From Verrucomicrobiia bacterium (lineage in GTDB: Bacteria > Verrucomicrobiota > Verrucomicrobiia > Limisphaerales > JADLHS01): 64,000 nt of DNA. Below are positions 1-64,000 of the stretch, piece after piece. The number at the start of each line of letters is the position of its first letter. Within the stretch, counting starts at the first letter, position 1. The notes under the pieces are model-generated. The model saw only the letters and a program-made list of their open reading frames with translations, was not told the origin of the DNA and searched no databases. Both the position numbers and the translations under genes were made by a program. The stretch covers positions 124,001-188,000 of the forward strand of contig JAHCLO010000010.1 in NCBI GenBank assembly GCA_026125285.1, in the 5' to 3' direction.

Positions 1-424
1 CTGCTCGGTATGGTGCTTTGCGCGGCTCGGGGCGTTCTGGGGTTTATGGTTCTGGCCGGGTTGGCACTATCGGTTCCGCTGGCTGGTGACGTCGTACTTG
101 GCGCTGCTCGGCACCTTTGTTTTGATTCTCACCGTCCCCAGCCTGCCGGTGCTGGTGCTCGCCCAACTGGTCTTGGGCGCGGCCATCGGGTTGATCTATT
201 ACTCCTCACTGTTCTATTCCATGGACGTGGGCGAAACCAAGGGTGAACACGGCGGCATCCACGAGGCAGCCATCGGTTTGGGTAATTTCGCCGGCCCGGC
301 CGTGGGGGCGGCCTCCCTGCACTTCCTGCCGCACTATGCCAACAGCGGCGCTCTGGCTGTCAGCGCGCTGTTGCTCTGCGGTTTGGGCGGCTTGCTGACC
401 ATCCGGTTCAAGACGAAAACTTGA
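1..424 (+). CDS. MFS-type transporter, C-terminal part (5' end outside window)
   Basis: The frame is open from base 2 to a tga at 422-424, so about 140 C-terminal residues are visible and the gene starts upstream of the window. The residues form several hydrophobic helices separated by short basic or glycine-rich loops, including YYSSLFYSMDVGETKGEHGG and GNFAGPAVGAASLHFLP, which look like the last helices of a major facilitator superfamily permease. The substrate cannot be read from this part. The gene runs in the same direction as fabI and ends 75 bases before it. The family call rests on helix pattern and loop motifs only. Confidence 0.6.
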   Translation, partial: CSVWCFARLGAFWGLWFWPGWHYRFRWLVTSYLALLGTFVLILTVPSLPVLVLAQLVLGAAIGLIYYSSLFYSMDVGETKGEHGGIHEAAIGLGNFAGPAVGAASLHFLPHYANSGALAVSALLLCGLGGLLTIRFKTKT

Positions 425-499
425 TAACTGCCCGGTTTCCCTTCATGCTTGCGGACGATTCACGGTGAATGGCCCGATATCCTAACCCGTTTAACCAAC

Positions 500-1270
500 A
501 TGTCATTACTTGCAGGCAAACTCGGCATCGTCTTTGGGGTCGCCAACAAGCGCTCCATCGCTTGGGCCATCGCACAGGCTTGGGCCCGGTCCGGCGCCCA
601 ACTTGCCTTCACCTACCAGGGGGAACGTCTCAAGGAGAACGTCGAGGAACTCGCCGGCACCTTCGGCGCCGATACCCTCATCCTGCCCTGTGATGTAACC
701 AAGGATGAAGACATCGCGCGCGTCTTCAGCGAAGTCGGCGCCAAGTTCGGCAAGTTGCACCTATTGCTACATTCCGTGGCGTTCGCGCCCAAGGATGCGC
801 TGGAAGGTGAATTCGTGAACACCAGCCGGGAAGCGTTCCGCATCGCGCACGATGTCAGCGCGTATTCCCTCGTCGCGCTGTCCCGCGCCGCCGCACCGCT
901 CATGCCCGACGGCGGCAGCATCATTGCCATGAGTTATTACGGCGCGGAAAAAGTCGTGCCCCACTACAACGTCATGGGCGTGGCGAAGGCCGCACTGGAG
1001 GCCAGCACCCGTTATCTGGCCTACGACCTCGGCCCGAAGAAAATCCGGGTCAACTGCATCAGCGCCGGCCCCGTGAACACCCTGGCCGCGCGCGGCATTG
1101 CTGGCTTCACCGACATGCTCAAGCATTACGAAGCCAAGTCCCCGCTCAAACGCAACGTGCTGTCTGAGGAACTCGGCGCCACCGGCACCTTCCTCGCCAG
1201 CGACGGCGCGGGCGCCATCACCGGACAGGTCATTTACGTGGACAGCGGCTACCAGATCATGGGCATGTAA
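500..1270 (+). CDS. fabI: Enoyl-[acyl-carrier-protein] reductase (NADH) FabI
   Basis: The product reduces trans-2-enoyl-ACP in the last step of each fatty-acid elongation cycle (cytosolic, type II FAS). The 256-residue length is typical. The N-terminal nucleotide-binding stretch GKLGIVFGVANKRSIAWAIA is the FabI form of the short-chain dehydrogenase loop. The catalytic pair is Tyr156 and Lys163 in PHYNVMGVAK, the same residue numbers as in E. coli FabI, and ISAGPVNTLAARGI is the family's substrate-side loop. The start at 500 (MSLLAGK) was preferred over an in-frame ATG at 449, because the 17 extra residues do not look like FabI. It stands alone, without other fab genes nearby. Confidence 0.96.
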   Translation: MSLLAGKLGIVFGVANKRSIAWAIAQAWARSGAQLAFTYQGERLKENVEELAGTFGADTLILPCDVTKDEDIARVFSEVGAKFGKLHLLLHSVAFAPKDALEGEFVNTSREAFRIAHDVSAYSLVALSRAAAPLMPDGGSIIAMSYYGAEKVVPHYNVMGVAKAALEASTRYLAYDLGPKKIRVNCISAGPVNTLAARGIAGFTDMLKHYEAKSPLKRNVLSEELGATGTFLASDGAGAITGQVIYVDSGYQIMGM

Positions 1271-1394
1271 CCTCGGTGGGTGAGCCCCTGCCAGCGGGTG
1301 GGTGTGAGTCTGCCGCTCCTCCGCCCCCCGCGATTCGATATCGTATGATGCCGGTTCACACGTCACGGTGCGGAGTTCTGAACTCAACCAGAAC

Positions 1395-2777
1395 TCAACG
1401 GCCCAGCAAGAAGTGAAACGCCCGCTTTAGCGTCGCCAGCTTGACTCGCGGCGGTGGGTAGCGCAATCGCGGGTCAAAGCCGAGCGCAGCACGTAACACG
1501 GAGCGCCGGTGACTGAAGCACTCAAAACTGGCCTGCCCGTGATAAGCTCCGAAACCGCTGTCGCCCAGTCCGCCAAAGGGAAGATCATTGCCGATCATGT
1601 GGGTGACCACGTCGTTCAGGCCGACCCCGCCGGAGCGGGTTTGTTCGAGCACCTGTTCCTGTGTCGTCCGATTCCGGGTGAACAAATACAACGCCAGCGG
1701 CGTGGGCCGGTCGCGCAGCAACGCCAGTGCCTCTTCGAGGCGCGAAAATTCCACCACGGGCAGAACTGGTCCAAAGATTTCCTCAGCCATTACGGGAGCG
1801 TCCATCGGCACGTCGGTCAGGATGGTCGGCGCGAGGTAGAGGCTCTCGGCGTCGTGCTGTCCGCCGTGCGCTATCTGGCCGTTGTCCAGGTAGCTGGTCA
1901 GGCGATCAAAATGGCGACGGTTGATGATGCGTCCGTAATCGGGGCTGGTGGCTGGATCGGCACCGTAAAACTCGCCGATGGCCTGCTTCACCGATGCCAG
2001 CAGTTCCTTGCGGATGCGGCGATCCACGAGGAGGAAGTCCGGGGCCACGCACGTCTGCCCGGCGTTCATGAATTTGCCCCAGGCAATCCGCCGCGCGGCC
2101 ACTTCGATAGGCGCGTCGGCGCAAACCAGACACGGACATTTGCCACCGAGTTCCAGTGTGACCGGCGTGAGATGCCGGGCTGCCGCCGTCATCACCGCGC
2201 GGCCCACATTCGTGCTGCCGGTGAAGAAGATCGTGTCGAACTTCTCCAGCAACAACGCCTCGGCGGCCTCGCGTTCGCCGAGCACGACCGCCAGGTACTC
2301 TTCCGCGAAGGTCTCCGCGACGAGTTTCGCCACCGCCGCGGCGGTGTGGGGCGCAAATTCCGACGGCTTGAGGATCGCGCAATTCCCGGCGGCCATCGCG
2401 CCGACCAGGGGAGACAGAAGCAATTGGAGCGGATAATTCCAAGGCCCAATCACCAAAGCCACGCCGTAAGGTTCGGAGCGGATGAAACCGCGTCCGGGCC
2501 AGGCGATGGGCGGCGCGCGGCGGCGGCGCGGCTTCATCCACGAGCGGCAATGGCGGAGGGCATGACGGACTTCGTGGAGCACAAAGCCAAGCTCGGTCGC
2601 ATAAGCCTCGTAGGCGGACTTGTGCAGGTCGGCGTGCAAGGCGGCCAACAGCGCCGGTTCGTGTGCCACCAGCGCGTCATGCAGTTGGCGCAGTTGACCG
2701 ATGCGAAACTCCGCCGGACGTGTCGCGCTCGAATGGAAGAACGCGCGTTGCCGGCGGACGAGGTTGGTGAAATCCAT
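1395..2777 (-). CDS. NAD(P)-dependent aldehyde dehydrogenase, ALDH3-like
   Basis: This 460-residue protein oxidises an aldehyde to the acid. The short length, the sequence GPWNYPLQLLLSPLVGA (about 111-127) and the lack of an N-terminal extension match the class 3 fatty/aromatic aldehyde group. The general-base Glu209 lies in VTLELGGKCP and the nucleophile Cys243 in NAGQTCVAPD; FTGSTNVGR is the NAD-loop motif. The start was set at MDFTNLVRRQ. An upstream in-frame ATG at 2846 would add 23 residues of low-complexity sequence. It is convergent with fabI, and the substrate cannot be inferred from the neighbourhood. Confidence 0.93.
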   Translation of the reverse strand: MDFTNLVRRQRAFFHSSATRPAEFRIGQLRQLHDALVAHEPALLAALHADLHKSAYEAYATELGFVLHEVRHALRHCRSWMKPRRRRAPPIAWPGRGFIRSEPYGVALVIGPWNYPLQLLLSPLVGAMAAGNCAILKPSEFAPHTAAAVAKLVAETFAEEYLAVVLGEREAAEALLLEKFDTIFFTGSTNVGRAVMTAAARHLTPVTLELGGKCPCLVCADAPIEVAARRIAWGKFMNAGQTCVAPDFLLVDRRIRKELLASVKQAIGEFYGADPATSPDYGRIINRRHFDRLTSYLDNGQIAHGGQHDAESLYLAPTILTDVPMDAPVMAEEIFGPVLPVVEFSRLEEALALLRDRPTPLALYLFTRNRTTQEQVLEQTRSGGVGLNDVVTHMIGNDLPFGGLGDSGFGAYHGQASFECFSHRRSVLRAALGFDPRLRYPPPRVKLATLKRAFHFLLGR

Positions 2778-2899
2778 AATTGGTTCGGCAGACCTTCTCC
2801 CGGCCTCCCTGCGGCCGTCAAGCGATGAATGTGGTTGCGGGCTCACGCCGAAGCGAACGTGGCGGAGGAACTGTCACGGCGGAGCTGGGTCGGGGTCGG

Positions 2900-3055
2900 C
2901 GAGTCAGAGGAACGAGCAAAAGGTGAAGACGGCGATGCGATTGCGCGCGGAGAACGGCGGTGACGATGAAATGGATTACGGAGCGGTTGGCTCTGCGTGC
3001 GCCGGGTTATGTGAATCACTGGCTCTCTCGTCGGCGAAAGTCGAAAGGGAAGTGA
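2900..3055 (+). pseudogene. Decayed C-terminal tail of a REP-associated (Y1_Tnp) transposase
   Basis: Two frames read together give a recognisable RAYT tail. Around 2920-2952 is KVKTAMRLRAE. After a one-base frame change comes AVTMKWITERLALRAPGYV, followed by NHWLSRRRKSKGK and a tga at 3053-3055. This matches the usual ending of REP-associated tyrosine transposases (RLRRETT-type helix, WIAERL helix, short basic tail). No HUH catalytic part is found next to it, so only the tail survives. The rest of the 430-base gap (2778-3207) shows no gene. The assignment is pattern recognition from memory of the family. Confidence 0.55.
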
Positions 3056-3207
3056 TGTGTCAAAACCAAGAACCGCTCGCCCTAATATGTGCCCCATTTA
3101 CATTTCGGTTACGAGTCAACGTGTCGTTTTTGGTTCGATTGGACATTGCTGCTGCCCGCTGCCAAAGGAGCCTGAATGTCAGTGGATGATCTCTTCCTGG
3201 GGAAAAC

Positions 3208-6200
3208 CTACGGTCGGCGCAGACGATAGTACACCGCCGGTGTCGTCGGACTGATCGGAAGGCTCAGATTGGTCACCGATTGTGAACCGGGAATATCAAA
3301 CCAAGCGCTGGGATTCGCCACGTTCACCGAGTTGGACTGGACGCGCCAACCCAGGTGTGATTCCGGCCACGCGAGACTGAGCGTCGCTCCGTTCACGTCA
3401 ATTGTCAGGCTGGTCGGCGTGTCGGCCACGAACGGAGCGAACTCCACATTGTCGAGCACGAGCACGCTCTGGCCCGTGGTGACGGGGCGAAAGGCGATCA
3501 CCACCTGGGTGGTGGCCGGGTTCGTCACAACATAGGTCATGGTGTGACGATGGAAGGTCTGATCCGCAGTCAATGCCGGAGCAAAGCTGCCCTGGGTGCC
3601 GGTGAATGAACCGGCCGCATTGAACTCGGCCACCGACACGTTCAGTGTCAGCGAACCGCCGCTGACCTGAAGCAAAGCCGCATCAAACGAGAGGGTGTAT
3701 TTCCTTCCCGTCACCACTGGACTGCGGGCGTTGTCATTGTCCAAGCCATAATCGTGCGCGGCCGGCGAGCCAGTGTTCGTCACCGCCAGGCGCAGCGCCC
3801 GGCTGCCCGGTTGACCGCCCGTGTAGCTGCCCGCGTCCACGATCGTGGCGGTCAGGTTGGTGATCGGCGGCGATCCCACGCTGAAAAGCCGCCAGCCGAG
3901 GAACGTGGTCGTATCCACGAAGACTCCGTTGCCTCCGGCGCTGGTGGCGGGTGGGCTGGACTCGAAGTCGCCGTTCACCAGCAGCGGAGCGACCACCATG
4001 CGGACGTTATCCAGGCTGATCGTCGTTGCGCCCACCACCCCCCGCAACGGGCCGAAGAACATGCCGATGCCGGCCGTCGCCGGGTTCACCGGTTGATAGA
4101 TGAAGGTGTGCTTTTCGTAGGTGGTGGTGGCTACCGAGCGGAGGGTCGAGAGGCCATTACCCAGGTAGCCGCCCGCGCTGTCGAATTCCTGCACTTGGAA
4201 CAACAGATTGCCGGTGGTGAGGCCGGCGATCCAGGCGGCATCGAAGGAAACGACATACCGCTGCCCCGGCTGCACCGGGGTGTGCATCGCGGGCATCCAT
4301 TGATCCAGGGCATGGCCCGCCGTGCCACCCGTATTCGTCACCCCGAGACGCATGGCCCGGGTGCCGATGGAGGCGTTGGCGATGAGGGTCGCGCTGAAAG
4401 CGACGCTGTTCGTGTCCACATTGAACACGCGCCAACCCGTGAAGGTGGCTCCATCCGCCATCACCGGCGGCAAACTCACACTGGTGCCCAGCGGCTGACT
4501 TTCGAAGCCGTGGTTCTGCGAGAGCAGATTCGGATTCCCGGGGGGGATTCCACCTACCCAACCTGGCCAGATTGACGTGCTGGGCGCCTGGTTGGCCACC
4601 ACCAGCGTCTCGTCCGTCTGGCCGTCCCCGTCGCGATCCACGTCAATGGTCACGGGCCCTTCGCCGAGCGTGGCCCAGTTGGGCCGGATCCAGTGCGTGG
4701 CGCCGGCTTCCAAAAGCAGGTTGGGGTGATGAAACACGCGACTTACGTTGCCGGTCGAACTGTTAAGTTCGAGATGGTACGAGGATGCCTCAGCGGTGCC
4801 GGCCAGACGAAATCCCCCCGCGTCGGCGGTGAGGCCGAGGCTGGCGGGATTCGTCGCCACGAGGCCGGAGGCGCGCAGGCTGCGGAACTCCCGGCCATTG
4901 GCGAGCGTCAGCGCCGTGAGTTCGAATGTTCCCGGACCGCCGCTGACAACCGACAAGCCATCTTCGAGCAGGTCCACCACCGCGCGCGTCGGGGAGGCCG
5001 CACCCGTCTGCAATAGGGAGGCCTTGACCGCGCTGCCCGAGACGCGCACGCCCGCAATCCCGTCGGTGCGGGGAATGGCCTCCGCCCGGTAAGAAACACC
5101 GGAGGGAACGACATAGGCGTCCGGCTGGGATGGCCTGCCGGTAATGGGAAAACTGATGAAGCCGCCGGGGAGGGTTTCGGTCAACACGCCTCCCTCATAG
5201 CGCAGTTCGCCCGCTCCGGATGTTACCGCCCCGCCGCGCCCGATGATACTCACTGAAAACGTCTCCGGCTCCGCGTCCCCAGCCGCCTTCACCATCGCTG
5301 GCAAGGGGTTCCCATTCCCGTCCAAAACGTGAGCCCATTGAGTGGAGGCCGTCTCAAATGCGCGCAAGACTTCCATCGAGAGATAAATTCCAGTGTTGGT
5401 GTCTCCCACCCAGTTGGGATTATGGTGCCACCATTTGTTCGCTTCAGTATCAATGTAAAGTACTGCGTTTACATCATCGTTTGGGCCGGGAGGGCCGTCG
5501 TTGGGATCAATGATTCCGATGGTATACAATCCTTCTTCCGACCCTTCCTCGCCTTCACGGTACATCCAGACCGGGACTACGGCGTGAGCTCCCCGCCCAG
5601 GCGCTTGGCCGGGCCGAAGTATAGCACTTGTGAAGAAAAGGAACCGGTCTCGGTCGCGGTCATCGCGCTCGAACATGGCTTTCAGCCGGGCAACCACATC
5701 GCGCGGTGTCATAGACGCGCGGTTCAGCACCGCCTCCGCTTGCTGCAACCGCCCATGCCAGTAAGGTTGCAGAGCATGCACCGCATCGAGAACCTCGTTG
5801 GAATTGAGAAGTGCCCCGAGGGTTGCACTTCCGCCGCTGGGCAGCCATTTTTCGTCGAATCGGTCGGGATCCTGGAATGCCGCCAACATTGCCATGGACA
5901 GTCCGTAGCACGCACCATTGTAAATCGGAGACTCAATCAAACGCCAATTCCACCATAAGGCAGCCTCGGGATTGGGTTGATTCCAAACCACTCCGCCGAG
6001 CGTCCACGGCTCCAAAGAGGTATAAGTGCCTTGAACGCCGAAGGCCCGGACCACAGCCGCCCACGGCGGATAAGAGTAAATTCTTCCGTTTCTAAAATAA
6101 AGAGGGTGATAACGAACCTCCCACTCCCCGCCTACGAAAGGGTCATAACCAAGAATCGGGTCGTTGTATGCATAACTATCCCGGCGCCAGTAATTTTCAT

Positions 6201-7869
6201 TCCACATTGCTTCTTGATCCTGTGGAAGAAAGCTGAAGGCATGTTCATCGGCAGAAAAGGGTTCGTACTCCGGCTGCTGAAAGCTCCCCACCACACGGTG
6301 TAGCCACCAAGAATCGCGAACCCGAAAGTGGGCACTAATTGTTTCCGTTGTCGCGTCGGCAGCGTCTACGGCGATCACAAAGGTTGAAGGGGAGAGGAGG
6401 TCTGCGGGCACGTCCCATTCGTACATGCCGGCTGCGGCAGGCACATTCTCAGCAATGAGCGTTCGCGTCACACAGGGAGAGAGCGAGCGCTGCACGAGGT
6501 AAAGATCCACCGCCACCATGTTGGTCGGCGCCTCGAAGCGGATCGTGTAGGGCTCATCGGGGCGTACAATTTCGTCTCTGGCCGGAGCGGTGATGCGCAG
6601 CCGCGAGCGTAATTTGAAGGCATACGCCGCGCCCACGTAATCGCGAGCCTCTTGGGCACCCGTCAGGAACCGGTCACCGGAGATCGAAATACTGCGGCCG
6701 AACGAGTCTGGTCCCAGTGCCCCGTTCGTGATCGTTTCCTGCTCGATCCACGCGGAGCCTTCGCGCTCGAAAACATGGATCACGCTCGGGTTTGCCGCTA
6801 TCGATTCAAATGGAAAAGTGCTGATGAGCAGGTGATTGCCTTCGACGGCGATGGTGGAGCCAAAGCCGTCCTGGGGGTGGCTGACACTTTGCCGGATGCT
6901 GCCGGTCTGATTCCAGGTGGCACCGTTACGTTCGAAGACTTGGACGGGGCCCGTGACGTTCAACCCGTTCTCAGCAAACAAGGGATTGCCGATAAACAAC
7001 GTGTCACCACTGAGGGCAATGCTGTTGCCAAAGGTGAAATACACCCCGTTCGGCGCCGCAATGCGTTGCTGCTCCTGCCACGCCTCGTTTTGCCGGGCAA
7101 AAACGTAAACCGACCCGCCGCCGGGTGAATAGTAGTCTCTCGTGCCGACGACAATCGTGTTTCCGTCAAAGGCGAGGCTTGCCCCGAAAAGCTCAAAAGA
7201 GGTCGGCCCGCGCGCGGGCACCAGTTGCTGCGTTTGGGTCCACACAGCCCCAGTTCTCTCGTAAACCAGGACTGCACCGTGGTCGTCCTCCGAATGGGTT
7301 CCTCCCCTTTTTAGACCGGGGATTCCCACAACGAGGGTGTTTCCGGAAAAAGCCACGGTTCGCCCAAATCCATCATGGATGGTGATCCCTGCGGGAAGGG
7401 GAAGGGATTGCTGAAGCGACCACTGTGTTCCACTTCGCCCATAAATATAGACTGCAGGCAGATCAGGATTGGAAGGCCATCCAGGTGTACCGACCACCAG
7501 CGTGTCAGTCGAAATCGCCAGACTTGCGCCAAAATAGGAGTTGTTAGCCGGGCTGGCGAGCGTTTGCCGAAGTCCCCAAGCGTTGTTTTCGCGCGTGTAG
7601 CAATACACCCTGGCATCGCCATCGGAATTACGGCCACTCACAACGGCCAAGTCCCCGGAAAGTGCAATGCTTGATCCGAACCCGGTCTCGAAGTCGCCGT
7701 CGGGGTTGGAAAACCCGTGCTCCAGGACAATCGTCGGCCCGCACGAGGCGGCCACCACCTGTCTCTGTCCGAAGACCGCCAGGAGGAAGAGGGTGATGAA
7801 CCACCACGTTGAGGACATGGAGTTTCGCGGTTTCGAATCGGTATGCAGGCTCATAAAAGGGTTTTTCAT
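3208..7869 (-). CDS. Exported 7-repeat beta-propeller protein with papain-like peptidase signature and two jelly-roll modules
   Basis: This 1553-residue protein begins with a basic stretch and a hydrophobic segment (about 19-41) that fits a signal peptide. Residues about 50-430 hold seven repeats of the type FGASLAISTDTLVVG, consistent with a seven-bladed FG-GAP/integrin-like propeller. An Ig-like linker follows. Next comes GACYGLSMAM with Cys654, GAHAVVPVWM with His762 and YTIGIIDPND with Asp788/Asn790, the order and spacing of a papain-like cysteine peptidase. Two related segments of about 170 residues (starting LLSQNHGFES and LLVNGDFESS) look like CenC-type carbohydrate-binding jelly rolls. 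The protein ends with a short beta module finishing in VYYRLRRP, seen on many exported proteins of this phylum. The start is uncertain (alternative Met at residues 6 and 18). No Shine-Dalgarno sequence is visible. Confidence 0.85.
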   Translation of the reverse strand: MKNPFMSLHTDSKPRNSMSSTWWFITLFLLAVFGQRQVVAASCGPTIVLEHGFSNPDGDFETGFGSSIALSGDLAVVSGRNSDGDARVYCYTRENNAWGLRQTLASPANNSYFGASLAISTDTLVVGTPGWPSNPDLPAVYIYGRSGTQWSLQQSLPLPAGITIHDGFGRTVAFSGNTLVVGIPGLKRGGTHSEDDHGAVLVYERTGAVWTQTQQLVPARGPTSFELFGASLAFDGNTIVVGTRDYYSPGGGSVYVFARQNEAWQEQQRIAAPNGVYFTFGNSIALSGDTLFIGNPLFAENGLNVTGPVQVFERNGATWNQTGSIRQSVSHPQDGFGSTIAVEGNHLLISTFPFESIAANPSVIHVFEREGSAWIEQETITNGALGPDSFGRSISISGDRFLTGAQEARDYVGAAYAFKLRSRLRITAPARDEIVRPDEPYTIRFEAPTNMVAVDLYLVQRSLSPCVTRTLIAENVPAAAGMYEWDVPADLLSPSTFVIAVDAADATTETISAHFRVRDSWWLHRVVGSFQQPEYEPFSADEHAFSFLPQDQEAMWNENYWRRDSYAYNDPILGYDPFVGGEWEVRYHPLYFRNGRIYSYPPWAAVVRAFGVQGTYTSLEPWTLGGVVWNQPNPEAALWWNWRLIESPIYNGACYGLSMAMLAAFQDPDRFDEKWLPSGGSATLGALLNSNEVLDAVHALQPYWHGRLQQAEAVLNRASMTPRDVVARLKAMFERDDRDRDRFLFFTSAILRPGQAPGRGAHAVVPVWMYREGEEGSEEGLYTIGIIDPNDGPPGPNDDVNAVLYIDTEANKWWHHNPNWVGDTNTGIYLSMEVLRAFETASTQWAHVLDGNGNPLPAMVKAAGDAEPETFSVSIIGRGGAVTSGAGELRYEGGVLTETLPGGFISFPITGRPSQPDAYVVPSGVSYRAEAIPRTDGIAGVRVSGSAVKASLLQTGAASPTRAVVDLLEDGLSVVSGGPGTFELTALTLANGREFRSLRASGLVATNPASLGLTADAGGFRLAGTAEASSYHLELNSSTGNVSRVFHHPNLLLEAGATHWIRPNWATLGEGPVTIDVDRDGDGQTDETLVVANQAPSTSIWPGWVGGIPPGNPNLLSQNHGFESQPLGTSVSLPPVMADGATFTGWRVFNVDTNSVAFSATLIANASIGTRAMRLGVTNTGGTAGHALDQWMPAMHTPVQPGQRYVVSFDAAWIAGLTTGNLLFQVQEFDSAGGYLGNGLSTLRSVATTTYEKHTFIYQPVNPATAGIGMFFGPLRGVVGATTISLDNVRMVVAPLLVNGDFESSPPATSAGGNGVFVDTTTFLGWRLFSVGSPPITNLTATIVDAGSYTGGQPGSRALRLAVTNTGSPAAHDYGLDNDNARSPVVTGRKYTLSFDAALLQVSGGSLTLNVSVAEFNAAGSFTGTQGSFAPALTADQTFHRHTMTYVVTNPATTQVVIAFRPVTTGQSVLVLDNVEFAPFVADTPTSLTIDVNGATLSLAWPESHLGWRVQSNSVNVANPSAWFDIPGSQSVTNLSLPISPTTPAVYYRLRRP

Positions 7870-8222
7870 CAGGGCGGAGGGCAGTTCTGGCTACTGACCA
7901 GTTTGCGCGGGAGTGCCGACAGCCCGCGCTCGCGCAAGCGCTGCCGAAAGCGGTCGAAAATTCTCTCGAACACGTCGGCCTGGGTCAGCGCCTCCCGGAA
8001 ATCCCAGACCGTGTTGGCGTCCGGGGCCTTGTCTCTTGGCGGCCAGCCGATGAACTGCCGGAGAAGCTTCAACCGATCGTTGGCCTGAGTTTCTGTCAAC
8101 TCGTTGGGCCGATTGTAAAAGCGTTGCACCACCAGCGCCTTGAACGTCTTCAACCCGTCGTGCGGTGGCCGCCCGCCCGACCCCTTGGCGGGCTGGGCCA
8201 GCGCAGCGTCCAGCCTTAGGCG
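7869..8222 (-). pseudogene. IS5-family transposase, N-terminal fragment
   Basis: The frame reads LDAALAQPAKGSGGRPPHD, then LKTFKALVVQRFYNRPNELT, ETQANDRLKLLRQFIGW and ANTVWDFREALTQADVFERI. This is the InsH-type N-terminal domain of IS5 transposases. It breaks off after about 110 residues into unrelated sequence and stops at the exact base where the propeller gene begins. The DDE catalytic domain is missing, and no terminal inverted repeats could be paired, so this is a relic. It shows that the region just upstream of the propeller gene was rearranged by an insertion element. Confidence 0.8.
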
Positions 8223-8598
8223 GAAGCGGCAATGCGACCACCGCGTAGGCGAGTTCCGCGGCGCCTACCCGCAGGCACGGAGCGCAGCTACTCAGCAAAG
8301 CGATTGCGAGCCAGGCGAAACCGGGGCCAGTCTTCGCGTGACGACGATTGGATTGGAGAAGACACATAATGGGGGGGGCTGTGAACCGAAATAAGTGGGA
8401 GAGATGGTGAATCAAGAAAATCGGTCGCTGGGAAAGAATTGCTCGCGCGCCGGGTTCATTGGCATTGATTTTCCCCTGGTACCAGCGGGTGTCAACCCCG
8501 TTCTTCGATCTTTGAGACATTTTGCCCGTTTGACGAAGCGTAAACGTAAACGGGTCTTGCTATGGACATATTCGGGCGGGGACGTGTCGTCTGGCGGC
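8223..8598. other. Gap without recognisable gene
   Basis: Between the IS5 fragment and the decayed RAYT gene there is no reading frame with family resemblance or convincing composition. It holds a short G run near 8370. The region is probably debris between two mobile-element relics. Confidence 0.5.
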
Positions 8599-8990
8599 AT
8601 GGCGCGGGAGTTGAGCGTGGAATGTCCCGACGTGATTTACCCCGTGAGATAACCGACAAACCGTTTGGTTGAATCTCCCGCGCCAATTGCCGCTTTGACC
8701 GCAACGTTCCTGGGGCCACTTATCTCACGAGGTGAATCACGTAATTTACCGGGGCACCTGCGCGAGCCGATCTTCCGCGATGACGCGGATCGCCCCCACG
8801 GTTTCTCACCAGGCCGGGCGAGGCGTGCATCAGGACCAGCTGGCAGGTTCAGGCACTCTGCCTGATGCCGAATTATTTCCATCCGGTCTTGGAAACACCC
8901 CAATGTGATTTTGCGGCCGGGATGAGATGCTTTCTGCGCACCCACACTGCCCGCTTCAATCGGCGGTGCTGGTCAACAGTCTCAATCAAC
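8599..8990 (+). pseudogene. Decayed REP-associated tyrosine transposase (Y1_Tnp), interrupted
   Basis: The start MARELSVECPDVIY (8599-8640) matches the usual opening of RAYT proteins. The frame then stops, and the expected continuation RGHLREPIFRDDADR resumes about 110 bases later, near 8750. After another frame change, QVQALCLMPNYFHPVLETPQ (about 8844-8900) gives a corrupted HUH motif (NYFH instead of N-H-x-H), followed by RCFLRTHTARFNRRC. The gene therefore carries an insertion of about 90 bases, at least two frame changes, and no C-terminal Tyr region. It is dead. The insertion is described separately. Confidence 0.75.
8641..8731. mobile_element. MITE-like palindromic insertion, copy 1
   Basis: The segment starts CCCGTGAGATAA (8641-8652) and ends TTATCTCACGAG (8720-8731), nearly perfect terminal inverted repeats about 67 bases apart. 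The flanks carry an imperfect direct repeat, CGTGATTTAC (8631-8640) and CGTAATTTAC (8740-8749), that fits a target-site duplication. It sits exactly where the RAYT pseudogene reading is interrupted. A second element with the same ends lies at 27131-27192 inside a ubiD fragment. It encodes nothing. Confidence 0.65.
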
Positions 8991-9400
8991 ACGCGGGTCT
9001 GGCAACGCCGGGCATTGAATCAGGCGCGAAGGCGCGCCCGTGCGGTTGACGAAGGCGTCAACCGCCGTACGCGCGGGCGCGGGCGCTCCCCTTGCAGAAA
9101 AGTGACTTGGGCCGCCGCCACCTCGGTAATCGTTTCGACTCGCCCCGCGGGTTGGCCATTTGCTCGGCCTTAATGGGTTAAATGGCGACCTTGAGGGACT
9201 TCTTAGATTCTTGGCCAAGCTGACAGTCCGCAACGCACACGGTGAACTTGATCGGAAGTATTCACATGCTTCGTCGCTTGCCACCGTTCTGGGAGCGCAA
9301 CCCCAAGTTTCTTCTTGTCCAGCAGGAAGATTTGAGCCGTCCAGACCACGGCCCTGGGGCTTGGAGTTTCTTTGGTTATTGGAGATTGGAATTTGGAGTT
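8991..9400. other. Gap without recognisable gene
   Basis: No supportable coding sequence was seen. The last 40 bases (around 9360-9400) contain the GGAGATTGGAATTTGGAG type of low-complexity spacer; a related spacer occurs near 23790. Confidence 0.4.
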
Positions 9401-10297
9401 CTATTGCAACTGCGCCTTGCCCCTTCCCTTGAACGTGAGTTCGGCAATGCCCGATTTGTCCAGTTCGCCAAAGCCTTCCTTCACCATGCGGTCGTATTGC
9501 TTCTTGGTGGCGGCGGCCAGCGGCAGGTTCAGACCCTGTTCCTTCGAGAGTTTGAGCGCGATGCCGGAATCCTTGGCGGCGTGCGCGGCGGAGAAGAAAC
9601 ACGAGTGGTCGCGATTCTGCATGTCTTCGCCGTCGGTTTGGAGCACGCGCGAGTTGGCGCCGGTTTGAGAGAAGACTTCGCGCAGCATGGCGAGATTGAG
9701 TCCAAGTGCCGCGCCGAGGCCCAAGCCTTCCGCGAGGCCGGCGGTGTTGATGTTCATGACCATGTTGACCAGCGCCTTGACCTGCGCGGCCTGGCCGGCC
9801 GGGCCGATGTAACGGAGCAACTTGCCCTCGTCGCTCATTTTCTCCAGCAACGGTTTGGCTCGCTCGAAGGCTTCCGGCTTGCCGCCAATCATCAAATAAA
9901 GCGTGCCCTGCCGCGCCTGCGTGATGCTGGAGGCCATGCAGGCTTCGAGCGAACTCGCGCCCTTGGCTTCGCATTTCTGTTCGACCCAGACGTGAACCGC
10001 CGGCGTGATGGTGGCGCAGTTGAGGAAGAGCTTGCCTTTGGCGCGCGACAACAATCCACCACCGAAGATTTGCTTCATCGCCTTGTCGTCGGTGACGACG
10101 GTGATGATGACGTCCGAGAGCGCCGTAACGACTTTCAACTGGTCCGCAGCCACGCACCCGAGTTCCTGGGCGAGCGATTGCGCGGCGGTGGGGTTCACGT
10201 CATATACCGCGGCGATGGGGTAGCCACATTCCTTCAGTCGGCGGGCCATGTTGGCGCCCATGCGACCGACTCCGACGAATCCAATTTTCTCTGACAT
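9401..10297 (-). CDS. NAD(P)-dependent beta-hydroxyacid dehydrogenase (3-hydroxyisobutyrate dehydrogenase family)
   Basis: The 298-residue product oxidises a 3-hydroxy acid (3-hydroxyisobutyrate, tartronate semialdehyde or similar). The N-terminal Rossmann motif is GFVGVGRMGANMARRL (residues 6-21), NCATITPAV (93-101) is the substrate loop, and the catalytic Lys174 lies in GPAGQAAQVKALVNMVMN with Asn178 four residues on. The start MSEKIGF is preceded by AAAGGAAAC, one of the clearer ribosome-binding sites in the window. A longer in-frame opening up to 10483 lacks family resemblance. It is downstream of the sodium symporter pair on the same strand, so it could act on the imported compound. That link is inference. 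Confidence 0.93.
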   Translation of the reverse strand: MSEKIGFVGVGRMGANMARRLKECGYPIAAVYDVNPTAAQSLAQELGCVAADQLKVVTALSDVIITVVTDDKAMKQIFGGGLLSRAKGKLFLNCATITPAVHVWVEQKCEAKGASSLEACMASSITQARQGTLYLMIGGKPEAFERAKPLLEKMSDEGKLLRYIGPAGQAAQVKALVNMVMNINTAGLAEGLGLGAALGLNLAMLREVFSQTGANSRVLQTDGEDMQNRDHSCFFSAAHAAKDSGIALKLSKEQGLNLPLAAATKKQYDRMVKEGFGELDKSGIAELTFKGRGKAQLQ

Positions 10298-10479
10298 GTT
10301 TCCTTTCGTGTTGAGGTTGCGTTCCGGTTGATCCGCCCCGCCCGCAAAGGCTGACCCGTTCCGCAGGTCTAGCGGCGCCCGGGCAAGCGGGAGCAAAACT
10401 GATTCAACCCCTGAAACCGGTTCCATTCTGGCGTGGTTCAGAGGCGATGCGGCAAGGTTGGCCCCGATGCCCAATCTGC

Positions 10480-10644
10480 TCAACTCTTTTTCTCGTCCTT
10501 GGGGCGGTTTTCGAGCGTCCGGGTCATCTGCCGGATTTCGATGCCGCCTTTCACGCCGATGTAGAAGAGCAGGAAGCCGTACCAGGCAATGGAGGCGAAT
10601 ACCAGAATGGTCCAGAGAATGATGAAGGGATCAATGCCGTTCAT
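10480..10644 (-). CDS. Small single-helix membrane protein coupled to the symporter
   Basis: This 54-residue protein has one hydrophobic helix (about residues 6-31) and a charged C-terminus ending RPKDEKKS. Its ATG overlaps the tga of the symporter gene as ATGA (10641-10644), so translation is probably coupled. Small partner subunits next to sodium/solute symporters are known in several bacteria. A role as accessory subunit here is inferred from overlap and size only. It is too short for a family call. Confidence 0.75.
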   Translation of the reverse strand: MNGIDPFIILWTILVFASIAWYGFLLFYIGVKGGIEIRQMTRTLENRPKDEKKS

Positions 10645-12167
10645 TGGGAAACCTCCGCTGGGGAATTGTTCTTCGCGTCCGGGGCCAACCAGGAACCGAC
10701 CATCATGCCGGCAAATGCCATCCCGAAGGATGACACGCCCGCCAGTTCCGCCGAGATTTTCATGGATGCCGGCAGCACGCCCTTGGTCACCAACAGATTT
10801 AGCACCAGAAACAGCACCGGCCCGATCGCGCCGAAAATTATTGCGGCATAAGCGCCGGCGGCAGTTGCGCGGCGCCAATACAATCCGGCCACCAGCAAAG
10901 TGAAGACACTGGCCAGGTAGATGTTCCCCGTCACTGCGAGATAGCTCCACGCATCGCCGGGCAGTTCGTACCACAAGCCCCAAAACACCAGGAAGACACC
11001 AATCGCCAGCACCATCATGCGCGTGATGAGCAAGCGCGCTTTCTGCGACAACGGCTTCTTCACGCACGGCAGAATGAGGTCATTGTAAATCACCGTTGCC
11101 CACGTCAGGAGATAGCCGCTGTCCGTGGACATCTCGGCCGCCAGCATGGCGGCGATCACGATGCCGATCAGGCCAATCGGTAACAGGTGCGCCAGGTAGG
11201 TCGGCATGGCATTGATGCTGTCCGCCGGCGCGCCGCCGTGCTGGCTGAAGTAAACCAGCGCTCCCACGCCCCACAATACCGGGAGCAGCCATCGTCCGAC
11301 AAAATAGAAGGAGGACCGCATATAGACTCTCCGGGCGGTGGCCGCATCCTTGGCCGCGAGCACGCGGGACACATTCGGCTGCCAAGTGGTTACGGCGGCC
11401 AGTTGAAAGAGCAATTGCCACAGCACGAACGCCCAACCCCAACTCGTCGGATGCAACGGATTGAACGGATGTGAGGTGAGCGTCTGTCCGACCTCGGCGC
11501 GTGAACCGTCCCAGCAAATCCACAATTGCGTCAGCAGCCCGGTCCAACCCCACTGCGCAATCACCAGCACTGAGATCACGACGATGCCCAGCCCCATCAC
11601 GAGGAATTGCAGATAATCGGTCACCAGGACGGACAACATCCCGCCCAGCGCCGTGTAGAGGAGGATGATGCCCAACAGGGCGGTCATCACCCATTTGAGA
11701 TGCACCTCCGGCAGACCGGTGACGTGAACAAGAAACTGACCGCCGATTTTGAGGAAGATGCCCATGTTCAACAGGCCGCCCAGAATCACCACCAGGCCCG
11801 CCAGCCAGCGGACCTGCTTGTTGAATCGCTTCTCAAACAACTCCGGAATGGTCATCACGCCCGCCGCGCGCAAGGGTTGGATGATGAAACCGGTTCTTCC
11901 CACCGTGAACATCGCCAGCGCCATCAGCACTCCCACCGTCGCGCCGGCAAATCCTTTTTGATAACCAGCCTGCGCGGCATACATCACGGTGATGATCCCC
12001 ATCTCGGTGGCGGCCAGCGAGGCGATGCCGAGATTCACGTTCATCTCGCGACCGGCAATCGCGAAATCCTCCACCCCGCGTACGTAGCGCCGCATCCAGA
12101 TGCCGGCCATCATGCAGCCGGCCAGGTAAACCAGAATGATGCCCCAATCAAGTGGCGAGAGGTTCAT
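10641..12167 (-). CDS. Sodium:solute symporter (SSS family)
   Basis: This inner-membrane protein of about 508 residues has roughly 13 hydrophobic helices. Typical SSS features are FAIAGREMNVNLGIASLAATEMG near the N-terminus, LGGMLSVLVTDYLQF in the middle and AAEMSTDSGYLLTWATVIYNDL in the sodium-site helix. The start MNLSPLDWG was chosen; an ATG four codons upstream (12179) is equally open. The substrate is unknown. It is followed by a 4-base overlapping mini-gene and then by a beta-hydroxyacid dehydrogenase, suggesting uptake of a small organic acid or sugar. That is inference. Confidence 0.93.
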   Translation of the reverse strand: MNLSPLDWGIILVYLAGCMMAGIWMRRYVRGVEDFAIAGREMNVNLGIASLAATEMGIITVMYAAQAGYQKGFAGATVGVLMALAMFTVGRTGFIIQPLRAAGVMTIPELFEKRFNKQVRWLAGLVVILGGLLNMGIFLKIGGQFLVHVTGLPEVHLKWVMTALLGIILLYTALGGMLSVLVTDYLQFLVMGLGIVVISVLVIAQWGWTGLLTQLWICWDGSRAEVGQTLTSHPFNPLHPTSWGWAFVLWQLLFQLAAVTTWQPNVSRVLAAKDAATARRVYMRSSFYFVGRWLLPVLWGVGALVYFSQHGGAPADSINAMPTYLAHLLPIGLIGIVIAAMLAAEMSTDSGYLLTWATVIYNDLILPCVKKPLSQKARLLITRMMVLAIGVFLVFWGLWYELPGDAWSYLAVTGNIYLASVFTLLVAGLYWRRATAAGAYAAIIFGAIGPVLFLVLNLLVTKGVLPASMKISAELAGVSSFGMAFAGMMVGSWLAPDAKNNSPAEVSQ

Positions 12168-12179
12168 GTCTGAATACAA

Positions 12180-12671
12180 TCGTCTGCGCTCAACTATCTG
12201 CGTCCGACAGCGGTTTGCACTGCTTTCAATGGCGGGCGGGCCGCCCGCAGGGGATCTCTCATCTGATCCGCATCCGGCAACGTCCTGCGCCGGCAGGCTA
12301 ACACGCCAATGGTCGGCGCCGCAAATCAGGAAACCTCGAATTCCGCACCTCGGTGGAATTTCGTCCGCTGCCGCCAGGCTCGGGCATTCTCAGGCGGGCA
12401 CCGCTTCGCGTGGCGGCGCGGTAGAATTTCCCGCTCGCCTTTTCGGAGGAGCACCGTAATCTGCTCCCAGGATGAACATTGGTGCGAGGGCTTCACGAGC
12501 AGCCGCCCGAAAGACGTTGAGATGAATTTGCTCCACATATTCCAGGATCGCAGCCAAACCTTGGTCGTTGCGACACCCAGCTTCGCCTCAGTCGCAGGGC
12601 GGAGGCGCGGGTGCGTGGTCGTCTCCCATTGGGCCGTGGGGCAACCGCAACCTAATTGATTGAATCCCACC
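12180..12671. other. Gap without recognisable gene
   Basis: Nearly 500 bases separate two divergent genes. There is a GC palindrome GCGGGCGGGCCGCCCGC near 12232. Frames on both strands lack family resemblance. Confidence 0.4.
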
Positions 12672-12875
12672 ATGCCACGCCGGCACCGATCCAGAGGCCC
12701 TCGAGACCCCAGAGATCCTCGTGAACAAAAGCGGTTTTACCTCCTGCCCGGACAGGGCGGGCGGGCGTATCACCGCAAGCAACTGCTCATTCTGCGCTGG
12801 TCGCTATTCGTGGGACTGCTCGTTTCCGGGCTTTTGGCACTCGCCATGTATTTGCTTTACCGCTCGCCCAAGTGA
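12672..12875 (+). CDS. Predicted small membrane protein
   Basis: The 67-residue product has a strongly basic first third (PRRHRSRGPRDPRD), the segment FYLLPGQGGRAYHRKQ and one clear transmembrane helix at about residues 38-61, then ends YRSPK. The charge distribution predicts N-in topology. Start MPRRHRS was preferred to an ATG 12 bases upstream. The function is unknown; the gene is supported by composition and the clean helix rather than by homology. Confidence 0.5.
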   Translation: MPRRHRSRGPRDPRDPREQKRFYLLPGQGGRAYHRKQLLILRWSLFVGLLVSGLLALAMYLLYRSPK

Positions 12876-13028
12876 CCCCGGTGGTGCTCCCAGAGAATTT
12901 GGCTGGCTCGCCTGAGCTCCACTGGCTGCTGTCATCATAACCTGCGCCGTCAACTCAGTGGCAGGAGGGGCAGTCCACACAGGAAGCAGTAAGTTGAAGG
13001 CGCCGTTTCCGAAGGCGGCAAATTCAGT

Positions 13029-13673
13029 TCACCGGCGCGGACGCGACTTGACGGCCGTCTTGACCGGACGCGCGCCCGCGGAAAACCGCTCCACCTGCGC
13101 CCGTAACCGCGCGATTTCAGCCCGGGCACGCTGCAATTCAACCTTTGTTTGATGCGTGTCCTCGCGGGCACCGGCCAGTTCGCGCGCGTGCCGCCGCAAT
13201 TCCAACTGGGTCATGACGTGATGGGCGAGCACGCGCAACGCCTGTTGTTGATCCGTGGTCAGCCTGCGGGGCGACTTGTCCAGCACGCAAAGCGTGCCCA
13301 ACGCATGACCATCCGGTGTCACCAACGGCGCACCGGCGTAAAACCGAATCTTGGGTTCGCCGGTGACCAACGGATTCCGTTTGAAGCGCTGGTCCTGGGT
13401 CGCATCCGGCACAATGAACAGGCCGTCACTGGCGATCGCGTGCGCGCAAAAGGAAATGTCCCGCGAGGTTTCCTCGATCGTCATGCCCACCTTGGACTTG
13501 AACCATTGCCGGTCTTCATCAATCAGCGAGATCAACGCTATCGGGGCTTCACAGATATGCGCCGCCAGATCGGTAAGATCGTCGAACACCTCCTCCGGCA
13601 CCGTGTCGAGCACATCGTACTGCCACAGGACTTTGAGGCGTTGCCGATCGTTCTTGGGTTTGGGCGCAGGCAT
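13029..13673 (-). CDS. GAF-domain sensor protein
   Basis: This 214-residue soluble protein has a GAF domain at about residues 10-160, with the characteristic openings RLKVLWQYDVLDTVPEEVFD, APIALISLIDEDRQWFKSK and FCAHAIASDGLFIVPDA and the closing FYAGAPLVTPDGHALGTLCV. This GAF subtype is common in front of kinases and diguanylate cyclases. Here no output domain follows: residues 160-200 form a predicted coiled coil and the tail is basic (VKSRPRR). It probably works through a partner. Neither ligand nor partner can be read from the context. Confidence 0.88.
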   Translation of the reverse strand: MPAPKPKNDRQRLKVLWQYDVLDTVPEEVFDDLTDLAAHICEAPIALISLIDEDRQWFKSKVGMTIEETSRDISFCAHAIASDGLFIVPDATQDQRFKRNPLVTGEPKIRFYAGAPLVTPDGHALGTLCVLDKSPRRLTTDQQQALRVLAHHVMTQLELRRHARELAGAREDTHQTKVELQRARAEIARLRAQVERFSAGARPVKTAVKSRPRR

Positions 13674-13796
13674 TGGCTTCCAGTTCGAGCGAAATCATAG
13701 CGGCGCAATCCTCGGAATCAACGCCTGTTTTGCCGATCCGCGAATCTGCTTTGGCCGCGTTGGCGACCGACGCTTGGGCCCGTTTCACGCTCTCGC

Positions 13797-14540
13797 TTAC
13801 ATCGGATCGCGGTTCACATCCTCAAAGCAAATCCAACTGGCCGGCGTTCTGCCGATCGCCACGAACCACTGCGGACAATACGGCGCGGTCCAGACGACGT
13901 CGCCTGCCCGCACGGGATGCCACTCCGTCCCCAAGCGGTAGATTCCTTGGCCAGCCAGCAACAGCACGCCACGCTCCATGACTTGCGCGGTGACGCACGC
14001 ATGCGCGGCCCCGGGTAAATACGTGAGAAGATTCACGGCCAGATCGTACGCCGGTTCGCCCGGCAGTAACGCCTGCAATCGGATGTCTTCATTGCCAAGA
14101 AACGGGCGGCCCTTCACGTCGCGCTCGTGGGCGATGATGGGATCGAGCCGCGGAGCACCGGCCAGCGGCTCATAACGCTTCTGAAAAATCAACAGGCGCA
14201 AATTGTCCCCGCCACTTTTTATCTGGATATCCGTATCCGGCGGCAGAAAAACGTAGCTGCCCGCTTCGAGCCGATGCCGCCGCTCGCGCAGCACAATACT
14301 CCCCGCACCCGCCACCAGGTAGATGAAGTACTCATTGGGTCCGGTGTTGCCTTCGCCCAGGCCCTCGTGATCCAGGGTGACGAGCAATTGTGTGAAACGC
14401 GCGCCCAACGCCGGCGAGATGTTCACCACGCACACAGCGCCCTTCCAGCCCGGCAGATTGCTCGGGACGAAACTGCCGGGCGTCAGCAAGGCATAACGGC
14501 CATGGACCACGGCACGGGTGCCGCCAAATAGATCATTCAT
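13797..14540 (-). CDS. allE: (S)-ureidoglycine aminohydrolase-like bicupin (AllE/YlbA family)
   Basis: Enzymes of this family release ammonia from (S)-ureidoglycine in purine (allantoin) breakdown, using a Mn-binding C-terminal cupin. The 247-residue length and the double-cupin layout match. Family signatures are HGRYALLTPGSFVPSNLPGW near the start, EYFIYLVAGAGSIVL in the first cupin, the linker FQKRYEPLAGAP, and ERGVLLLAGQGIYRLGTEWH and GDVVWTAPYCPQWF in the second. No other ureide-pathway genes are next to it, so the pathway is not demonstrated here, and a related cupin activity is possible. Confidence 0.8.
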   Translation of the reverse strand: MNDLFGGTRAVVHGRYALLTPGSFVPSNLPGWKGAVCVVNISPALGARFTQLLVTLDHEGLGEGNTGPNEYFIYLVAGAGSIVLRERRHRLEAGSYVFLPPDTDIQIKSGGDNLRLLIFQKRYEPLAGAPRLDPIIAHERDVKGRPFLGNEDIRLQALLPGEPAYDLAVNLLTYLPGAAHACVTAQVMERGVLLLAGQGIYRLGTEWHPVRAGDVVWTAPYCPQWFVAIGRTPASWICFEDVNRDPM

Positions 14541-14849
14541 CGGTTCAACCTCGATAGGGCATGGCGCTCAAAAGGCTGGTCCCCCGCCGCACGGCCCACA
14601 TCGCATCCGCAGAGAGGAATCCACGCCCCTGTTCTGGCGCCCTTTGCCATGCAGAATGGAGGGCAGCCTGCGCCATGTCAAACGCGCAGCACCCCTCCGG
14701 CCGTCACTACCCATTCCCACGGCGACACTCCACAGAGTTGAGCGTTCCGCTGCACCCGGGAATTCTGAAGTCTGAACCCCGCCTCACTCATGGTCTGAAA
14801 CACCCGCAGACGTGGCACGGCGGTGCGGTTCGCTGCTTGCGGAAACAGG

Positions 14850-15003
14850 CTGGTGTCGTGACAAACAAATCCCCACACAAGGTCGGGCGCGTCACTCCGT
14901 GCGCGCCGTCGGGAAAGCGAGGGGTGAATTGCGGCGCGCACGGCGTGACCCGCCCGACCCACGCCTCGCAGGATGAATCGTACTACTCGGTCGCGGCACC
15001 AGT
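14850..15003. repeat. Dispersed intergenic repeat of about 145 bp, copy 1
   Basis: The segment runs from GTGACAAACAAATCCCCACA through GCGCGTCACTCCGTGCGCGC to GCCTCGCAGGATG and TTGCGGCACC-like sequence. A clearly related copy occurs at 56848-56993 in the same orientation. Inside, GGGCGCGTCACTCCGTGCGC pairs with a degenerate inverted partner around 14935-14975 (GCGCGCACGGCGTGAC), so the element can fold into a long hairpin. The surrounding 615-base gap (14541-15155) holds no other recognisable feature. Confidence 0.75.
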
Positions 15004-15155
15004 TTCTGGCCGCTGATCCAGCCATTGGATGTCGTGCCGAACACATTCTTTGCGTGGACGAGGTTATTGCGGTCGCGTCCGCAAAAGGTCACGGTACATA
15101 GGTGTGTAAGCCTCGTCGTGCGTGCGCAAACGAAAGAGCCGCGGGATTCACCGTT

Positions 15156-17036
15156 TCACGGCTTGCTTGCGGACTCAACCGGTTCATTGATTGCCTTGAC
15201 CTGCTCCTCCATGTCCCGCCCCAGTGCCAGCATCTTTGCCAGGGCCAACTGCACCGCCGGTTGGTCACCCCGCTCCAGCGCCGCGCCCAACGATCCGACC
15301 AATGCGAGCGATTCCACCGCCCCTGCTTCGAGTGGTGTATTTCTAAACACTTCGCAGAATTTCTGAATGTGCGGCGTGAGTTGGCGGAGTGACACCAAGG
15401 CGTTCGTAGCGTCGTTGGCATTGATCGCCGCCACTGCGGCCGACCAGTTGCTGCGAATGCCTTGGGTGGTGGGCGCGGCGTCGCGCAGTTTAAGAGCCAA
15501 CTCCCCGGAGGACGGTGCCGCCGTTGCCGCAGATTTTCCTCTCACGCTCGTCAGAAACTTCTCGTCGCTCTCGTCCAGACTTTCAGCGAGTTTGTCGGGC
15601 TCGACCTGACCGTTCCACCAGCGGATGATCTCCGCCTTGTAAGCCGGCTGGCCGCCTTGGTCGTTCCACCATTTGCCCCACGCGTTCCAGTCCTTGGCGA
15701 AATTCTTGCCGGTGATCCTGACCAGCGAAATCTGCGCCCACCAGCGCGTGTTGACGTTGCCGTGATAAACCAGGTGAATCAAATCCGGTACGGATTCCTT
15801 GTCGCCGAGGATGCCCAGTGCGCGAATGGCCATCCAGCGGTCGCGATTGTTTCGATCCACGCGTTCGGAGGCGATCTCGCGCAAGCGCGGCAGCGCCCTG
15901 GTGGAGCGCATGGCGGCAAGCGTGTTGATAGCCTGATAGTACTCCGTGGAACGCGGGCCGTTGAGCGCGTCTATCAACTTCCCTTCCAGCGCGGCGCGCT
16001 CCTCGTCCGACCAGCCATCGAAGGTGCGTGCATCGAAGAAGCTGCGGAACTGGCGGTCCGTCCACGCGAGCACTGCGCGCTGGTCATCATTCAGAAGATC
16101 CCCGCCGGGCGACGGCGGCACAGCGGAGGCGGGAGTGGAAACGGCTTTCGACTTCAAGCTCTGAAACTGCTGCCAAAGGGTCTCTTTCTTCCGCTCGAAG
16201 TTTGCCTTGGCGCTGGCGAGGTCGGGCAGGCGATCTTCACCCAGATTCTTCCAAACGCCGTTGACCAGGCCGAAACAGCGTGAACTGTAAGGATGCCTGC
16301 CCTTGCCTTCAGGAAAGGACAGATAGGTAATCACGTTCGCCAGCTCGTCCCGCCACGTTTGCACCACGACGATCTTGGAATCCTCCAGCGCCTTCAGGTA
16401 GGTCGCCAGTCCCGTGGCAGCGCGCTGCTCCTCGCGGCGAAACCAGTCCTCCTGCTGCTTTGCCTCGATGGGCACAAGGCTCAATCGGCTGATCGCTGCC
16501 GCGTCCCTGCGAAAGTTGGCGCGTTGCCACGCCACACACGCGCCCTCGGGCGATGACAGATCCTCGCCGGCAGGGAATTCGCTCACCGCCCGGTTGACCC
16601 GGCGCTCAATCACGGCAGCCCCGGCTCCGCCCGCGCCCGTGAAGAAAGTCAGCAGGTACGGCACGGCAGCCTGGCCGTTCGTATCAGTAAAGTTCTGGAA
16701 CTTGTCGCTGTTGAGCCAAGTCGCGTAGAACTTGTTCGGCTGCAACTTCACCGGCAGCACACACGTGCGCGCGTCGCCCAAGTAACGCGGTGCGCCGGTC
16801 GTTTCTGGAAAATTCTCCTCGCCCCAGGTGGACCACGACCAACTGCCGTCCTGCATCGCTTTGCTGAAAGTGACGCGCAGTTCCGTGAGGCCGGGATCCA
16901 CGTCCGTCGCGCCGGCCACTGGCACGGTTTTCACCACAACTGGCGGGGCGGATTCGAGGGTGATTTCGGCGGCGTCAGCCGGCTCAATGAGCCAGATCGT
17001 GGCCGCGGTAAGCGTGAGCAGGAATATCGTTTTCAT
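15156..17036 (-). CDS. Exported Ig-like plus HEAT-repeat protein
   Basis: The 626-residue protein starts with a signal peptide (MKTIFLLTLTAATIWLIEPA, cleavage near ADA-AE). Residues about 27-140 are an Ig-like (Big_5/SbsA-type) domain: PPVVVKTVPVAGATDVDPGL, LRVTFSKAMQDGSW, TCVLPVKLQPNKFYATWLNS. The same domain occurs in the next two upstream genes. A middle region with no recognised fold leads to a HEAT-like helical segment (ALPRLREIASERV, WMAIRALGILGDKESVPDLI). The remaining C-terminus is helical. It is the last gene of a three-gene kinase operon. A TTG at 17078 would lengthen the protein by 14 residues. Confidence 0.85.
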   Translation of the reverse strand: MKTIFLLTLTAATIWLIEPADAAEITLESAPPVVVKTVPVAGATDVDPGLTELRVTFSKAMQDGSWSWSTWGEENFPETTGAPRYLGDARTCVLPVKLQPNKFYATWLNSDKFQNFTDTNGQAAVPYLLTFFTGAGGAGAAVIERRVNRAVSEFPAGEDLSSPEGACVAWQRANFRRDAAAISRLSLVPIEAKQQEDWFRREEQRAATGLATYLKALEDSKIVVVQTWRDELANVITYLSFPEGKGRHPYSSRCFGLVNGVWKNLGEDRLPDLASAKANFERKKETLWQQFQSLKSKAVSTPASAVPPSPGGDLLNDDQRAVLAWTDRQFRSFFDARTFDGWSDEERAALEGKLIDALNGPRSTEYYQAINTLAAMRSTRALPRLREIASERVDRNNRDRWMAIRALGILGDKESVPDLIHLVYHGNVNTRWWAQISLVRITGKNFAKDWNAWGKWWNDQGGQPAYKAEIIRWWNGQVEPDKLAESLDESDEKFLTSVRGKSAATAAPSSGELALKLRDAAPTTQGIRSNWSAAVAAINANDATNALVSLRQLTPHIQKFCEVFRNTPLEAGAVESLALVGSLGAALERGDQPAVQLALAKMLALGRDMEEQVKAINEPVESASKP

Positions 17037-17074
17037 AAGCCGGGGGATGGTTGGGGGGAGGTGGTGGCGGAAAA

Positions 17075-17497
17075 TCAATTTCGCGTTTCAAAGACCAGCA
17101 GATAGGGAACGGAGGGCTGGTTCTGCGCGTCGCGAAACGCGTTGAACTGGCCGCGATTGAACCACAGCACGTAGGTCCGGCCGGGTTCGAGTTTCACCGG
17201 CATGACGCACGTACGCTGGTCCACGTAACGAATCGGGCCGGCGCTCTCCGGAAAGGTCTCCTTTGAGATTTGGCAGACCGACCACATGCGGTTCGTCAGC
17301 ATGTCCTTGCTGAAGGTGACACAGATTTCCTTTAGCGCCGGGTCCACTGCGGTCTCGCCCGGAGCCGGAATGGTCTTGACCACGGACGGCGGCATGTTCT
17401 TCACGGATACGTCCGGTGTTTTCTCCGCGCCAATGACGTTGGCGCCCAAGGCGGTGATGAGCACGATGGCGAATGAGGTTGCGATTTTGGTTTTCAT
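17075..17497 (-). CDS. Exported single Ig-like domain protein
   Basis: This protein of about 140 residues has a signal peptide (MKTKIATSFAIVLITALGAN) and one Ig-like domain (PPSVVKTIPAPGETAVDPAL, ICVTFSKDMLTNRMWSVCQI, TCVMPVKLEPGRTYVLWFNR). It is nearly a free copy of the C-terminal domain of the kinase encoded just upstream. The ATG at 17497 has AAAGGA in front of it. An ATG five codons earlier (17512) overlaps the kinase stop as ATGA, so translational coupling is likely whichever start is used. The function is unknown. Confidence 0.85.
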   Translation of the reverse strand: MKTKIATSFAIVLITALGANVIGAEKTPDVSVKNMPPSVVKTIPAPGETAVDPALKEICVTFSKDMLTNRMWSVCQISKETFPESAGPIRYVDQRTCVMPVKLEPGRTYVLWFNRGQFNAFRDAQNQPSVPYLLVFETRN

Positions 17498-17508
17498 TTT
17501 GGTTCCTT

Positions 17509-20500
17509 TCATTTGGTTGTGGAGGCGAGGGGGCGCGTCTGAAAAAACAGGGGATACGGCAGGGCCGGATGATTCTGTGCGTCACGGAAACTGTCGAATC
17601 TTTCGAGGTTGATCCACAACGCATACGTCCGGCCCGGGCGCAGTTTCACCGGCAGGACACAGGTGCGCAGATCCACGTAATGGATCTCGCCCACCCGCTC
17701 GGGAAAGGTTTCCTCGGATACCTGACAAAACGCCCACATTTGATTCGTGAGCATGTCTTTGCTGAAGGTGACCCGAATTTCGCTCAACGCGGGATCCACG
17801 TCCGCCGCGCCTGCTTCTGGAACGGTTTTCACGACCACGGGCGGCGGGATTTCCATGCTCCCGTTCACCGGGGATGAATGCGCGACTGAACGCTGCTGTT
17901 CCCGCGCCAAGTCCGCCATGCGTTCGCCGATGCGCCGAAACGCGCGGGCATACTCCTCGTTGTGTTGCGCGAGCCGCCGGACCTTTTCCCAGTCACCTTC
18001 ATCCAGCGCCCGCCGGACCTTGGCAATGTCATTGAATATGCCCACCGGAAATTCCAGGTCCGTCCCCTGCACCACCGCATTGAAGTTGGTCAACAATTCG
18101 AGCAAGCGCCGGGTGCCCGTCCGAGCGGCGGCCAGATTTGTTGCAGTAAACGCCGCGTCAAACTCGTGTCCAAAGTCTTCGATGTGGTTGAACAAAGCGA
18201 CCGCGCGGATTTCATCGAATCCAACTTTGGCCGGGCGCCCGCCTGCGGCGGGCTGCAAGGCGAAGTCGCGGCTCACACTACGGATGCCAAGTGCGCGAGG
18301 ACCGAGATTGGTGGTCAAGGTGGTGTGATCTGGCGCGGAGATTGCAACTGGCTTGCCTTCGGCATACCAACCCACGTAAAGAGTGAAACGCCCGTTCTGA
18401 TCGGCCCGCGCGTCGGCCGGATCGCCTTTCTCGCGGGCGCGCGCCGAGCGGGGCAACAATCTCAATTCCGCATTGGCCACGGGCTGGCCGGTTTGAGCAT
18501 CCACAACGGCACCCCGAACAAAAACACTCGTCGGCACGAACAGTTGTCCCAATCCAAGCGCCAGTGCCAGCGCAATGACAGTGCCCGCCACCACGCCCGT
18601 TCTTCGCCCCCGCGTCGCCCACCAGCAGAAACCGTAAAGCGCCGCCACCGGCAGGGGTGTCTGAAAGAGATTCCATTTGATCCGGCCTTCCGAGATCTGC
18701 CACAGCGTCCAACCCGACGCGATGAGCAGCGCCGCTGTGCCCTCGCGTTTCCAACCGGCCAAGAACCCGGCCAGGATCAGCCCCAGCGCGACGAAGTTCA
18801 GTTGCACGCCTTCCGGCTGCGAAGCGATCGGGGGCAAACCTTCCGCCAGGATGAACATGCCGAAGAAAGCGAGCAGCAACGTGCCAAGGATGCGCGCCAT
18901 CCAGCGCGCCCCGACGACCCACGGTGAGGATGCCTGCTGCGGTTCCGCCGCTCGTCTTGACAGCCCCGCCCGCGCCGCGTCACGCACCGCTCCCCAAGGC
19001 CGAAAATGCCGCTGACTCCCGGCGAGCATGAGCCAAAGCAGCGCGATTCCGCTTGCGAGAACCAGCATCGGCAGCAGCAGCCAGTCATACGTGTGCGCCA
19101 GGTCTCCCAGTTGCAACATCACCCTTTGCCCCCCGGTCAAAACCGTGTTTTGCGCCGCTGCTCGTTCCACGATCAGCGGTTGGACATAGACCCAGAATCC
19201 GCAGAGTACCCAGCCGCCCAGCGAGGCGATCAGCAACATCGCCGCCAGCAAGGACTGGAGTGCGGATCGCGGCCGTTGAGCGGCTGCGGACGACTCTGGT
19301 GCCGGCACATCCAGCTTTTTCAACTGCGCCACCGGCAGCTTGAAACTGCGATAGAATCCAAACGCAAACATCGCAATAAGGAAGCCCAGCAGACCACCCA
19401 CAAGAAATCCGGCGTGCAGCGTCCCAATCACCGGCGATAAAAGGGTCACGACCAACAGCCAGGCGACGCAGTAGATTCCGGCCAGCATGAACGCGTCCTG
19501 CGCGACCCCCGGCCAATGGATCACCCGCCGACCTTCCCGCACCACGACCAACGGCGCAAACCAGCGCTGGAAGGCGCGCGGGGCGGGCGCGGGGGCGGGC
19601 CCACTCACCCCTGCCGTTTTGTTTGGCGGTGATGCGGCAATTGTCTCCACGTCCGTCTTTACCTCGCTCGCATGCTGGTAACGACGCTCCGGCTCCTTTT
19701 CCAGCGCGTGCAGCACCACTTCATCCAGCCGCACGTCCACCTGCACCTTCTTTGACGGTGATTGAAATTTACCCAACGGCAATTCGCCGGTCAGCATTTC
19801 GTAAAACACCACCCCCAACGAATAAATGTCCGCCCGATGATCCACTTTTTGCGGAGTTTCCACCTGCTCCGGCGCCATGTAATGCGGCGTGCCGAGCCGG
19901 TCTTTGGCACCTGTCAACGATGCACCCGTGGCCTGCGCGCCGAGAATCTTGGCGATGCCGAAGTCGGCAATCTTCACCCGGCCCTGCTTGTCGAGCAGAA
20001 TGTTCTCCGGCTTGATGTCACGATGGACGATGCCGCGTTCGTGGGCGAATTGCAGCGCCTCGCAAATCTTCGGCACAATGGTCAGCGCCTCCTCGGGGGA
20101 CAACTTTTTCCTCTGCAACAACTGCCGCAACGCCAGGCCGTCCACGTATTCCATCAGCAGATAATGAAAGCCGCCCGCCTCGCCGAAATCATAAACCGCC
20201 ACAATGTCCGGATGACTCAGCCGCGCCAGCGCGCGGGCCTCCTGTTGAAAACGCGCCGTGAATTCTGTGTCTGAGATGCCGCTGTCCCGACTGCGGATCA
20301 GGATCTTGAGTGCCACGAACCGGTCAAGCTTCGGCTGCCGGGCCTTATAGACCACGCCCATGCCACCGCGTCCGAGACATTCGAGAATCTCCAGTTGGGG
20401 AAAGTGCGGCGTGATTTCTTCAATTGTTGGCACGGGCCGGGTTGGCTTGGCTGCTGCCATGCCACCCGGGCCGACTTCGCCGGTTTCGGCCAGTCCGGCT

Positions 20501-20586
20501 TGAAGCATGCACTCCGGGCAGATGCCCTCGAGTGCCGTCGCCGGCACCGGCTTCCCGCAATGCGGACATGTGGTTTCCGTCGCCAT
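17509..20586 (-). CDS. Multidomain serine/threonine protein kinase with zinc ribbon, membrane helices and exported Ig-like tail
   Basis: The 1025-residue protein opens with a zinc ribbon (CPHC at 7-10, CPEC at 23-26). A Hanks-type kinase follows, with GRGGMG (72-77), Lys94, HRDIKPEN (188-195), DFG (208-210) and MAPEQV, so it should be active. About seven hydrophobic segments lie between residues 350 and 700. Next comes a carboxypeptidase-regulatory-like beta domain (VRGAVVDAQTGQPVANAELR), a helical stretch, and a C-terminal Ig-like domain (PPVVVKTVPEAGAADVDPAL, YALWINLERFDSFRDA). The kinase end should be cytoplasmic and the tail outside, making it a possible transmembrane sensor. The two downstream genes carry the same Ig-like domain. 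Confidence 0.92.
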   Translation of the reverse strand: MATETTCPHCGKPVPATALEGICPECMLQAGLAETGEVGPGGMAAAKPTRPVPTIEEITPHFPQLEILECLGRGGMGVVYKARQPKLDRFVALKILIRSRDSGISDTEFTARFQQEARALARLSHPDIVAVYDFGEAGGFHYLLMEYVDGLALRQLLQRKKLSPEEALTIVPKICEALQFAHERGIVHRDIKPENILLDKQGRVKIADFGIAKILGAQATGASLTGAKDRLGTPHYMAPEQVETPQKVDHRADIYSLGVVFYEMLTGELPLGKFQSPSKKVQVDVRLDEVVLHALEKEPERRYQHASEVKTDVETIAASPPNKTAGVSGPAPAPAPRAFQRWFAPLVVVREGRRVIHWPGVAQDAFMLAGIYCVAWLLVVTLLSPVIGTLHAGFLVGGLLGFLIAMFAFGFYRSFKLPVAQLKKLDVPAPESSAAAQRPRSALQSLLAAMLLIASLGGWVLCGFWVYVQPLIVERAAAQNTVLTGGQRVMLQLGDLAHTYDWLLLPMLVLASGIALLWLMLAGSQRHFRPWGAVRDAARAGLSRRAAEPQQASSPWVVGARWMARILGTLLLAFFGMFILAEGLPPIASQPEGVQLNFVALGLILAGFLAGWKREGTAALLIASGWTLWQISEGRIKWNLFQTPLPVAALYGFCWWATRGRRTGVVAGTVIALALALGLGQLFVPTSVFVRGAVVDAQTGQPVANAELRLLPRSARAREKGDPADARADQNGRFTLYVGWYAEGKPVAISAPDHTTLTTNLGPRALGIRSVSRDFALQPAAGGRPAKVGFDEIRAVALFNHIEDFGHEFDAAFTATNLAAARTGTRRLLELLTNFNAVVQGTDLEFPVGIFNDIAKVRRALDEGDWEKVRRLAQHNEEYARAFRRIGERMADLAREQQRSVAHSSPVNGSMEIPPPVVVKTVPEAGAADVDPALSEIRVTFSKDMLTNQMWAFCQVSEETFPERVGEIHYVDLRTCVLPVKLRPGRTYALWINLERFDSFRDAQNHPALPYPLFFQTRPLASTTK

Positions 20587-20916
20587 ACTTGTCCCTCATC
20601 CTATACAAAGGATTTCCCAGCCCGAGGTTACGCTTCAAGAACCGAAAACCGAACAACGACATTCGGCTTTCCACGACTCATCCCATTGAATCGCAATTCC
20701 CTCTGCCGCCGGTCTAGGGCCGGCTGATGGTGCTCGATTTACCACTCGCGTTCGTTGGCTCTATCGCTTCGAGCCTTCGATCAACGCACGTGCAAAACCG
20801 CCAGCACGTCGGGACTCGGTGCCACCACACAAAGTCACAACTTTGTCACGTCGGCGGCTGCGGCTTGCTCATGGTGGCTTCCCGAACGGAAAATTCCCAT
20901 GCCATGGCTTGTCGTA
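20587..20916. other. Gap between kinase gene and Smr gene
   Basis: These 330 bases should contain the kinase promoter, but no convincing -35/-10 pair was found on the minus strand. A GTCACAACTTTGTCAC stretch near 20828 is the only notable motif. No gene is seen. Confidence 0.35.
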
Positions 20917-21204
20917 TCATGTTGCGCGCGGGCTGGCCGGATGCAGATGCACAATCGTCGCGCCCCAGCCGCCGAACGGTTCGCTGGCCAGCGCGAAGGA
21001 TGCCACGTCCGGATGTTTCGCGAGGATGGAATGGACGGTGCGGCGCAAGTTGCCAATGCCTTTGCCGTGAATGATGCGCACACGAAGGATGCCGCGCTGC
21101 AAACACTCGGCCAGGTAGTCTGGCACCAGGTCTTTGATCTCGCGCGGCTGGAATGTGTGCAGGTCCAGCACACCGTCTATCGGCAGTTGAATCGGCTCAT
21201 CCAT
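20917..21204 (-). CDS. Smr-domain protein
   Basis: This 95-residue stand-alone Smr (MutS2 C-terminal-like) domain has LDLHTFQPREIKDLVPDYL at the start and RIIHGKGIGNLRR with the conserved HGKG turn, ending in GGWGATIVHL. Smr domains bind or nick nucleic acids, and recent work on the family points to roles in ribosome rescue and DNA repair. The start MDEPIQLPIDG was chosen over an ATG 15 codons upstream that adds unrelated residues. It is divergent from the zinc peptidase gene, with about 90 bases between them. Confidence 0.85.
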   Translation of the reverse strand: MDEPIQLPIDGVLDLHTFQPREIKDLVPDYLAECLQRGILRVRIIHGKGIGNLRRTVHSILAKHPDVASFALASEPFGGWGATIVHLHPASPRAT

Positions 21205-21258
21205 GCATCGCAGATTACCCCGGACGATCCCGGCTGAACAAGGCGACATTCGTCACAC

Positions 21259-21287
21259 TTGCCCACTCTCTGCCCGCCTGCTACGGT
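21259..21287 (+). promoter_or_regulatory. Candidate sigma70-type promoter, leaderless layout
   Basis: TTGCCC (21259-21264), a 17-base spacer and TACGGT (21282-21287) stand 7 bases before the ATG at 21295. If correct, transcription would start at or next to the start codon, so the mRNA would lack a Shine-Dalgarno leader, and none is visible. The same arrangement recurs at other plus-strand genes here. Confidence 0.45.
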
Positions 21288-21294
21288 CGCGCCG

Positions 21295-22314
21295 ATGGAA
21301 GCCGGCGACTGGGTGAATCTCAGCGATGACGAGTTGTTGGAGAAACGCATCTCCCAACTCGGCCTGAAACTCGACGGCACGGAAGTCCACCCTCTCATCC
21401 TGCGGCTTTACGAGGAATTGACGCAGAAGGGTCTGGTGTTTCACCCGCCCTGCCACGTCGGCGATGAATGGTTCGTGCCGGTTGGCGTGCCCGCCATCTT
21501 CATTCCGTTTTTTCTCGCGCATGACCGGTTGCGCAAGCTCGAACGCAGGCTGATGCTGGAGGTGGAAGGGGAAACGGCCGAGTGGTTCATGAAACTCATC
21601 CGGCACGAGGCGGCGCACGCCTACTTCTACGCTTACCAGTTTCAGAAAAAGACCAAGTGGCGGCGCGTCTTTGGCGCCACTTCCAACGAGGAAACGCCAC
21701 AGTTTTATCGGCCCCGTCCGTACAGCCGGTCCTACGTGGTGAATCTGGACGACTGGTACGCCCAGAGCCATCCCGACGAGGACTTTGCCGAGACGTTCGC
21801 GGTCTGGCTCACGCCGGGACTGGATTGGCGCGCGCGCTACAAGGATTGGAAGGCGCTGCACAAACTCGAGTACGTGGACGAATTGATGCGTTCACTGGCC
21901 GGCAAGCCGCCGGTGCATCAGCCAGCGTACCAGCCGGCGGAGCACGACTGCCTCAACATCAAGCTCAAGACCTATTACGCGCGCAAACGCAAGCTCTACG
22001 AGGATTCCTATCCCGACTTTTACGACAACGACCTCAAACAACTCTTCGCGGCGGGCGCGGACGTGGCAGGCCGCGTGCAAGCGTCCGTCTATCTGCGCCA
22101 TCACCGGCGGCAATTGATGGACGCCGTCTGCCAGTGGACGAACGAGAAAAAATACCGGGTCAACAAGCTGGTGGCCCGCTTGATTGAGCGTTGCGATCAG
22201 TTGGACCTTTACATCAAAGGCTATGACCCCAGGCAAAACCTGCAGGTGTCTGCCTATATCACCACGCTGGTGATGAATTACCTCTTCACCGGACGATTCA
22301 AACGCACGAAGTAA
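21295..22314 (+). CDS. Putative zinc-binding metallopeptidase
   Basis: The 339-residue protein carries a gluzincin-type site: HEAAH at residues 104-108 (LIRHEAAHAYFYAY) and a downstream Glu167 in HPDEDFAETFAVWL as third ligand. These are the marks of the putative zinc-binding metallopeptidase family common in Planctomycetes and Verrucomicrobia. It has no signal peptide and so is probably cytosolic. The start MEAGDWVNLS was preferred to an ATG at 21259 because of the promoter in front of it. It ends 4 bases before an ATP-grasp gene, so the two form an operon. The substrate is unknown. Confidence 0.8.
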   Translation: MEAGDWVNLSDDELLEKRISQLGLKLDGTEVHPLILRLYEELTQKGLVFHPPCHVGDEWFVPVGVPAIFIPFFLAHDRLRKLERRLMLEVEGETAEWFMKLIRHEAAHAYFYAYQFQKKTKWRRVFGATSNEETPQFYRPRPYSRSYVVNLDDWYAQSHPDEDFAETFAVWLTPGLDWRARYKDWKALHKLEYVDELMRSLAGKPPVHQPAYQPAEHDCLNIKLKTYYARKRKLYEDSYPDFYDNDLKQLFAAGADVAGRVQASVYLRHHRRQLMDAVCQWTNEKKYRVNKLVARLIERCDQLDLYIKGYDPRQNLQVSAYITTLVMNYLFTGRFKRTK

Positions 22315-22318
22315 GCCC

Positions 22319-23338
22319 GTGAAACCCAAACTCAAAATCCTCGCCCTCTTTGACGCCATCGCCCCGACCACGCTGGATCAGGACCTGAGCGCGGAGTTGA
22401 AAACCGACGATTGGAAGACCGAGGCGAACATCCTTGCGGCCCTCGGCGAGCTTGGCCACACCTTCGAGCACCTTGCCATTTTCGATGATCTCGACCTGTT
22501 GCGGCAAAAAATCCAGAGCTACGAGCCGGAACTGATTTTCAACCTCGCGGATCAGTTCAAGAACAACCGCGCCTTCGATCAGAACATCGTGTCGTATCTC
22601 GAACTGCACGGCGTGCCGTTTACCGGTTGCGGTTCAACCGGACTGACCCTCTGCAAACAAAAGGGCATCTCGAAGAAAATCCTGGGCTACCATCGCATTC
22701 GCGTGCCCGAGTTCACGGTGATTCCGCGCGGCAAACGCCAGGCCCGGCCCAAACGGCTCAAGTTTCCCATCCTGGTGAAACCCTTGAAGGAGGAGGCGTC
22801 CTACGGCATTTCGCAGGCGTCATTCGTCGAGACCGATGAACAGTTCAAAGAGCGTGTCCAGTTTCTCCACGAGAAGACCGGCAACGATGTCATTGCCGAG
22901 GAATACATCGAAGGCCGCGAACTTTATGTGAGCCTGCTGGGCAATCACCGTTTGCAGGTATTTCCCATTCGCGAACTCGTCTTTCAGGAGGTGCCGCCGG
23001 ACGAACCCAAGATCGCCACCTACAAGGCCAAGTGGGACGAGGAATACCGCAAACGCTGGGGCTTGCAGAACCGTTTCGCCGAAGGGCTTGATCCCGCCGT
23101 GGTGCGCCAGATCGAGCAAACCTGCAAGCGCATCTATCGGTTGCTCACCATTGACGGCTACGCGCGCATTGACCTGCGCCTCACCGCGAACAACGAGATT
23201 TACTTCATCGAAGCCAACCCCAATCCGATCCTCGCGGCGGACGAAGATTTCGCGCAATCCGCCGCCAAGGCGAGCCTGCTCTACCCGCAATTGATTGATC
23301 GCATTGTGCGCCTGGGCCTGAACACGGTGCGGGATTGA
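22319..23338 (+). CDS. ATP-grasp ligase, D-alanine--D-alanine ligase-like
   Basis: This 339-residue protein starts with GTG. Its ATP-grasp fold shows KFPILVKPLKEEASYGISQA (ATP lysine), NDVIAEEYIEGRELYVSLLG (hinge) and GYARIDLRLT with NEIYFIEANPNPIL (metal ligands Asp, Glu, Asn). It is shorter and more divergent than housekeeping Ddl. Such enzymes join an amine to a carboxylate through an acyl phosphate. The tight coupling to the zinc peptidase suggests that one makes and the other processes a peptide-like compound. That is inference; the substrates are not known. Confidence 0.85.
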   Translation: MKPKLKILALFDAIAPTTLDQDLSAELKTDDWKTEANILAALGELGHTFEHLAIFDDLDLLRQKIQSYEPELIFNLADQFKNNRAFDQNIVSYLELHGVPFTGCGSTGLTLCKQKGISKKILGYHRIRVPEFTVIPRGKRQARPKRLKFPILVKPLKEEASYGISQASFVETDEQFKERVQFLHEKTGNDVIAEEYIEGRELYVSLLGNHRLQVFPIRELVFQEVPPDEPKIATYKAKWDEEYRKRWGLQNRFAEGLDPAVVRQIEQTCKRIYRLLTIDGYARIDLRLTANNEIYFIEANPNPILAADEDFAQSAAKASLLYPQLIDRIVRLGLNTVRD

Positions 23339-23344
23339 ACGGGT

Positions 23345-23976
23345 TATGCGGCTCATGGCCCAGGGGCGATTGCACGCCTCGGCGGGCGCGACCCGGAGAC
23401 ACAATGGGCGCGGCCTTGGGATGGCCAGTGGCGGCTGGTGCTCATCGACGTGCCCACCGGACAGAACGCCCAGCGCGAGCGGCTGCGCCGCTACCTGCGC
23501 GACAAAGGCTTCGGCTACCTGCAAAGCAGCGTGTGGATCAGCCCCGATCCGCTGGCGCGGGAACGCAAGATTCTCGGAGGCGGCAAGATCAATGTTGAAT
23601 CGCTGATCCTCCTGGAAGCGCGACCGCGCGCACGTTCCCTCGCCCATCGGATGGGAGAGGGTGGCCGCCAGGCCGGGTGAGGGGTTGAGGCTGCGCGGAA
23701 ATCGTCGCGGGCGCGTGGGACTTCGAGCGCATCAACCGCCGCTATGCCCGGCATCTGAAGGTGCTGGCGGAGCGACCGGGCGGCGCGCTCTGAAATCTGA
23801 AATCTGGCATCTGCAATCCAGCGAAGCGTGGGCTGCCCGGCCGGATCCTGCCGTCGGATTATCTGGGGCAACCGGCGTGGCGGCGGCGGGTGGAAGTGCT
23901 GCGCGACGCCGGCCGGCAACTGTCCCGAATGCTTTCGGGATTCAACCCCGAAAAAACCGGCGCAGCCCGCGCGTGA
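23345..23976 (+). pseudogene. PaaX-family regulator, degraded
   Basis: Three pieces of one protein appear in different frames. The first is LGGRDPETQWARPWDGQWRL plus VLIDVPTGQNAQRERLRRYL, then GFGYLQSSVWISPDPLARER (to about 23620). The second is EIVAGAWDFERINRRYARHL ending at 23793. The third is RILPSDYLGQPAWRRRVEVL plus RDAGRQL, closing with tga at 23974-23976. Together they cover the Cas2-like middle domain and C-terminus of a PaaX regulator (phenylacetate-type repressor). The DNA-binding N-terminus is missing. A frame change lies near 23377 and a repeat is inserted near 23626-23697. Confidence 0.7.
23626..23697. repeat. Short palindromic repeat inserted in the PaaX-like gene
   Basis: The segment contains CCCTCGCCCATCGGATGGGA and GAGGGTGGCCGCCAGGCCGG. 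The inner part CCATCGGATGG is palindromic and CCCTC...GAGGG pairs around it. Coding resemblance to PaaX stops at its left edge and resumes in another frame at its right edge, so it is a late insertion. Confidence 0.6.
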
Positions 23977-23988
23977 CGCAGGACAACC

Positions 23989-24010
23989 TTTTGTTGCATA
24001 TGCAACAAAA
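23989..24010. promoter_or_regulatory. Perfect 22-bp palindrome
   Basis: TTTTGTTGCAT is followed directly by its exact complement ATGCAACAAAA. The centre TTGCATATGCAA looks like an operator for a dimeric helix-turn-helix regulator, or the arms of a small mobile repeat. It sits 13 bases after the PaaX-like pseudogene ends. No gene starts close enough to name a target. Confidence 0.5.
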
Positions 24011-24044
24011 GATCGGTCATGGCAATCGTGCTGCGGTTGGCTGA

Positions 24045-24180
24045 CTGGGAAGGGCTGAAAGCCCGAAAGAAAATAGCCCAGGGCAAAGCGAGTGGTGGCC
24101 GTGCGCGAGCACCGAGCGACGCCCTGGGTCAACCGTCCACAAAATTTCCAAGCCCTGAGAGGGCGGTAGAATCGCTCTTC
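24045..24180. repeat. Intergenic element with paired AGGGCTGAAAGCCC-type palindromes
   Basis: The stretch contains GGAAGGGCTGAAAGCCCGAA, then GCCCAGGGC, its partner GCCCTGGGTC after a short interval, and AAGCCCTGAGAGGGCGGTAG at the end. The parts pair within and between each other. I recall similar sequences as dispersed elements in related genomes, but only this copy was seen in the window. Confidence 0.5.
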
Positions 24181-24889
24181 AACTCGGCGCGTTGCTTGAA
24201 CCTTTGCCCCGATTGCATTCCAAGCAGGCAGTGATGAGATTTTCCAACTCGTCTTTCCCACCTTGAGCTACGGAAATCTTGTGGTCCGCCTCAAGGATGA
24301 CATCAGGCGGACGTTTGCCACAGTAGCAGCAAGTGAAGGAATCGCGGGCAAACACCTGCCAGCGCAATTTTGGATTCAAAGCTGTGCGAGCCGACTTCAT
24401 CTTGGATTTCTTCCCGGAGCTTAACTCCGAGAAAATGGAGTATTCGCGACATTCGGTGTAGTGACACGGCGTGACCCCAGCCCAATGCCATTGAGGGTCG
24501 TTGGAGTCAGCGCTCTCCTTGGCCAAGCGTTCTGCGGCCAGACCAGAGTCAATTTCGTCTGCGTAGCGGTAGAGACCGCTGGCGAACAGGCCGAAGATGT
24601 TCTTTGAGACTTCCGGGCAGAAGTTGGAAACGGAGGAGAACTTGCCGTCCGCGTGAGCGATGCCTGGCTCTTCTTCGGCTATCGTCGGCTTCAGAGACGC
24701 CCACTTCTTATCAAGCCGTGCCTTGTCTTCATCCGAAATCTTGGTCGTGATGCTGGCGTTTCCCAGCAACCAAATGCTCGCGTAGTAGCGAGGACAAAGT
24801 TCTGCGCTTGCGATTGGGCATCGTTTCGGCAGTTTGGCCTTGGCGCTCTGGGACGAATACCAGTCAAAATCTGGGACAATGTTTTTCAC
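24179..24889 (-). CDS. HNH endonuclease with conserved Cys/His N-terminal domain
   Basis: This protein of about 236 residues has a C-terminal HNH nuclease: LRWQVFARDSFTCCYCGKRP, then DVILEADHKISVAQGGKDEL and ENLITACLECNRGKG. The Asp202-His203 pair is catalytic, and zinc cysteines sit at 187-190, 222 and 225. Residues 1-155 are a separate domain with Cys24, Cys32 (CPIASAELCPRYYASIW), Cys90 (NFCPEV), His143 and Cys147 (CHYTECREYSIF). I recall this domain fused to HNH in other bacteria but cannot name it. The GTG at 24889 gives the start MKNIVPDFDW; a TTG four codons upstream is open too. It follows the kinase-TPR gene by 78 bases, so it is probably co-transcribed. GC content looks lower than average. 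Confidence 0.85.
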   Translation of the reverse strand: MKNIVPDFDWYSSQSAKAKLPKRCPIASAELCPRYYASIWLLGNASITTKISDEDKARLDKKWASLKPTIAEEEPGIAHADGKFSSVSNFCPEVSKNIFGLFASGLYRYADEIDSGLAAERLAKESADSNDPQWHWAGVTPCHYTECREYSIFSELSSGKKSKMKSARTALNPKLRWQVFARDSFTCCYCGKRPPDVILEADHKISVAQGGKDELENLITACLECNRGKGSSNAPS

Positions 24890-24967
24890 ACAATACTGCA
24901 ATCATCCACGTTGGCGTGCAATGTGGCGAGCATGGAATCGCACGGCTCTCTCGCCCTGAAAGGCTGG

Positions 24968-26887
24968 TCATCGCTTACCCAGCCTCTCGCGGCAACGTGC
25001 CATGTGGCCAGCGGCGCTCGTGTCGCCCAGCTTCTCCGCATGTTGGAAGCAATTCATCGCGTCCTGAAAACGCTCCATAGAAACGAACCCAAGCCCTTTC
25101 AAGATCCAGAGCGGGCTGAAGTTGGGATGGGTTTTCAACGCGCGGTTGCAGCATTTGACGACATCCTGATGCCGCCCGAGGAAACCGATTGAATGGCCCA
25201 TGTTGAACCACGCAAACGCATTTCCTAAATCGAGTTTCAGCCCGCTTTCGTAACACGAGACAGCGTCGGCGTGTTGCTGCAACTTCGCCAGAACTGCGGC
25301 TTTAGAAAACCATGCCTGCGCGTAGTTGGGATTTGCGGTCAACGCTCCATCGAAGGCCACAATCGCCTCCCTGAGTTGACCAAGTTTCTCCAAAATCCGG
25401 CCCTTGCTGTTCCATGCCGAGACCATTTTGGGATTGATGGAAATCGCTTTTTCAAAGCTGGCAATCGCGTCTGAAGCACGCCCCACGCCCATCAATGCAG
25501 CGCCTCGGTTAGTCCAAGCGTCAACGTTTGTTGGGTCTATGGCGAGCGCGGCCTCGCAGCATCGGATAGCCTCTTCATAATTGCGCAACTCGTAAGCTGC
25601 GCGTCCTCGGTCAAGGTGTAAGAGCGTTCGGCACTGCTCAACGAATCTGGCGGCGGTTGCATCGCCAAGTTTGTGCGCTTCCTGAAAACAGGTGAGGGCT
25701 TCATCATGTCGTTCCAGTTCGAGCATCACCTGGCCTTTGTTCGACCAGGCAACTGCAAAGCCTGGCTTCAATGCCAAGGCTCGGCCAAAGCAATCAAGAG
25801 CTTCCGCGTGCTGGCCAACCTCGAAGTGCGACGCGCCTTTGTTCAACCACGCTTCCGCGAGGGATGGATTGAGCGAAATCGCTCTGTTGAAACATTCAAG
25901 CGAATCATCGGCTCGCCCCAACTTGCCGAGGCTGTTCCCCTTGTTGACCAGATGAAATGCAGTCAACTCGTCCCCGGCCATCGGTTTTGGAACACACAGC
26001 CCGGTCTGCGCCTCATAGAGCGACGCCAAATCACGCCGCAACTGGCCGAAATCCTGGTAACGTTCGCTCGAATTCTTGCGAAGACACTTCTCAATGATGG
26101 AGCGGACTCGATGGTTTGAGATTTTGTGGATTGGCGGTGTGCCTCTCATGTGCAACGCGGCGAACTCCATGAACGTGCGGCCTATGAACGGAAGTTCCCC
26201 AGTCAGCATCTGGAACAACATCACGCCAAACGAATAAATGTCTGCACGCACGTCCACGCGCTTCGCGTCCTCGAATTGTTCTGGTGACATGTGAGTCCAT
26301 GTCCCCGCAGCCGTGCCGGTTTGGCTGAGGCCAACGCTCAAGTGCCCGGCGGGAGAATCAGCCTCTCCCCACGGAATCGCGTCGTCGAAAACCTTTGCCA
26401 ACCCGAAGTCCGTAATCTTGAGAACGCCGCTGCTGGTGATGAGGCAGTTCTGAGGCTTGATGTCCCGATGCGCCTTGATTCCTTTTGAAGCAACGTGCTG
26501 CATCCCGTCGCAGAACTGGATGCTGAATCTGAGCACTTGCGGCAGGTCGTCAGTGAGCCGTGGCGTTCCAATCCACCGTCCAAGGTCGCCGCCACTGACG
26601 TATTCAAGAAACAAGAAAGGCTTGCCACCGATGACGTGAAGAAGGCGCGCCTCGGTGATGTTTTCGTGGAGGTCGAGGTTGACCCAAGCCAATGCCTCCT
26701 TTTCAAACCTGTCTTTGATGTTCGGGTTTCGAGCGAAGACTTCGTCCTGAAAAGTTTTGGCTGCGAACGCCTCCCGCCACTCGCGGTCATAGACGATAAA
26801 CACCACACCCATCCCGCCCTGTAAGATGTGGTGGACTTCCCAGCGCCTTTGAACCACATCGCCAATTTTCCAATTTGAACCATTCAC
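24968..26887 (-). CDS. Serine/threonine protein kinase with TPR repeats
   Basis: The 639-residue protein starts with GTG. The kinase domain (about 1-300) shows LQGGMGVVF (22-30), Lys44, HRDIKPQN (140-147), DFG (160-162) and MSPEQ (200-204), so catalysis is expected. From about 310 to 639 it carries about nine TPR units such as AEAWLNKGASHFEVGQHAEA and VDAWTNRGAALMGVGRASDA. There is no transmembrane helix, so it is cytosolic. TPR arrays usually bind partner proteins. It sits upstream of the HNH nuclease gene on the same strand, and mobile-element sequences lie just upstream. A kinase/TPR sensor with a nuclease is a layout seen in defence loci; that role is inference. Confidence 0.9.
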   Translation of the reverse strand: MNGSNWKIGDVVQRRWEVHHILQGGMGVVFIVYDREWREAFAAKTFQDEVFARNPNIKDRFEKEALAWVNLDLHENITEARLLHVIGGKPFLFLEYVSGGDLGRWIGTPRLTDDLPQVLRFSIQFCDGMQHVASKGIKAHRDIKPQNCLITSSGVLKITDFGLAKVFDDAIPWGEADSPAGHLSVGLSQTGTAAGTWTHMSPEQFEDAKRVDVRADIYSFGVMLFQMLTGELPFIGRTFMEFAALHMRGTPPIHKISNHRVRSIIEKCLRKNSSERYQDFGQLRRDLASLYEAQTGLCVPKPMAGDELTAFHLVNKGNSLGKLGRADDSLECFNRAISLNPSLAEAWLNKGASHFEVGQHAEALDCFGRALALKPGFAVAWSNKGQVMLELERHDEALTCFQEAHKLGDATAARFVEQCRTLLHLDRGRAAYELRNYEEAIRCCEAALAIDPTNVDAWTNRGAALMGVGRASDAIASFEKAISINPKMVSAWNSKGRILEKLGQLREAIVAFDGALTANPNYAQAWFSKAAVLAKLQQHADAVSCYESGLKLDLGNAFAWFNMGHSIGFLGRHQDVVKCCNRALKTHPNFSPLWILKGLGFVSMERFQDAMNCFQHAEKLGDTSAAGHMARCRERLGKR

Positions 26888-26908
26888 GCTTCCATCCTTC
26901 GCTGGCTG

Positions 26909-27236
26909 CTACGAGTTGAAAAGTTTTTCCACCTTCGCCTTCACGCTCTTAAGAAACTCCCTGTGCAAAGTGCTATTGGTGAGGCGATTAAGGATTCCGG
27001 AGTTTTTTCCATCATCAGCCCCCAAGCGGGGGTCCGTGCTTTCATCCATCTTGATGAGCGGCGGCCAGGGGCCTTTGAAGCCTTCGCCGGGCAGTTTCTT
27101 CGTCGCGTCAATGCCGAGTTTGCTGCCTTGCCCCGTGAGATAATCCGTCCGCGAGTAGCACTGGGACTTTGCCAATGCCCTATCTCACGGGGCGAGGCGA
27201 TTTCGCTGGTGGCGTGGTCGAGCACGTCGTCGGTCA
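26909..27236 (-). pseudogene. ubiD-like decarboxylase, 3' fragment (copy 1) with two insertions
   Basis: Only the C-terminal end of a UbiD-family decarboxylase is present: DVLDHATSEIAS, then SKLGIDATKKLPGEGFKGPW plus PPLIKMDES, and VKAKVEKLF. Compared with copy 2 at 27979-28427 it has an extra segment at 27131-27192 (a MITE-like element) and another of about 90 bases at roughly 26950-27040, which reads through in frame as TDPRLGADDGKNSGILNRL and so on. The fragment ends at a TAG within CGTAGCAGCC, a REP-like head. It cannot make a working enzyme. Confidence 0.8.
27131..27192. mobile_element. MITE-like palindromic insertion, copy 2
   Basis: CCCCGTGAGATAA (27131-27143) and TATCTCACGGGG (27181-27192) are terminal inverted repeats of 12 bases around a 38-base non-coding centre. 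The ubiD copy at 28.1 kb runs straight from TTTGCTGCC to GGCGATTTCGCTGG, showing that this segment is an insertion. The ends match the element at 8641-8731; the centres differ. Confidence 0.7.
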
Positions 27237-27238
27237 TT

Positions 27239-27262
27239 GTAGCAGCCGACGTGAGTCGGCTC
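27239..27262 (-). repeat. GTAG-headed REP palindrome, inverted partner
   Basis: The plus strand reads GTAGCAGCCGACGTGAGTCG then GCTC: a GTAG head followed by arms AGCCGAC and GTCGGCT around GTGA. It faces the REP at 27310-27333 in inverted orientation, about 47 bases away, so the pair can form a larger hairpin. It marks where the similarity of ubiD copy 1 stops. Confidence 0.75.
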
Positions 27263-27309
27263 ATTCTTTCTTCGGTTGGTTTCAATAGCACGAGCATATC
27301 GCAAAGTTT

Positions 27310-27333
27310 GAGCGGACTCACGTCCGCTGCTAC
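27310..27333 (+). repeat. GTAG-headed REP palindrome downstream of the RAYT gene
   Basis: The complement reads GTAGCAGCGGACGTGAGTCC then GCTC, with arms AGCGGAC and GTCCGCT. It lies 3 bases beyond the stop codon of the RAYT gene, and the identical 24 bases lie upstream of the gene at 27959-27982. Confidence 0.8.
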
Positions 27334-27336
27334 GGG

Positions 27337-27951
27337 TCAAAAGGGCGGCCGGACAATCTTCCCGGCATCTGCTGCCAAATTTGCGGCATAGGTTTTCCAG
27401 AACGTCGGCCAGAAATCGTCTTCCAGCGGGTGCATGGCTGGATAGCCGGGAACAACCGCGCCGCAAAACTTCCATTCTTTAGGATGCCCCACCAGACCTT
27501 CCTTCCGGGCATTGTCGATGATGTAGAAGCAGACCTTGGCGAAAGCGTTGCGCTTGCGTTGCTCGGTTCTCAGCACGTGGTCGTGCGCTTGGTGTTGGAA
27601 ACGATGCAGGCGCAACTTTGGCGCGAGGTGCTCACGAAGGAATTTCATTCCATTCTTTTGGTCGGTGTCGCGCCGCACTCCCATCCAGACGAGATGAGTA
27701 TGATCCGGCATCAGGCAATAAGTCGGGCAGAAGAATCCTTCGCGGGCCGCGGCGTGGAGCATGATTTCGCGGAAGTGGGAGTGGAATGCGTCGTCCAGCC
27801 AACCCGCGGCGCGCATGGCGATGGGCATGGTCCAATGAACGACCGCGTCGGCTTGATAGTATTCGCGCGGCAGACGTTGCAGGTAGAAGCTCCGATTTGT
27901 GCCTGAGCCGCTGAGATGATTTGCAGCTTCTGGTTGATCGGGTGGTTTCAT
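27337..27951 (-). CDS. REP-associated tyrosine transposase (RAYT, Y1_Tnp/IS200-like)
   Basis: The 204-residue protein is an HUH single-strand transposase. The HUH motif is His84-Thr-His86 in CLMPDHTHLVWMGV, and the likely catalytic Tyr143 lies in AKVCFYIIDNARKEGL. The tail GHPKEWKFCGAVVPGYPAMH is typical of the group. Such proteins cut and join at REP palindromes with a GTAG or GGAG head. Identical GTAG-headed REPs lie immediately on both sides (27310-27333 and 27959-27982), so gene and substrate sites form a complete unit. The frame is intact, and this is the only intact copy of the family in the window. Confidence 0.9.
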   Translation of the reverse strand: MKPPDQPEAANHLSGSGTNRSFYLQRLPREYYQADAVVHWTMPIAMRAAGWLDDAFHSHFREIMLHAAAREGFFCPTYCLMPDHTHLVWMGVRRDTDQKNGMKFLREHLAPKLRLHRFQHQAHDHVLRTEQRKRNAFAKVCFYIIDNARKEGLVGHPKEWKFCGAVVPGYPAMHPLEDDFWPTFWKTYAANLAADAGKIVRPPF

Positions 27952-27958
27952 TTGGTGA

Positions 27959-27982
27959 GAGCGGACTCACGTCCGCTGCTAC
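27959..27982 (+). repeat. GTAG-headed REP palindrome upstream of the RAYT gene
   Basis: Identical in sequence and orientation to the REP at 27310-27333. It begins 8 bases before the RAYT start codon. The stop codon of ubiD copy 2 (TAG at 27979-27981) is supplied by its GTAG head, so the element forms the 3' border of that gene fragment. Confidence 0.8.
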
Positions 27983-28427
27983 AGGTTAAGGATTTTCGCC
28001 ACGCGCGCCTTCACGCTTTCATCCATCTGGATGAGCGGCGGCCAGGGACGTTTGAAACCTTCGCCCGGCAGTTCCCTTGTCGCGTCGATGCCGAGTTTGC
28101 TGCCGCTGGCGATTTCGCTGGTGGCATGGTCGAGCACGTCGGACGGGCCTTTCGTGAAGATGCTGTCGCGTTGCGGATCGGTGTTGGCGCAGAGGCGGAA
28201 GACGACTTCGCTGGTGTTGCGTACGTCCACGTCGGCGTCCACCACCACGATGTATTTGGTGAACATCATTTTTCTCATGCCCCAGAGGCCGTGCATGATC
28301 TTGTAGGCTTGCATCGGGTAGGTCTTCCTGATGCGTCACGAAGACGAGGTTGTGGAAGACGCCTTCCGCCGGCAGCGCGATGTCCACGATCTCGGGGAAG
28401 ATCATTTTGAAGATGAAGCCTCGCCCA
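27979..28427 (-). pseudogene. ubiD-like decarboxylase, 3' fragment (copy 2) with frameshift
   Basis: The last 145 or so residues of a UbiD-family (prenylated-flavin) decarboxylase are visible: FKMIFPEIVDIALPAEGVFH plus NLVFV, then after a one-base shift near 28330 RKTYPMQAYKIMHGLWGMRK, MMFTKYIVVVDADVDVRNTS, RLCANTDPQRDSIFTKGPSD and LGIDATRELPGEGFKRPWPP. The N-terminal two thirds are absent; the SMP-30 gene begins its 3' end right at the break. It shares its end with copy 1, so one is a duplicate of the other. Confidence 0.85.
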
Positions 28428-29336
28428 CTATGTGGCGGCATTGGCCCCGCGATACTTCATTGGGATCGCGTACAGCCCGGTGCTGGCAGTGATGAACAAC
28501 GTTTTGTGATCCTTGCCGCCGAAGCTGACGTTGGCCGTCCAGCCCTCCGGCACGTCAATGTGCGCAATCTGTTTGCCGGTCTTGTCGAATACGATCACTC
28601 CCCGTCCGGTGAGATACAGGTTGCCCTCCGTATCGAGCGTCATGCCATCCGAGCCGAGTTCGCAGTGGAGATGTTTGTTGGCCAGCGAGCCGTCGGGTTG
28701 AATGTCGTAGCGGTAAGTCTTGCGCGCGCGAATGTCCGCCACGTAGAGCGTCTTGCCGTCCGGGGTGCCGATGATGCCGTTGGGCTGTTCGAGGTCGGTG
28801 GTCACGCGCTTGAGTGGCTGGCGGTCGGCGCTGAGGAAATAAACCTGCTGCGTGCCTTGGGGCGGGTCGTTGTGATTCCACCACGGACGCTTGTAGAACG
28901 GGTCGGTGAAATACAGGCTGCCGTCTGCGCGCACCCATACGTCATTCGGGCCGTTGAGCGGCTTGCCCTCGAATTCCCCCGCCAGCACGGTGTGTTTGCC
29001 GTCGGGGGTGATGGACCATAACTCCATTTTTTCATCCGCGCAGGCGATGAGGTTGCCCTGTGCATCGAAGAACATTCCGTTCGCACGGCCGGCCGGCTGC
29101 AGAAACGTGGAGAGTTGTCCGTCCACGCTCCACTTCAGGATGCGATTGTTCGGCTGGTCGGTGAAGAAGACATTGCCCAACTTGTCGGCGGTTGGGCCTT
29201 CGGTGAATTTGAAATCGCCGGCGAGCTTTTCAAGTTTCGCCCCCGGCGCGATGACGCTGGTGGACGGGGTGGTCGGTTGGGCGGACATTTGGATTGCCAA
29301 CCCCAGCAGCAACGGAAACAAGGCATAACTTTTCAT
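28428..29336 (-). CDS. Exported SMP-30/gluconolactonase-family protein
   Basis: The 302-residue protein has a signal peptide (MKSYALFPLLLGLAIQMSAQ) and a six-bladed propeller of the SMP-30/gluconolactonase/LRE family. Metal-site motifs are visible: FTEGPTADKLGNVFFTD (Glu), LNGPNDVWVRADGSLYFTD (Asn) and LGSDGMTLDTEGNLYLTG (Asp). The family hydrolyses sugar lactones, and exported members are frequent near sugar-degradation genes in this phylum. A longer ORF start at 29426 adds a non-signal stretch and was rejected. Its 3' end abuts the ubiD fragment. Confidence 0.9.
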   Translation of the reverse strand: MKSYALFPLLLGLAIQMSAQPTTPSTSVIAPGAKLEKLAGDFKFTEGPTADKLGNVFFTDQPNNRILKWSVDGQLSTFLQPAGRANGMFFDAQGNLIACADEKMELWSITPDGKHTVLAGEFEGKPLNGPNDVWVRADGSLYFTDPFYKRPWWNHNDPPQGTQQVYFLSADRQPLKRVTTDLEQPNGIIGTPDGKTLYVADIRARKTYRYDIQPDGSLANKHLHCELGSDGMTLDTEGNLYLTGRGVIVFDKTGKQIAHIDVPEGWTANVSFGGKDHKTLFITASTGLYAIPMKYRGANAAT

Positions 29337-29486
29337 GGCCCAAGCTTCCGCCGACGGCCACGGTGCGTCAACAACGCATCCGATCAAGAAGCTGCGGCCG
29401 GAACTCTTGCACCCACACTGCCGCACGGCAGCGTGGTTGACCTTCCTTCCCGAAAGCGCGCGAATTCGGGGATTGAGACCCGAAGC

Positions 29487-30131
29487 CTAGTCCGCCTTTG
29501 CGGGCTTTTCCGGTTCCCACGGCACGACCCATTTGTAAATGGTGTGCGAACCACCGTGGTATTCGTCGTCGTTGCCGCCCCGATTATCGCTGTTCATGTG
29601 ATGCACCTGAACAGGTTTGGCCCCGCGCATATCGAAGTCATGGGAGACGATGCGCGACCCTTTCTTCAGCTTGGCCAGTTGCGGCATCAACCGCACGTTC
29701 AGATCCGGCAGCAGGTAAAGTGTCACCACACTCGCCTCGCGCAGATCCAACGTGAAGATGTCCTCCTGCTTGATGGTCACCAGGTGTTCGACCTTGTTGG
29801 AGCGGACGTTGGCCAGGGCTTCCTTGACGCGTTGCGGGTCTATGTCGAATCCGATGGCCTTGACGCCGTACTTCTTGGCCGCCGTTACCACAATCCGTCC
29901 ATCGCCGCAACCCAGGTCGTACACCACGTCGCCTTTCTTGACCTCGGCCATTTCGAGCATCTTCTCCACCACGGCCTGGGGGGTCGGTACATAAATGACA
30001 TCCGGCTCGCGGGTGGCCTTTTCTGTCGCGGCAGTCTGGGCGGCCGCAAATTGGGGCGCGGCCGCAATGATTGTCAGCGCGCCGAGCATGGCGAGAGGCC
30101 AGACGCTTTGCCGTCGGATCAAGCATTTCAT
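29487..30131 (-). CDS. SAM-dependent methyltransferase-like protein with signal peptide
   Basis: Residues about 43-214 form a class I methyltransferase: YVPTPQAVVEKMLEMAEVKK, the SAM loop VVYDLGCGDGRIVVTAAKKY (GCGDGR at 74-79), the acidic VKAIGFDIDPQRVKEA and VVTLYLLPDLNVRLMPQL. Ahead of this is a typical export signal (MKCLIRRQSVWPLAMLGALT then AAAPQFAAAQ). A methyltransferase outside the cytoplasm would lack SAM, so the signal is puzzling; the helix may act as a membrane anchor instead. The ATG at 30131 was chosen; the frame is open to 30353 but overlaps a divergent gene. Confidence 0.85.
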   Translation of the reverse strand: MKCLIRRQSVWPLAMLGALTIIAAAPQFAAAQTAATEKATREPDVIYVPTPQAVVEKMLEMAEVKKGDVVYDLGCGDGRIVVTAAKKYGVKAIGFDIDPQRVKEALANVRSNKVEHLVTIKQEDIFTLDLREASVVTLYLLPDLNVRLMPQLAKLKKGSRIVSHDFDMRGAKPVQVHHMNSDNRGGNDDEYHGGSHTIYKWVVPWEPEKPAKAD

Positions 30132-30291
30132 GGGTGGAACTAGTTCCGCAAAAAGTGGCGCGGCGCAACTCAAAAATGGCCCTCCAACATCTGGCATCCT
30201 GGCCACCGTGGCGACGGCAGGCCGTCCAGCCGCGGCAACGACCGCGGTTTTTGCGTCGCCAACCGCGAATGAGAGTCCTACCTTTCCGGCC

Positions 30292-30732
30292 ATGGCGTAC
30301 GAGTTCAAGATCACCCGGCGCGTGGAGTTCGCCGAAACCGACATGGCGGGCATCGTCCATTACTCGAATTTCTTCCGCTACATGGAGGTGGCCGAGCACG
30401 CGTTCTTCCGGTCGCTGGGATTTTCCGTCGTCACCCGGCAGGTGGACCCGCCGGTGGGTTGGCCGCGGGTGCATGCGGAGTGCGATTACTCCGAGCCGTT
30501 GCGGTTTGAAGACGAAGTGGAAGTCCACATGCTCGTGAGCCGGAAGCGGTCAAAGTCTCTCACCTACTTGTTTCGCTTTCGCCGCGTGAACGACCAACCG
30601 CCGGTGGAGATTGCGCGCGGTTCGCTCACGGTGGTGTGCGTGACCCATCACGGCGCGAAGATGACAGCGGCAACGATTCCCAAGGAGATTGCGGACAAGA
30701 TTGAAGTAGCGCCGGCAGAGTTGCTGGCCTAA
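30292..30732 (+). CDS. Acyl-CoA thioesterase, YbgC/4-hydroxybenzoyl-CoA thioesterase family
   Basis: The 146-residue hotdog-fold protein has the family motif FAETDMAGIVHYSNFFRYME with catalytic Asp, then AECDYSEPLRFEDEVEVHML and LTYLFRFRRVNDQPPVEIAR. It hydrolyses acyl-CoA (or acyl-ACP) to the free acid. The start MAYEFKITRRVEF is usual for the family; the open frame upstream is non-coding. A CoA-ligase-type gene lies 600 bases downstream on the same strand, which could provide its substrate. That is inference. Confidence 0.92.
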   Translation: MAYEFKITRRVEFAETDMAGIVHYSNFFRYMEVAEHAFFRSLGFSVVTRQVDPPVGWPRVHAECDYSEPLRFEDEVEVHMLVSRKRSKSLTYLFRFRRVNDQPPVEIARGSLTVVCVTHHGAKMTAATIPKEIADKIEVAPAELLA

Positions 30733-30764
30733 CCCACCGCCCGCCGTCGGTAGCGACAAACGGT

Positions 30765-30793
30765 TTGCGATGGGGCCAGGCCGCAACTACATT
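30765..30793 (+). promoter_or_regulatory. Candidate sigma70-type promoter, leaderless layout
   Basis: TTGCGA (30765-30770), a 17-base spacer and TACATT (30788-30793) end 8 bases before the ATG at 30802. No Shine-Dalgarno sequence is present between them. Confidence 0.45.
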
Positions 30794-30801
30794 GCCGCCC
30801 C

Positions 30802-31338
30802 ATGAACTGGCTCCTTTATGCGCTCCTTACTGTGGCGTGCTGGGGTGTGTACGGCATTTTCCTGCATACCGGCACCCTGGGCATGACCGATCCCGTGAAC
30901 GGCCGCCTCAAGGCCTTTCTGTTGGTCGGCGTGGCCTACTTTCTCACGGCCGTGTTGGCGCCGCTCGCGATTCTGATGGCCAAGGGCGCGGAGGTCTCGT
31001 TCTGGAATTATCCCTCCAAAGGACTCTGGTGGTCGCTGGTGGCCGGCATTGTGGGGGCAGTGGGCGCCTTGGGCGTGCTGCTGGCGTTCGGAGTCGGCGG
31101 CAAACCCGCGGTGGTGATGTCCATCATCTTCGCCGGGGCGCCGATTGTGAACGCGGTGGTGGCCATCCTCCAGCATCCGCCGGCCGGGGGGTGGGGAGCG
31201 ATCAAACCCCAGTTCTTTCTGGGCATCTTGCTGGCGGCAATCGGCGCGGGAATGGTGATGTACTTCAAACCACCGCCGGCGCCAGCGAAACCGGCGGCGA
31301 CGCCACCGGCACTTTCCGAAGCGGCCAGTCGGCATTGA
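30802..31338 (+). CDS. Half-size DMT/EamA-like membrane protein
   Basis: The 178-residue protein has five predicted helices (around 1-18, 38-60, 76-98, 103-122, 138-153), the length of a single EamA half. Typical stretches are WLLYALLTVACWGVYGIFLH and FGVGGKPAVVMSIIFAGAPI. The C-terminus is an Ala/Pro-rich tail. Half-size members of this superfamily usually pair to form the transporter. The substrate is unknown. It ends 6 bases before the ligase gene, so they share an operon. Confidence 0.8.
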   Translation: MNWLLYALLTVACWGVYGIFLHTGTLGMTDPVNGRLKAFLLVGVAYFLTAVLAPLAILMAKGAEVSFWNYPSKGLWWSLVAGIVGAVGALGVLLAFGVGGKPAVVMSIIFAGAPIVNAVVAILQHPPAGGWGAIKPQFFLGILLAAIGAGMVMYFKPPPAPAKPAATPPALSEAASRH

Positions 31339-31344
31339 ATCACC

Positions 31345-32652
31345 ATGAACGAAGGCGCGCATCCTGACCGGATGGCCATGATGGCGAACCAACTCGACCA
31401 ACTCCGCTCCCTGCTCGCCGAGCTGATTCCCGCGAATGTCTTTTACACGCGCAAACTGCAGAGCCACGGCGCGACCTTCGACGTCGCGTCGTTGGAGGAT
31501 TACTCGGCGCGATTCCCCTTCACCACCAAACCGGAATTGGTGGAAGACCAGCGTCGGAATCCGCCGTTCGGAACGAACCTGACGTATCCGCTCAACCGCT
31601 ACACGCGCTTCCACCAAACCAGCGGCACCAGCGGCACGCCGTTGCGCTGGCTGGACACGCCGGAGAGTTGGGACGGCATGGTGGAAGACTGGATGAACGT
31701 CTTTCGCGCCGCCGGGGTGGCTGCCGGTGATCGGGTCTATTTTGCCTTCTCGTTCGGGCCGTTCATCGGATTCTGGATGGCCTATGAATCCGCTGCCCGC
31801 CTTGGCTGCCTGTGTCTGCCTGGCGGGGGCATGAGCAGTGCCGCCCGGCTGCGGGCCATCATGGAGAATGGCGCCACCGTGCTTTGCTGCACGCCCACCT
31901 ATGCCATCCGCCTCGGTGAAGTCGCGGCGGAGGAAAAACTGGACCTCGGCGCGGCGCGGGTGCGAAGAATCATCGTCGCGGGCGAACCGGGCGGCAGCGT
32001 GCTGGCAACGCGGGCGCGCATTGAATCGTTGTGGGCCGGCGCACGGGTGTTCGATCACCACGGGATGACGGAAGTCGGCCCGGTGACGTTTGAATGTCCC
32101 GCCCAACCGGGCGTCTTGCATGTCATGGAATCGGGTTACTACGCCGAGATCATTGACCCAGCCACCTGCCGGCCCATTCCGCCGGGCGAGACCGGCGAAT
32201 TAGTTTTAACCACGCTGGGCCGCACCGGCTCGCCGCTGTTACGCTATCGCACGGGCGACTTGGTGAGACGCGGCACTGGCAACGGCACCCGGGGAACACC
32301 GTGCGCCTGTGGCAGCCGCGAACTGGCGTTGGACGGCGGCATCCTCGGCCGCGTGGACGACATGCTCATCGTTCGCGGGGTGAACGTTTATCCGAGCGCG
32401 GTGGAGGAGATCGTGCGTTCCTGCGAAGGCGTCGCAGAATACCAGGTGCGGATCACCGAAGCCATGGCGCTGACGGAAATGCGCGTCGAGATTGAACCCA
32501 CCGTGGATTGCCGTGACGCGACGCAACTGGCCGCGCGCGTGACGAAGGCGTTTGAAACCGCCCTTGCCTTGCGCGTGCCGGTAAGCGCCGTGACACCGGG
32601 CGCGTTGCCGCGCTACGAAATGAAAGCGAAGCGCTGGGTGCGAGGCGCTTGA
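31345..32652 (+). CDS. Phenylacetate-CoA ligase-like AMP-forming enzyme
   Basis: The 435-residue protein belongs to the PaaK branch of adenylate-forming enzymes. It has the P-loop TRFHQTSGTSGTPLRW, the aromatic FDHHGMTEVGPVTFEC, PGETGELVLTTLGRTGSPLL plus RYRTGDLV, and the hinge GRVDDMLIVRGVNVYPSAVE. It should activate a carboxylic acid, probably aromatic, to its CoA thioester. A PaaX-type regulator relic lies 8 kb away, which may be chance. No other phenylacetate genes are present, so the substrate stays open. Confidence 0.9.
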   Translation: MNEGAHPDRMAMMANQLDQLRSLLAELIPANVFYTRKLQSHGATFDVASLEDYSARFPFTTKPELVEDQRRNPPFGTNLTYPLNRYTRFHQTSGTSGTPLRWLDTPESWDGMVEDWMNVFRAAGVAAGDRVYFAFSFGPFIGFWMAYESAARLGCLCLPGGGMSSAARLRAIMENGATVLCCTPTYAIRLGEVAAEEKLDLGAARVRRIIVAGEPGGSVLATRARIESLWAGARVFDHHGMTEVGPVTFECPAQPGVLHVMESGYYAEIIDPATCRPIPPGETGELVLTTLGRTGSPLLRYRTGDLVRRGTGNGTRGTPCACGSRELALDGGILGRVDDMLIVRGVNVYPSAVEEIVRSCEGVAEYQVRITEAMALTEMRVEIEPTVDCRDATQLAARVTKAFETALALRVPVSAVTPGALPRYEMKAKRWVRGA

Positions 32653-32719
32653 TGCGAGTTACCAGCGACTCCCCAAATCCCGGTTTCAAGATCATTTCGT
32701 CGCCGCCTCGGCCATTGGC

Positions 32720-35700
32720 TTACTGCGGTTGAATCAACACACGATAGAACCGCTGCTGCTCGGTGGGCGGGTCGAAGGCCAGGCCATAATTGTGCGGACC
32801 GCGCGGCAGATGGATCCAGTGTGCATCCGCTCCGAGCGCATCCGTGTATTGCACGGAATGATCGAATCCCGGCACCGGATCGAACTTCAGCACCCGCACG
32901 TGGAGAAACTGCATCCGCAATGGCGGCGCGGCGCTCCCGGCAAGCCGCAGCCGGTAGTAGCGGCTGGGCTGGTTTCCCGCATCGAGGAACAGCCGGTTGT
33001 TATCGGTGAAATCCGGCGTGAAGGCCGCCGCATTGGCGGGCGTGCTCAGGTAGTAGAATTCGCGATTGTAAGGGCCACCCGGCAACTCCATCCAATCCCC
33101 GGAATCCGGCTGCAGGCTTTCGCGATACTCGATGAAATGGTCTTCACCGAGGATTGGAGCAAACGTCAATTCGATGACCTGTTCCGGGGCAATTGCCAGC
33201 CAGACTCCGCTGCGGAACGTGACCGTCGCCAGCGCTGTCACGTTGCTGTTCCCCAGAGAACTGACGACCACGTGTACCGTGCCGGTGCCGGCCTGGGTCA
33301 TATTGCCCGCAAGGAGGATGGCGCCGCTGGCCAGTCCGGGCAGTCGGAATGAATCAATCTGCGGCATGAGTTGTCCGTCCACACCTTGGAGTTGCGCGGT
33401 GAGCGGTCCGGTCACACCAGTGATGCGCGCGCTGAAGGCATCTTCCGCATTGCCGATGTTTCGGACGGCGAGCAAGGCGTAACCCTGACCGGCTCCGGGC
33501 AACCGAACGCTTTGCGGTTCGAAGGCAGCCGTCACACCGTAACTCAATGGCACAGATACAACCGCCGAGGCGCGCGCCTGTACGTTGGTGTTGTCGCGTG
33601 CCGTGGCAAGGACCATGAGTGACAATTCCCCTGGATAACCGTAGTCCAGATCAGCCACGCTGAGGGGGATCGTTCGGTGGTCGCCAGCCGCAAGCGTCAG
33701 CGCGTATCCTGGCAAGGTGGCCGACGTCGCCGCCGGCCCGCCGAGCGACAGATCAAATGTCTGCCGCTGCTGTCCGGTGTTGGCGACGGTGAGCACAAGC
33801 ACGCTGCCTGGGGGCGCGTTCGTGGGCGACAATATGAGCGCCACGCCGAGGTCCACGACACTCACCGTGCCGGTGGCCTGGTGCTGCACCGACGCATCGC
33901 CGAGGGAACTGGCCGTCACTGTGAAGACCCGCTCACCCACGGTGAAGCCCTCCGACGGAGTAACTGTCAACTCCACCTCGCGGTAGTTCTCCAGCCCAGG
34001 CATGACTTCCACCGTCCTGTGGCTGAACTGTGCGGCACACCCTGCCGGCATCTGGGCGGACAGCGCATATTGAGCGGTGGTGTTGCCGGTGTTGACCAAA
34101 CGGACGGCATACTGCGCCGGTGTGCCCTGGCCCGCGGTGGCTTGCGTTGGCTCCAGTGAAACCACCACGCCGTGGGTTTCATTTGTTACCTGGGGCAGGC
34201 CGGCCAGAATCAACGCGCCTTGCACTGTGCCATACGTTGCCCCGCCGCCGACCTGAGCGGTGACGGTGAATCCATACTCGCCCAATGCCGCGAACGCTTC
34301 GCTCCGAACCCGCAGGCTCTGCGACACCTGATTCGAGGGTTGCAGCGTGACGGGCGAAGCAAGCGAAACCCAATTCGCGGGCAATCCCTGGAGGGCAAGT
34401 TTGTAGGTCAGCGGCGCAGTACTGAGATTCTTCACGATCAGCGAAAAGTCCACCGGCTCGCCTGGCCGTGCGGCTTGCGAGGCGGGTTCCAAGGCGAGGA
34501 TCTGTTCACCGCTCACACTCAACGGCGGCATGGCAATGGTGGACTCAGCGCCCCACGCGGTGAAGTCCACCGTGCCGCCATCGGTGACATCGCGTGCCTC
34601 GCCCGGCTGCAAGTTGGCCACGTCCATTTGCCAGGTGAACACCTGGTTGGTGATCGCCGCGGAGAGGGTCGTGTTCCAGAGCAAGGTGTCGAAGTCTGCG
34701 CCGGGGGTGATTTGGTCCGGTGAAACGTTGAACGAGTTGGGTACTATTACCGTGCTGCCCTTGTTGGGCACGCGCACTTGAGTCACGACGGGCACGCCCA
34801 CCAGTCCGCCCAGATCGTAAATCGCCAGACCGTTCACACTGGTCGCGAACAGCAGGTGGCTGCGCACCTCTGCCCAAGTGACCAATGCCGGCAGGAGGAG
34901 CGCGCGGGTCTGGAGGTTCGTTGGGGCAGAGGCATCCACGAACAACAACGCCGGCTGACCGCCAACCTCCACTCCGCTGATGAGGTAACGCGCATCTTGC
35001 GCCGCCGCGACGCGGGTGGAACCGCGATAATAAATGCGCTCGGTGACGTTGGAGAGCACGGTGTGGCCCAGGATCACCGGCAGCGTCGGATTCGTGACGC
35101 TCAACAACGTCAAGGTCAGGTTGCCGGTGAACGCCTGGCCATAGTTGCCCAGTGAACCGGTATCCCCCACGACGAGCGCGCGATCTCCCTGCACGGCCAT
35201 GGCCAGCAAGGTGCGCGTGTCGGGAATCTGGAACTCGCCATTGGGGCTGACGGCGCCGGGCGTTTGCAGGTCCACCAACACCAGCCGGCCCCCACCGTTC
35301 ACTGCCGCCCCCGGCTCCGTGGTGCTGGGCAGGAACAGCGTATTGTCCTTCGCCGCGCTCTGCACCCCCATGAAGTAATCGCTGCCCGGCCAATCTGGCT
35401 GTTCGTTGTGGGGAGTATTGAAAAGCAGCCCCAATGATTGCGGCGACGACGGATGACGAATGTCGAACGATAGCAAATCGCCGCGCGCCAAGGTCACCGC
35501 GCCACCGTTGACGTCATAACCGACCACGAGGGTGTCCATGAACGCGAACCCATCATGTGCGTGGAAGTCGGGGATGAGCACGTTGACAACGCCGCTGGCC
35601 ACCGCGCCCAGGAGGTTTGGTTGTGCGGGATTATCGAGGCCATAAACCTCCAGACCCGAACCGTTTTGCACCAACAGGTGCTCCCCGCTCAACGCCACTC

Positions 35701-38700
35701 CGCGTCGTCCCGAGCCGAAGGCGTAAACGAACGTTGGATTCCGCGGATTGGCCACGTTGAGGACCGTGACATTTTCCGAGCCGCCCACGTAGGCGTAATC
35801 GCCACGCAGCGCCAGGCTCTCGGCGGCGCCGGTTGTCTCCCGCAAACCGACCAACGCCAAACCCTGCGATCCGTAGTCCAACAGGCTGGAAACTTCCAGC
35901 GTGACTGTCACGCGCGAGTCGCCGGGCGGAAGCGCCTCCGGCGAAACGCGCATCGTTGCACCCACGGGAGATCCCACCAGCAGCGTGCCGCTGCCCACGG
36001 CGCCGGGAATGGGCGTGCCGTCCACCTCGCTGACCGTGACCTCGATGGTGTACGCCCCCAACGCCAGTCCTGCGGTGTCGAACGGGCCCAGCGGAATTGT
36101 GTCCAGCGACGATAACGTGGTCAAAGTGGCCGTCCGGGGCGGCGAAGTGAACACGGTGAAACCGGCGGGATTCTTCACCATGTATTGCAGCCGCACGTCG
36201 CGGTCACGGTTCACCGCATTGAGCACGCGGGCGAACACCTGCGCGCCGGGCAGGGCTTCCAGCGTCAGCCCACAAATGAACGGGGTTTGCTGGCTGGGAT
36301 CGGGATGATCCACGTGGCTGGCGTCGAGCGCGATGGTCAACGATTCATCCGTCGCCACGAATTCGTGAACCACCACCACGCCCCGGTTGGTGACACCCAC
36401 GCCGCTTTGAACCCCGGCCACGTTCAGGTCATCCACCACGAGCTGGTTTTCGACGAGCACGTCGAACTCGCGGGCGGCGTAAGAGTTTTCCGTGAATAGC
36501 AATTGCAGGCGGTAGCGCTGGTCCGGCACCAGATTGGCCAGGCTGATCTCGATGGGGATGGTGGGCGTGACATTGTACCGCGCAGTGCGCATCACGGTTT
36601 CCAGGAGATCGTCATTCTCCGTGTCGCCGTAGTTTTGGACCTGCCAGTTGTCGCTCCAGTTTTGCGCCTGCACTTGCACCCCGGGCGCATCATCACCCGT
36701 GAACAGCGCGTCGCGGATCGTCCCGAGTGCGCCGCTGGCCCGAAAACTAACCGCATACGGGAACACGCCGTCCAGGTCCAGACCTTCGCCAGCATCCCCG
36801 CCGGTGAACGCCCGCACCTCGGTGCGGGGGGACGGATCCACAAACGGCGGATCGGCTTCAACGTTGAGCACCTTGACCAACTCTTGACGCGCAACGAACG
36901 AACCGTGCGCCGCGCGCGTGATCGCCGGGTCACCTTCCACCACCACTTGCACGGCGAAATCAAACGCCGTCAATTGCTGGGCCGGCTGGGTAAGCGTAAC
37001 CGTGGCCGTCTCGCCGGCCCCCGCGACACCTGGAGCGCTCAACGCTCCCGACGACAACGTGATGTTCGTCGTATTCAGCCCGCCGGTGATGCCGGGCGGC
37101 AGCGTGGAGAGACTGAGTTGGTAGGTCGTGGTGAGCCGGCCTTTGTTTCTCAGTGAAACGCCGAAGGGGGTGGGTGTCTCCGGCAGCGTCTGCGCGGTGT
37201 TGGGCTGCAACACCACCTCGAAATCGTGATCGGCCAGCCGGGCAAGCCGTTCCTGAAACGGCGTCAAGACCTGGCCCAGACCTTCCAGCGCGGCGGCCAA
37301 TTCTGCTGTCGTTGCGGCAGCAATGCCCTGACGCGAGCTTTCCAGTCCCGTCGCATACGGTGACAACAAGGGATCGTCCAGTTGTGGGATTAGACCCGCG
37401 AGATCAGCAACCACGCGGCTGCGATAAAGCTCGTTCGTCGGCTCGCCGTAGAGCCGGCTCAAATCCTTGCCGAGCGCTTCAAGGAGCGTTGCCATTCCTC
37501 GGCGACCCATGACCCGGGCATCGTTGGCTGCGTTGAGCGCCTGGAGCGAGCCGGGCGCGGCCACGTGCAGGAGCACTTCGATTTGCTTCGTCATGCCGTT
37601 GGTCGGGCCGTAGGTGGCGGTGAACATCCCGTCGTCATCGCGGTCCACCGGAGCGTTGAGCGCCGTGACCGTCACCGTCTGCGTGGAAGACTGGCCGGGC
37701 GCCAGCAGCAGCGGCGTGGACAAAGCCGTGGCGGTGAAGTTAGTCGCCAATTCGAGCATGAGGTGAACGTCCTGGGTCACGTTGCCCGTGTTCAGCACAG
37801 CCAACTCCAGTGACAGCGAACCGTCGGGCGACAGGTAGAGCGTTTCCGGCTCCGCCTTCACGAGCAACCCGTGAATGTCCGGCATGACATAGTCCATCCG
37901 CTGGCTGATGACCGTGCCCGGTACGTCAACGCGAGCCACTTGCACCGTGAACGGCAGTGTGGTGCCTGGCGACGGCAACGGGGTTTGTTCCTGGGGCTGG
38001 AGGAATACGCTCACCTGATTGGTGACCCCGGCGGGAATGGCATTGGTCTCACGCGCGATGAGTAGGTTCCAGCCCTCCGGCACCGTGCCGCTAAAGGCAA
38101 TCAGGGCCTGGTCTGTTGCGGTGACGATGGGATCAAAACGATAACTCGGGCCATAGGCGCCAAACGACTCGCTGGTGACGCCGTTGCGCGTGCTTCCCGT
38201 GTAGGACGTCTGGTTCGGCAGCATGGTGACTTTGACCGTGGCGGTCTGCCCATTCGTGACCACGCCGGCATGGACCGCCGCCTTGGCCAGCGGCGAGTCA
38301 TACGTGTAAATGTCCGTGCCCCAGATGTTGCCGCTCACAGCGCCGGTGAGTTGAAAAATGAACGATTCGCCCACGCGGTCGCGGTAATTGACCATGTTGG
38401 CGGGCGCGGGATCGCCGGTGTAGGCAATCCGCGTGCGGAAACTCGAGGGCAACTGGTTCGCGCCTTGCACCACGACGAAGGCTGGATCTTCGCAAGTCTC
38501 TGACTTCAATCCACCGGCGATTGCTACCTGGCCGGTGAGGCTGGACAATCCTGGCGCGCACCGGCAAAGGACCTCAAGATGTGTTCCCGCGAAATCTATC
38601 ACGCTACCGGCTGAACCCACGGCTTCGTGAAGCTGGTCGAGATCTTGCATGGCTTCCTTCGGGAGTGTCACGGGATTGCCGTTAACAGAAAACGTCGCGG

Positions 38701-40930
38701 AACCGTCCGCGTTCAAGTTCACTTCGACTCCGTCAAGCTCGGCGGCAGTCTGAACTGGATTCGCGCTGCCCGGGTCGCTGAGTGAGCTTTGCCCGTCGAA
38801 ATCCATTGGCTTGAATTCCTGCGCCTTTGATTGCGACCGAGGGAAGAGATCGAAAATCACGTTGCTGAACACTGTAAAGGCGGCTATCCCGGCAAGTGTG
38901 ACCACGGCCAGAATGATGCCGAACTCGATCAGGTTCTGATTCCCGCCATCTTCACCCACGGCCACGATCTCGCCGGTCTTCATGTCAATCTCCCACCAGC
39001 CGATGCTCGGTTGGCCATCCACTTCGATCATTTGCACCGGCACATTGACCTGCCGACCGGATCGTAGCGCATCGGCGATCCGCGCTTTGGCCTCCGCCGA
39101 GATGTCCAACGCCTCCACTCGCGATGGGATGTCAAACTCACCTCGCAATATCACCAGCCGCACCCCCGTGGCTCTTGCTTCTTCCAACACGCGAATGGGC
39201 GACGCCACCTGCCGCACCTCCGGGAAGTCCTCCGCCAGGAAATGCTCCACAGTCAGGTATTCGAGGATGCTGTCCACCCGGCCCTTGGCCATGTTGAACG
39301 TGAACCGGTTGAAGGCGTTTTGTCCCGGATACGGCAGCGTGAACACGTGGTTGCGCCGCAGGTCCAACCCCATCCGCATGGCCGGGTTCGCCGTGCGCTG
39401 ATCGGTCAGCGATTGGAACAGAGTGATGCGCGGACTGTCGTAGTAAGCCAGGGTCAGGTGGGAATTCCGCATCATCCGGAGGTAGTAATCCGAGTCCAAC
39501 AGGAACGCCCCCGCCACCACGCTGCCGCCCGCGATCACCGCCGTGCGATTGAGCGTGGCATAGCGATTGGCCGAAGCGGTGTCGTCAGCGGTGAAGGCAT
39601 CCGGCGCACGATTGGTCAGCGACGCCACGCGATCCCCCAGCGCCTCCAATTCTGGACCAATCTCCGCTAGTGTCTCCTGAAACGGCGGGATCATGTCCGG
39701 CGCGATGAAGCCCGGCGTGATGAAGAACGTAGTCACGTCCAGTTCGGTAAAGGCCGGCTGGCTTGTGTCCACCGGCCCTGGCTGGGCGAGTCCTTTCCGG
39801 GCGGCGTAGCCCACGCGGTCCAGAATGTTGCGTGTGCGAACGTCCGGTTCCATGCCGGGATCGCGGACCTCGAATTCCAGCGTCAGCCGGGTGAGCATGG
39901 AATTCGCCAGCGGAAACAGGCCGGTGAGGAATTCCTGGTAATCCGTGCCGCGGATCAAGTGATTATTGCCCCAATCCGCGTCATTGTCGTCCACCATCAG
40001 GTAAGGCGAATAAGTATAAGTCTTCCAGCCGGTCACCAGCGCAGATGGCTGATAGACGTTGATGAAGTGGCCCAGCGTCAGCGCCCGACCATACACCTCG
40101 GGTGTGGAGAACGTGACCTCCAGCGGCGTCTGGTGGGTGTATTGCGACATCGGATTGTGCAACTCCGCCTTGAGTCGCACCACGACCTTGTGCCGCAATT
40201 CATCCGGCACTTCGTAGAACGTGGCGGTCGGCGTGCCGCGCACCTGGCCGATGGCGGAGTCCGCAAAACAGGGATCGAGTTGCGTGCCGTCCTCCAGTTC
40301 CACCCACCAGTGGTCGCCGATCCAGCGGATCAACCCGGGGTCGTTCTCCGGATCGTTGCGCGGGAACCGTTCCGGGATGTACCCCACTGCGCTGGCCATC
40401 GCCACCGGATCAAACATCGAACGGATGAGGATTCGAGCGTCGTGGGCCGACAGCGTGCCCCGCACATACCGCGCCCCAATGCCCTGCCCGCGCAGCAGCG
40501 CGATCAGCAGACTTGCTTGATCAAGGCTGTTGCCGGCTTCCGACCAGAGCGTCCCGCGCGCCCCGCGCAGCGAACCTTCGTAGGCTTCGTAGCCGATCTG
40601 ATTGCGCACGAAGTTGAAGGCGTTGGTCACTCCGGGGCCGATTTCGTCCAGTAGTTCCTGAACGAACCGGTCATCGTAATTGGCGTCCACAGTGGAATCC
40701 AGCCAGCCCACAACATCCCCTTGTGCGGTGACTTCTGCCGCTCCCGTCGCTTTACCTTGCGCGGCCGTGGGATCAAGCGCGGAAGTTCTAGCCATCTGGA
40801 TGTTTGGCGACCAAACGACCGTCGCATCAATGGCATAACGTGGGCTGGCTTGAACGAAGCCGATTTGCACGGTCAACCCCACCATCAACCACACGACACC
40901 GAGAAACGGAGTGGAATTGCGAAACTTCAT
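32720..40930 (-). CDS. Giant exported protein with inactive transglutaminase-like domain and LVIVD propeller
   Basis: This 2736-residue protein has a signal peptide (about 1-28). Residues 100-225 resemble a transglutaminase-like domain (EAGNSLDQASLLIALLRGQG, IGARYVRGTL, DHWWVELEDGTQLDP), but the usual Cys is Ser135; His207 and Asp219 remain. A strong hydrophobic helix lies near 668-692 (FGIILAVVTLAGIAAFTVFS). Several Ig/NEW3-like beta modules follow, and a malectin-like stretch around 1420-1560. LVIVD-type repeats (YAYVGGSENVTVLNVANPRN) lie near 1690-1960. The end (FYRVLIQPQ) is the phylum's usual C-terminal beta module. No catalytic function is evident; a surface or adhesion role is possible. 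Confidence 0.85.
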   Translation of the reverse strand: MKFRNSTPFLGVVWLMVGLTVQIGFVQASPRYAIDATVVWSPNIQMARTSALDPTAAQGKATGAAEVTAQGDVVGWLDSTVDANYDDRFVQELLDEIGPGVTNAFNFVRNQIGYEAYEGSLRGARGTLWSEAGNSLDQASLLIALLRGQGIGARYVRGTLSAHDARILIRSMFDPVAMASAVGYIPERFPRNDPENDPGLIRWIGDHWWVELEDGTQLDPCFADSAIGQVRGTPTATFYEVPDELRHKVVVRLKAELHNPMSQYTHQTPLEVTFSTPEVYGRALTLGHFINVYQPSALVTGWKTYTYSPYLMVDDNDADWGNNHLIRGTDYQEFLTGLFPLANSMLTRLTLEFEVRDPGMEPDVRTRNILDRVGYAARKGLAQPGPVDTSQPAFTELDVTTFFITPGFIAPDMIPPFQETLAEIGPELEALGDRVASLTNRAPDAFTADDTASANRYATLNRTAVIAGGSVVAGAFLLDSDYYLRMMRNSHLTLAYYDSPRITLFQSLTDQRTANPAMRMGLDLRRNHVFTLPYPGQNAFNRFTFNMAKGRVDSILEYLTVEHFLAEDFPEVRQVASPIRVLEEARATGVRLVILRGEFDIPSRVEALDISAEAKARIADALRSGRQVNVPVQMIEVDGQPSIGWWEIDMKTGEIVAVGEDGGNQNLIEFGIILAVVTLAGIAAFTVFSNVIFDLFPRSQSKAQEFKPMDFDGQSSLSDPGSANPVQTAAELDGVEVNLNADGSATFSVNGNPVTLPKEAMQDLDQLHEAVGSAGSVIDFAGTHLEVLCRCAPGLSSLTGQVAIAGGLKSETCEDPAFVVVQGANQLPSSFRTRIAYTGDPAPANMVNYRDRVGESFIFQLTGAVSGNIWGTDIYTYDSPLAKAAVHAGVVTNGQTATVKVTMLPNQTSYTGSTRNGVTSESFGAYGPSYRFDPIVTATDQALIAFSGTVPEGWNLLIARETNAIPAGVTNQVSVFLQPQEQTPLPSPGTTLPFTVQVARVDVPGTVISQRMDYVMPDIHGLLVKAEPETLYLSPDGSLSLELAVLNTGNVTQDVHLMLELATNFTATALSTPLLLAPGQSSTQTVTVTALNAPVDRDDDGMFTATYGPTNGMTKQIEVLLHVAAPGSLQALNAANDARVMGRRGMATLLEALGKDLSRLYGEPTNELYRSRVVADLAGLIPQLDDPLLSPYATGLESSRQGIAAATTAELAAALEGLGQVLTPFQERLARLADHDFEVVLQPNTAQTLPETPTPFGVSLRNKGRLTTTYQLSLSTLPPGITGGLNTTNITLSSGALSAPGVAGAGETATVTLTQPAQQLTAFDFAVQVVVEGDPAITRAAHGSFVARQELVKVLNVEADPPFVDPSPRTEVRAFTGGDAGEGLDLDGVFPYAVSFRASGALGTIRDALFTGDDAPGVQVQAQNWSDNWQVQNYGDTENDDLLETVMRTARYNVTPTIPIEISLANLVPDQRYRLQLLFTENSYAAREFDVLVENQLVVDDLNVAGVQSGVGVTNRGVVVVHEFVATDESLTIALDASHVDHPDPSQQTPFICGLTLEALPGAQVFARVLNAVNRDRDVRLQYMVKNPAGFTVFTSPPRTATLTTLSSLDTIPLGPFDTAGLALGAYTIEVTVSEVDGTPIPGAVGSGTLLVGSPVGATMRVSPEALPPGDSRVTVTLEVSSLLDYGSQGLALVGLRETTGAAESLALRGDYAYVGGSENVTVLNVANPRNPTFVYAFGSGRRGVALSGEHLLVQNGSGLEVYGLDNPAQPNLLGAVASGVVNVLIPDFHAHDGFAFMDTLVVGYDVNGGAVTLARGDLLSFDIRHPSSPQSLGLLFNTPHNEQPDWPGSDYFMGVQSAAKDNTLFLPSTTEPGAAVNGGGRLVLVDLQTPGAVSPNGEFQIPDTRTLLAMAVQGDRALVVGDTGSLGNYGQAFTGNLTLTLLSVTNPTLPVILGHTVLSNVTERIYYRGSTRVAAAQDARYLISGVEVGGQPALLFVDASAPTNLQTRALLLPALVTWAEVRSHLLFATSVNGLAIYDLGGLVGVPVVTQVRVPNKGSTVIVPNSFNVSPDQITPGADFDTLLWNTTLSAAITNQVFTWQMDVANLQPGEARDVTDGGTVDFTAWGAESTIAMPPLSVSGEQILALEPASQAARPGEPVDFSLIVKNLSTAPLTYKLALQGLPANWVSLASPVTLQPSNQVSQSLRVRSEAFAALGEYGFTVTAQVGGGATYGTVQGALILAGLPQVTNETHGVVVSLEPTQATAGQGTPAQYAVRLVNTGNTTAQYALSAQMPAGCAAQFSHRTVEVMPGLENYREVELTVTPSEGFTVGERVFTVTASSLGDASVQHQATGTVSVVDLGVALILSPTNAPPGSVLVLTVANTGQQRQTFDLSLGGPAATSATLPGYALTLAAGDHRTIPLSVADLDYGYPGELSLMVLATARDNTNVQARASAVVSVPLSYGVTAAFEPQSVRLPGAGQGYALLAVRNIGNAEDAFSARITGVTGPLTAQLQGVDGQLMPQIDSFRLPGLASGAILLAGNMTQAGTGTVHVVVSSLGNSNVTALATVTFRSGVWLAIAPEQVIELTFAPILGEDHFIEYRESLQPDSGDWMELPGGPYNREFYYLSTPANAAAFTPDFTDNNRLFLDAGNQPSRYYRLRLAGSAAPPLRMQFLHVRVLKFDPVPGFDHSVQYTDALGADAHWIHLPRGPHNYGLAFDPPTEQQRFYRVLIQPQ

Positions 40931-41358
40931 GGATGACCTCCGCAGGTATTTGAAAGTTCAGGCTTGCAGGCTGTGATAAAGGGAACACGAGGTTGCACTT
41001 TGCCGGCTCGGTGGGCCGGAGTAAGCCTTAACCGCACCAGTCGCCGCTTGAGAGCGAAGCTGGCTGAGGTAGTTTGAAAGACTGTAGCGAAGCCACGGTA
41101 GTGGAGCGGGCAGTCTCCCTGTGTTACACCTCCTCTTTGCGGACAAGGCGAATCGTCCCTGGACTCTCCGCTGTAAAGTCCAGTCATCACAAGTAGTTAT
41201 TCGCCAACCAATCGAGCGAAAACGCCAACCATTTTTTGGCAAAATGCTTACCTATCTTGTCCATTTCGCTGAGGAGACTGGCGGGCGATGGCGGTCTGGT
41301 TTCCCGGGAGGCGTAATTTGCTTTTGACAGCCGGTGCCGCCGGACTACGCTTCGCGAC
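40931..41358. other. Divergent intergenic region with shared 17-mer
   Basis: No gene is seen. The exact 17-mer GCCAACCATTTTTTGGC lies at 41224-41240 and occurs again in front of the pyrophosphatase gene (56660-56676). The promoter of the sugar epimerase gene occupies the right edge. Confidence 0.55.
41324..41351 (+). promoter_or_regulatory. Candidate sigma70-type promoter of the sugar-epimerase operon
   Basis: A consensus TTGACA (41324-41329), a 16-base spacer and TACGCT (41346-41351) stop 7 bases before the ATG at 41359. This is the best -35 box seen in the window, and the distance again predicts a leaderless message. Confidence 0.5.
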
Positions 41359-42204
41359 ATGAGATTTGGCATCAATTCGTTTCTCTTCACATCACCGTTT
41401 ACCAACGCGAGCACCAAGCTGTTTGGACAATTCAAACGCTGGGGCTTTGAGTCCGTCGAGATTCCCATTGAGGACCCGTCGCACATTGATCCCGCGCATG
41501 TGAAGCGGGCGTTGGACCGGCACGGTCTGGTCTGCGGTTCGGTCTGCGCCTGCATGGGGCCGGATCGGGACTTGCGCGGCACGCCGGAACAACAGCGCAC
41601 GGGCCTCAAATACCTGCGCACCATCATTGACCAGATGGTCGTGTTGGATTGTCCGTCGCTGATCGGCCCGGTGTATTCCGCCGTGGGCCGCGCCGACGCC
41701 GTGCCGCCGGAGGAATACAAGAAACAATGGGCCACGGTGGTGAAGCATCTCAAAGCGCTCTGCCAATACGCGGAGAAACGCGGCAAACAGGTTTGCCTCG
41801 AACCGCTCAACCGTTTCGAGACCGACTTTATCAACACCTGCGATCAGGCGCTCAAGATGGTAAAAGCGGTCGGCAGCCCGGCGCTCAAATTGCATCTCGA
41901 CACTTTCCACATGAACATCGAGGAAAAGTACCAAGCGGCGGCGATTCGCAAGGCGGGCAAGCTGCTCGGCCATTTCCACGCCTGCGGCAGCGACCGCGGT
42001 ACACCGGGCAACGACCACATTGATTGGCAGCCCATTGCCAAGGCGCTCAAAGAAATTCGTTACAAGGGCGACGTGGTCATTGAATCGTTCACCACGGACG
42101 TGAAAGTGATTGCGCGCGCGGCGGCCATCTGGCGGCGCATGGAGCCGACGCGGAATGAAATCGCCGTGAAAGGCGTGCAGTTTTTGAAGCGGACCCTGAA
42201 GTAA
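41359..42204 (+). CDS. Ketose 3-epimerase-like sugar isomerase (D-tagatose/psicose 3-epimerase family)
   Basis: The 281-residue TIM barrel has the metal ligands Glu148 (CLEPLNRFETD), Asp181 (LHLDTFHMN), His207 (LGHFHACGSDRGTPG) and Glu242 (VVIESF). Their spacing of 33, 26 and 35 residues is exactly that of D-tagatose 3-epimerase (Glu152, Asp185, His211, Glu246). It should epimerise or isomerise a ketose in the cytosol. It opens an operon with a DUF1080 protein and a ThuA-like protein, a combination typical of 3-keto-glycoside breakdown in this phylum. The precise sugar is not deducible. Confidence 0.9.
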   Translation: MRFGINSFLFTSPFTNASTKLFGQFKRWGFESVEIPIEDPSHIDPAHVKRALDRHGLVCGSVCACMGPDRDLRGTPEQQRTGLKYLRTIIDQMVVLDCPSLIGPVYSAVGRADAVPPEEYKKQWATVVKHLKALCQYAEKRGKQVCLEPLNRFETDFINTCDQALKMVKAVGSPALKLHLDTFHMNIEEKYQAAAIRKAGKLLGHFHACGSDRGTPGNDHIDWQPIAKALKEIRYKGDVVIESFTTDVKVIARAAAIWRRMEPTRNEIAVKGVQFLKRTLK

Positions 42205-42223
42205 TTCGTCAACCCCAAGGATT

Positions 42224-43333
42224 ATGAATAACCAACTCGCTTGCTCACTCGCCTTGGCCGCCCTGGCTCTTATTCCAATGGGCCGCTCTTCTGCCGTTGC
42301 GGCGGAGGAGGGATTTAAGCCCATGTTCAACGGCAAAGACCTCACTGGCTGGGACGGCAACAAGCAATTCTGGTCCGTGAAGGATGGGGCCATCGTAGGT
42401 CAGACCACGCCGGAGAACCCGACCAAGGGCAATACGTTCCTGGTCTGGACGGGGGGCGACGTGAGCGATTTTGAAATGCGCTTCTCCTACCGTTTTGCGC
42501 CCAACAACGACCGCGCAAACTCCGGCGTGCAATACCGGAGCAAGGTCATGAATCAGCAAACCTGGAGCGTCGGCGGGTATCAGGCGGACTTCGAGGCCGG
42601 CCCGAACTACAGCGGCATTCTCTACGATGAAGGTGGTGTAGCCGGCGGACGCGGCATCATGGCGGGTCGCGGCGAGAAAGTCGTCTGGGACAAGGACTGC
42701 CAGAAGCAAGTGGTCGGATCGCTTGGCAAGTCGGAGGACATTCAAGCCGCGATCAAGAAGGACGATTGGAACGATTATGTTATCATCGCCCGGGGCAATC
42801 ACTTCCAGCATTTCATCAACGGCAAGCCGACGGTGGACGTGGTTGACGAGTGCGAAGCCAAACGGGTGAAGTCCGGCGTAATCGCCCTCCAGGTTCACGC
42901 GGGCCCACCGATGAAAGTGGAATTCAAAAACCTGCGCCTGAAAACGCTGGCGGCTGAAGGTGCGGTCGCAGACCTGGAAAAACTGCAGGGCGCCTGGGAA
43001 ATCGCCGGCGCAGAGCTTAACGGTTCGGTTGTTGCGTCATACGATCTCCCATCGCTCGTTGTGACCATAACCGGCAAGTCGTACACCGTGAATCGGGACG
43101 GCGAAACGGACCGCGGGGAGTTCAGCATTGATCCGACGAAGCAGCCCAAACAGTTGGACATTCGCCCGAAGTCCGGGAGTGACGAAGGCAGAACGTTGCT
43201 GGCAATCTACGCGGTGGACGGAGACAGTTTTCGCGTTTGCTACGCGGCGCCGGGCTTCGGCCGGCCGACGGCCTTCACCACGGAGCCAGATTCCGGGAAG
43301 CTCGTGGTGAATTACAGGCGGAAGAAACAGTAA
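42224..43333 (+). CDS. Exported DUF1080 (3-keto-disaccharide hydrolase-like) protein with TIGR03067-like domain
   Basis: The 369-residue protein has a signal peptide (MNNQLACSLALAALALIPMG, cleaved near AVAAEE). A DUF1080 jelly roll at about 30-235 shows FKPMFNGKDLTGWDGNKQFW, ANSGVQYRSKVM, YQADFEAGPNYSGILYDE and GVIALQVHAGPPMKVEFKNL. Characterised DUF1080 proteins cleave 3-ketoglycosides. Residues 245-369 resemble the TIGR03067 domain of planctomycete-type genomes (LEKLQGAWEIAGAELNG, YAVDGDSFRVCYA, GRPTAFTTEPDSGKLVVNYR). It is 19 bases downstream of the epimerase gene. Confidence 0.9.
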   Translation: MNNQLACSLALAALALIPMGRSSAVAAEEGFKPMFNGKDLTGWDGNKQFWSVKDGAIVGQTTPENPTKGNTFLVWTGGDVSDFEMRFSYRFAPNNDRANSGVQYRSKVMNQQTWSVGGYQADFEAGPNYSGILYDEGGVAGGRGIMAGRGEKVVWDKDCQKQVVGSLGKSEDIQAAIKKDDWNDYVIIARGNHFQHFINGKPTVDVVDECEAKRVKSGVIALQVHAGPPMKVEFKNLRLKTLAAEGAVADLEKLQGAWEIAGAELNGSVVASYDLPSLVVTITGKSYTVNRDGETDRGEFSIDPTKQPKQLDIRPKSGSDEGRTLLAIYAVDGDSFRVCYAAPGFGRPTAFTTEPDSGKLVVNYRRKKQ

Positions 43334-43360
43334 GAAGAGCAACAACCCCAAGGGAGAAGT

Positions 43361-44245
43361 ATGAAACGGACATGGATTGGTTTGTGTTTGTTGAGTGCCT
43401 TATTCGCTGCCGATGGTCTGGCGGCGGACAAGAAGATCGTTTTTGTAGCAGGCCGACCCAGCCACGGCCCCGGCGAACATGAGCACCGCGCCGGCTGCCT
43501 GCTGCTCAAGTCCTGCCTCGACAAAGTACCGGGCGTCACCTCCGTGGTGTACAGCAATGGATGGCCGGACAATCCCACCACCGCTTTTGAAGGCGCCGCT
43601 GCGGTGGTGGTTTACGCAGACGGCGGCGGCGGCCATCCGTTTTTGCAGGGCGACCGGCTCAAGACCATCGGCGCATTGATGGACAAGGGTGTGGGTCTGG
43701 CGGCGATTCACTACGCTTGTGAACCCACCAAGGACAAAGGCCAGAAGGAGTTCATTGATTGGATCGGGGGCGCGTTTGAGATTCATTGGTCCGTGAATCC
43801 GCACTGGGATGGCAACTTCACCGAGCTACCCAAACATCCCATCACGCGGGGCGTAAACCCGTTCAAAATCCGCGACGAATGGTACTTCAATATGCGTTTT
43901 CGCGAAGGCATGCAGGGCGTGACCCCGATCTTAAGCGCCATCCCCGACGGCAGCACCACGAATCGCAACGACGGACCCCATTCCGGCAATCCCGCCGTGC
44001 GTGGCATTGTCGCGCGGGGTGAGCCGGTGCATGTCGCTTGGGCGGCAGAGCGACCTGGAGGCGGGCGCGGCTTCGGCTTCACCGGCGCACACTTCCACCG
44101 GAATTGGGGCCACGATGATTTCCGGAAAGTGGTCTTGAACGCCATTCTCTGGGTGGCCAAAGCGGACGTACCTCCCAACGGTGTGTCCTCTGCCTTGACC
44201 CCGGAGGAACTCGCCGCCAATTGGGATGACAAAGGCCGGCGCTGA
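43361..44245 (+). CDS. Exported ThuA-like protein
   Basis: The 294-residue protein has a signal peptide (MKRTWIGLCLLSALFAADGL) and a ThuA-like, glutamine-amidotransferase-type fold: KKIVFVAGRPSHGPGEHEHR, GVGLAAIHYACEPTKDKGQK, ITRGVNPFKIRDEWYFNMRF and GRGFGFTGAHFHRNWGHDDF. ThuA proteins act in trehalose and other disaccharide use through keto-sugars. It is the third gene of the operon, 27 bases after DUF1080. The conserved His residues suggest metal binding. The exact reaction is not settled for the family. Confidence 0.9.
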   Translation: MKRTWIGLCLLSALFAADGLAADKKIVFVAGRPSHGPGEHEHRAGCLLLKSCLDKVPGVTSVVYSNGWPDNPTTAFEGAAAVVVYADGGGGHPFLQGDRLKTIGALMDKGVGLAAIHYACEPTKDKGQKEFIDWIGGAFEIHWSVNPHWDGNFTELPKHPITRGVNPFKIRDEWYFNMRFREGMQGVTPILSAIPDGSTTNRNDGPHSGNPAVRGIVARGEPVHVAWAAERPGGGRGFGFTGAHFHRNWGHDDFRKVVLNAILWVAKADVPPNGVSSALTPEELAANWDDKGRR

Positions 44246-44383
44246 CTTCCGCACCGGGATGACTAACCTGAACGTTATTCTGGCTGGTGCTGGGAATGGC
44301 GAGTGACACCCGCGTAAGTAGGCTTGCATGAACTGCTGACGACTTCCTTGTCGTCGGACTTGCGGGGAACGGGCGAACACCGA

Positions 44384-45307
44384 CTACGCCGCGAGCACCG
44401 CCTTTAACTTCTCCAGCCATTCCGGCACGGCTTTCCACGGGTCGGCCTTGGCCTCGTACTCCAGCACCACGAAACCCTGGTAATTTGCGTCGCGCAGGAT
44501 TTCCACCAGGCGTTGGAGATCGGCCAGTTCCGTCGCCTGACCGCGCCGCCTTATCTCGACTTTGACCTGCACGTTCACGGCGTAGGGCGCGCATTGAGCC
44601 AGACTGGCGTAAGGGTCGTCCGTGTGAAAATTGCCGGTGTCGAGGTTGATGCCCACCCACGGACAGTTGACGGCCCGGATGATTCCCAACAGGTCCTCCG
44701 GCTCCGCGACAACGCCGCCGTGATTCTCCAGACCCAGAAAAATGCCGCGCCGCCCGGCATACGTGCCACATTCTTCGAGCGCCTCGATGCAGCGGCGCCT
44801 GGCCGCCGGCACGTCCTGGTCCGGGGCCGGCCCGGCAAAAACGCGAATGTGCGGTGCGCCCATCACCGCGCAGTAATCCACCCAATTCTTGACGTGCGCA
44901 ATTTCTGCGTCGCGCTTCGGACCTGGAGGCAGTGCAAAGTTGTTGCCCACCGCCGAGCCGCTGATGGCCACGCCGCGGAGAAACGCCTGGCGCTTGAGCC
45001 CAAGCAGGTATTCGGTGCTAAACCCTTTCGGAAAATAGTAACTGGTCAGTTCCGTGCCCGCGCAGTCGTGGTCGGCGCAGTAGTCCACAAAGTTCTCAAG
45101 CGTGATGCGTTTGGCCGGGTCGGCATGATTGAAAAAATCACGGAACGAATAGGCCGCCAGACTGAGTTGCAGCCGCGGCTTGCCGGGACGATTCAGAGGC
45201 TCGACCGCCTCCGCGCGTAATCCTGACATCAAGCTCGTACCGGCCAGCGTCAGGGCGGATTGCGCGGAGAGATCCAGGAAACGGCGGCGGTTGAATGGCA
45301 TGCTCAT
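44384..45307 (-). CDS. Tat-exported sugar phosphate isomerase/epimerase-like TIM barrel
   Basis: The 307-residue protein begins with a twin-arginine signal (NRRRFLDLSAQSALTLAGTS). The AP-endonuclease-2/xylose-isomerase-like barrel follows, with LSLAAYSFRDFFNHAD, GIFLGLENHGGVVAEPEDLL (metal Glu), VGINLDTGNFHTDDPYASLA (Asp) and GFVVLEYEAKADPW (Glu). Tat export fits a metal-bound enzyme folded before transport. It is convergent with the ThuA gene and probably belongs to the same keto-sugar system, working in the periplasm. The start MSMPFNRRRF was kept; MPFNRRRF is also possible. Confidence 0.88.
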   Translation of the reverse strand: MSMPFNRRRFLDLSAQSALTLAGTSLMSGLRAEAVEPLNRPGKPRLQLSLAAYSFRDFFNHADPAKRITLENFVDYCADHDCAGTELTSYYFPKGFSTEYLLGLKRQAFLRGVAISGSAVGNNFALPPGPKRDAEIAHVKNWVDYCAVMGAPHIRVFAGPAPDQDVPAARRRCIEALEECGTYAGRRGIFLGLENHGGVVAEPEDLLGIIRAVNCPWVGINLDTGNFHTDDPYASLAQCAPYAVNVQVKVEIRRRGQATELADLQRLVEILRDANYQGFVVLEYEAKADPWKAVPEWLEKLKAVLAA

Positions 45308-45405
45308 AACGTCAGCAAGTTAAGCCCGCTGGCAAAAGCGTAAAGGCAAATGCTCAGAAGAAATGCGACGTTGGCGCATCCCAAATAAGGACCAGCGTTC
45401 GAATC

Positions 45406-45540
45406 CGTAGCGCAGAGGTTTACTCTGCCGTAGCGCGGAATTACATTCCGCGTCCCCCTGCCTGTCCAGCGCGCTGCCAGCCGCCGGACGCCCAGCCGAG
45501 TGGAACTCGGCGATACAGCAGACTTCAAGTCTGCGCTACG
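45406..45540. repeat. Cluster of four mini-hairpins (6-bp arms, 5-base loops)
   Basis: Four palindromes follow each other: GCAGAG-GTTTA-CTCTGC, GCGGAA-TTACA-TTCCGC, GCCGAG-TGGAA-CTCGGC and GCAGAC-TTCAA-GTCTGC. The first two are preceded by GTAGC, like the RAYT-linked REPs. Arms differ in sequence but not in size. The rest of the 330-base gap (45308-45636) contains no gene. Confidence 0.75.
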
Positions 45541-45636
45541 GGATTTGGCGTTCGCCTTCATTCGGCGATGCGCCCTTGCGACGGGCGGGGCATGCAGCCC
45601 CACGAGCCGATTTGCTCCCCGTTGCATCTGCCACGT

Positions 45637-46929
45637 CTATCGGGCGCGAATGTCGTAGCAATACAGTGTCTCGTGATAGCGCAGATACAGCCGGCCATCC
45701 ACGATCACCGGATGCGTCCACGCGTCACTCTTGCGTTCGGGCACAAGACGGAAACGCCCTACCGCTTCCAGATTGTCTGGGCTGGGCTTCAACAGTGCCA
45801 CTTCGCCCTCCTCGCTCAAGCAATAGAGCCGTCGGTCCGCGTAAAGCACCGCGCCTTTCGCGAGGTCTTCCCTGAATTGCGCTCGCACTTCGCCGGTGTG
45901 CGCGTCCAGGCTCACCCATTCCTTGCGCTTGCGATAGTAGGCGCCATACAGCGCGCCATCGTGATGCACAACACCGCCTTGGCAGGCATCCAGTTCCGTC
46001 CGCCAGAGCTGTTCCACCCGCACGCGCTCCCCTTCCGGATGCAGGCGATAAAGCTTGCCGCCCTCGCCGTCCGGCGCCGTGACGAACACGGCATCGCCCA
46101 CCAGGACCGGCGTCGTGGCGATCACCTGATAACGCGTGGGCAGCGGACGCGACCAAAGCAGCCGGCCCGTGTCCGCGTCCACCCCGAACACGTGGCGCAA
46201 CGAACAGTTCACCAACATCCGCCGCTCGCCCAGCTTGAACAAAATGGGTGACGCGTAACTGGTGCTGTCCACTTCGCCATAAGGATCCGTCAGGCGCAGG
46301 TGGGCCGGATCGCTGGAATCAACCAACCGCAACGGTTCGCTGGCCCAGACGGTTTCCCCGGATTTTTTGTCGAGCGCGGCCATGACGCCCTTGCTGCCGC
46401 CGGGCGTGACGATGACGCGCGGGCCGTCCACCAGCACGTTTTCGCTCAAGCCCCAGTGAATCACCTTGCCGTCGAAGCGTTCGAGGATGTTGACCGCCCA
46501 GAGTTCCGCGCCGGTGTCCGCGTCCAGACAGACCAGGCGGCCATGCGCGTTCAAATGATACAACCGCCCTTCGCTGTAAGTGCAACTCGACCGCGCACCA
46601 GGGTAAGGATGCTTCCACGCGCGCCCGTTTCGGGTTCGCCAGACCCGCCGCCCCTCGCGATCCAGCGCAATGATGTGCAACTCGTCGTTGGCATCGCCCG
46701 CGAGGTAAATGCCTTCGCCAACGACGATGGGTGCGGAGTAGCCGCGCCCCAGGTCCTTGCTCGACCAGAGCAGACTCGGTCCGCCCTCTGGCCATTGTTG
46801 GAGCAGGCCGGTTTCGCGGCAAACGCCGTCCCGTTGCGAACCGCGCCACTGCGGCCAATCAGTCCCGCGCGTCTCTGGCGCGATCATCGCGACAATAGCC
46901 AAACGTAACAACCATCCAGGGTGATTCAT
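45637..46929 (-). CDS. Exported PQQ-type beta-propeller protein (outer membrane BamB-like fold)
   Basis: The 430-residue protein has an N-terminal signal (MNHPGWLLRLAIVAMIAPET) and repeated PQQ-like blades such as GRLVCLDADTGAELWAVNIL, RHVFGVDADTGRLLWSRPLP and REGRRVWRTRNGRAWKHPYP. WPQWRGSQRDGVCRETGLLQ is the standard opening of this planctomycete/verrucomicrobial group. No quinone-binding dehydrogenase motifs were identified, so it is more likely a structural or binding propeller. A similar, membrane-anchored gene lies at 49399. Confidence 0.88.
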   Translation of the reverse strand: MNHPGWLLRLAIVAMIAPETRGTDWPQWRGSQRDGVCRETGLLQQWPEGGPSLLWSSKDLGRGYSAPIVVGEGIYLAGDANDELHIIALDREGRRVWRTRNGRAWKHPYPGARSSCTYSEGRLYHLNAHGRLVCLDADTGAELWAVNILERFDGKVIHWGLSENVLVDGPRVIVTPGGSKGVMAALDKKSGETVWASEPLRLVDSSDPAHLRLTDPYGEVDSTSYASPILFKLGERRMLVNCSLRHVFGVDADTGRLLWSRPLPTRYQVIATTPVLVGDAVFVTAPDGEGGKLYRLHPEGERVRVEQLWRTELDACQGGVVHHDGALYGAYYRKRKEWVSLDAHTGEVRAQFREDLAKGAVLYADRRLYCLSEEGEVALLKPSPDNLEAVGRFRLVPERKSDAWTHPVIVDGRLYLRYHETLYCYDIRAR

Positions 46930-47146
46930 GGGACTAGTTTGGCGCGGGGTGAACAGAAGTCAACCGGGTGAACCGACCGTGCTAAACAACTGGCCCGTCA
47001 CCGAACGGCTGCGGTTGAACCAAGTCCCAGCCGGATAGATCGCGATATGCTTTGCCTGCATAACATTTATGGCAGCCAGATGCCGCACGCGGCGGTACTT
47101 GCCATCACCCTCTCGGCAGCAAACTGGCCCGTCTCGATTGGGTTTT

Positions 47147-47596
47147 CTACTGGTTAAACTTCGGATTCGCATCGGTATCCTTCGCGATTTCGGAGAGGTG
47201 ATCCGGCCAAGTATCCCTGAACTCTTTGGGAATTCGATGGATCCCGCTATCTGATAGGAGAAGATGGATGACCCGCTCTCCATCACCTAGATACCGATGG
47301 GTTGGATCAACCAAAGTAAAATTCCTGCGAAAGAAATAAGATCTCGAAACATCCAAGGCGAGCAATTGGCCTTCGCCGACGTCCATTTTGGCGGTCTTCC
47401 CCGGAGACACCACACAGCTCGCCAGCACATTCTCTCCATTGTGATCAAGCAGGATGACCACAATCTGCAACCTCGTGTTGTTCACGAAAATGGCATGATA
47501 CACCGGAGAGCATCCTGACACGAGGCCGGCTAGTGCGAGGACAAGGATAACTCGAATTCGTGATCGCATCGCATTCATCTTTGATACTTTTGACAC
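47147..47596 (-). CDS. Hypothetical lipoprotein
   Basis: This protein of up to 149 residues has a lipobox (LAGLVSGC, Cys29 counted from the longest start). The mature part of about 120 residues is beta-rich (YHAIFVNNTRLQIVVILLDH, LASCVVSPGKTAKMDVGEGQ). Starts at residues 7 and 10 are equally plausible and give a more usual signal length. The family was not recognised. It lies in a stretch with lower GC than the surroundings, together with two other unusual genes, so it may have been acquired with them. Confidence 0.7.
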   Translation of the reverse strand: MSKVSKMNAMRSRIRVILVLALAGLVSGCSPVYHAIFVNNTRLQIVVILLDHNGENVLASCVVSPGKTAKMDVGEGQLLALDVSRSYFFRRNFTLVDPTHRYLGDGERVIHLLLSDSGIHRIPKEFRDTWPDHLSEIAKDTDANPKFNQ

Positions 47597-47642
47597 AGCT
47601 TGGACTTTAACTCACGGGCTGAAGAGTGCTCAGGTCAAACCG

Positions 47643-47810
47643 CTATGGCCCGACCCCCAAGAGCGCATCATATACATCCTTCAGCCACTTCACCAACTTG
47701 CCCAGGAATTTCTTGCCGCGCGTGCTTCGAACCGCTCGAACAAATAGAAATGTCACGTACGCCACGAATAGCAAACCAAGGAGAATCGAAATGTATTCCC
47801 TGAACGTCAT
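47643..47810 (-). CDS. Predicted small membrane protein
   Basis: The 55-residue product has a transmembrane helix at about residues 6-26 (YISILLGLLFVAYVTFLFVR) and a basic amphipathic tail (STRGKKFLGKLVKWLKDVYD). An ATG ten codons upstream is also open. The function is unknown, and support comes from composition and its place in the island. Confidence 0.5.
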   Translation of the reverse strand: MTFREYISILLGLLFVAYVTFLFVRAVRSTRGKKFLGKLVKWLKDVYDALLGVGP

Positions 47811-47944
47811 GTCACGGACTTCGCTGGCGATTGCCGCCATGAACTTGAGTGCTTTCTTCCTTCATGGAGCAGCCAGCATTCAAACAATTCACTTCAGATG
47901 TTTGTACGAGCGCATTGCAGGTCATGAGATGGTGGCGATTCCAC

Positions 47945-48406
47945 TCACTCGACACGTGACTTGTCCGCCCCGCTTGCCACAGGAATCAACTCCGCAGTTG
48001 ACGCATCAACCTCAATTTCCCAACCACTGGCGAATTCAAACAGAAGATTAAAAGGCTCGTGATCCTGCCACTCAGCTTTGAAGCGGTATTCCTGGCTGGA
48101 CGGTGACACTTTCGACACGCCATGGAGACAAAAGGAGTCATCACTCCTCATATTTGCAGGATCTCGGGCAATACGAACCGACGTCACACCATGAAAACGC
48201 AACTGGCAGGCTCGAAATCGGTTGGCTGGGCAACCCCAGGGATTTTCCACTTGATCGGCCACCCACTCGATCTCAAACACTCCGCCTGCTGCATCGTACC
48301 GAAAACCCACAAAGGTCGCGAAATTGTGCAAATCCCAGTTGAGTTCGTCGCTGACGATCTCGATTGCTTGTGTGGAACCGCGCAATTCAAAATTCGAAAG
48401 GTTCAT
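47945..48406 (-). CDS. Hypothetical protein, possible immunity protein
   Basis: The 153-residue soluble protein has no recognised domain by motif. Stretches such as LNWDLHNFATFVGFRYDAAG, CQLRFHGVTSVRIARD and FNLLFEFASGWEIEVDASTA look like a small alpha/beta protein of the kind often annotated as immunity proteins. Its ATG overlaps the tga of the preceding gene (ATGA at 48403-48406), so the two are translationally coupled. Together with the RHS relic upstream it fits a toxin-immunity tail cluster. The role is inference. Confidence 0.6.
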   Translation of the reverse strand: MNLSNFELRGSTQAIEIVSDELNWDLHNFATFVGFRYDAAGGVFEIEWVADQVENPWGCPANRFRACQLRFHGVTSVRIARDPANMRSDDSFCLHGVSKVSPSSQEYRFKAEWQDHEPFNLLFEFASGWEIEVDASTAELIPVASGADKSRVE

Positions 48407-49014
48407 TTCTGGCTAGTTCGGGTATGCACAGGTTTGAGCACATCTGGGCTTGCAGGTAATACTGCGCTGAACGGACTTGCATTGGGCTTCAGGAGAAGGC
48501 TTCCTCTCAACTGCTGGGAAATCACAACGTTTACAAAAGTCTGGGATACGAACACGCACCCCAGGTCATCTGGAACCTTAAAGATAAGCGGATCCTCCGA
48601 AAGTCTAGTTGGGTCGAATACAAAACGAAAAACGTTAACAATTCGCCCAGGTTCCGAAGGGCTAAAGAGAATGTCCGACTTTGCAGTGTCCAAGCAATCA
48701 ATCACGTTCAACACATTGACCGCATACAGTGGTTTGCGCTCTATTTCAGTTAAAGGCAGAAACTCAACGTGTCGTTCGATGAGCGGCTTAATTGCAGCCA
48801 CCGCACGTTCTAAGAGAACCGGCGCGGCAAGCATCCAAGAAATAAAATCGCGAACCGGTTTCGACTTGTTCATGACCTCGAATGCTGGAGGCTTCCATTC
48901 GGATGCCATCGGTTTCCCGATAAAGTGAGTTTGAAAAAACTCAAGGTCGTGGGGATTCAGCGCGACACCACCATCGGCATCAGTGCAGAGCTTATAGATA
49001 GCTTTCAAGGGCAT
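48403..49014 (-). CDS. Probable immunity protein (Imm11/Imm43-like)
   Basis: In this 203-residue protein the C-terminal half, DPLIFKVPDDLGCVFVSQTF followed by VNVVISQQLRGSLLLKP, matches the closing motif of immunity families related to DUF1629 (an iFKlpd...vfVs..f...v...gL.G..f pattern). The N-terminal half (GVALNPHDLEFFQTHFIGKP) also fits the family layout. Such proteins neutralise polymorphic toxins and are usually encoded just downstream of the toxin tip. Here an RHS-type relic lies immediately upstream (49018-49320). GC is visibly lower than in neighbouring genes. Confidence 0.65.
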   Translation of the reverse strand: MPLKAIYKLCTDADGGVALNPHDLEFFQTHFIGKPMASEWKPPAFEVMNKSKPVRDFISWMLAAPVLLERAVAAIKPLIERHVEFLPLTEIERKPLYAVNVLNVIDCLDTAKSDILFSPSEPGRIVNVFRFVFDPTRLSEDPLIFKVPDDLGCVFVSQTFVNVVISQQLRGSLLLKPNASPFSAVLPASPDVLKPVHTRTSQK

Positions 49015-49017
49015 ATT

Positions 49018-49320
49018 TTAGCGAAGCAAGTGATGACGCCTGTGGGTTTCCAGGCAGCGATCACTTTTGCATCTTTCAAAACCTTCTCGGCACGCATTGT
49101 TAATTCTGCCGCGGTTGTTCACACTAATCGTCTGCGCGCGTGCATTGTTGGCGGCGATCCAAGTTCCAAGCCTTATCGTAAGCATAATCGGCCCGCGTGC
49201 CCCGTTGAATAATCCCGTTGTTCTTCCGTGACAATCTGAATCGGTGATCCACCTCGGATCGTCACTCGTATTTCGGCGTATCAACCAACGACGCAAGTGC
49301 AACCGCGCCGTTCGATTGAT
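49018..49320 (-). pseudogene. RHS/YD-repeat protein relic
   Basis: Read on the minus strand in two frames, the region gives VTIRGGSPIQIVTEEQRDY, then RADYAYDKAWNLDRR, and after a frame change NNARAQTISVNNRGRINNAC. The YAYDxAWNL and TNN..QT..VNN patterns are typical of RHS/YD repeats in this phylum. No start codon, no long repeat array and no toxin tip are present, so only a fragment of about 80-100 residues survives, directly upstream of the immunity-like gene. The find depends on recognising the repeat consensus by eye. The gap up to 49398 contains nothing else but a promoter candidate. Confidence 0.6.
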
Positions 49321-49359
49321 AATTTCGTGGCCAAACCGCCTCGAAACTCGGATGCGAGG

Positions 49360-49388
49360 TTGTCTCGCGGGCAGAGATGAATTAGGGT
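49360..49388 (+). promoter_or_regulatory. Candidate sigma70-type promoter
   Basis: TTGTCT (49360-49365), a 17-base spacer and TAGGGT (49383-49388) end 10 bases before the ATG at 49399. The -10 box is weak, but the spacing matches the other candidates. Confidence 0.35.
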
Positions 49389-49398
49389 CAGCGCCGGG

Positions 49399-50805
49399 AT
49401 GATGAAGGGTCATTGGAACAAACTGCTGTCGAACCTGCCGCTGCTCATTGCATTGGCGGCGGTCGCGGCGCTCGCGCTGTGGTGGGCCTCGGGCACGGGC
49501 GAGGGATTGAAACTCCGCATTCCCGGCACAGATGCCGCGCCTGGCAGCGAAACCGGCGGCGCCAACCCCGTGCTCGCCGGCAAGTTGTCTCAAGGCAGCG
49601 GCAGCCCCGCTGACCTGCCCGGCCATTGGCCGCAATTCCGCGGCGTGCAACGCGATGGCAGCGCGCCGGACGCGAGCGGGTTTTCCCGTGACTGGACAAC
49701 CTCGCCCCCACGCGAGCTTTGGGGACTGGACGTGGGCGAGGGTTATGCCGGCGTGGCGGTGCGCGACGGACGGGTCTATCTCCTCGACTACGAGCGCGAC
49801 GCCAAACTCAGCGTGCTCCGTTGCCTCTCGCTGGCCGACGGGAAAGAAATCTGGCGCTTCGCTTATCCGCTTACCATCAAACGCAATCACGGCATGACGC
49901 GCACCGTGCCGACGCTCCACGGCCCGTATCTCGTCGCGCTGGATTCCAAGTGTAATGTCTTCTGCCTGGACGCCACCAACGGCGAGCTCAAATGGACTAT
50001 CAGCCTCGTCCGTGAATTCGGCGCCACCGTGCCCGAGTGGTACGCCGGCCAATGTCCGCTGGTGGTCGGCGATCAAGTGATCCTCGCGCCGGGCGGCAAG
50101 GACGCGTTGCTGCTCGCCGTGGACCTCGCCACGGGCAAACCGCTGTGGCAAACACCGAATCCGCGCGGCTGGAAGATGACGCACTCCTCCCTGGCACCGG
50201 TGGAATTCGCCGGCCGGAGACTTTACGTCTATTGCGCCAGCGGCGGAGTCGTGGGTGTGGACGCCGCGGACGGAGCTTTACTGTGGGACACCAGCGATTG
50301 GAAGATCAGCATTGCCACCGTGCCCTCGCCGGTACCGGTCCCGGATGGACGGATTTTTCTCACGGGCGGCTATAACGCGGGCAGCCTCATGCTGCAACTG
50401 GAGGAGCAGGAACGGAAGATCACCGCGAAAACGTTGTTCCGATTGCCGCCCGAAGTCTTCGGTGCCACCCAGCACACGCCCATTCTCAAGGACAATCACC
50501 TTTACGGCGCCCGCGCCGATGGCCGGTTCGTCTGCCTGGATTTGGAGGGCAAAGTGGTTTGGGCGAGCGGACCGGGGGAAACCTTCGGGCTTGGTTCGTT
50601 TCTGATGGCGAGCGATCTGATCTACGCGGTCAACGATTCCGGCCGGCTGCGTCTGCTCGAAGCCACACCGGCGCGTTTCACTCTGCTCGGCCAATCACAG
50701 GTCCTGCAAGGGCGCGAGTCCTGGGGGCCAATGGCGCTGGCCGGCACCCGACTGTTCGTGCGCGACCTCACCCGGCTGGTCTGCTTGGACGTGAGTGCAA
50801 AGTAG
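49399..50805 (+). CDS. Membrane-anchored PQQ-type beta-propeller protein
   Basis: The 468-residue protein has one N-terminal transmembrane helix (LPLLIALAAVAALALWWASG, about 13-32) and no obvious cleavage site. A Gly/Ala-rich linker and then a propeller follow: WPQFRGVQRDGSAPDASGFS, CLSLADGKEIWRFAYPL, VFCLDATNGELKWTISLV, AVDLATGKPLWQTPNPRGWK and VGVDAADGALLWDTSDW. The likely layout is cytoplasmic N-terminus with a periplasmic propeller. It is related in type to the exported protein at 45637. The role is unknown; propellers like this bind proteins or cofactors. Confidence 0.88.
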   Translation: MMKGHWNKLLSNLPLLIALAAVAALALWWASGTGEGLKLRIPGTDAAPGSETGGANPVLAGKLSQGSGSPADLPGHWPQFRGVQRDGSAPDASGFSRDWTTSPPRELWGLDVGEGYAGVAVRDGRVYLLDYERDAKLSVLRCLSLADGKEIWRFAYPLTIKRNHGMTRTVPTLHGPYLVALDSKCNVFCLDATNGELKWTISLVREFGATVPEWYAGQCPLVVGDQVILAPGGKDALLLAVDLATGKPLWQTPNPRGWKMTHSSLAPVEFAGRRLYVYCASGGVVGVDAADGALLWDTSDWKISIATVPSPVPVPDGRIFLTGGYNAGSLMLQLEEQERKITAKTLFRLPPEVFGATQHTPILKDNHLYGARADGRFVCLDLEGKVVWASGPGETFGLGSFLMASDLIYAVNDSGRLRLLEATPARFTLLGQSQVLQGRESWGPMALAGTRLFVRDLTRLVCLDVSAK

Positions 50806-50807
50806 CA

Positions 50808-50872
50808 TGCTGCCGTGCGTCCCGCCGGCAGGACTGTTTTGGTTGGAACTGCCGGCCAGAGGCACGGCAGCA
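50808..50872 (+). terminator. Double hairpin after the PQQ gene
   Basis: Outer arms TGCTGCCGTGC (50808-50818) and GCACGGCAGCA (50862-50872) enclose inner arms GCCGGCAG (50824-50831) and CTGCCGGC (50849-50856). The structure begins 3 bases after the stop codon. No T run follows, so it may be an RNA-stabilising hairpin rather than a classic terminator. Confidence 0.5.
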
Positions 50873-50931
50873 CTCCTGCCAGGCTAGGAATCCTTCACCG
50901 CCTGCGTTGTTGGTCGGCGTGAATTTGAACT

Positions 50932-50958
50932 TTGAACCCGGCCCTTCGGGCATAATAC
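50932..50958 (+). promoter_or_regulatory. Candidate purC promoter
   Basis: TTGAAC (50932-50937) and TAATAC (50953-50958) are separated by 15 bases; the overlapping CATAAT (50951-50956) is an alternative -10. TAATAC ends 7 bases before the purC ATG. The -35 spacing is short, so only the -10 is convincing. Confidence 0.35.
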
Positions 50959-50965
50959 TCCGCGC

Positions 50966-51880
50966 ATGGCAAATCATGACAATGACCCGGTTCTGCAACT
51001 CGAACTGCCCGGCATCCAGAAGCTCAAGAGCGGCAAGGTGCGAGAAATCTTCGACCTCGGAGACGCGTTTCTCTTCGTGGCGAGCGACCGCATTTCCGCG
51101 TTTGACTGCGTGATGCCCAACGGCATTCCCCGCAAGGGCGAGGTGCTCACCCAGATTTCGCATTTCTGGTTCGACCAGACCGAGAACCTCGTGCCCAACC
51201 ATCGCCTCGCGAAGGCCGGCGAATCGTTCCACGTTCCTGCGCTGGCGGGCATCCCCGCCGATTTGAAAGCCTCGCTGGCCAAGCGCGCCATGATTGTTAA
51301 GAAAGCGAAGCCGCTGACCGTGGAATGTATCGTGCGCGGTTATCTGGCTGGATCAGGGTGGAAGGAATATCGGAAATCGCAAACCGTATGCGGCATCCCG
51401 TTGCCCGCGGGCTTGCAGGAATCTTCCGAACTGCCCGAACCCATCTTCACGCCGTCCACCAAGGCGGAGTCGGGTCACGATGAAAACATTTCGTTCGACG
51501 AGGCGAAGAAAATCCTCGGTGACGACCTCGCGAAACAGGCAAGTGACCTGAGCCTCAAGATTTACAGATTCGCCCGCGACTATGCCCGCCAACGCGGCAT
51601 CATCATTGCCGACACGAAGTTCGAGTTTGGTCTGCACGATGGGAAGCTCATTCTGATTGACGAAGTACTTACGCCCGACTCCTCGCGCTTCTGGCCCGCC
51701 GACCAATACGCGCCCGGCAAAGGCCAACCCAGCTTCGACAAACAGTTCGTCCGTGACTACCTCGAAACGCTGGACTGGGACAAAACCCCGCCGGCACCCG
51801 CCCTGCCGGTGGAAGTCGTCGCCAAAACGCAGGCGAAGTATTTGGAGGCGTACGAGAAGCTGACGGGAAAGAAGTTGTGA
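50966..51880 (+). CDS. purC: Phosphoribosylaminoimidazole-succinocarboxamide synthase (SAICAR synthetase)
   Basis: The product catalyses the ATP-dependent joining of CAIR and aspartate in purine synthesis. The 304-residue length is that of the longer PurC type. Motifs are LKSGKVREIFDLGD and FLFVASDRISAFDCVMPNGI (N-terminal ATP lobe), VECIVRGYLAGSGWKEY (substrate loop), FTPSTKAESGHDENISF and IIIADTKFEFGLHDGKLILI followed by DEVLTPDSSRFWPADQY. No other purine gene is adjacent. Confidence 0.97.
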   Translation: MANHDNDPVLQLELPGIQKLKSGKVREIFDLGDAFLFVASDRISAFDCVMPNGIPRKGEVLTQISHFWFDQTENLVPNHRLAKAGESFHVPALAGIPADLKASLAKRAMIVKKAKPLTVECIVRGYLAGSGWKEYRKSQTVCGIPLPAGLQESSELPEPIFTPSTKAESGHDENISFDEAKKILGDDLAKQASDLSLKIYRFARDYARQRGIIIADTKFEFGLHDGKLILIDEVLTPDSSRFWPADQYAPGKGQPSFDKQFVRDYLETLDWDKTPPAPALPVEVVAKTQAKYLEAYEKLTGKKL

Positions 51881-51942
51881 ACCAACAAGACCCGGGACGC
51901 ACTGGAAAACCGCCGGAGATTTCGAGTTTGTGCTGACAACTA

Positions 51943-52317
51943 TTGAGCGTGATTGATCCCAACCAATTCATAAACCTCCAGCTTCATGGCGGGTTCATCA
52001 TCAAAGAAATCAAGTTCACCGACGAGCCGTTGGTGGATGCGCTGAAACGGCAAGCAATGGCTCAAACCCGGATCGTTGCCAACGAATTCCGTCTCCGCAT
52101 CCAAGGAGGTCTGAGCGAGGAAGAATCATCCGTGACGCTTTACCACGAAATCCTGGAAGCGGCGGCCGTGGGAAGTATTAATCCGCCGGAGAGCCTGGCG
52201 GATTTCAACGAAGGAGACTTTGAGCGCGCCGCCCGCGGAGCCCATTCGCGATGGGGTGTGGCCTCGCCGGCGAATCTCAACCTCCTATTGCAATTCCACG
52301 GATTTCATGAACAATAG
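51943..52317 (+). CDS. Hypothetical protein
   Basis: This protein of up to 124 residues starts with TTG at 51943; a GTG two codons later (VIDPNQF) is as likely. It is mixed alpha/beta with no signal or membrane helix (FINLQLHGGFIIKEIKFTDE, AQTRIVANEFRLRIQGGLSE). The family was not recognised. It overlaps the next small gene by 11 bases, so the pair is probably co-translated. Confidence 0.6.
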   Translation: MSVIDPNQFINLQLHGGFIIKEIKFTDEPLVDALKRQAMAQTRIVANEFRLRIQGGLSEEESSVTLYHEILEAAAVGSINPPESLADFNEGDFERAARGAHSRWGVASPANLNLLLQFHGFHEQ

Positions 52318-52519
52318 ACTCATGGTTGACCGCGATAAAATCCAGTTTGACCTCATCAAGCTCGGCGGCGGCGAGCGCCTGTTACGTTTAACGGAACCCC
52401 AGTCCGGTCTTTCCCTTGAAAAGAAGCTCGCCCCGGCAGATGCCGTGGTTCGTCAGAAAGAGCATCTGCTACGGGTATTTGAAGCTGCGCTCGCGCGCGC
52501 GGAAGCGTTGGCGGCTTGA
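52307..52519 (+). CDS. Hypothetical small protein
   Basis: The 70-residue soluble protein (MVDRDKIQFDLIKLGGGERL, then a helical VRQKEHLLRVFEAALARAEA) starts at an ATG inside the end of the previous gene. The family is not recognised. It may act with its neighbour. An upstream in-frame ATG at 52220 would run through the other gene and was rejected. Confidence 0.55.
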   Translation: MNNRLMVDRDKIQFDLIKLGGGERLLRLTEPQSGLSLEKKLAPADAVVRQKEHLLRVFEAALARAEALAA

Positions 52520-52644
52520 GGTTGTGTTTGACTGGAACAAGCCCACCCCTTGGCGGTACCGCATGGCGCCCGCGAGTTCGAGAGGTTGATTCAAGCCGGA
52601 GGTTCGCGCCTTGATGAGCAATTAGCCAGCCTGAATGTTTCAGC

Positions 52645-53565
52645 ATGCAAACCCTCGTCGAAGATTTCCTCCAATACCTCCGCCACGAGCGCGGGCAGGC
52701 GGAGCACACGCAGAAAACTTACGCCGCCTTGCTGAACAAGTTCATCGCCTGGGCTGGGACACAGAATCTCACCGACTGGAAGCAGGTGGAACTGAAACAC
52801 TTGATGGCCTTCCTCCAGCACGAGCGTGCGCGTCCGCTGGAAACCGAACCCCAGGAATCAACTCGCCGCCTTAGCAGCGAAAGCGTTTATCTGGAAATTG
52901 CCGCGCTGCGGGCGTTTTACCGTTTCGCCGAGCAGGAGAAGCTGCTGCCGGCCAATGTGGCGGAACATCTTTCGCTGCCGCGACGGTGGAAGCGTTTACC
53001 CAAAGCGCTGACGAATCCGGAGATTGAGAAACTGCTCGCGCCCGAAGCCCCGGCCACGCCGCACACACTGTGCGATCAAGCCATCCTCGAACTGGCCTAC
53101 GCCTCCGGTCTGCGGTTGTCGGAACTGCGGGGGTTGCGGTTGGAACAGCTCCACCTCGAAGCCGGATTCCTCAACGTCGTGGGCAAGGGCAATAAAGAGC
53201 GCGTGGTGCCCGTCGGCCAAAAGGCGGTGGCAGCGTTGAATCGGTACTTGCAGGCGGGCCGGCCCAAGCTAGTCACCCCCCGATCCCCTGGAAATGTCTT
53301 TCTCACCCAACGCGGCACGCCGTTCGCCGCTGTCACGATGTGGCTGCGCGTCAAACGCCGGGTGCGCCGGGCGGGCGTTTCCCGGAACGTCACCCCGCAC
53401 ATGTTGCGGCACAGTTTCGCCACGCATCTGCTGGAGCACGGCGCGGACCTGCGGGTGATCCAGGAATTGTTGGGCCACGCGACGATCAGCACCACGGAAG
53501 TCTATACGCACGTCACCGGCAGCCGGCTGCGGGACATTCACCGGAAGTTTCATCCGCGACCGTAG
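52645..53565 (+). CDS. xerC: Tyrosine recombinase XerC/XerD
   Basis: The 306-residue protein is a housekeeping-type chromosome dimer resolution recombinase. An N-terminal core-binding SAM-like domain covers about 1-110. The catalytic set is complete: Arg157 (ASGLRLSELRGL), Lys181 (VVGKGNKERVVPVG), His252 and Arg255 (TPHMLRHSFATHLLEHGADL), His278 (ELLGHATI) and Tyr287 (TTEVYTHV). The size and the absence of phage-type neighbours favour XerC/XerD over a phage integrase. XerC and XerD cannot be separated by eye. Confidence 0.92.
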   Translation: MQTLVEDFLQYLRHERGQAEHTQKTYAALLNKFIAWAGTQNLTDWKQVELKHLMAFLQHERARPLETEPQESTRRLSSESVYLEIAALRAFYRFAEQEKLLPANVAEHLSLPRRWKRLPKALTNPEIEKLLAPEAPATPHTLCDQAILELAYASGLRLSELRGLRLEQLHLEAGFLNVVGKGNKERVVPVGQKAVAALNRYLQAGRPKLVTPRSPGNVFLTQRGTPFAAVTMWLRVKRRVRRAGVSRNVTPHMLRHSFATHLLEHGADLRVIQELLGHATISTTEVYTHVTGSRLRDIHRKFHPRP

Positions 53566-53589
53566 GGCAGGCGGGCCGCCCAGCGCTTC

Positions 53590-53889
53590 TTATTCAAAAT
53601 CGTAAATCACCACCTTGGTGCAGACTTGCTTGAACACCTTTTCAACGAACTCGACGTGCTGGGGATGCACCTGATACTCATCCTGCGCCTGTTTGCTCGC
53701 AAAGACTGTGTTCAGGCCCGCTTGGTAGCTTTGATCCACCACCGGCCGATGGCTGCTCGCCATCTTGCCAACGTGAAAGTGCAGCATCCCAGGAATCCCC
53801 TTCAAGTACTGGTTCGCACCAGCGATGAGTTTCTCCACCGCATCCGGCTGCGCCGGGTCGGTCCAAAAGATGACAACGTGTGAAAACAT
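53590..53889 (-). CDS. Dabb (stress-responsive A/B barrel) domain protein
   Basis: The 99-residue protein has the dimeric alpha/beta-barrel pattern: FSHVVIFWTDPAQPDAVEKL, GIPGMLHFHVGKMASSHRPV, YQAGLNTVFASKQAQDEYQV and HPQHVEFVEKVFKQVCTKVV ending in IYDFE. The two His-containing strands are typical. Dabb proteins are small and often lack a known substrate. The start MFSHVVIFW was chosen; the longer open frame to 53991 does not resemble the family. Confidence 0.88.
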   Translation of the reverse strand: MFSHVVIFWTDPAQPDAVEKLIAGANQYLKGIPGMLHFHVGKMASSHRPVVDQSYQAGLNTVFASKQAQDEYQVHPQHVEFVEKVFKQVCTKVVIYDFE

Positions 53890-54040
53890 GAGTTGAGTTT
53901 GTTGGCCGGGATTCTCCCGACCGTGACGCCGGGCGCAAGGATGGAATTCGTCGGACGTTGCACACGACAATTCCTGCCCTCCGTAACCCATGCGCCATGC
54001 GATCCGAATTCAGGCAGTGCAATTGTCTCCCGAAAGCACA

Positions 54041-54072
54041 ACGCCCTTCCGGCTCGAAAACCGGAAGGGCGT
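54041..54072 (-). terminator. 12-bp perfect stem hairpin downstream of the pyrophosphatase gene
   Basis: ACGCCCTTCCGG (54041-54052) and CCGGAAGGGCGT (54061-54072) form a perfect stem with an 8-base loop, 17 bases beyond the stop codon of the pyrophosphatase gene. No T run follows on the minus strand, so efficiency as an intrinsic terminator is uncertain. Confidence 0.6.
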
Positions 54073-54088
54073 GGTTGAAGGCCCTGAA

Positions 54089-56620
54089 TCAATTCTCCTC
54101 GGGAATCCGCATCCCGTAGAAAGAGCGATAAACGAAGACAAGCGCGATTGCCAGGAATACCAGGCCAATGCCGGTCTTCAGACTCTGGTTGGTCATCGTG
54201 ACGGCGATTTCCACCGCCAGCAGGCCGAACAACGTGGTGAACTTGATCACCGGATTGAGCGAGACCGACGAAGTATCTTTGAAGGGATCGCCCACGGTAT
54301 CACCGACGACGGTTGCGGCGTGCAGGTCCGTTCCCTTCTGGCGCAGGTCCACCTCCACGATCTTCTTGGCGTTGTCCCACGCGCCGCCCGCGTTGGCCAT
54401 GAAGATGGCCTGGAACAAGCCGAAGAACGCAATGGCTACCAGGTAGCCGATGAAGAAGTAGGGATTGAAAAACGGCAGCGCCAGGGCAAAGCAGAACACC
54501 ACGATGAAGATGTTCCACATGCCTTTCTGCGCATACACCGTGCAGATGCGGACGACTTCCTTGCTGTCGGCGACGGAAGCTTTCGCGGCGTCGAGTTTGA
54601 TATGTTCCTTGATGTAAACCACCGCGCGATAGGCGCCGGTCACGACTGCCTGTGTGGAAGCGCCCGTGAACCAGTAGATCACCGCGCCGCCCATGAGCAG
54701 CCCGAGCAGCAACAGCGGATTCAGCACACTCAAGGCGCTCATCACGTATTGCGCGCCAGCGGTGAGTTGTTCCACGGTGGGCAGGGCGCCCTTGGCCAGT
54801 TCGTAGTAATCGTTCACGCGCACGCCGATCAACAGCATGATGATGCCGAAGATCATGGTGGTGGCGCCCACGACCGCCGTGCCGATCAGCACGGGCTTGG
54901 CGGTGGCCTTGAACGTGTTGCCCGCGCCGTCGCCTTTCTCGAGTTGATACTTGGCGTTCTCGAAGTCCGGCTCGAAGCCGAAGCTCTGCTTGATTTCCCC
55001 GCGCACATTGGGGTGCGCTTCAATCTGGCTCAATTCATACACGGACTGCGCGTTGTCCGTCACCGGTCCGTAGCTGTCCACGGCAATCGTCACCGGCCCC
55101 ATGCTCAGGAAGCCGAACGCCACCAGGCCGAACGCGAAGATCGGCGCGGCAAACGCAAAGTGCGCCGGCATGATCGCCATCAGGGCCGGATTCTTGGAGA
55201 AGTAGTAAGAAATGAACATGAGGAACAGGATCACCAAGCCCATCCAGAACGCGGAGAAGTTGCCCGCCACGAAACCGGAGAGAATGTTCAGCGACGCCCC
55301 GCCGTGCTTCGAGCAGTTCGTTACTTCCTTCACGTGCCGCGAGGTCGTGCTCACAAAAATCTTCGTGAACTCCGGGATCAACGCCCCCGCCACGGTGCCG
55401 CAACTGATGATGATCGAAAGCACCCACCAAAGATTACTGTCAAAGCCCGGCTGCTTCGCCAGCAGGAAATAACTGGCGATAAACGTGATGCCGATGGACA
55501 CCGCCGAAGTGATCCAAACCAGATGCGTCAGCGGCGCTTCGAAATCGAAGTCCTTCTTTCCGCCATACTTGGCCTGACTGATGATTCCATTGAGGAAATA
55601 CGACACCAACGAGGTCACGATCATCAGGGACCGCATGACGAACAACCAAATGATCAACGTGGCACAGGCCACCGGGCTGGAGGCGAGGGCGAGCGCCAGG
55701 AACACCACCAGCGCCACACCGGTTACACCGTAGGTTTCGAATCCGTCCGCCGTCGGCCCCACCGAATCGCCCGCGTTATCCCCGGTGCAGTCGGCGATCA
55801 CGCCCGGATTCTTCGGATCATCCTCCGGCAGTTTGAACACGATCTTCATCAAGTCCGAGCCGATGTCCGCGATCTTCGTGAAAATACCGCCGCAGATGCG
55901 CAACGCGCTTGCGCCCAGCGATTCCCCAATGGCAAATCCAATGAAGCACGGGCCCACCAATTCCAGCGGCAGGAACACCAGGATGCAAATCATGAAAAAC
56001 AGTTCCACGCACACCAGCAACAGGCCGACGCTCATGCCCGAGCGCAACGGAATGTTCAGCGTCGCCAACGGGTTGCCCTTGAGCGCGGAGAATGCCGCCC
56101 GGGAGTTGGCCACCGTGTTGATCCGAATGCCAAACCACGCCACGCCGTAACTGCCCAGGATGCCCAGAATGGAAGCCAGCAGAATCACGATCACCTTGAA
56201 GATTACCTGCCCGGTGCCCAACGGCGCGCCGGTGGCCGCATCCTCGTGGTGCGTGAGGAATCCGAAGTAGTAAACCATGCAACCGCCGATCAACACCCAC
56301 AAAATGGAGAGGAATTTCCCCTGCTGGATCAGGTAGGTTTTGCAGGTTTCCCAAATGATGTTCGAGACGTCGCTCATGGTTTTGTGGACCTGGAGCGCCT
56401 TGGTCTGCGTGTATTGGACCCAGCCAAAGACCGCGCCAATCACGCAGATGACCAAACCGAGGTAAAGCAAGTGAACCCCGTTGACCCCGCCGAGGCCATC
56501 GAACGTCACGGACTTCAAGGGTGGGATTTGAATGTTGGCCTCGCTGGCGCACGCCCCGAACGTAAATCCCATGGCCAGAATCAGGAAGACAACCCAATAG
56601 CGAAGTGATTTTATTTGCAT
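54089..56620 (-). CDS. hppA: Membrane-bound ion-translocating pyrophosphatase (divergent M-PPase)
   Basis: The 843-residue protein has about 16 helices. It couples pyrophosphate hydrolysis to proton or sodium export. The catalytic region is present: RICGGIFTKIADIGSDLMKI plus LPEDDPKNPGVIADCTGDNA and GDSVGPTADGFETYG, and near the C-terminus VVGDTVGDPFKDTSSVSLNP. The variants CTGDNAGDSVG (for NVGDNVGDCAG) and SSVSLN place it in a divergent subgroup. The start MQIKSLRYWVVFLILAMG was chosen over an open frame to 56767. The ion cannot be assigned with confidence. Confidence 0.93.
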   Translation of the reverse strand: MQIKSLRYWVVFLILAMGFTFGACASEANIQIPPLKSVTFDGLGGVNGVHLLYLGLVICVIGAVFGWVQYTQTKALQVHKTMSDVSNIIWETCKTYLIQQGKFLSILWVLIGGCMVYYFGFLTHHEDAATGAPLGTGQVIFKVIVILLASILGILGSYGVAWFGIRINTVANSRAAFSALKGNPLATLNIPLRSGMSVGLLLVCVELFFMICILVFLPLELVGPCFIGFAIGESLGASALRICGGIFTKIADIGSDLMKIVFKLPEDDPKNPGVIADCTGDNAGDSVGPTADGFETYGVTGVALVVFLALALASSPVACATLIIWLFVMRSLMIVTSLVSYFLNGIISQAKYGGKKDFDFEAPLTHLVWITSAVSIGITFIASYFLLAKQPGFDSNLWWVLSIIISCGTVAGALIPEFTKIFVSTTSRHVKEVTNCSKHGGASLNILSGFVAGNFSAFWMGLVILFLMFISYYFSKNPALMAIMPAHFAFAAPIFAFGLVAFGFLSMGPVTIAVDSYGPVTDNAQSVYELSQIEAHPNVRGEIKQSFGFEPDFENAKYQLEKGDGAGNTFKATAKPVLIGTAVVGATTMIFGIIMLLIGVRVNDYYELAKGALPTVEQLTAGAQYVMSALSVLNPLLLLGLLMGGAVIYWFTGASTQAVVTGAYRAVVYIKEHIKLDAAKASVADSKEVVRICTVYAQKGMWNIFIVVFCFALALPFFNPYFFIGYLVAIAFFGLFQAIFMANAGGAWDNAKKIVEVDLRQKGTDLHAATVVGDTVGDPFKDTSSVSLNPVIKFTTLFGLLAVEIAVTMTNQSLKTGIGLVFLAIALVFVYRSFYGMRIPEEN

Positions 56621-56659
56621 AAAATTGTGGGTTGAAACTATGCAAGCCCGTCCGGGTAA

Positions 56660-56676
56660 GCCAACCATTTTTTGGC
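56660..56676. promoter_or_regulatory. 17-mer shared with the 41.2-kb intergenic region
   Basis: GCCAACCATTTTTTGGC lies 40-56 bases upstream of the pyrophosphatase start. The identical sequence occurs at 41224-41240. It is partly palindromic (GCCAA...TTGGC) and could be a regulator site or a small repeat. Confidence 0.4.
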
Positions 56677-56847
56677 GAAAATCAACCCACTTCTGGTGTG
56701 GGATCAAGGGGGCAGGCTCATACTGAGTGCGTAAACTCGCGGCAACCCCGGGCCGAAGCCCGCGCACCGGAGCATGACATTCATGCGGCTATACGGCGGA
56801 TGCCGCCGGGCGCAGGTCGAAGGATTTGTGCGCGCCCATACAGTAGC

Positions 56848-56993
56848 GTGACGAACAAATCCCAAGCCAAGGTAGGGCGCGTCACTCCGTGCGCGCCGTG
56901 GGGAAAGCAATGGGCACGCTGCGGCGCGCACGGGAGTGACGTGCCCTGCCTGCGCCTCGCAGGATGGAACGGAACTTCTTTGTTGCGGCACCT
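56848..56993. repeat. Dispersed intergenic repeat of about 145 bp, copy 2
   Basis: Same order of blocks as at 14850-15003: GTGACGAACAAATCCCAAGC, GGGCGCGTCACTCCGTGCGC, GCGCGCACGGGAGTGACGTG, GCCTCGCAGGATGGAACG and GTTGCGGCACC. GGTAGGGCGCGTCACTCCGT and GGGAGTGACGTGCCCTGCC pair internally. It lies in a 900-base gap that also carries other palindromes and no gene. Confidence 0.75.
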
Positions 56994-57067
56994 GAGTACC
57001 ATCGCCGGAAGCGACGATTCTGGGGGAGACTTCGCCGAATCCAGATTCGCGCTCTGACCCCCGAACC

Positions 57068-57138
57068 GTAGCCGCCGACGTGAGGAGGCGGATTCGACTC
57101 GCGCTCAAGCCCTTCCGCCTCCTCACGTCGTCGGCTAC
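57068..57138. repeat. GTAG-headed long hairpin
   Basis: GTAGCCGCCGACGTGAGGAG (from 57068) pairs with CTCCTCACGTCGTCGGCTAC (to 57138), almost perfectly over 25 bases around a 21-base loop. The GTAGC head and the GACGTGAG core link it to the REPs that flank the RAYT gene at 27-28 kb. Confidence 0.7.
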
Positions 57139-57194
57139 GAGCGCAGGGTTCGTGGGCAGTTTCGACCTCCAGCAATGGACGCGCATCGGGGCCA

Positions 57195-57350
57195 GGAACC
57201 GTGGGGCAGGCTTCCAGCCTGCCGGTTCGCCGGACTTTCCAGTCCGGTGTCCCGACGGGCGACAGGAATGTCGCCCGAACCAGCAGACAAGAATGTCTGC
57301 CCTACATCGCGAGGTTCATGGGCAGAGGTTCACGCGGACAAGGCTGTCCG
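57195..57350. repeat. Cluster of mini-hairpins
   Basis: Successive small palindromes: GCAGGC-TTCCA-GCCTGC, CGGACT-TTCC-AGTCCG, GGGCGAC-AGGAAT-GTCGCCC, GCAGAC-AAGAAT-GTCTGC and GCGGAC-AAGGCT-GTCCGC. Arm and loop sizes match the cluster at 45406-45540 although the sequences differ. Confidence 0.7.
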
Positions 57351-57431
57351 CGCTCCGAGCGGCGGATTCATGGAGAGGCCGGTACGGCAAGGGCTCTCAA
57401 TGTATGCGTGGGGCCGGTATCAGCAGCCGCC

Positions 57432-57480
57432 AAAAAAACCGCGCGGGACCGGCCCAAGAAAGGCCCGATCCCGCGCGTTG
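57432..57480 (-). terminator. Rho-independent terminator of the PA14 protein gene
   Basis: On the minus strand AACGCGCGGGATCGGGCC pairs with GGCCGGTCCCGCGCG around a short TTTCTT loop and is followed by seven T. It lies about 40 bases after the stop codon of the gene at 57519. This is the clearest intrinsic terminator in the window. Confidence 0.88.
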
Positions 57481-57518
57481 AATTTTGGACTCAGCGGCCG
57501 TGGCCGCCGGTGATTAGC

Positions 57519-60500
57519 CTACGGGGACACCACCTGGAAGTACTGCGCCGCGCCGGCGATAGGCACAATGGCCGGATTGGCCGTGCCAACATCGGTCCAG
57601 GTGCCGCTGGTGAGCGACGTCCGCGACTGCAGCGTTCCGCCAGTCGGGGTCCAGGAGATCTCGACGTTGCTGCCTGACCTCGTGATCGTCAGCGTCGGGC
57701 CTACCACAGGTGTGGGCGCCGCCATGTGGGCGATGACACTGCCTGTGAACAACGAGGCGTCACCATCCAGCGGATCAGCATCCGCATACAGCTTGAAGGT
57801 GCCGGCGAGATTGTCGCCGCCACTGCCTTCCCGGTACAGGACTTCAATGTAGTAGTGGTTCCCCGCGACCAGCGGTATGCCGGTGGCATAAGGGTACGTG
57901 GCGCCACCATCCGGGGTCCATTGATCGGAGCGGCGTTGGCCAACATCGGTTCCCGTCGCCCATGTTCGGGGGTCGTTCCAATTGCTTTGTTGGGCCACCA
58001 ACCGCTTGTTTTGCGGCTGGTTGTCCGTGCTGATGTAGAAGTTGCTCTGGTCATCCGAACTCGTGAAGATCACATAGTCGCCGGTTACTGCGGGGATGAA
58101 CAGACCGCTCACGCGCCGCGAGAAGTTGTCGGCAATGTTCGTCCGTGATTCGAGGCTGGTCCAGGTATCGGTCTGCGTTGGCGCACCGACGCTGCCATCC
58201 AGCATGTTTTGGAAGCCGGCTCCGGCGAAGTACTCCTCCTTGACCGTACCGGGGGTAAAGACGGCGTCCGCCAGCACGGTGACCGTGGCGGGAGCGCTGG
58301 TGATCGAACCGTACTGCGAGAGGTTGACCACGCAGTCAATCACCGCGCCATTGTCGTTGGTGCCGGTGACAAACGAGTAAACCTGCCCTCTGGCATTCGG
58401 AATGTTCACCCCACCTCGGCGCCACTGGTAAGTCGGTGGGTAGAGGGCGTCGGTGGTGGCGGCAATCGTGAAGATCGCCGGATCCCAGCCATGCGTTGTC
58501 GCGGGCTGCGGTTGCGTGGTGATCTCCAGTGTGGTTGGCGCCGGCAGCTTCACCCCGACGCGCTCGCCGGTGAGGTTGGACGGTGTGCCGTTCGCCGGCA
58601 CGCTATCCGTGGTCAACAGGACGTAGGCGGCAAAGTTGTCGCCACCTCCGCCTTCGTGATGGACGCCTTCGATGTAGTACCGCTGGCCGGCGGTCATCGC
58701 GATGCCCGCGGCAAACGGGAAGGTCACGCCGCCGTCCGGGGAGAACTGATCGGATCGGCGCTGGCCGGTGGCACCAGCCCAATCCCGGTTGCCGTTCCAA
58801 CCGGTTTGTTGCGCGACGAGGCGCTTGTTGGCCGGGTCGTCGTTCGTGCTGACGAACAGATCGCTGTCGTCATCAGAGGAGACTAGGAACACATAGTTGC
58901 CGCTCGTCGCCGGGACGAACCAGGTGCTCAGTTTTTGCACGTAATTGTCCGCAAAATCCGGCGTGTCAAACATGGTGATGAACCCAGTGGAAGTGGGCAG
59001 TCCAGCCGTGCCATTGTTCACCTGGTCGCGGGTGAAGCTATCGTTGTTCGGTCCCCAAATCTCCTGCTTCACGATGCCGGTGATGAACACCGACGCCTGT
59101 ACGGTGAGCGTGACTTCGGCGCTGGTAACACTCAGGCTGGTGGGCGGCAGCGTAACGATACAACGGTACTGCGCGCCATTATCCGCCAGACTGGCCGGCG
59201 ACAGATTCAAGGTGGCGCCGGTGCGACCGGGCATGTCCACCTGGTTCCGTTGCCATTGATAGACCGGAGTCAACTCGGCATCCGTCGTCACCGCGACCTG
59301 CATGACGGCATTCAAACCTTCAAACACATCCACGTCCTGCGGTTGGGTGGTGATTTCCAAGCTGGTGGGTGGCCAGGTGAGCATGCTGACTGCGTCGCCC
59401 GTGAGATTCGAGGGATCGCCATCCGCCGGTTCCGGGTCGGCTTTGTTCCAAGCATAGACTCCCAAATTGTCCCCGCCACCGCCTTCGCGATGCGTGGCCA
59501 TGATGAAGTACTTCTGTCCTGCGACGAGCGGGATGCCCGCGAGCCAGGGATAGGTGATTCCCTCGTCCGGCGAGAAGTTGTCCGAGCGCCGTTGGAACGC
59601 GGCTACAGAACTGCCGCCGCCGCCGTGAGTCTGCCACTGCCGGTTGCCAGCCCATCCCTCTTGTTGGGCGATCCATCGGATATTGGCCGGGCTGCTGTCG
59701 GTGCTGAGGAAGAGATCGGCGTCGTCGTCGGCGGAAATGAAGAACACGTAATCGCCGCTGGCTGGCGGAATGAAATAGCCACTCAAGCGGCTGCCGAAGT
59801 TCTCCGACCAGTTCACGGGCGCTTCAAATCCCGGCATCGCCGATACCCGGTTGGCGGGGCCGTAGTTGCCGATGTTCACATCCGCGCGCTGGCGGCCTGG
59901 ATAAACCTGGTATTTGACAAAGCCAGGATACTCGGTGGCCGTGGCCACGGATACCGTGCCGGTGGCGCTGTTGACGGAGGCGCCGGGCAAGGAGGCGGTG
60001 CAATACACTTTGGCCCCGTTGTCCTCTGGGGAGGCAAACACGGAGAAGATCGTGCCATTGGCACCGGTGACCGGTTGATCATTCTTGTACCACTGGTAAT
60101 TGGCCGCGGAACCATTGGCGATGGCGCTGTTGGTCACCGTGAAACTGAAGTGCGCGTCACTGCCCACGTAGGTCGAGGCATCCTGCACCTGCGTGACCGG
60201 CGTCAAGATCGGCGTCGAGGGCGTCACCGTGACACTCAGGTCCGAAACCGTTGCGATACCGCCGGTGGGATCGCCATCGTTGTGGGCGGTAACCGCCACT
60301 CCGACCAGGACCGGGTCGGGGAACGGATTGCCAAAGCCATTGAGCGATCCTGCCGTATCAATGTCACAGTACTTGTTCCAAGTGGTGCCGTCCGCGCCGT
60401 ACCAGATGGTAAACACACTGCCTTGGCGGGTTAGGCGCAGCCACGTATTGGGATAATCTGGCCGGATAATTCCGCCGGTGAAGCCAAAGTTGTTATTACC

Positions 60501-60923
60501 GGCGTCGCCGCCACGCACCGCACGATATTGCGGTCCCACTTCGTTTTGCCCGGTGGCACCCGTCGTCATGGCTGCGACAAAGCGATCTGGTCCTTGGGGA
60601 ATTCCAGAAGCATCCGGCACGCGGACCATGAGTTCGCATTTCGTCCATCCATCGTCTCCGGCAGCACGTACCAAGTCATGGACGCGAACTTTCGCTTCCC
60701 ACACCTGACCAGTGACCGAGGTGTAAACGAAGTAGAAGTTATCGCTGGTGCCCCAGATGTCGTTGCCGCCGCCGGTGATGGTCTGCATTCCCGGAGCGGT
60801 GCCCGTGACCGACCCAGCTAGGGCCGGAGTGCCGACGTTCGCGCCGACGAACGTCTGCGCCCCGACGGAAGCCGCCAGGGACAGTGAGGATAGGAGTAGG
60901 AGTATGGGTTTGGTTCTTTTCAT
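57519..60923 (-). CDS. Large exported protein with three PA14-like modules and Ig domains
   Basis: The 1134-residue protein has a signal peptide (MKRTKPILLLLSSLSLAASV, cleaved after GAQ). A lectin/glucanase-like N-terminal domain (about 20-220) leads to three units, each an Ig-like domain plus a PA14-like domain. The PA14 units begin near 331 (FVKYQVYPGR), 611 (GIVKQEIWGP) and 888 (GTVKEEYFAG), and repeat the pattern SGNYVFLVSSDDDSDLFVST, WNGNRDWAG, QRRSDQFSPDGG and YYIEGVHHEGGGGDNFAAYV. The end (TWTDVGTANPAIVPIAGAAQ then YFQVVSP) is the phylum's C-terminal beta module. PA14 modules usually bind glycans. No enzyme domain was identified. Confidence 0.88.
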   Translation of the reverse strand: MKRTKPILLLLSSLSLAASVGAQTFVGANVGTPALAGSVTGTAPGMQTITGGGNDIWGTSDNFYFVYTSVTGQVWEAKVRVHDLVRAAGDDGWTKCELMVRVPDASGIPQGPDRFVAAMTTGATGQNEVGPQYRAVRGGDAGNNNFGFTGGIIRPDYPNTWLRLTRQGSVFTIWYGADGTTWNKYCDIDTAGSLNGFGNPFPDPVLVGVAVTAHNDGDPTGGIATVSDLSVTVTPSTPILTPVTQVQDASTYVGSDAHFSFTVTNSAIANGSAANYQWYKNDQPVTGANGTIFSVFASPEDNGAKVYCTASLPGASVNSATGTVSVATATEYPGFVKYQVYPGRQRADVNIGNYGPANRVSAMPGFEAPVNWSENFGSRLSGYFIPPASGDYVFFISADDDADLFLSTDSSPANIRWIAQQEGWAGNRQWQTHGGGGSSVAAFQRRSDNFSPDEGITYPWLAGIPLVAGQKYFIMATHREGGGGDNLGVYAWNKADPEPADGDPSNLTGDAVSMLTWPPTSLEITTQPQDVDVFEGLNAVMQVAVTTDAELTPVYQWQRNQVDMPGRTGATLNLSPASLADNGAQYRCIVTLPPTSLSVTSAEVTLTVQASVFITGIVKQEIWGPNNDSFTRDQVNNGTAGLPTSTGFITMFDTPDFADNYVQKLSTWFVPATSGNYVFLVSSDDDSDLFVSTNDDPANKRLVAQQTGWNGNRDWAGATGQRRSDQFSPDGGVTFPFAAGIAMTAGQRYYIEGVHHEGGGGDNFAAYVLLTTDSVPANGTPSNLTGERVGVKLPAPTTLEITTQPQPATTHGWDPAIFTIAATTDALYPPTYQWRRGGVNIPNARGQVYSFVTGTNDNGAVIDCVVNLSQYGSITSAPATVTVLADAVFTPGTVKEEYFAGAGFQNMLDGSVGAPTQTDTWTSLESRTNIADNFSRRVSGLFIPAVTGDYVIFTSSDDQSNFYISTDNQPQNKRLVAQQSNWNDPRTWATGTDVGQRRSDQWTPDGGATYPYATGIPLVAGNHYYIEVLYREGSGGDNLAGTFKLYADADPLDGDASLFTGSVIAHMAAPTPVVGPTLTITRSGSNVEISWTPTGGTLQSRTSLTSGTWTDVGTANPAIVPIAGAAQYFQVVSP

Positions 60924-61405
60924 AGCTGAACGGCCAGCCGCCACTTTCGCGCCGGCATGGTGCTTGAGGTTGAACGGTTATGGGTGAGTTCGGTGCTGAT
61001 GGGCAAAACCCTGCTTTCCTGTCCCGGACATGATTCTCCTGGAGAGAACCCGGTTCGCAGACAGTCTAGGTTTGGTTTCACGGAACCCATGTTACAACAC
61101 CTGCGGTGTGGCGATTCTGATAACAAATCCACCGCGCGAAAGTCAAGCGATAAATGGGTGAACTTTGGGTGAGCACCAGCTTCGGTTCGCAATTTTTTCG
61201 GAACTTTTTACAGCCAAGTCCGGGCATGGTATGTATCTTGTCGCGGGCGTCACGCAAGATGAAATTGGAAAATGCAGTTACACGGTCCTGTCCGGCAGCG
61301 TCAGGAGGTTTCTCGCGAGGCTACGAAAGCGGCGCGTTACGGCTGATTACCTTCCTCCGCTCCGGCCGGCAATCAGCCGCTCAACCAATCCTCCCCTCAT
61401 ACAAC
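60924..61405. other. Divergent intergenic region between two PA14 protein genes
   Basis: These 480 bases separate two divergently transcribed surface-protein genes and should hold both promoters. It is locally less GC-rich (around 61070-61220). No clear promoter pair, repeat or gene was found. Confidence 0.4.
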
Positions 61406-64000
61406 ATGTTAGAATGTTTCCGATCCACCATCCGCTCCGGACTGCTGGTGCTTTTACTCCTGGCCTGGGGGCCATGGGCCGGGACCGCCAACGCCCAGTC
61501 GGCCGGCATTTTGCGCGAGGTGTGGTTGAACATCGGCGGCACGGCCGTGGCCGATCTCACCAACAACCCCGCCTTTCCCAACAATCCTTCTCTGGAAAAC
61601 GTGGTGACGGACTTGTTCGAGTCGCCAACGGATGTCTATGAGGACTACGGCCAGCGGCTGCGCGCGTTGATCACGGCCCCCAGTACGGGCAACTACCGGT
61701 TTTGGATGGCCAGCGACGACGGCGGGCAGCTTTTTCTGAGCACTACCGATAGCCCGGCCAACCGACAACTCATCGCCTGGGTATCAGGTTGGACTTCTTC
61801 GCGCGAATGGACCCGGGAAGCCAACCAACAATCCGCCCTCATTCCCCTCGTGGCCGGGCAGCGCTACTACATCGAGGCCATGATGAAGGAAGGCGGCGGC
61901 GGCGATAACCTGGCCGTGCGCTGGCAACTGCCAAACGGTACGATGGAAGAGCCGATTCCCGCGTCCCGTTGCGTGCCCTACGGTCTGGGACCGCCGGTCA
62001 TCACCAGTCAGCCGGGCAACGTCATCGTCACCGAAGGCGGCACGGCCACGTTCACCGTGGGCCTAGCCCGCATGTTGGGCGCGACGTTCCAGTGGAAACG
62101 CAACGGGGCCAACATCCCCGGCGCGACCGCCAATTCGTACGCCCTCTCGCCGGTGGCGTTGAGCGACAGCGGCAGCACGTTTTTCTGCGCGATCACCAAT
62201 TCAGCCGGCTGGACCAACAGCACCACGGCCACCCTTACCGTGCAAGCGGACAACACCCCTCCCACGCTCGTGTCAGTGGTGAATCTCGGCGACAGCACCC
62301 GCGTGACGGTGCTGTTTTCCGAGCCGGTCGAGGCGGCGACCGCGGCCAACGCGGCCAACTATGCGCTCAATCAGGGCGCGACCGTCAGCGCGGCCCGCTT
62401 TGCCGGTGACGACCGGACCATTGTGCTGGAAACTTCCGCCTTGGCGGTCGGGCCGACTTATACTTTGACCGTAAACAACGTGCGCGACCGGGCCAGTTCG
62501 CCGAACACTATCTCGCCGAACAGCCAACAGACCTTCTCGCTCACCTTCACCTCGCTCAACATGAACTTCGTGAAAGGCGCGACCGAACCGCCCGGCCCCT
62601 CCTCGCGCCGCACCGGTCTGGCCATCACGGAAATCATGTACCACCCGACCAATCGTACCGATGGCAGGAATCTGGAATTCATCGAACTGTTCAATTCCGA
62701 AGCCGAGCCTTACCCGCTGGCCGGCTGCCGGATTACCGGCGCGGTGGATTACACGTTTCCACCCGGCACCACCCTGGCGGCGCGAAGTTATCTGGTCGTG
62801 GCCAGCGTGCCCGCCGATATTCAAGCCGTTTACGGCATCGGCAACGTCATCGGGCCGTTCACCAACAATCTGCCCAACAGCTCCGGTCTGGTTCGACTGC
62901 GCAATCCGCGCAACGCCATTCTGCTGGAAGTTGAATACTCCGATGCGCCGCCCTGGCCGCTGGCCGCGGACGGCGCGGGACACTCGCTGGTGCTCGCCCG
63001 GCCTTCCTATGGCGAAGGCGATGTGCGCGCCTGGGCAGCCAGTGACCGCGTGGGCGGTTCGCCCGGCAACGCAGACACCGCCACCGCTGATCCTCATCGG
63101 ACCATCATGATCAACGAGTTCCTCGCCCACACGGACGCCCCGCAGGTGGACTTCATCGAACTCTACAACTACGGGAGTCAGGCGGTGGACGTTTCCGGCT
63201 GCACCCTGAGCGACCGACCAGATACCAACAAGTTTGTCATCCCCGGCTCGACCGTGATCCCGGCGGGAGGGTTTGTCTCGTTCACGGAAACACATCTGGG
63301 CTTTGCCCTGAGCACCCTCGGTGAGGACATTTACCTCAAGAATCCCACCGGCACGCGGGTGATTGATGCCCTCCGCTTTGATGCTCAAGCCAACGGGATT
63401 GCGACCGGCCGTTACCCCGATGGCGCGCCGAACTTCCACGAGTTGGCCGCGCCGACGCCCGGCACCGCCAACGCCAAGCACCTGGCCCGCAGCGTGGTCA
63501 TCAACGAACTCATGTTCAGCCCGATGACGGACAACGATCTGGATGAATACGTGGAATTGCATAATCGCAGCGACTCCCCGGTGGACCTCGGGGGCTGGCG
63601 TTTCACTGAAGGCATTAACTTCACATTCCCACCGAATACCACCATCGCCGCCAACGGTTATCTGGTCGTGGCCCGGAATGTGAACCGGTTGTTGACCAAT
63701 TACCCCGGTCTGAATCCTGCCAACGCCATCGGCAATTTCAGCGGTAACCTGGCCAACGGCGGCGAACGCCTCGCGCTGGCAAAATTGGATTACACCATTA
63801 CCACCAATAACAACGTCGCCGTCACCAACACCATCTACGTCGTAGTGGATGAAGTGACCTACAAGGACGGCGGACGCTGGGGCCGGTGGGCGGATCGTGG
63901 CGGCAGCAGTCTCGAACTTGTGGATGCGCGCAGCGATAACCGGCTGGCAGCAAACTGGGCCGACAGCGACGAGACCGCCAAGAGCAGTTGGGTCACGGTG
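61406..64000 (+). CDS. Large exported PA14/Ig/lamin-tail protein (3' end outside window)
   Basis: The frame is open from the ATG at 61406 to the end of the window, so at least 865 residues. It begins with a signal peptide (LLVLLLLAWGPWAGTANAQS). A PA14-like unit follows (GNYRFWMASDDGGQLFLSTT, YYIEAMMKEGGGGDNLAVRW). An Ig domain (GGTATFTVGLARMLGATFQW) and a Big_5-like domain (RVTVLFSEPVEAATAANAAN) come next. Then there are three lamin-tail domains (GLAITEIMYHPTNRTDGRNL, IMINEFLAHTDAPQVDFIEL, VVINELMFSPMTDNDLDEYV). In related genomes this order often ends in a CotH-type kinase, which would lie outside the window. Confidence 0.85.
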   Translation, partial: MLECFRSTIRSGLLVLLLLAWGPWAGTANAQSAGILREVWLNIGGTAVADLTNNPAFPNNPSLENVVTDLFESPTDVYEDYGQRLRALITAPSTGNYRFWMASDDGGQLFLSTTDSPANRQLIAWVSGWTSSREWTREANQQSALIPLVAGQRYYIEAMMKEGGGGDNLAVRWQLPNGTMEEPIPASRCVPYGLGPPVITSQPGNVIVTEGGTATFTVGLARMLGATFQWKRNGANIPGATANSYALSPVALSDSGSTFFCAITNSAGWTNSTTATLTVQADNTPPTLVSVVNLGDSTRVTVLFSEPVEAATAANAANYALNQGATVSAARFAGDDRTIVLETSALAVGPTYTLTVNNVRDRASSPNTISPNSQQTFSLTFTSLNMNFVKGATEPPGPSSRRTGLAITEIMYHPTNRTDGRNLEFIELFNSEAEPYPLAGCRITGAVDYTFPPGTTLAARSYLVVASVPADIQAVYGIGNVIGPFTNNLPNSSGLVRLRNPRNAILLEVEYSDAPPWPLAADGAGHSLVLARPSYGEGDVRAWAASDRVGGSPGNADTATADPHRTIMINEFLAHTDAPQVDFIELYNYGSQAVDVSGCTLSDRPDTNKFVIPGSTVIPAGGFVSFTETHLGFALSTLGEDIYLKNPTGTRVIDALRFDAQANGIATGRYPDGAPNFHELAAPTPGTANAKHLARSVVINELMFSPMTDNDLDEYVELHNRSDSPVDLGGWRFTEGINFTFPPNTTIAANGYLVVARNVNRLLTNYPGLNPANAIGNFSGNLANGGERLALAKLDYTITTNNNVAVTNTIYVVVDEVTYKDGGRWGRWADRGGSSLELVDARSDNRLAANWADSDETAKSSWVTV

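Follow-up and report, generated by a model that had tools for sequence, protein, structure and literature searches.

Described systems closest to the locus

P2 has an anti-phage hotspot at gpA-gpQ, flanked by its replication and portal genes, in which old and tin are found (Rousset et al. 2022, PMC9122126). The window analysed here, a stretch of 64,000 nucleotides from contig 2 of the 7.16-Mb genome of a member of the Verrucomicrobiia, contains a gene, hereafter called the HNH gene, which codes for an N-terminal region of 157 amino acids (the N-domain) followed by an HNH endonuclease domain. Relatives of the N-domain occupy in P2-like prophages the same slot as old, tin and the other hotspot genes, but the window gene is chromosomal and has an HNH tail instead of an Abi_C-like one. 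No report naming the N-domain family was found.

In bacterial immunity a sensor is often retained and its effectors are exchanged. Among the domains of interest here, TIR in bacterial immunity commonly targets NAD+, HNH is a DNA-cleaving domain, and Abi_C is found in abortive-infection proteins. The tail of the enterobacterial N-domain relatives is Abi_C-like (PF14355), with the motif RNK...GHG, but when searched alone such tails gave 21.1 and 17.1 bits (E 3.4e-4 and 6.1e-3), under the Pfam cut-off of 24, and the window protein has no PF14355 match. In one relative the N-domain is followed by a TIR domain similar to that of ThsB of Thoeris (PADLOC ThsB1, E 1.5e-33), but the ThsB models match from approximately residue 160 and not in the N-domain, and no Thoeris partner was noticed nearby. 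Septu also includes an HNH nuclease, PtuB, and PtuAB adjoins one N-domain relative, but the HNH protein of the window matches PtuB weakly (E 0.0025, HNH part only) and its gene has no PtuA ATPase as neighbour. Septu was rejected, the HNH gene being flanked by a gene for a kinase with tetratricopeptide repeats (kinase-TPR gene) and, on the downstream side, by a D-Ala-ligase-like ATP-grasp gene. IscB (RuvC-HNH) was rejected too, the match being limited to the HNH part and reaching 45.6 bits with NF040563, for which the cut-off is 175.

The kinase of the window shares its Hanks domain with PD-T4-6 and MADS6 (PADLOC E 3e-50 and 3e-53), but these models match the kinase domain only (aa 10-294), a region common to Hanks kinases generally. 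With the model of the MAD6 kinase of MADS (NCBIfam NF047741, cut-off 460 bits) it scored 94.4 bits, and identification as MADS6 was rejected; the match to PD-T4-6 is likewise not specific enough to name the kinase. A parallel arrangement occurs on a Chlorohelix plasmid, in which a cytosolic kinase-TPR gene overlaps a gene for a candidate effector with FHA, GAF and TIR domains, but the two kinases are only 26.5 % identical and the Chlorohelix effector, rejected as a carrier of the N-domain, has FHA and TIR domains and no N-domain. The Chlorohelix operon (L063, 4983-7184 and 3727-4986) has a gene for a Swt1-HEPN protein ahead of it and has the look of a conflict operon.

The HNH fusion gene and the kinase-TPR gene

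The features of the locus are listed in Table 1. The longest open reading frame over the HNH gene begins at TTG 24901. The homologues begin with MKRIVPDKKW, and the window protein reads MKNIVPDFDW from the GTG (GTG-AAA-AAC-ATT-GTC-CCA) at 24889, which was taken as the start codon instead of TTG 24901 because the homologues begin at the matching residue. With this start the gap of 78 nt after the stop codon of the kinase gene, as given in the first-pass annotation together with the common strand, is correct. The HNH domain matches PF01844 with an E value of 2.6e-12 (47.1 bits, cut-off 21.4) over profile positions 1-46 of 47, its motifs DH, N and CxxCN are intact, and in profile searches it was nearest to phage and IscB-type HNH domains. 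No recognised defence system adjoining the HNH gene was identified in the window.

Table 1 Features of the kinase-HNH locus (window coordinates)
Feature	Position	Strand	Remarks
HNH fusion gene	24179..24889	minus	236 aa, GTG start; undescribed N-domain + HNH
HNH endonuclease domain	24194..24394	minus	approximately aa 166-232; PF01844 match and motifs
Undescribed N-terminal domain of HNH gene	24419..24889	minus	aa 1-157; invariant C24, C32, C91, C147
Hanks-type Ser/Thr kinase gene (cytosolic product, 8-9 TPRs)	24968..26887	minus	639 aa; upstream of HNH gene, candidate partner only
Kinase domain	25990..26887	minus	aa 1-299; Pfam
Second, partial copy of ubiD 3' end	26909..27230	minus	directly upstream of kinase
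REP-like palindromes beside RAYT-like gene	27239..27333		further copy 27961-27979
RAYT-like (REP-associated tyrosine transposase) gene	27337..27951	minus	NCBIfam NF047646 43.9 bits, cut-off 80
Frameshifted ubiD 3' remnant	27979..28440	minus	

The kinase has a Pkinase domain (PF00069) at residues 20-277 (E 9.7e-33, 114.1 bits, cut-off 31.7) with the motifs GGMGVV (24), AAK (42), HRDIKPQN (140), DFG (160), SPE (201) and DIYSFG (216), followed by eight TPR_1 stretches between approximately residues 310 and 620, corresponding to eight to nine repeats. No hydrophobic stretch resembling a transmembrane helix was found in the protein. The earlier description of a cytosolic Hanks kinase with about nine TPRs, followed by a nuclease, with catalytic residues kept in both proteins, was thus confirmed: both ORFs are uninterrupted and all of the expected motifs are present. 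A second Hanks kinase of 1,025 amino acids with a Big_5-like C-terminal part, which is among the 48 Pkinase matches of the genome, is encoded 4 kb from the pair (17509-20586).

Composition and mobile DNA around the gene pair

The two genes have GC contents of 0.541 and 0.555 and GC3 values of 0.646 and 0.652, compared with GC3 of 0.70-0.80 in the other non-mobile window genes which were measured, in agreement with the lower GC reported for the pair in the first-pass annotation; the GC3 of the RAYT-like gene is 0.659. A second stretch of low GC (0.495-0.517) is found at 47001-49000 of the window. The mobile DNA reported at the border, namely ubiD debris, a RAYT unit and palindromes, was also found, with the RAYT-like gene scoring under the curated cut-off. 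The 3' end of ubiD is duplicated around the RAYT-like gene (27999-28104 and 27022-27127, 85 % identical), and the three REP-like palindromes are located at 27242, 27312 and 27961. A search with Rfam over 20000-32000 gave nothing. On the other side, a Peptidase_Mx-like gene is followed after 4 nt by the D-Ala-D-Ala-ligase-like ATP-grasp gene (21259-23338). This ATP-grasp gene was not found in the same-genus genome G101, so synteny with G101 demonstrates no empty site.

The N-domain family and its tails

Residues 1-157 of the HNH protein had no match in Pfam, NCBIfam, PADLOC or PHROGs, and their comparison with PDB sequences gave nothing credible (best E 0.33). Relatives were gathered by tblastn and profile search from the window's class and its phylum, E. 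coli, plasmids, phages and viral contigs; none was found in phage records, and a single scan of genome contigs returned an HNH match only. In a literature search which left subscription papers mostly outside, neither the N-domain nor a kinase-HNH-TPR system was found to be described, in line with the first-pass annotation, in which this exact pair was not recognised as a described system. The N-domain family looks undescribed, and its combination with HNH looks like a new architecture in it. The fusion of the N-domain with HNH was seen in this genome only, a single instance so far.

An alignment of ten diverse members contained 13 invariant columns, including C24, C32, C91 and C147, and the window protein has the four cysteines and the W10, CPRY and CPE residues at the aligned positions. 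The N-terminal domain had previously been called Cys/His-rich; the cysteines are indeed invariant in the family, but no histidine is. The four invariant cysteines suggest a metal site, and probably hold a zinc ion or an Fe-S cluster. AlphaFold models of the N-domain, made from thin alignments, had mean pLDDT values of 33.6 and 33.9. A match from a pattern scan (L051) was rejected as a chance match, since no family member was present among its ORFs.

Relatives with the same N-terminal domain differ in their tails, and the N-domain is therefore regarded as the constant part and the tail as the acting part. In the window's class a TIR tail (TIR_2, E 2.4e-21) is found in one genome (G055, L008), a hydrophobic C-terminal helix in G085 (L009) and amphipathic tails in G012 (L010) and G690 (L067). 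The Abi_C-like tail is found in the N-domain proteins of Enterobacterales (L013, L014, L015, L026-L030 and L054-L057). Copies of the gene with this type of tail in Rac-like prophages (L058, 7001-7867; L031 and L032, 6001-6867) are divided into two ORFs and annotated as two hypothetical proteins.

Genomic context of the N-domain relatives

The N-domain gene is rare in E. coli, being present in 23 of 5,426 genomes, and in the window's class it was found in 4 of 384 and 2 of 303 genomes in two sets, approximately 1 %. The neighbourhoods were read as individual cases, and the enterobacterial loci include several near-identical copies of one context, which therefore do not count as independent. In E. 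coli P2-like prophages, from which the relative WP_032317446.1 comes, the N-domain gene is flanked by the replication and portal genes, and at one P2-type locus it adjoins PtuA and PtuB of Septu (PADLOC E 7e-122 and 2e-82). In the chromosome of E. coli NCTC9064 it is flanked by LmuA/LmuB of Lamassu (PADLOC E 4e-196 and 0) and by GajB/GajA of Gabija (E 1e-234 and 3e-238). On a Salmonella plasmid it is located 1.7 kb from a SMODS nucleotidyltransferase gene, after which SLATT_6 follows, and it is also present in P1-like phage-plasmids. In a Rac-like prophage of E. coli a split copy lies approximately 4 kb from SieB, a superinfection exclusion gene.

Outside the enterobacteria, the N-domain gene of G690 is in a prophage, beside a gene for an LRR-Roc-COR-TIR protein and a gpA-type terminase gene, and the TIR fusion of G055 is on the same contig as a TrwC relaxase gene. 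The LRR-Roc-COR-TIR protein has 1,014 amino acids; its gene (L068, 4749-7793, minus strand) has a small-terminase-like gene on one side and the gpA-type large terminase gene on the other. Directly upstream of the N-domain-TIR gene of G055 is a gene for a protein of 319 amino acids (L041, 7411-8370), which has a weak PADLOC match to PDC-M14B and the end of which, by eye, resembles a PD-(D/E)XK nuclease. No known defence neighbour was found for the N-domain genes of G085 and G012.

Proposed role of the HNH protein and alternative explanations

Judged from sequence, the HNH gene would encode a conflict protein which unites sensor and effector and is most likely directed against phages, a reading to which we assign a probability of about 0.58. 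It is based on the repeated occurrence of the N-domain at known defence hotspots in front of different effector-like tails, and the patchy distribution of the N-domain and the low GC3 shared by the HNH gene and the kinase gene are also in its favour. Of the candidate defence role given in the first-pass annotation, the part concerning the HNH gene is thereby retained and the kinase-nuclease module is not. The N-domain would recognise a sign of infection and the C-terminal HNH domain, once activated, would cut DNA of the phage or of the host; cleavage of DNA is proposed because the tail of the window protein is HNH. The outcome would be abortive infection, with benefit to the host. More tentatively, and at somewhat less than even odds, the N-domain may be a new infection sensor with a metal or Fe-S site formed by its four cysteines, belonging to a single-gene abortive-infection family whose tails (TIR, HNH, Abi_C-like, membrane) are interchangeable and which has been spread by prophages and plasmids in enterobacteria and the window's class.

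The kinase and the HNH gene could alternatively form a two-gene system, in which infection is sensed by the TPRs of the kinase and the nuclease is switched on when the kinase phosphorylates its N-domain. The close spacing on one strand, the similarly low GC3 and the sporadic occurrence of both genes are consistent with such a system, as is the Chlorohelix operon, in which a kinase and an effector are also combined, but we consider it unlikely. The kinase domain had no match among all ORFs of 20 N-domain gene neighbourhoods (266 kb), and the N-domain and HNH domain had none among the ORFs around kinase relatives, which comprised one verrucomicrobial-type locus, four plasmid loci and seven short loci of kinases from the window's own genome. 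Co-occurrence of homologues, on which the first-pass annotation had made its defined two-gene module depend, was thus seen at no sampled locus, and within the sample a conserved kinase-HNH pair was rejected. Among 272 genomes of the class, a single kinase relative beyond the window reached E ≤ 1e-80; this closest relative, in G038, adjoins topoisomerase-VI-like and amidohydrolase-like genes (by eye) and has no HNH neighbour. As the window's genome has 48 PF00069 and 10 HNH matches, chance adjacency is plausible, and a single kinase-HNH adjacency is unremarkable and carries little weight. Promoter and terminator scans of 24000-27400 are uninformative on co-transcription, since the sites were no more numerous than in shuffled sequences. 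The kinase gene appears to be a one-off neighbour of the HNH gene, shares its low GC and probably arrived on the same segment; it may be co-transcribed with the HNH gene and could modulate the HNH protein, but it is not a required partner.

Most N-domain members are found in prophages, phage-plasmids or plasmids, and the copy near SieB would also fit a view of these proteins as morons or selfish elements belonging to phages and plasmids, serving superinfection exclusion or competition between elements and not host immunity, with the window gene as one that persists in a chromosome. This appears quite unlikely: the member between Lamassu and Gabija is chromosomal, and the explanation differs from anti-phage defence mainly in the beneficiary, not in the mechanism. 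That the gene codes for a homing-type or generic HNH endonuclease which gained an unrelated N-domain by chance, with no role in conflict, is very unlikely; its HNH domain is indeed closest to phage and IscB-type domains and the fusion is confined to one genome, but the N-domain is full length with its four cysteines kept, and the relatives are repeatedly fused to other effector-like domains. We give hardly any credence to the gene pair being an acquired, now inactive remnant, despite the broken ubiD copies next to it and the splitting of some E. coli relatives into two ORFs, because both window ORFs are open and contain all of the expected motifs.

On the sensor-plus-effector reading, the HNH gene represents a new architecture within an apparently undescribed sensor-effector family and not a new kinase-nuclease system. 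If this is true, the compact unannotated domain with swapped effectors in E. coli prophages would be a directly testable new sensor, and recognition of the N-domain would let annotation tools name genes which are now listed as 'hypothetical protein'.
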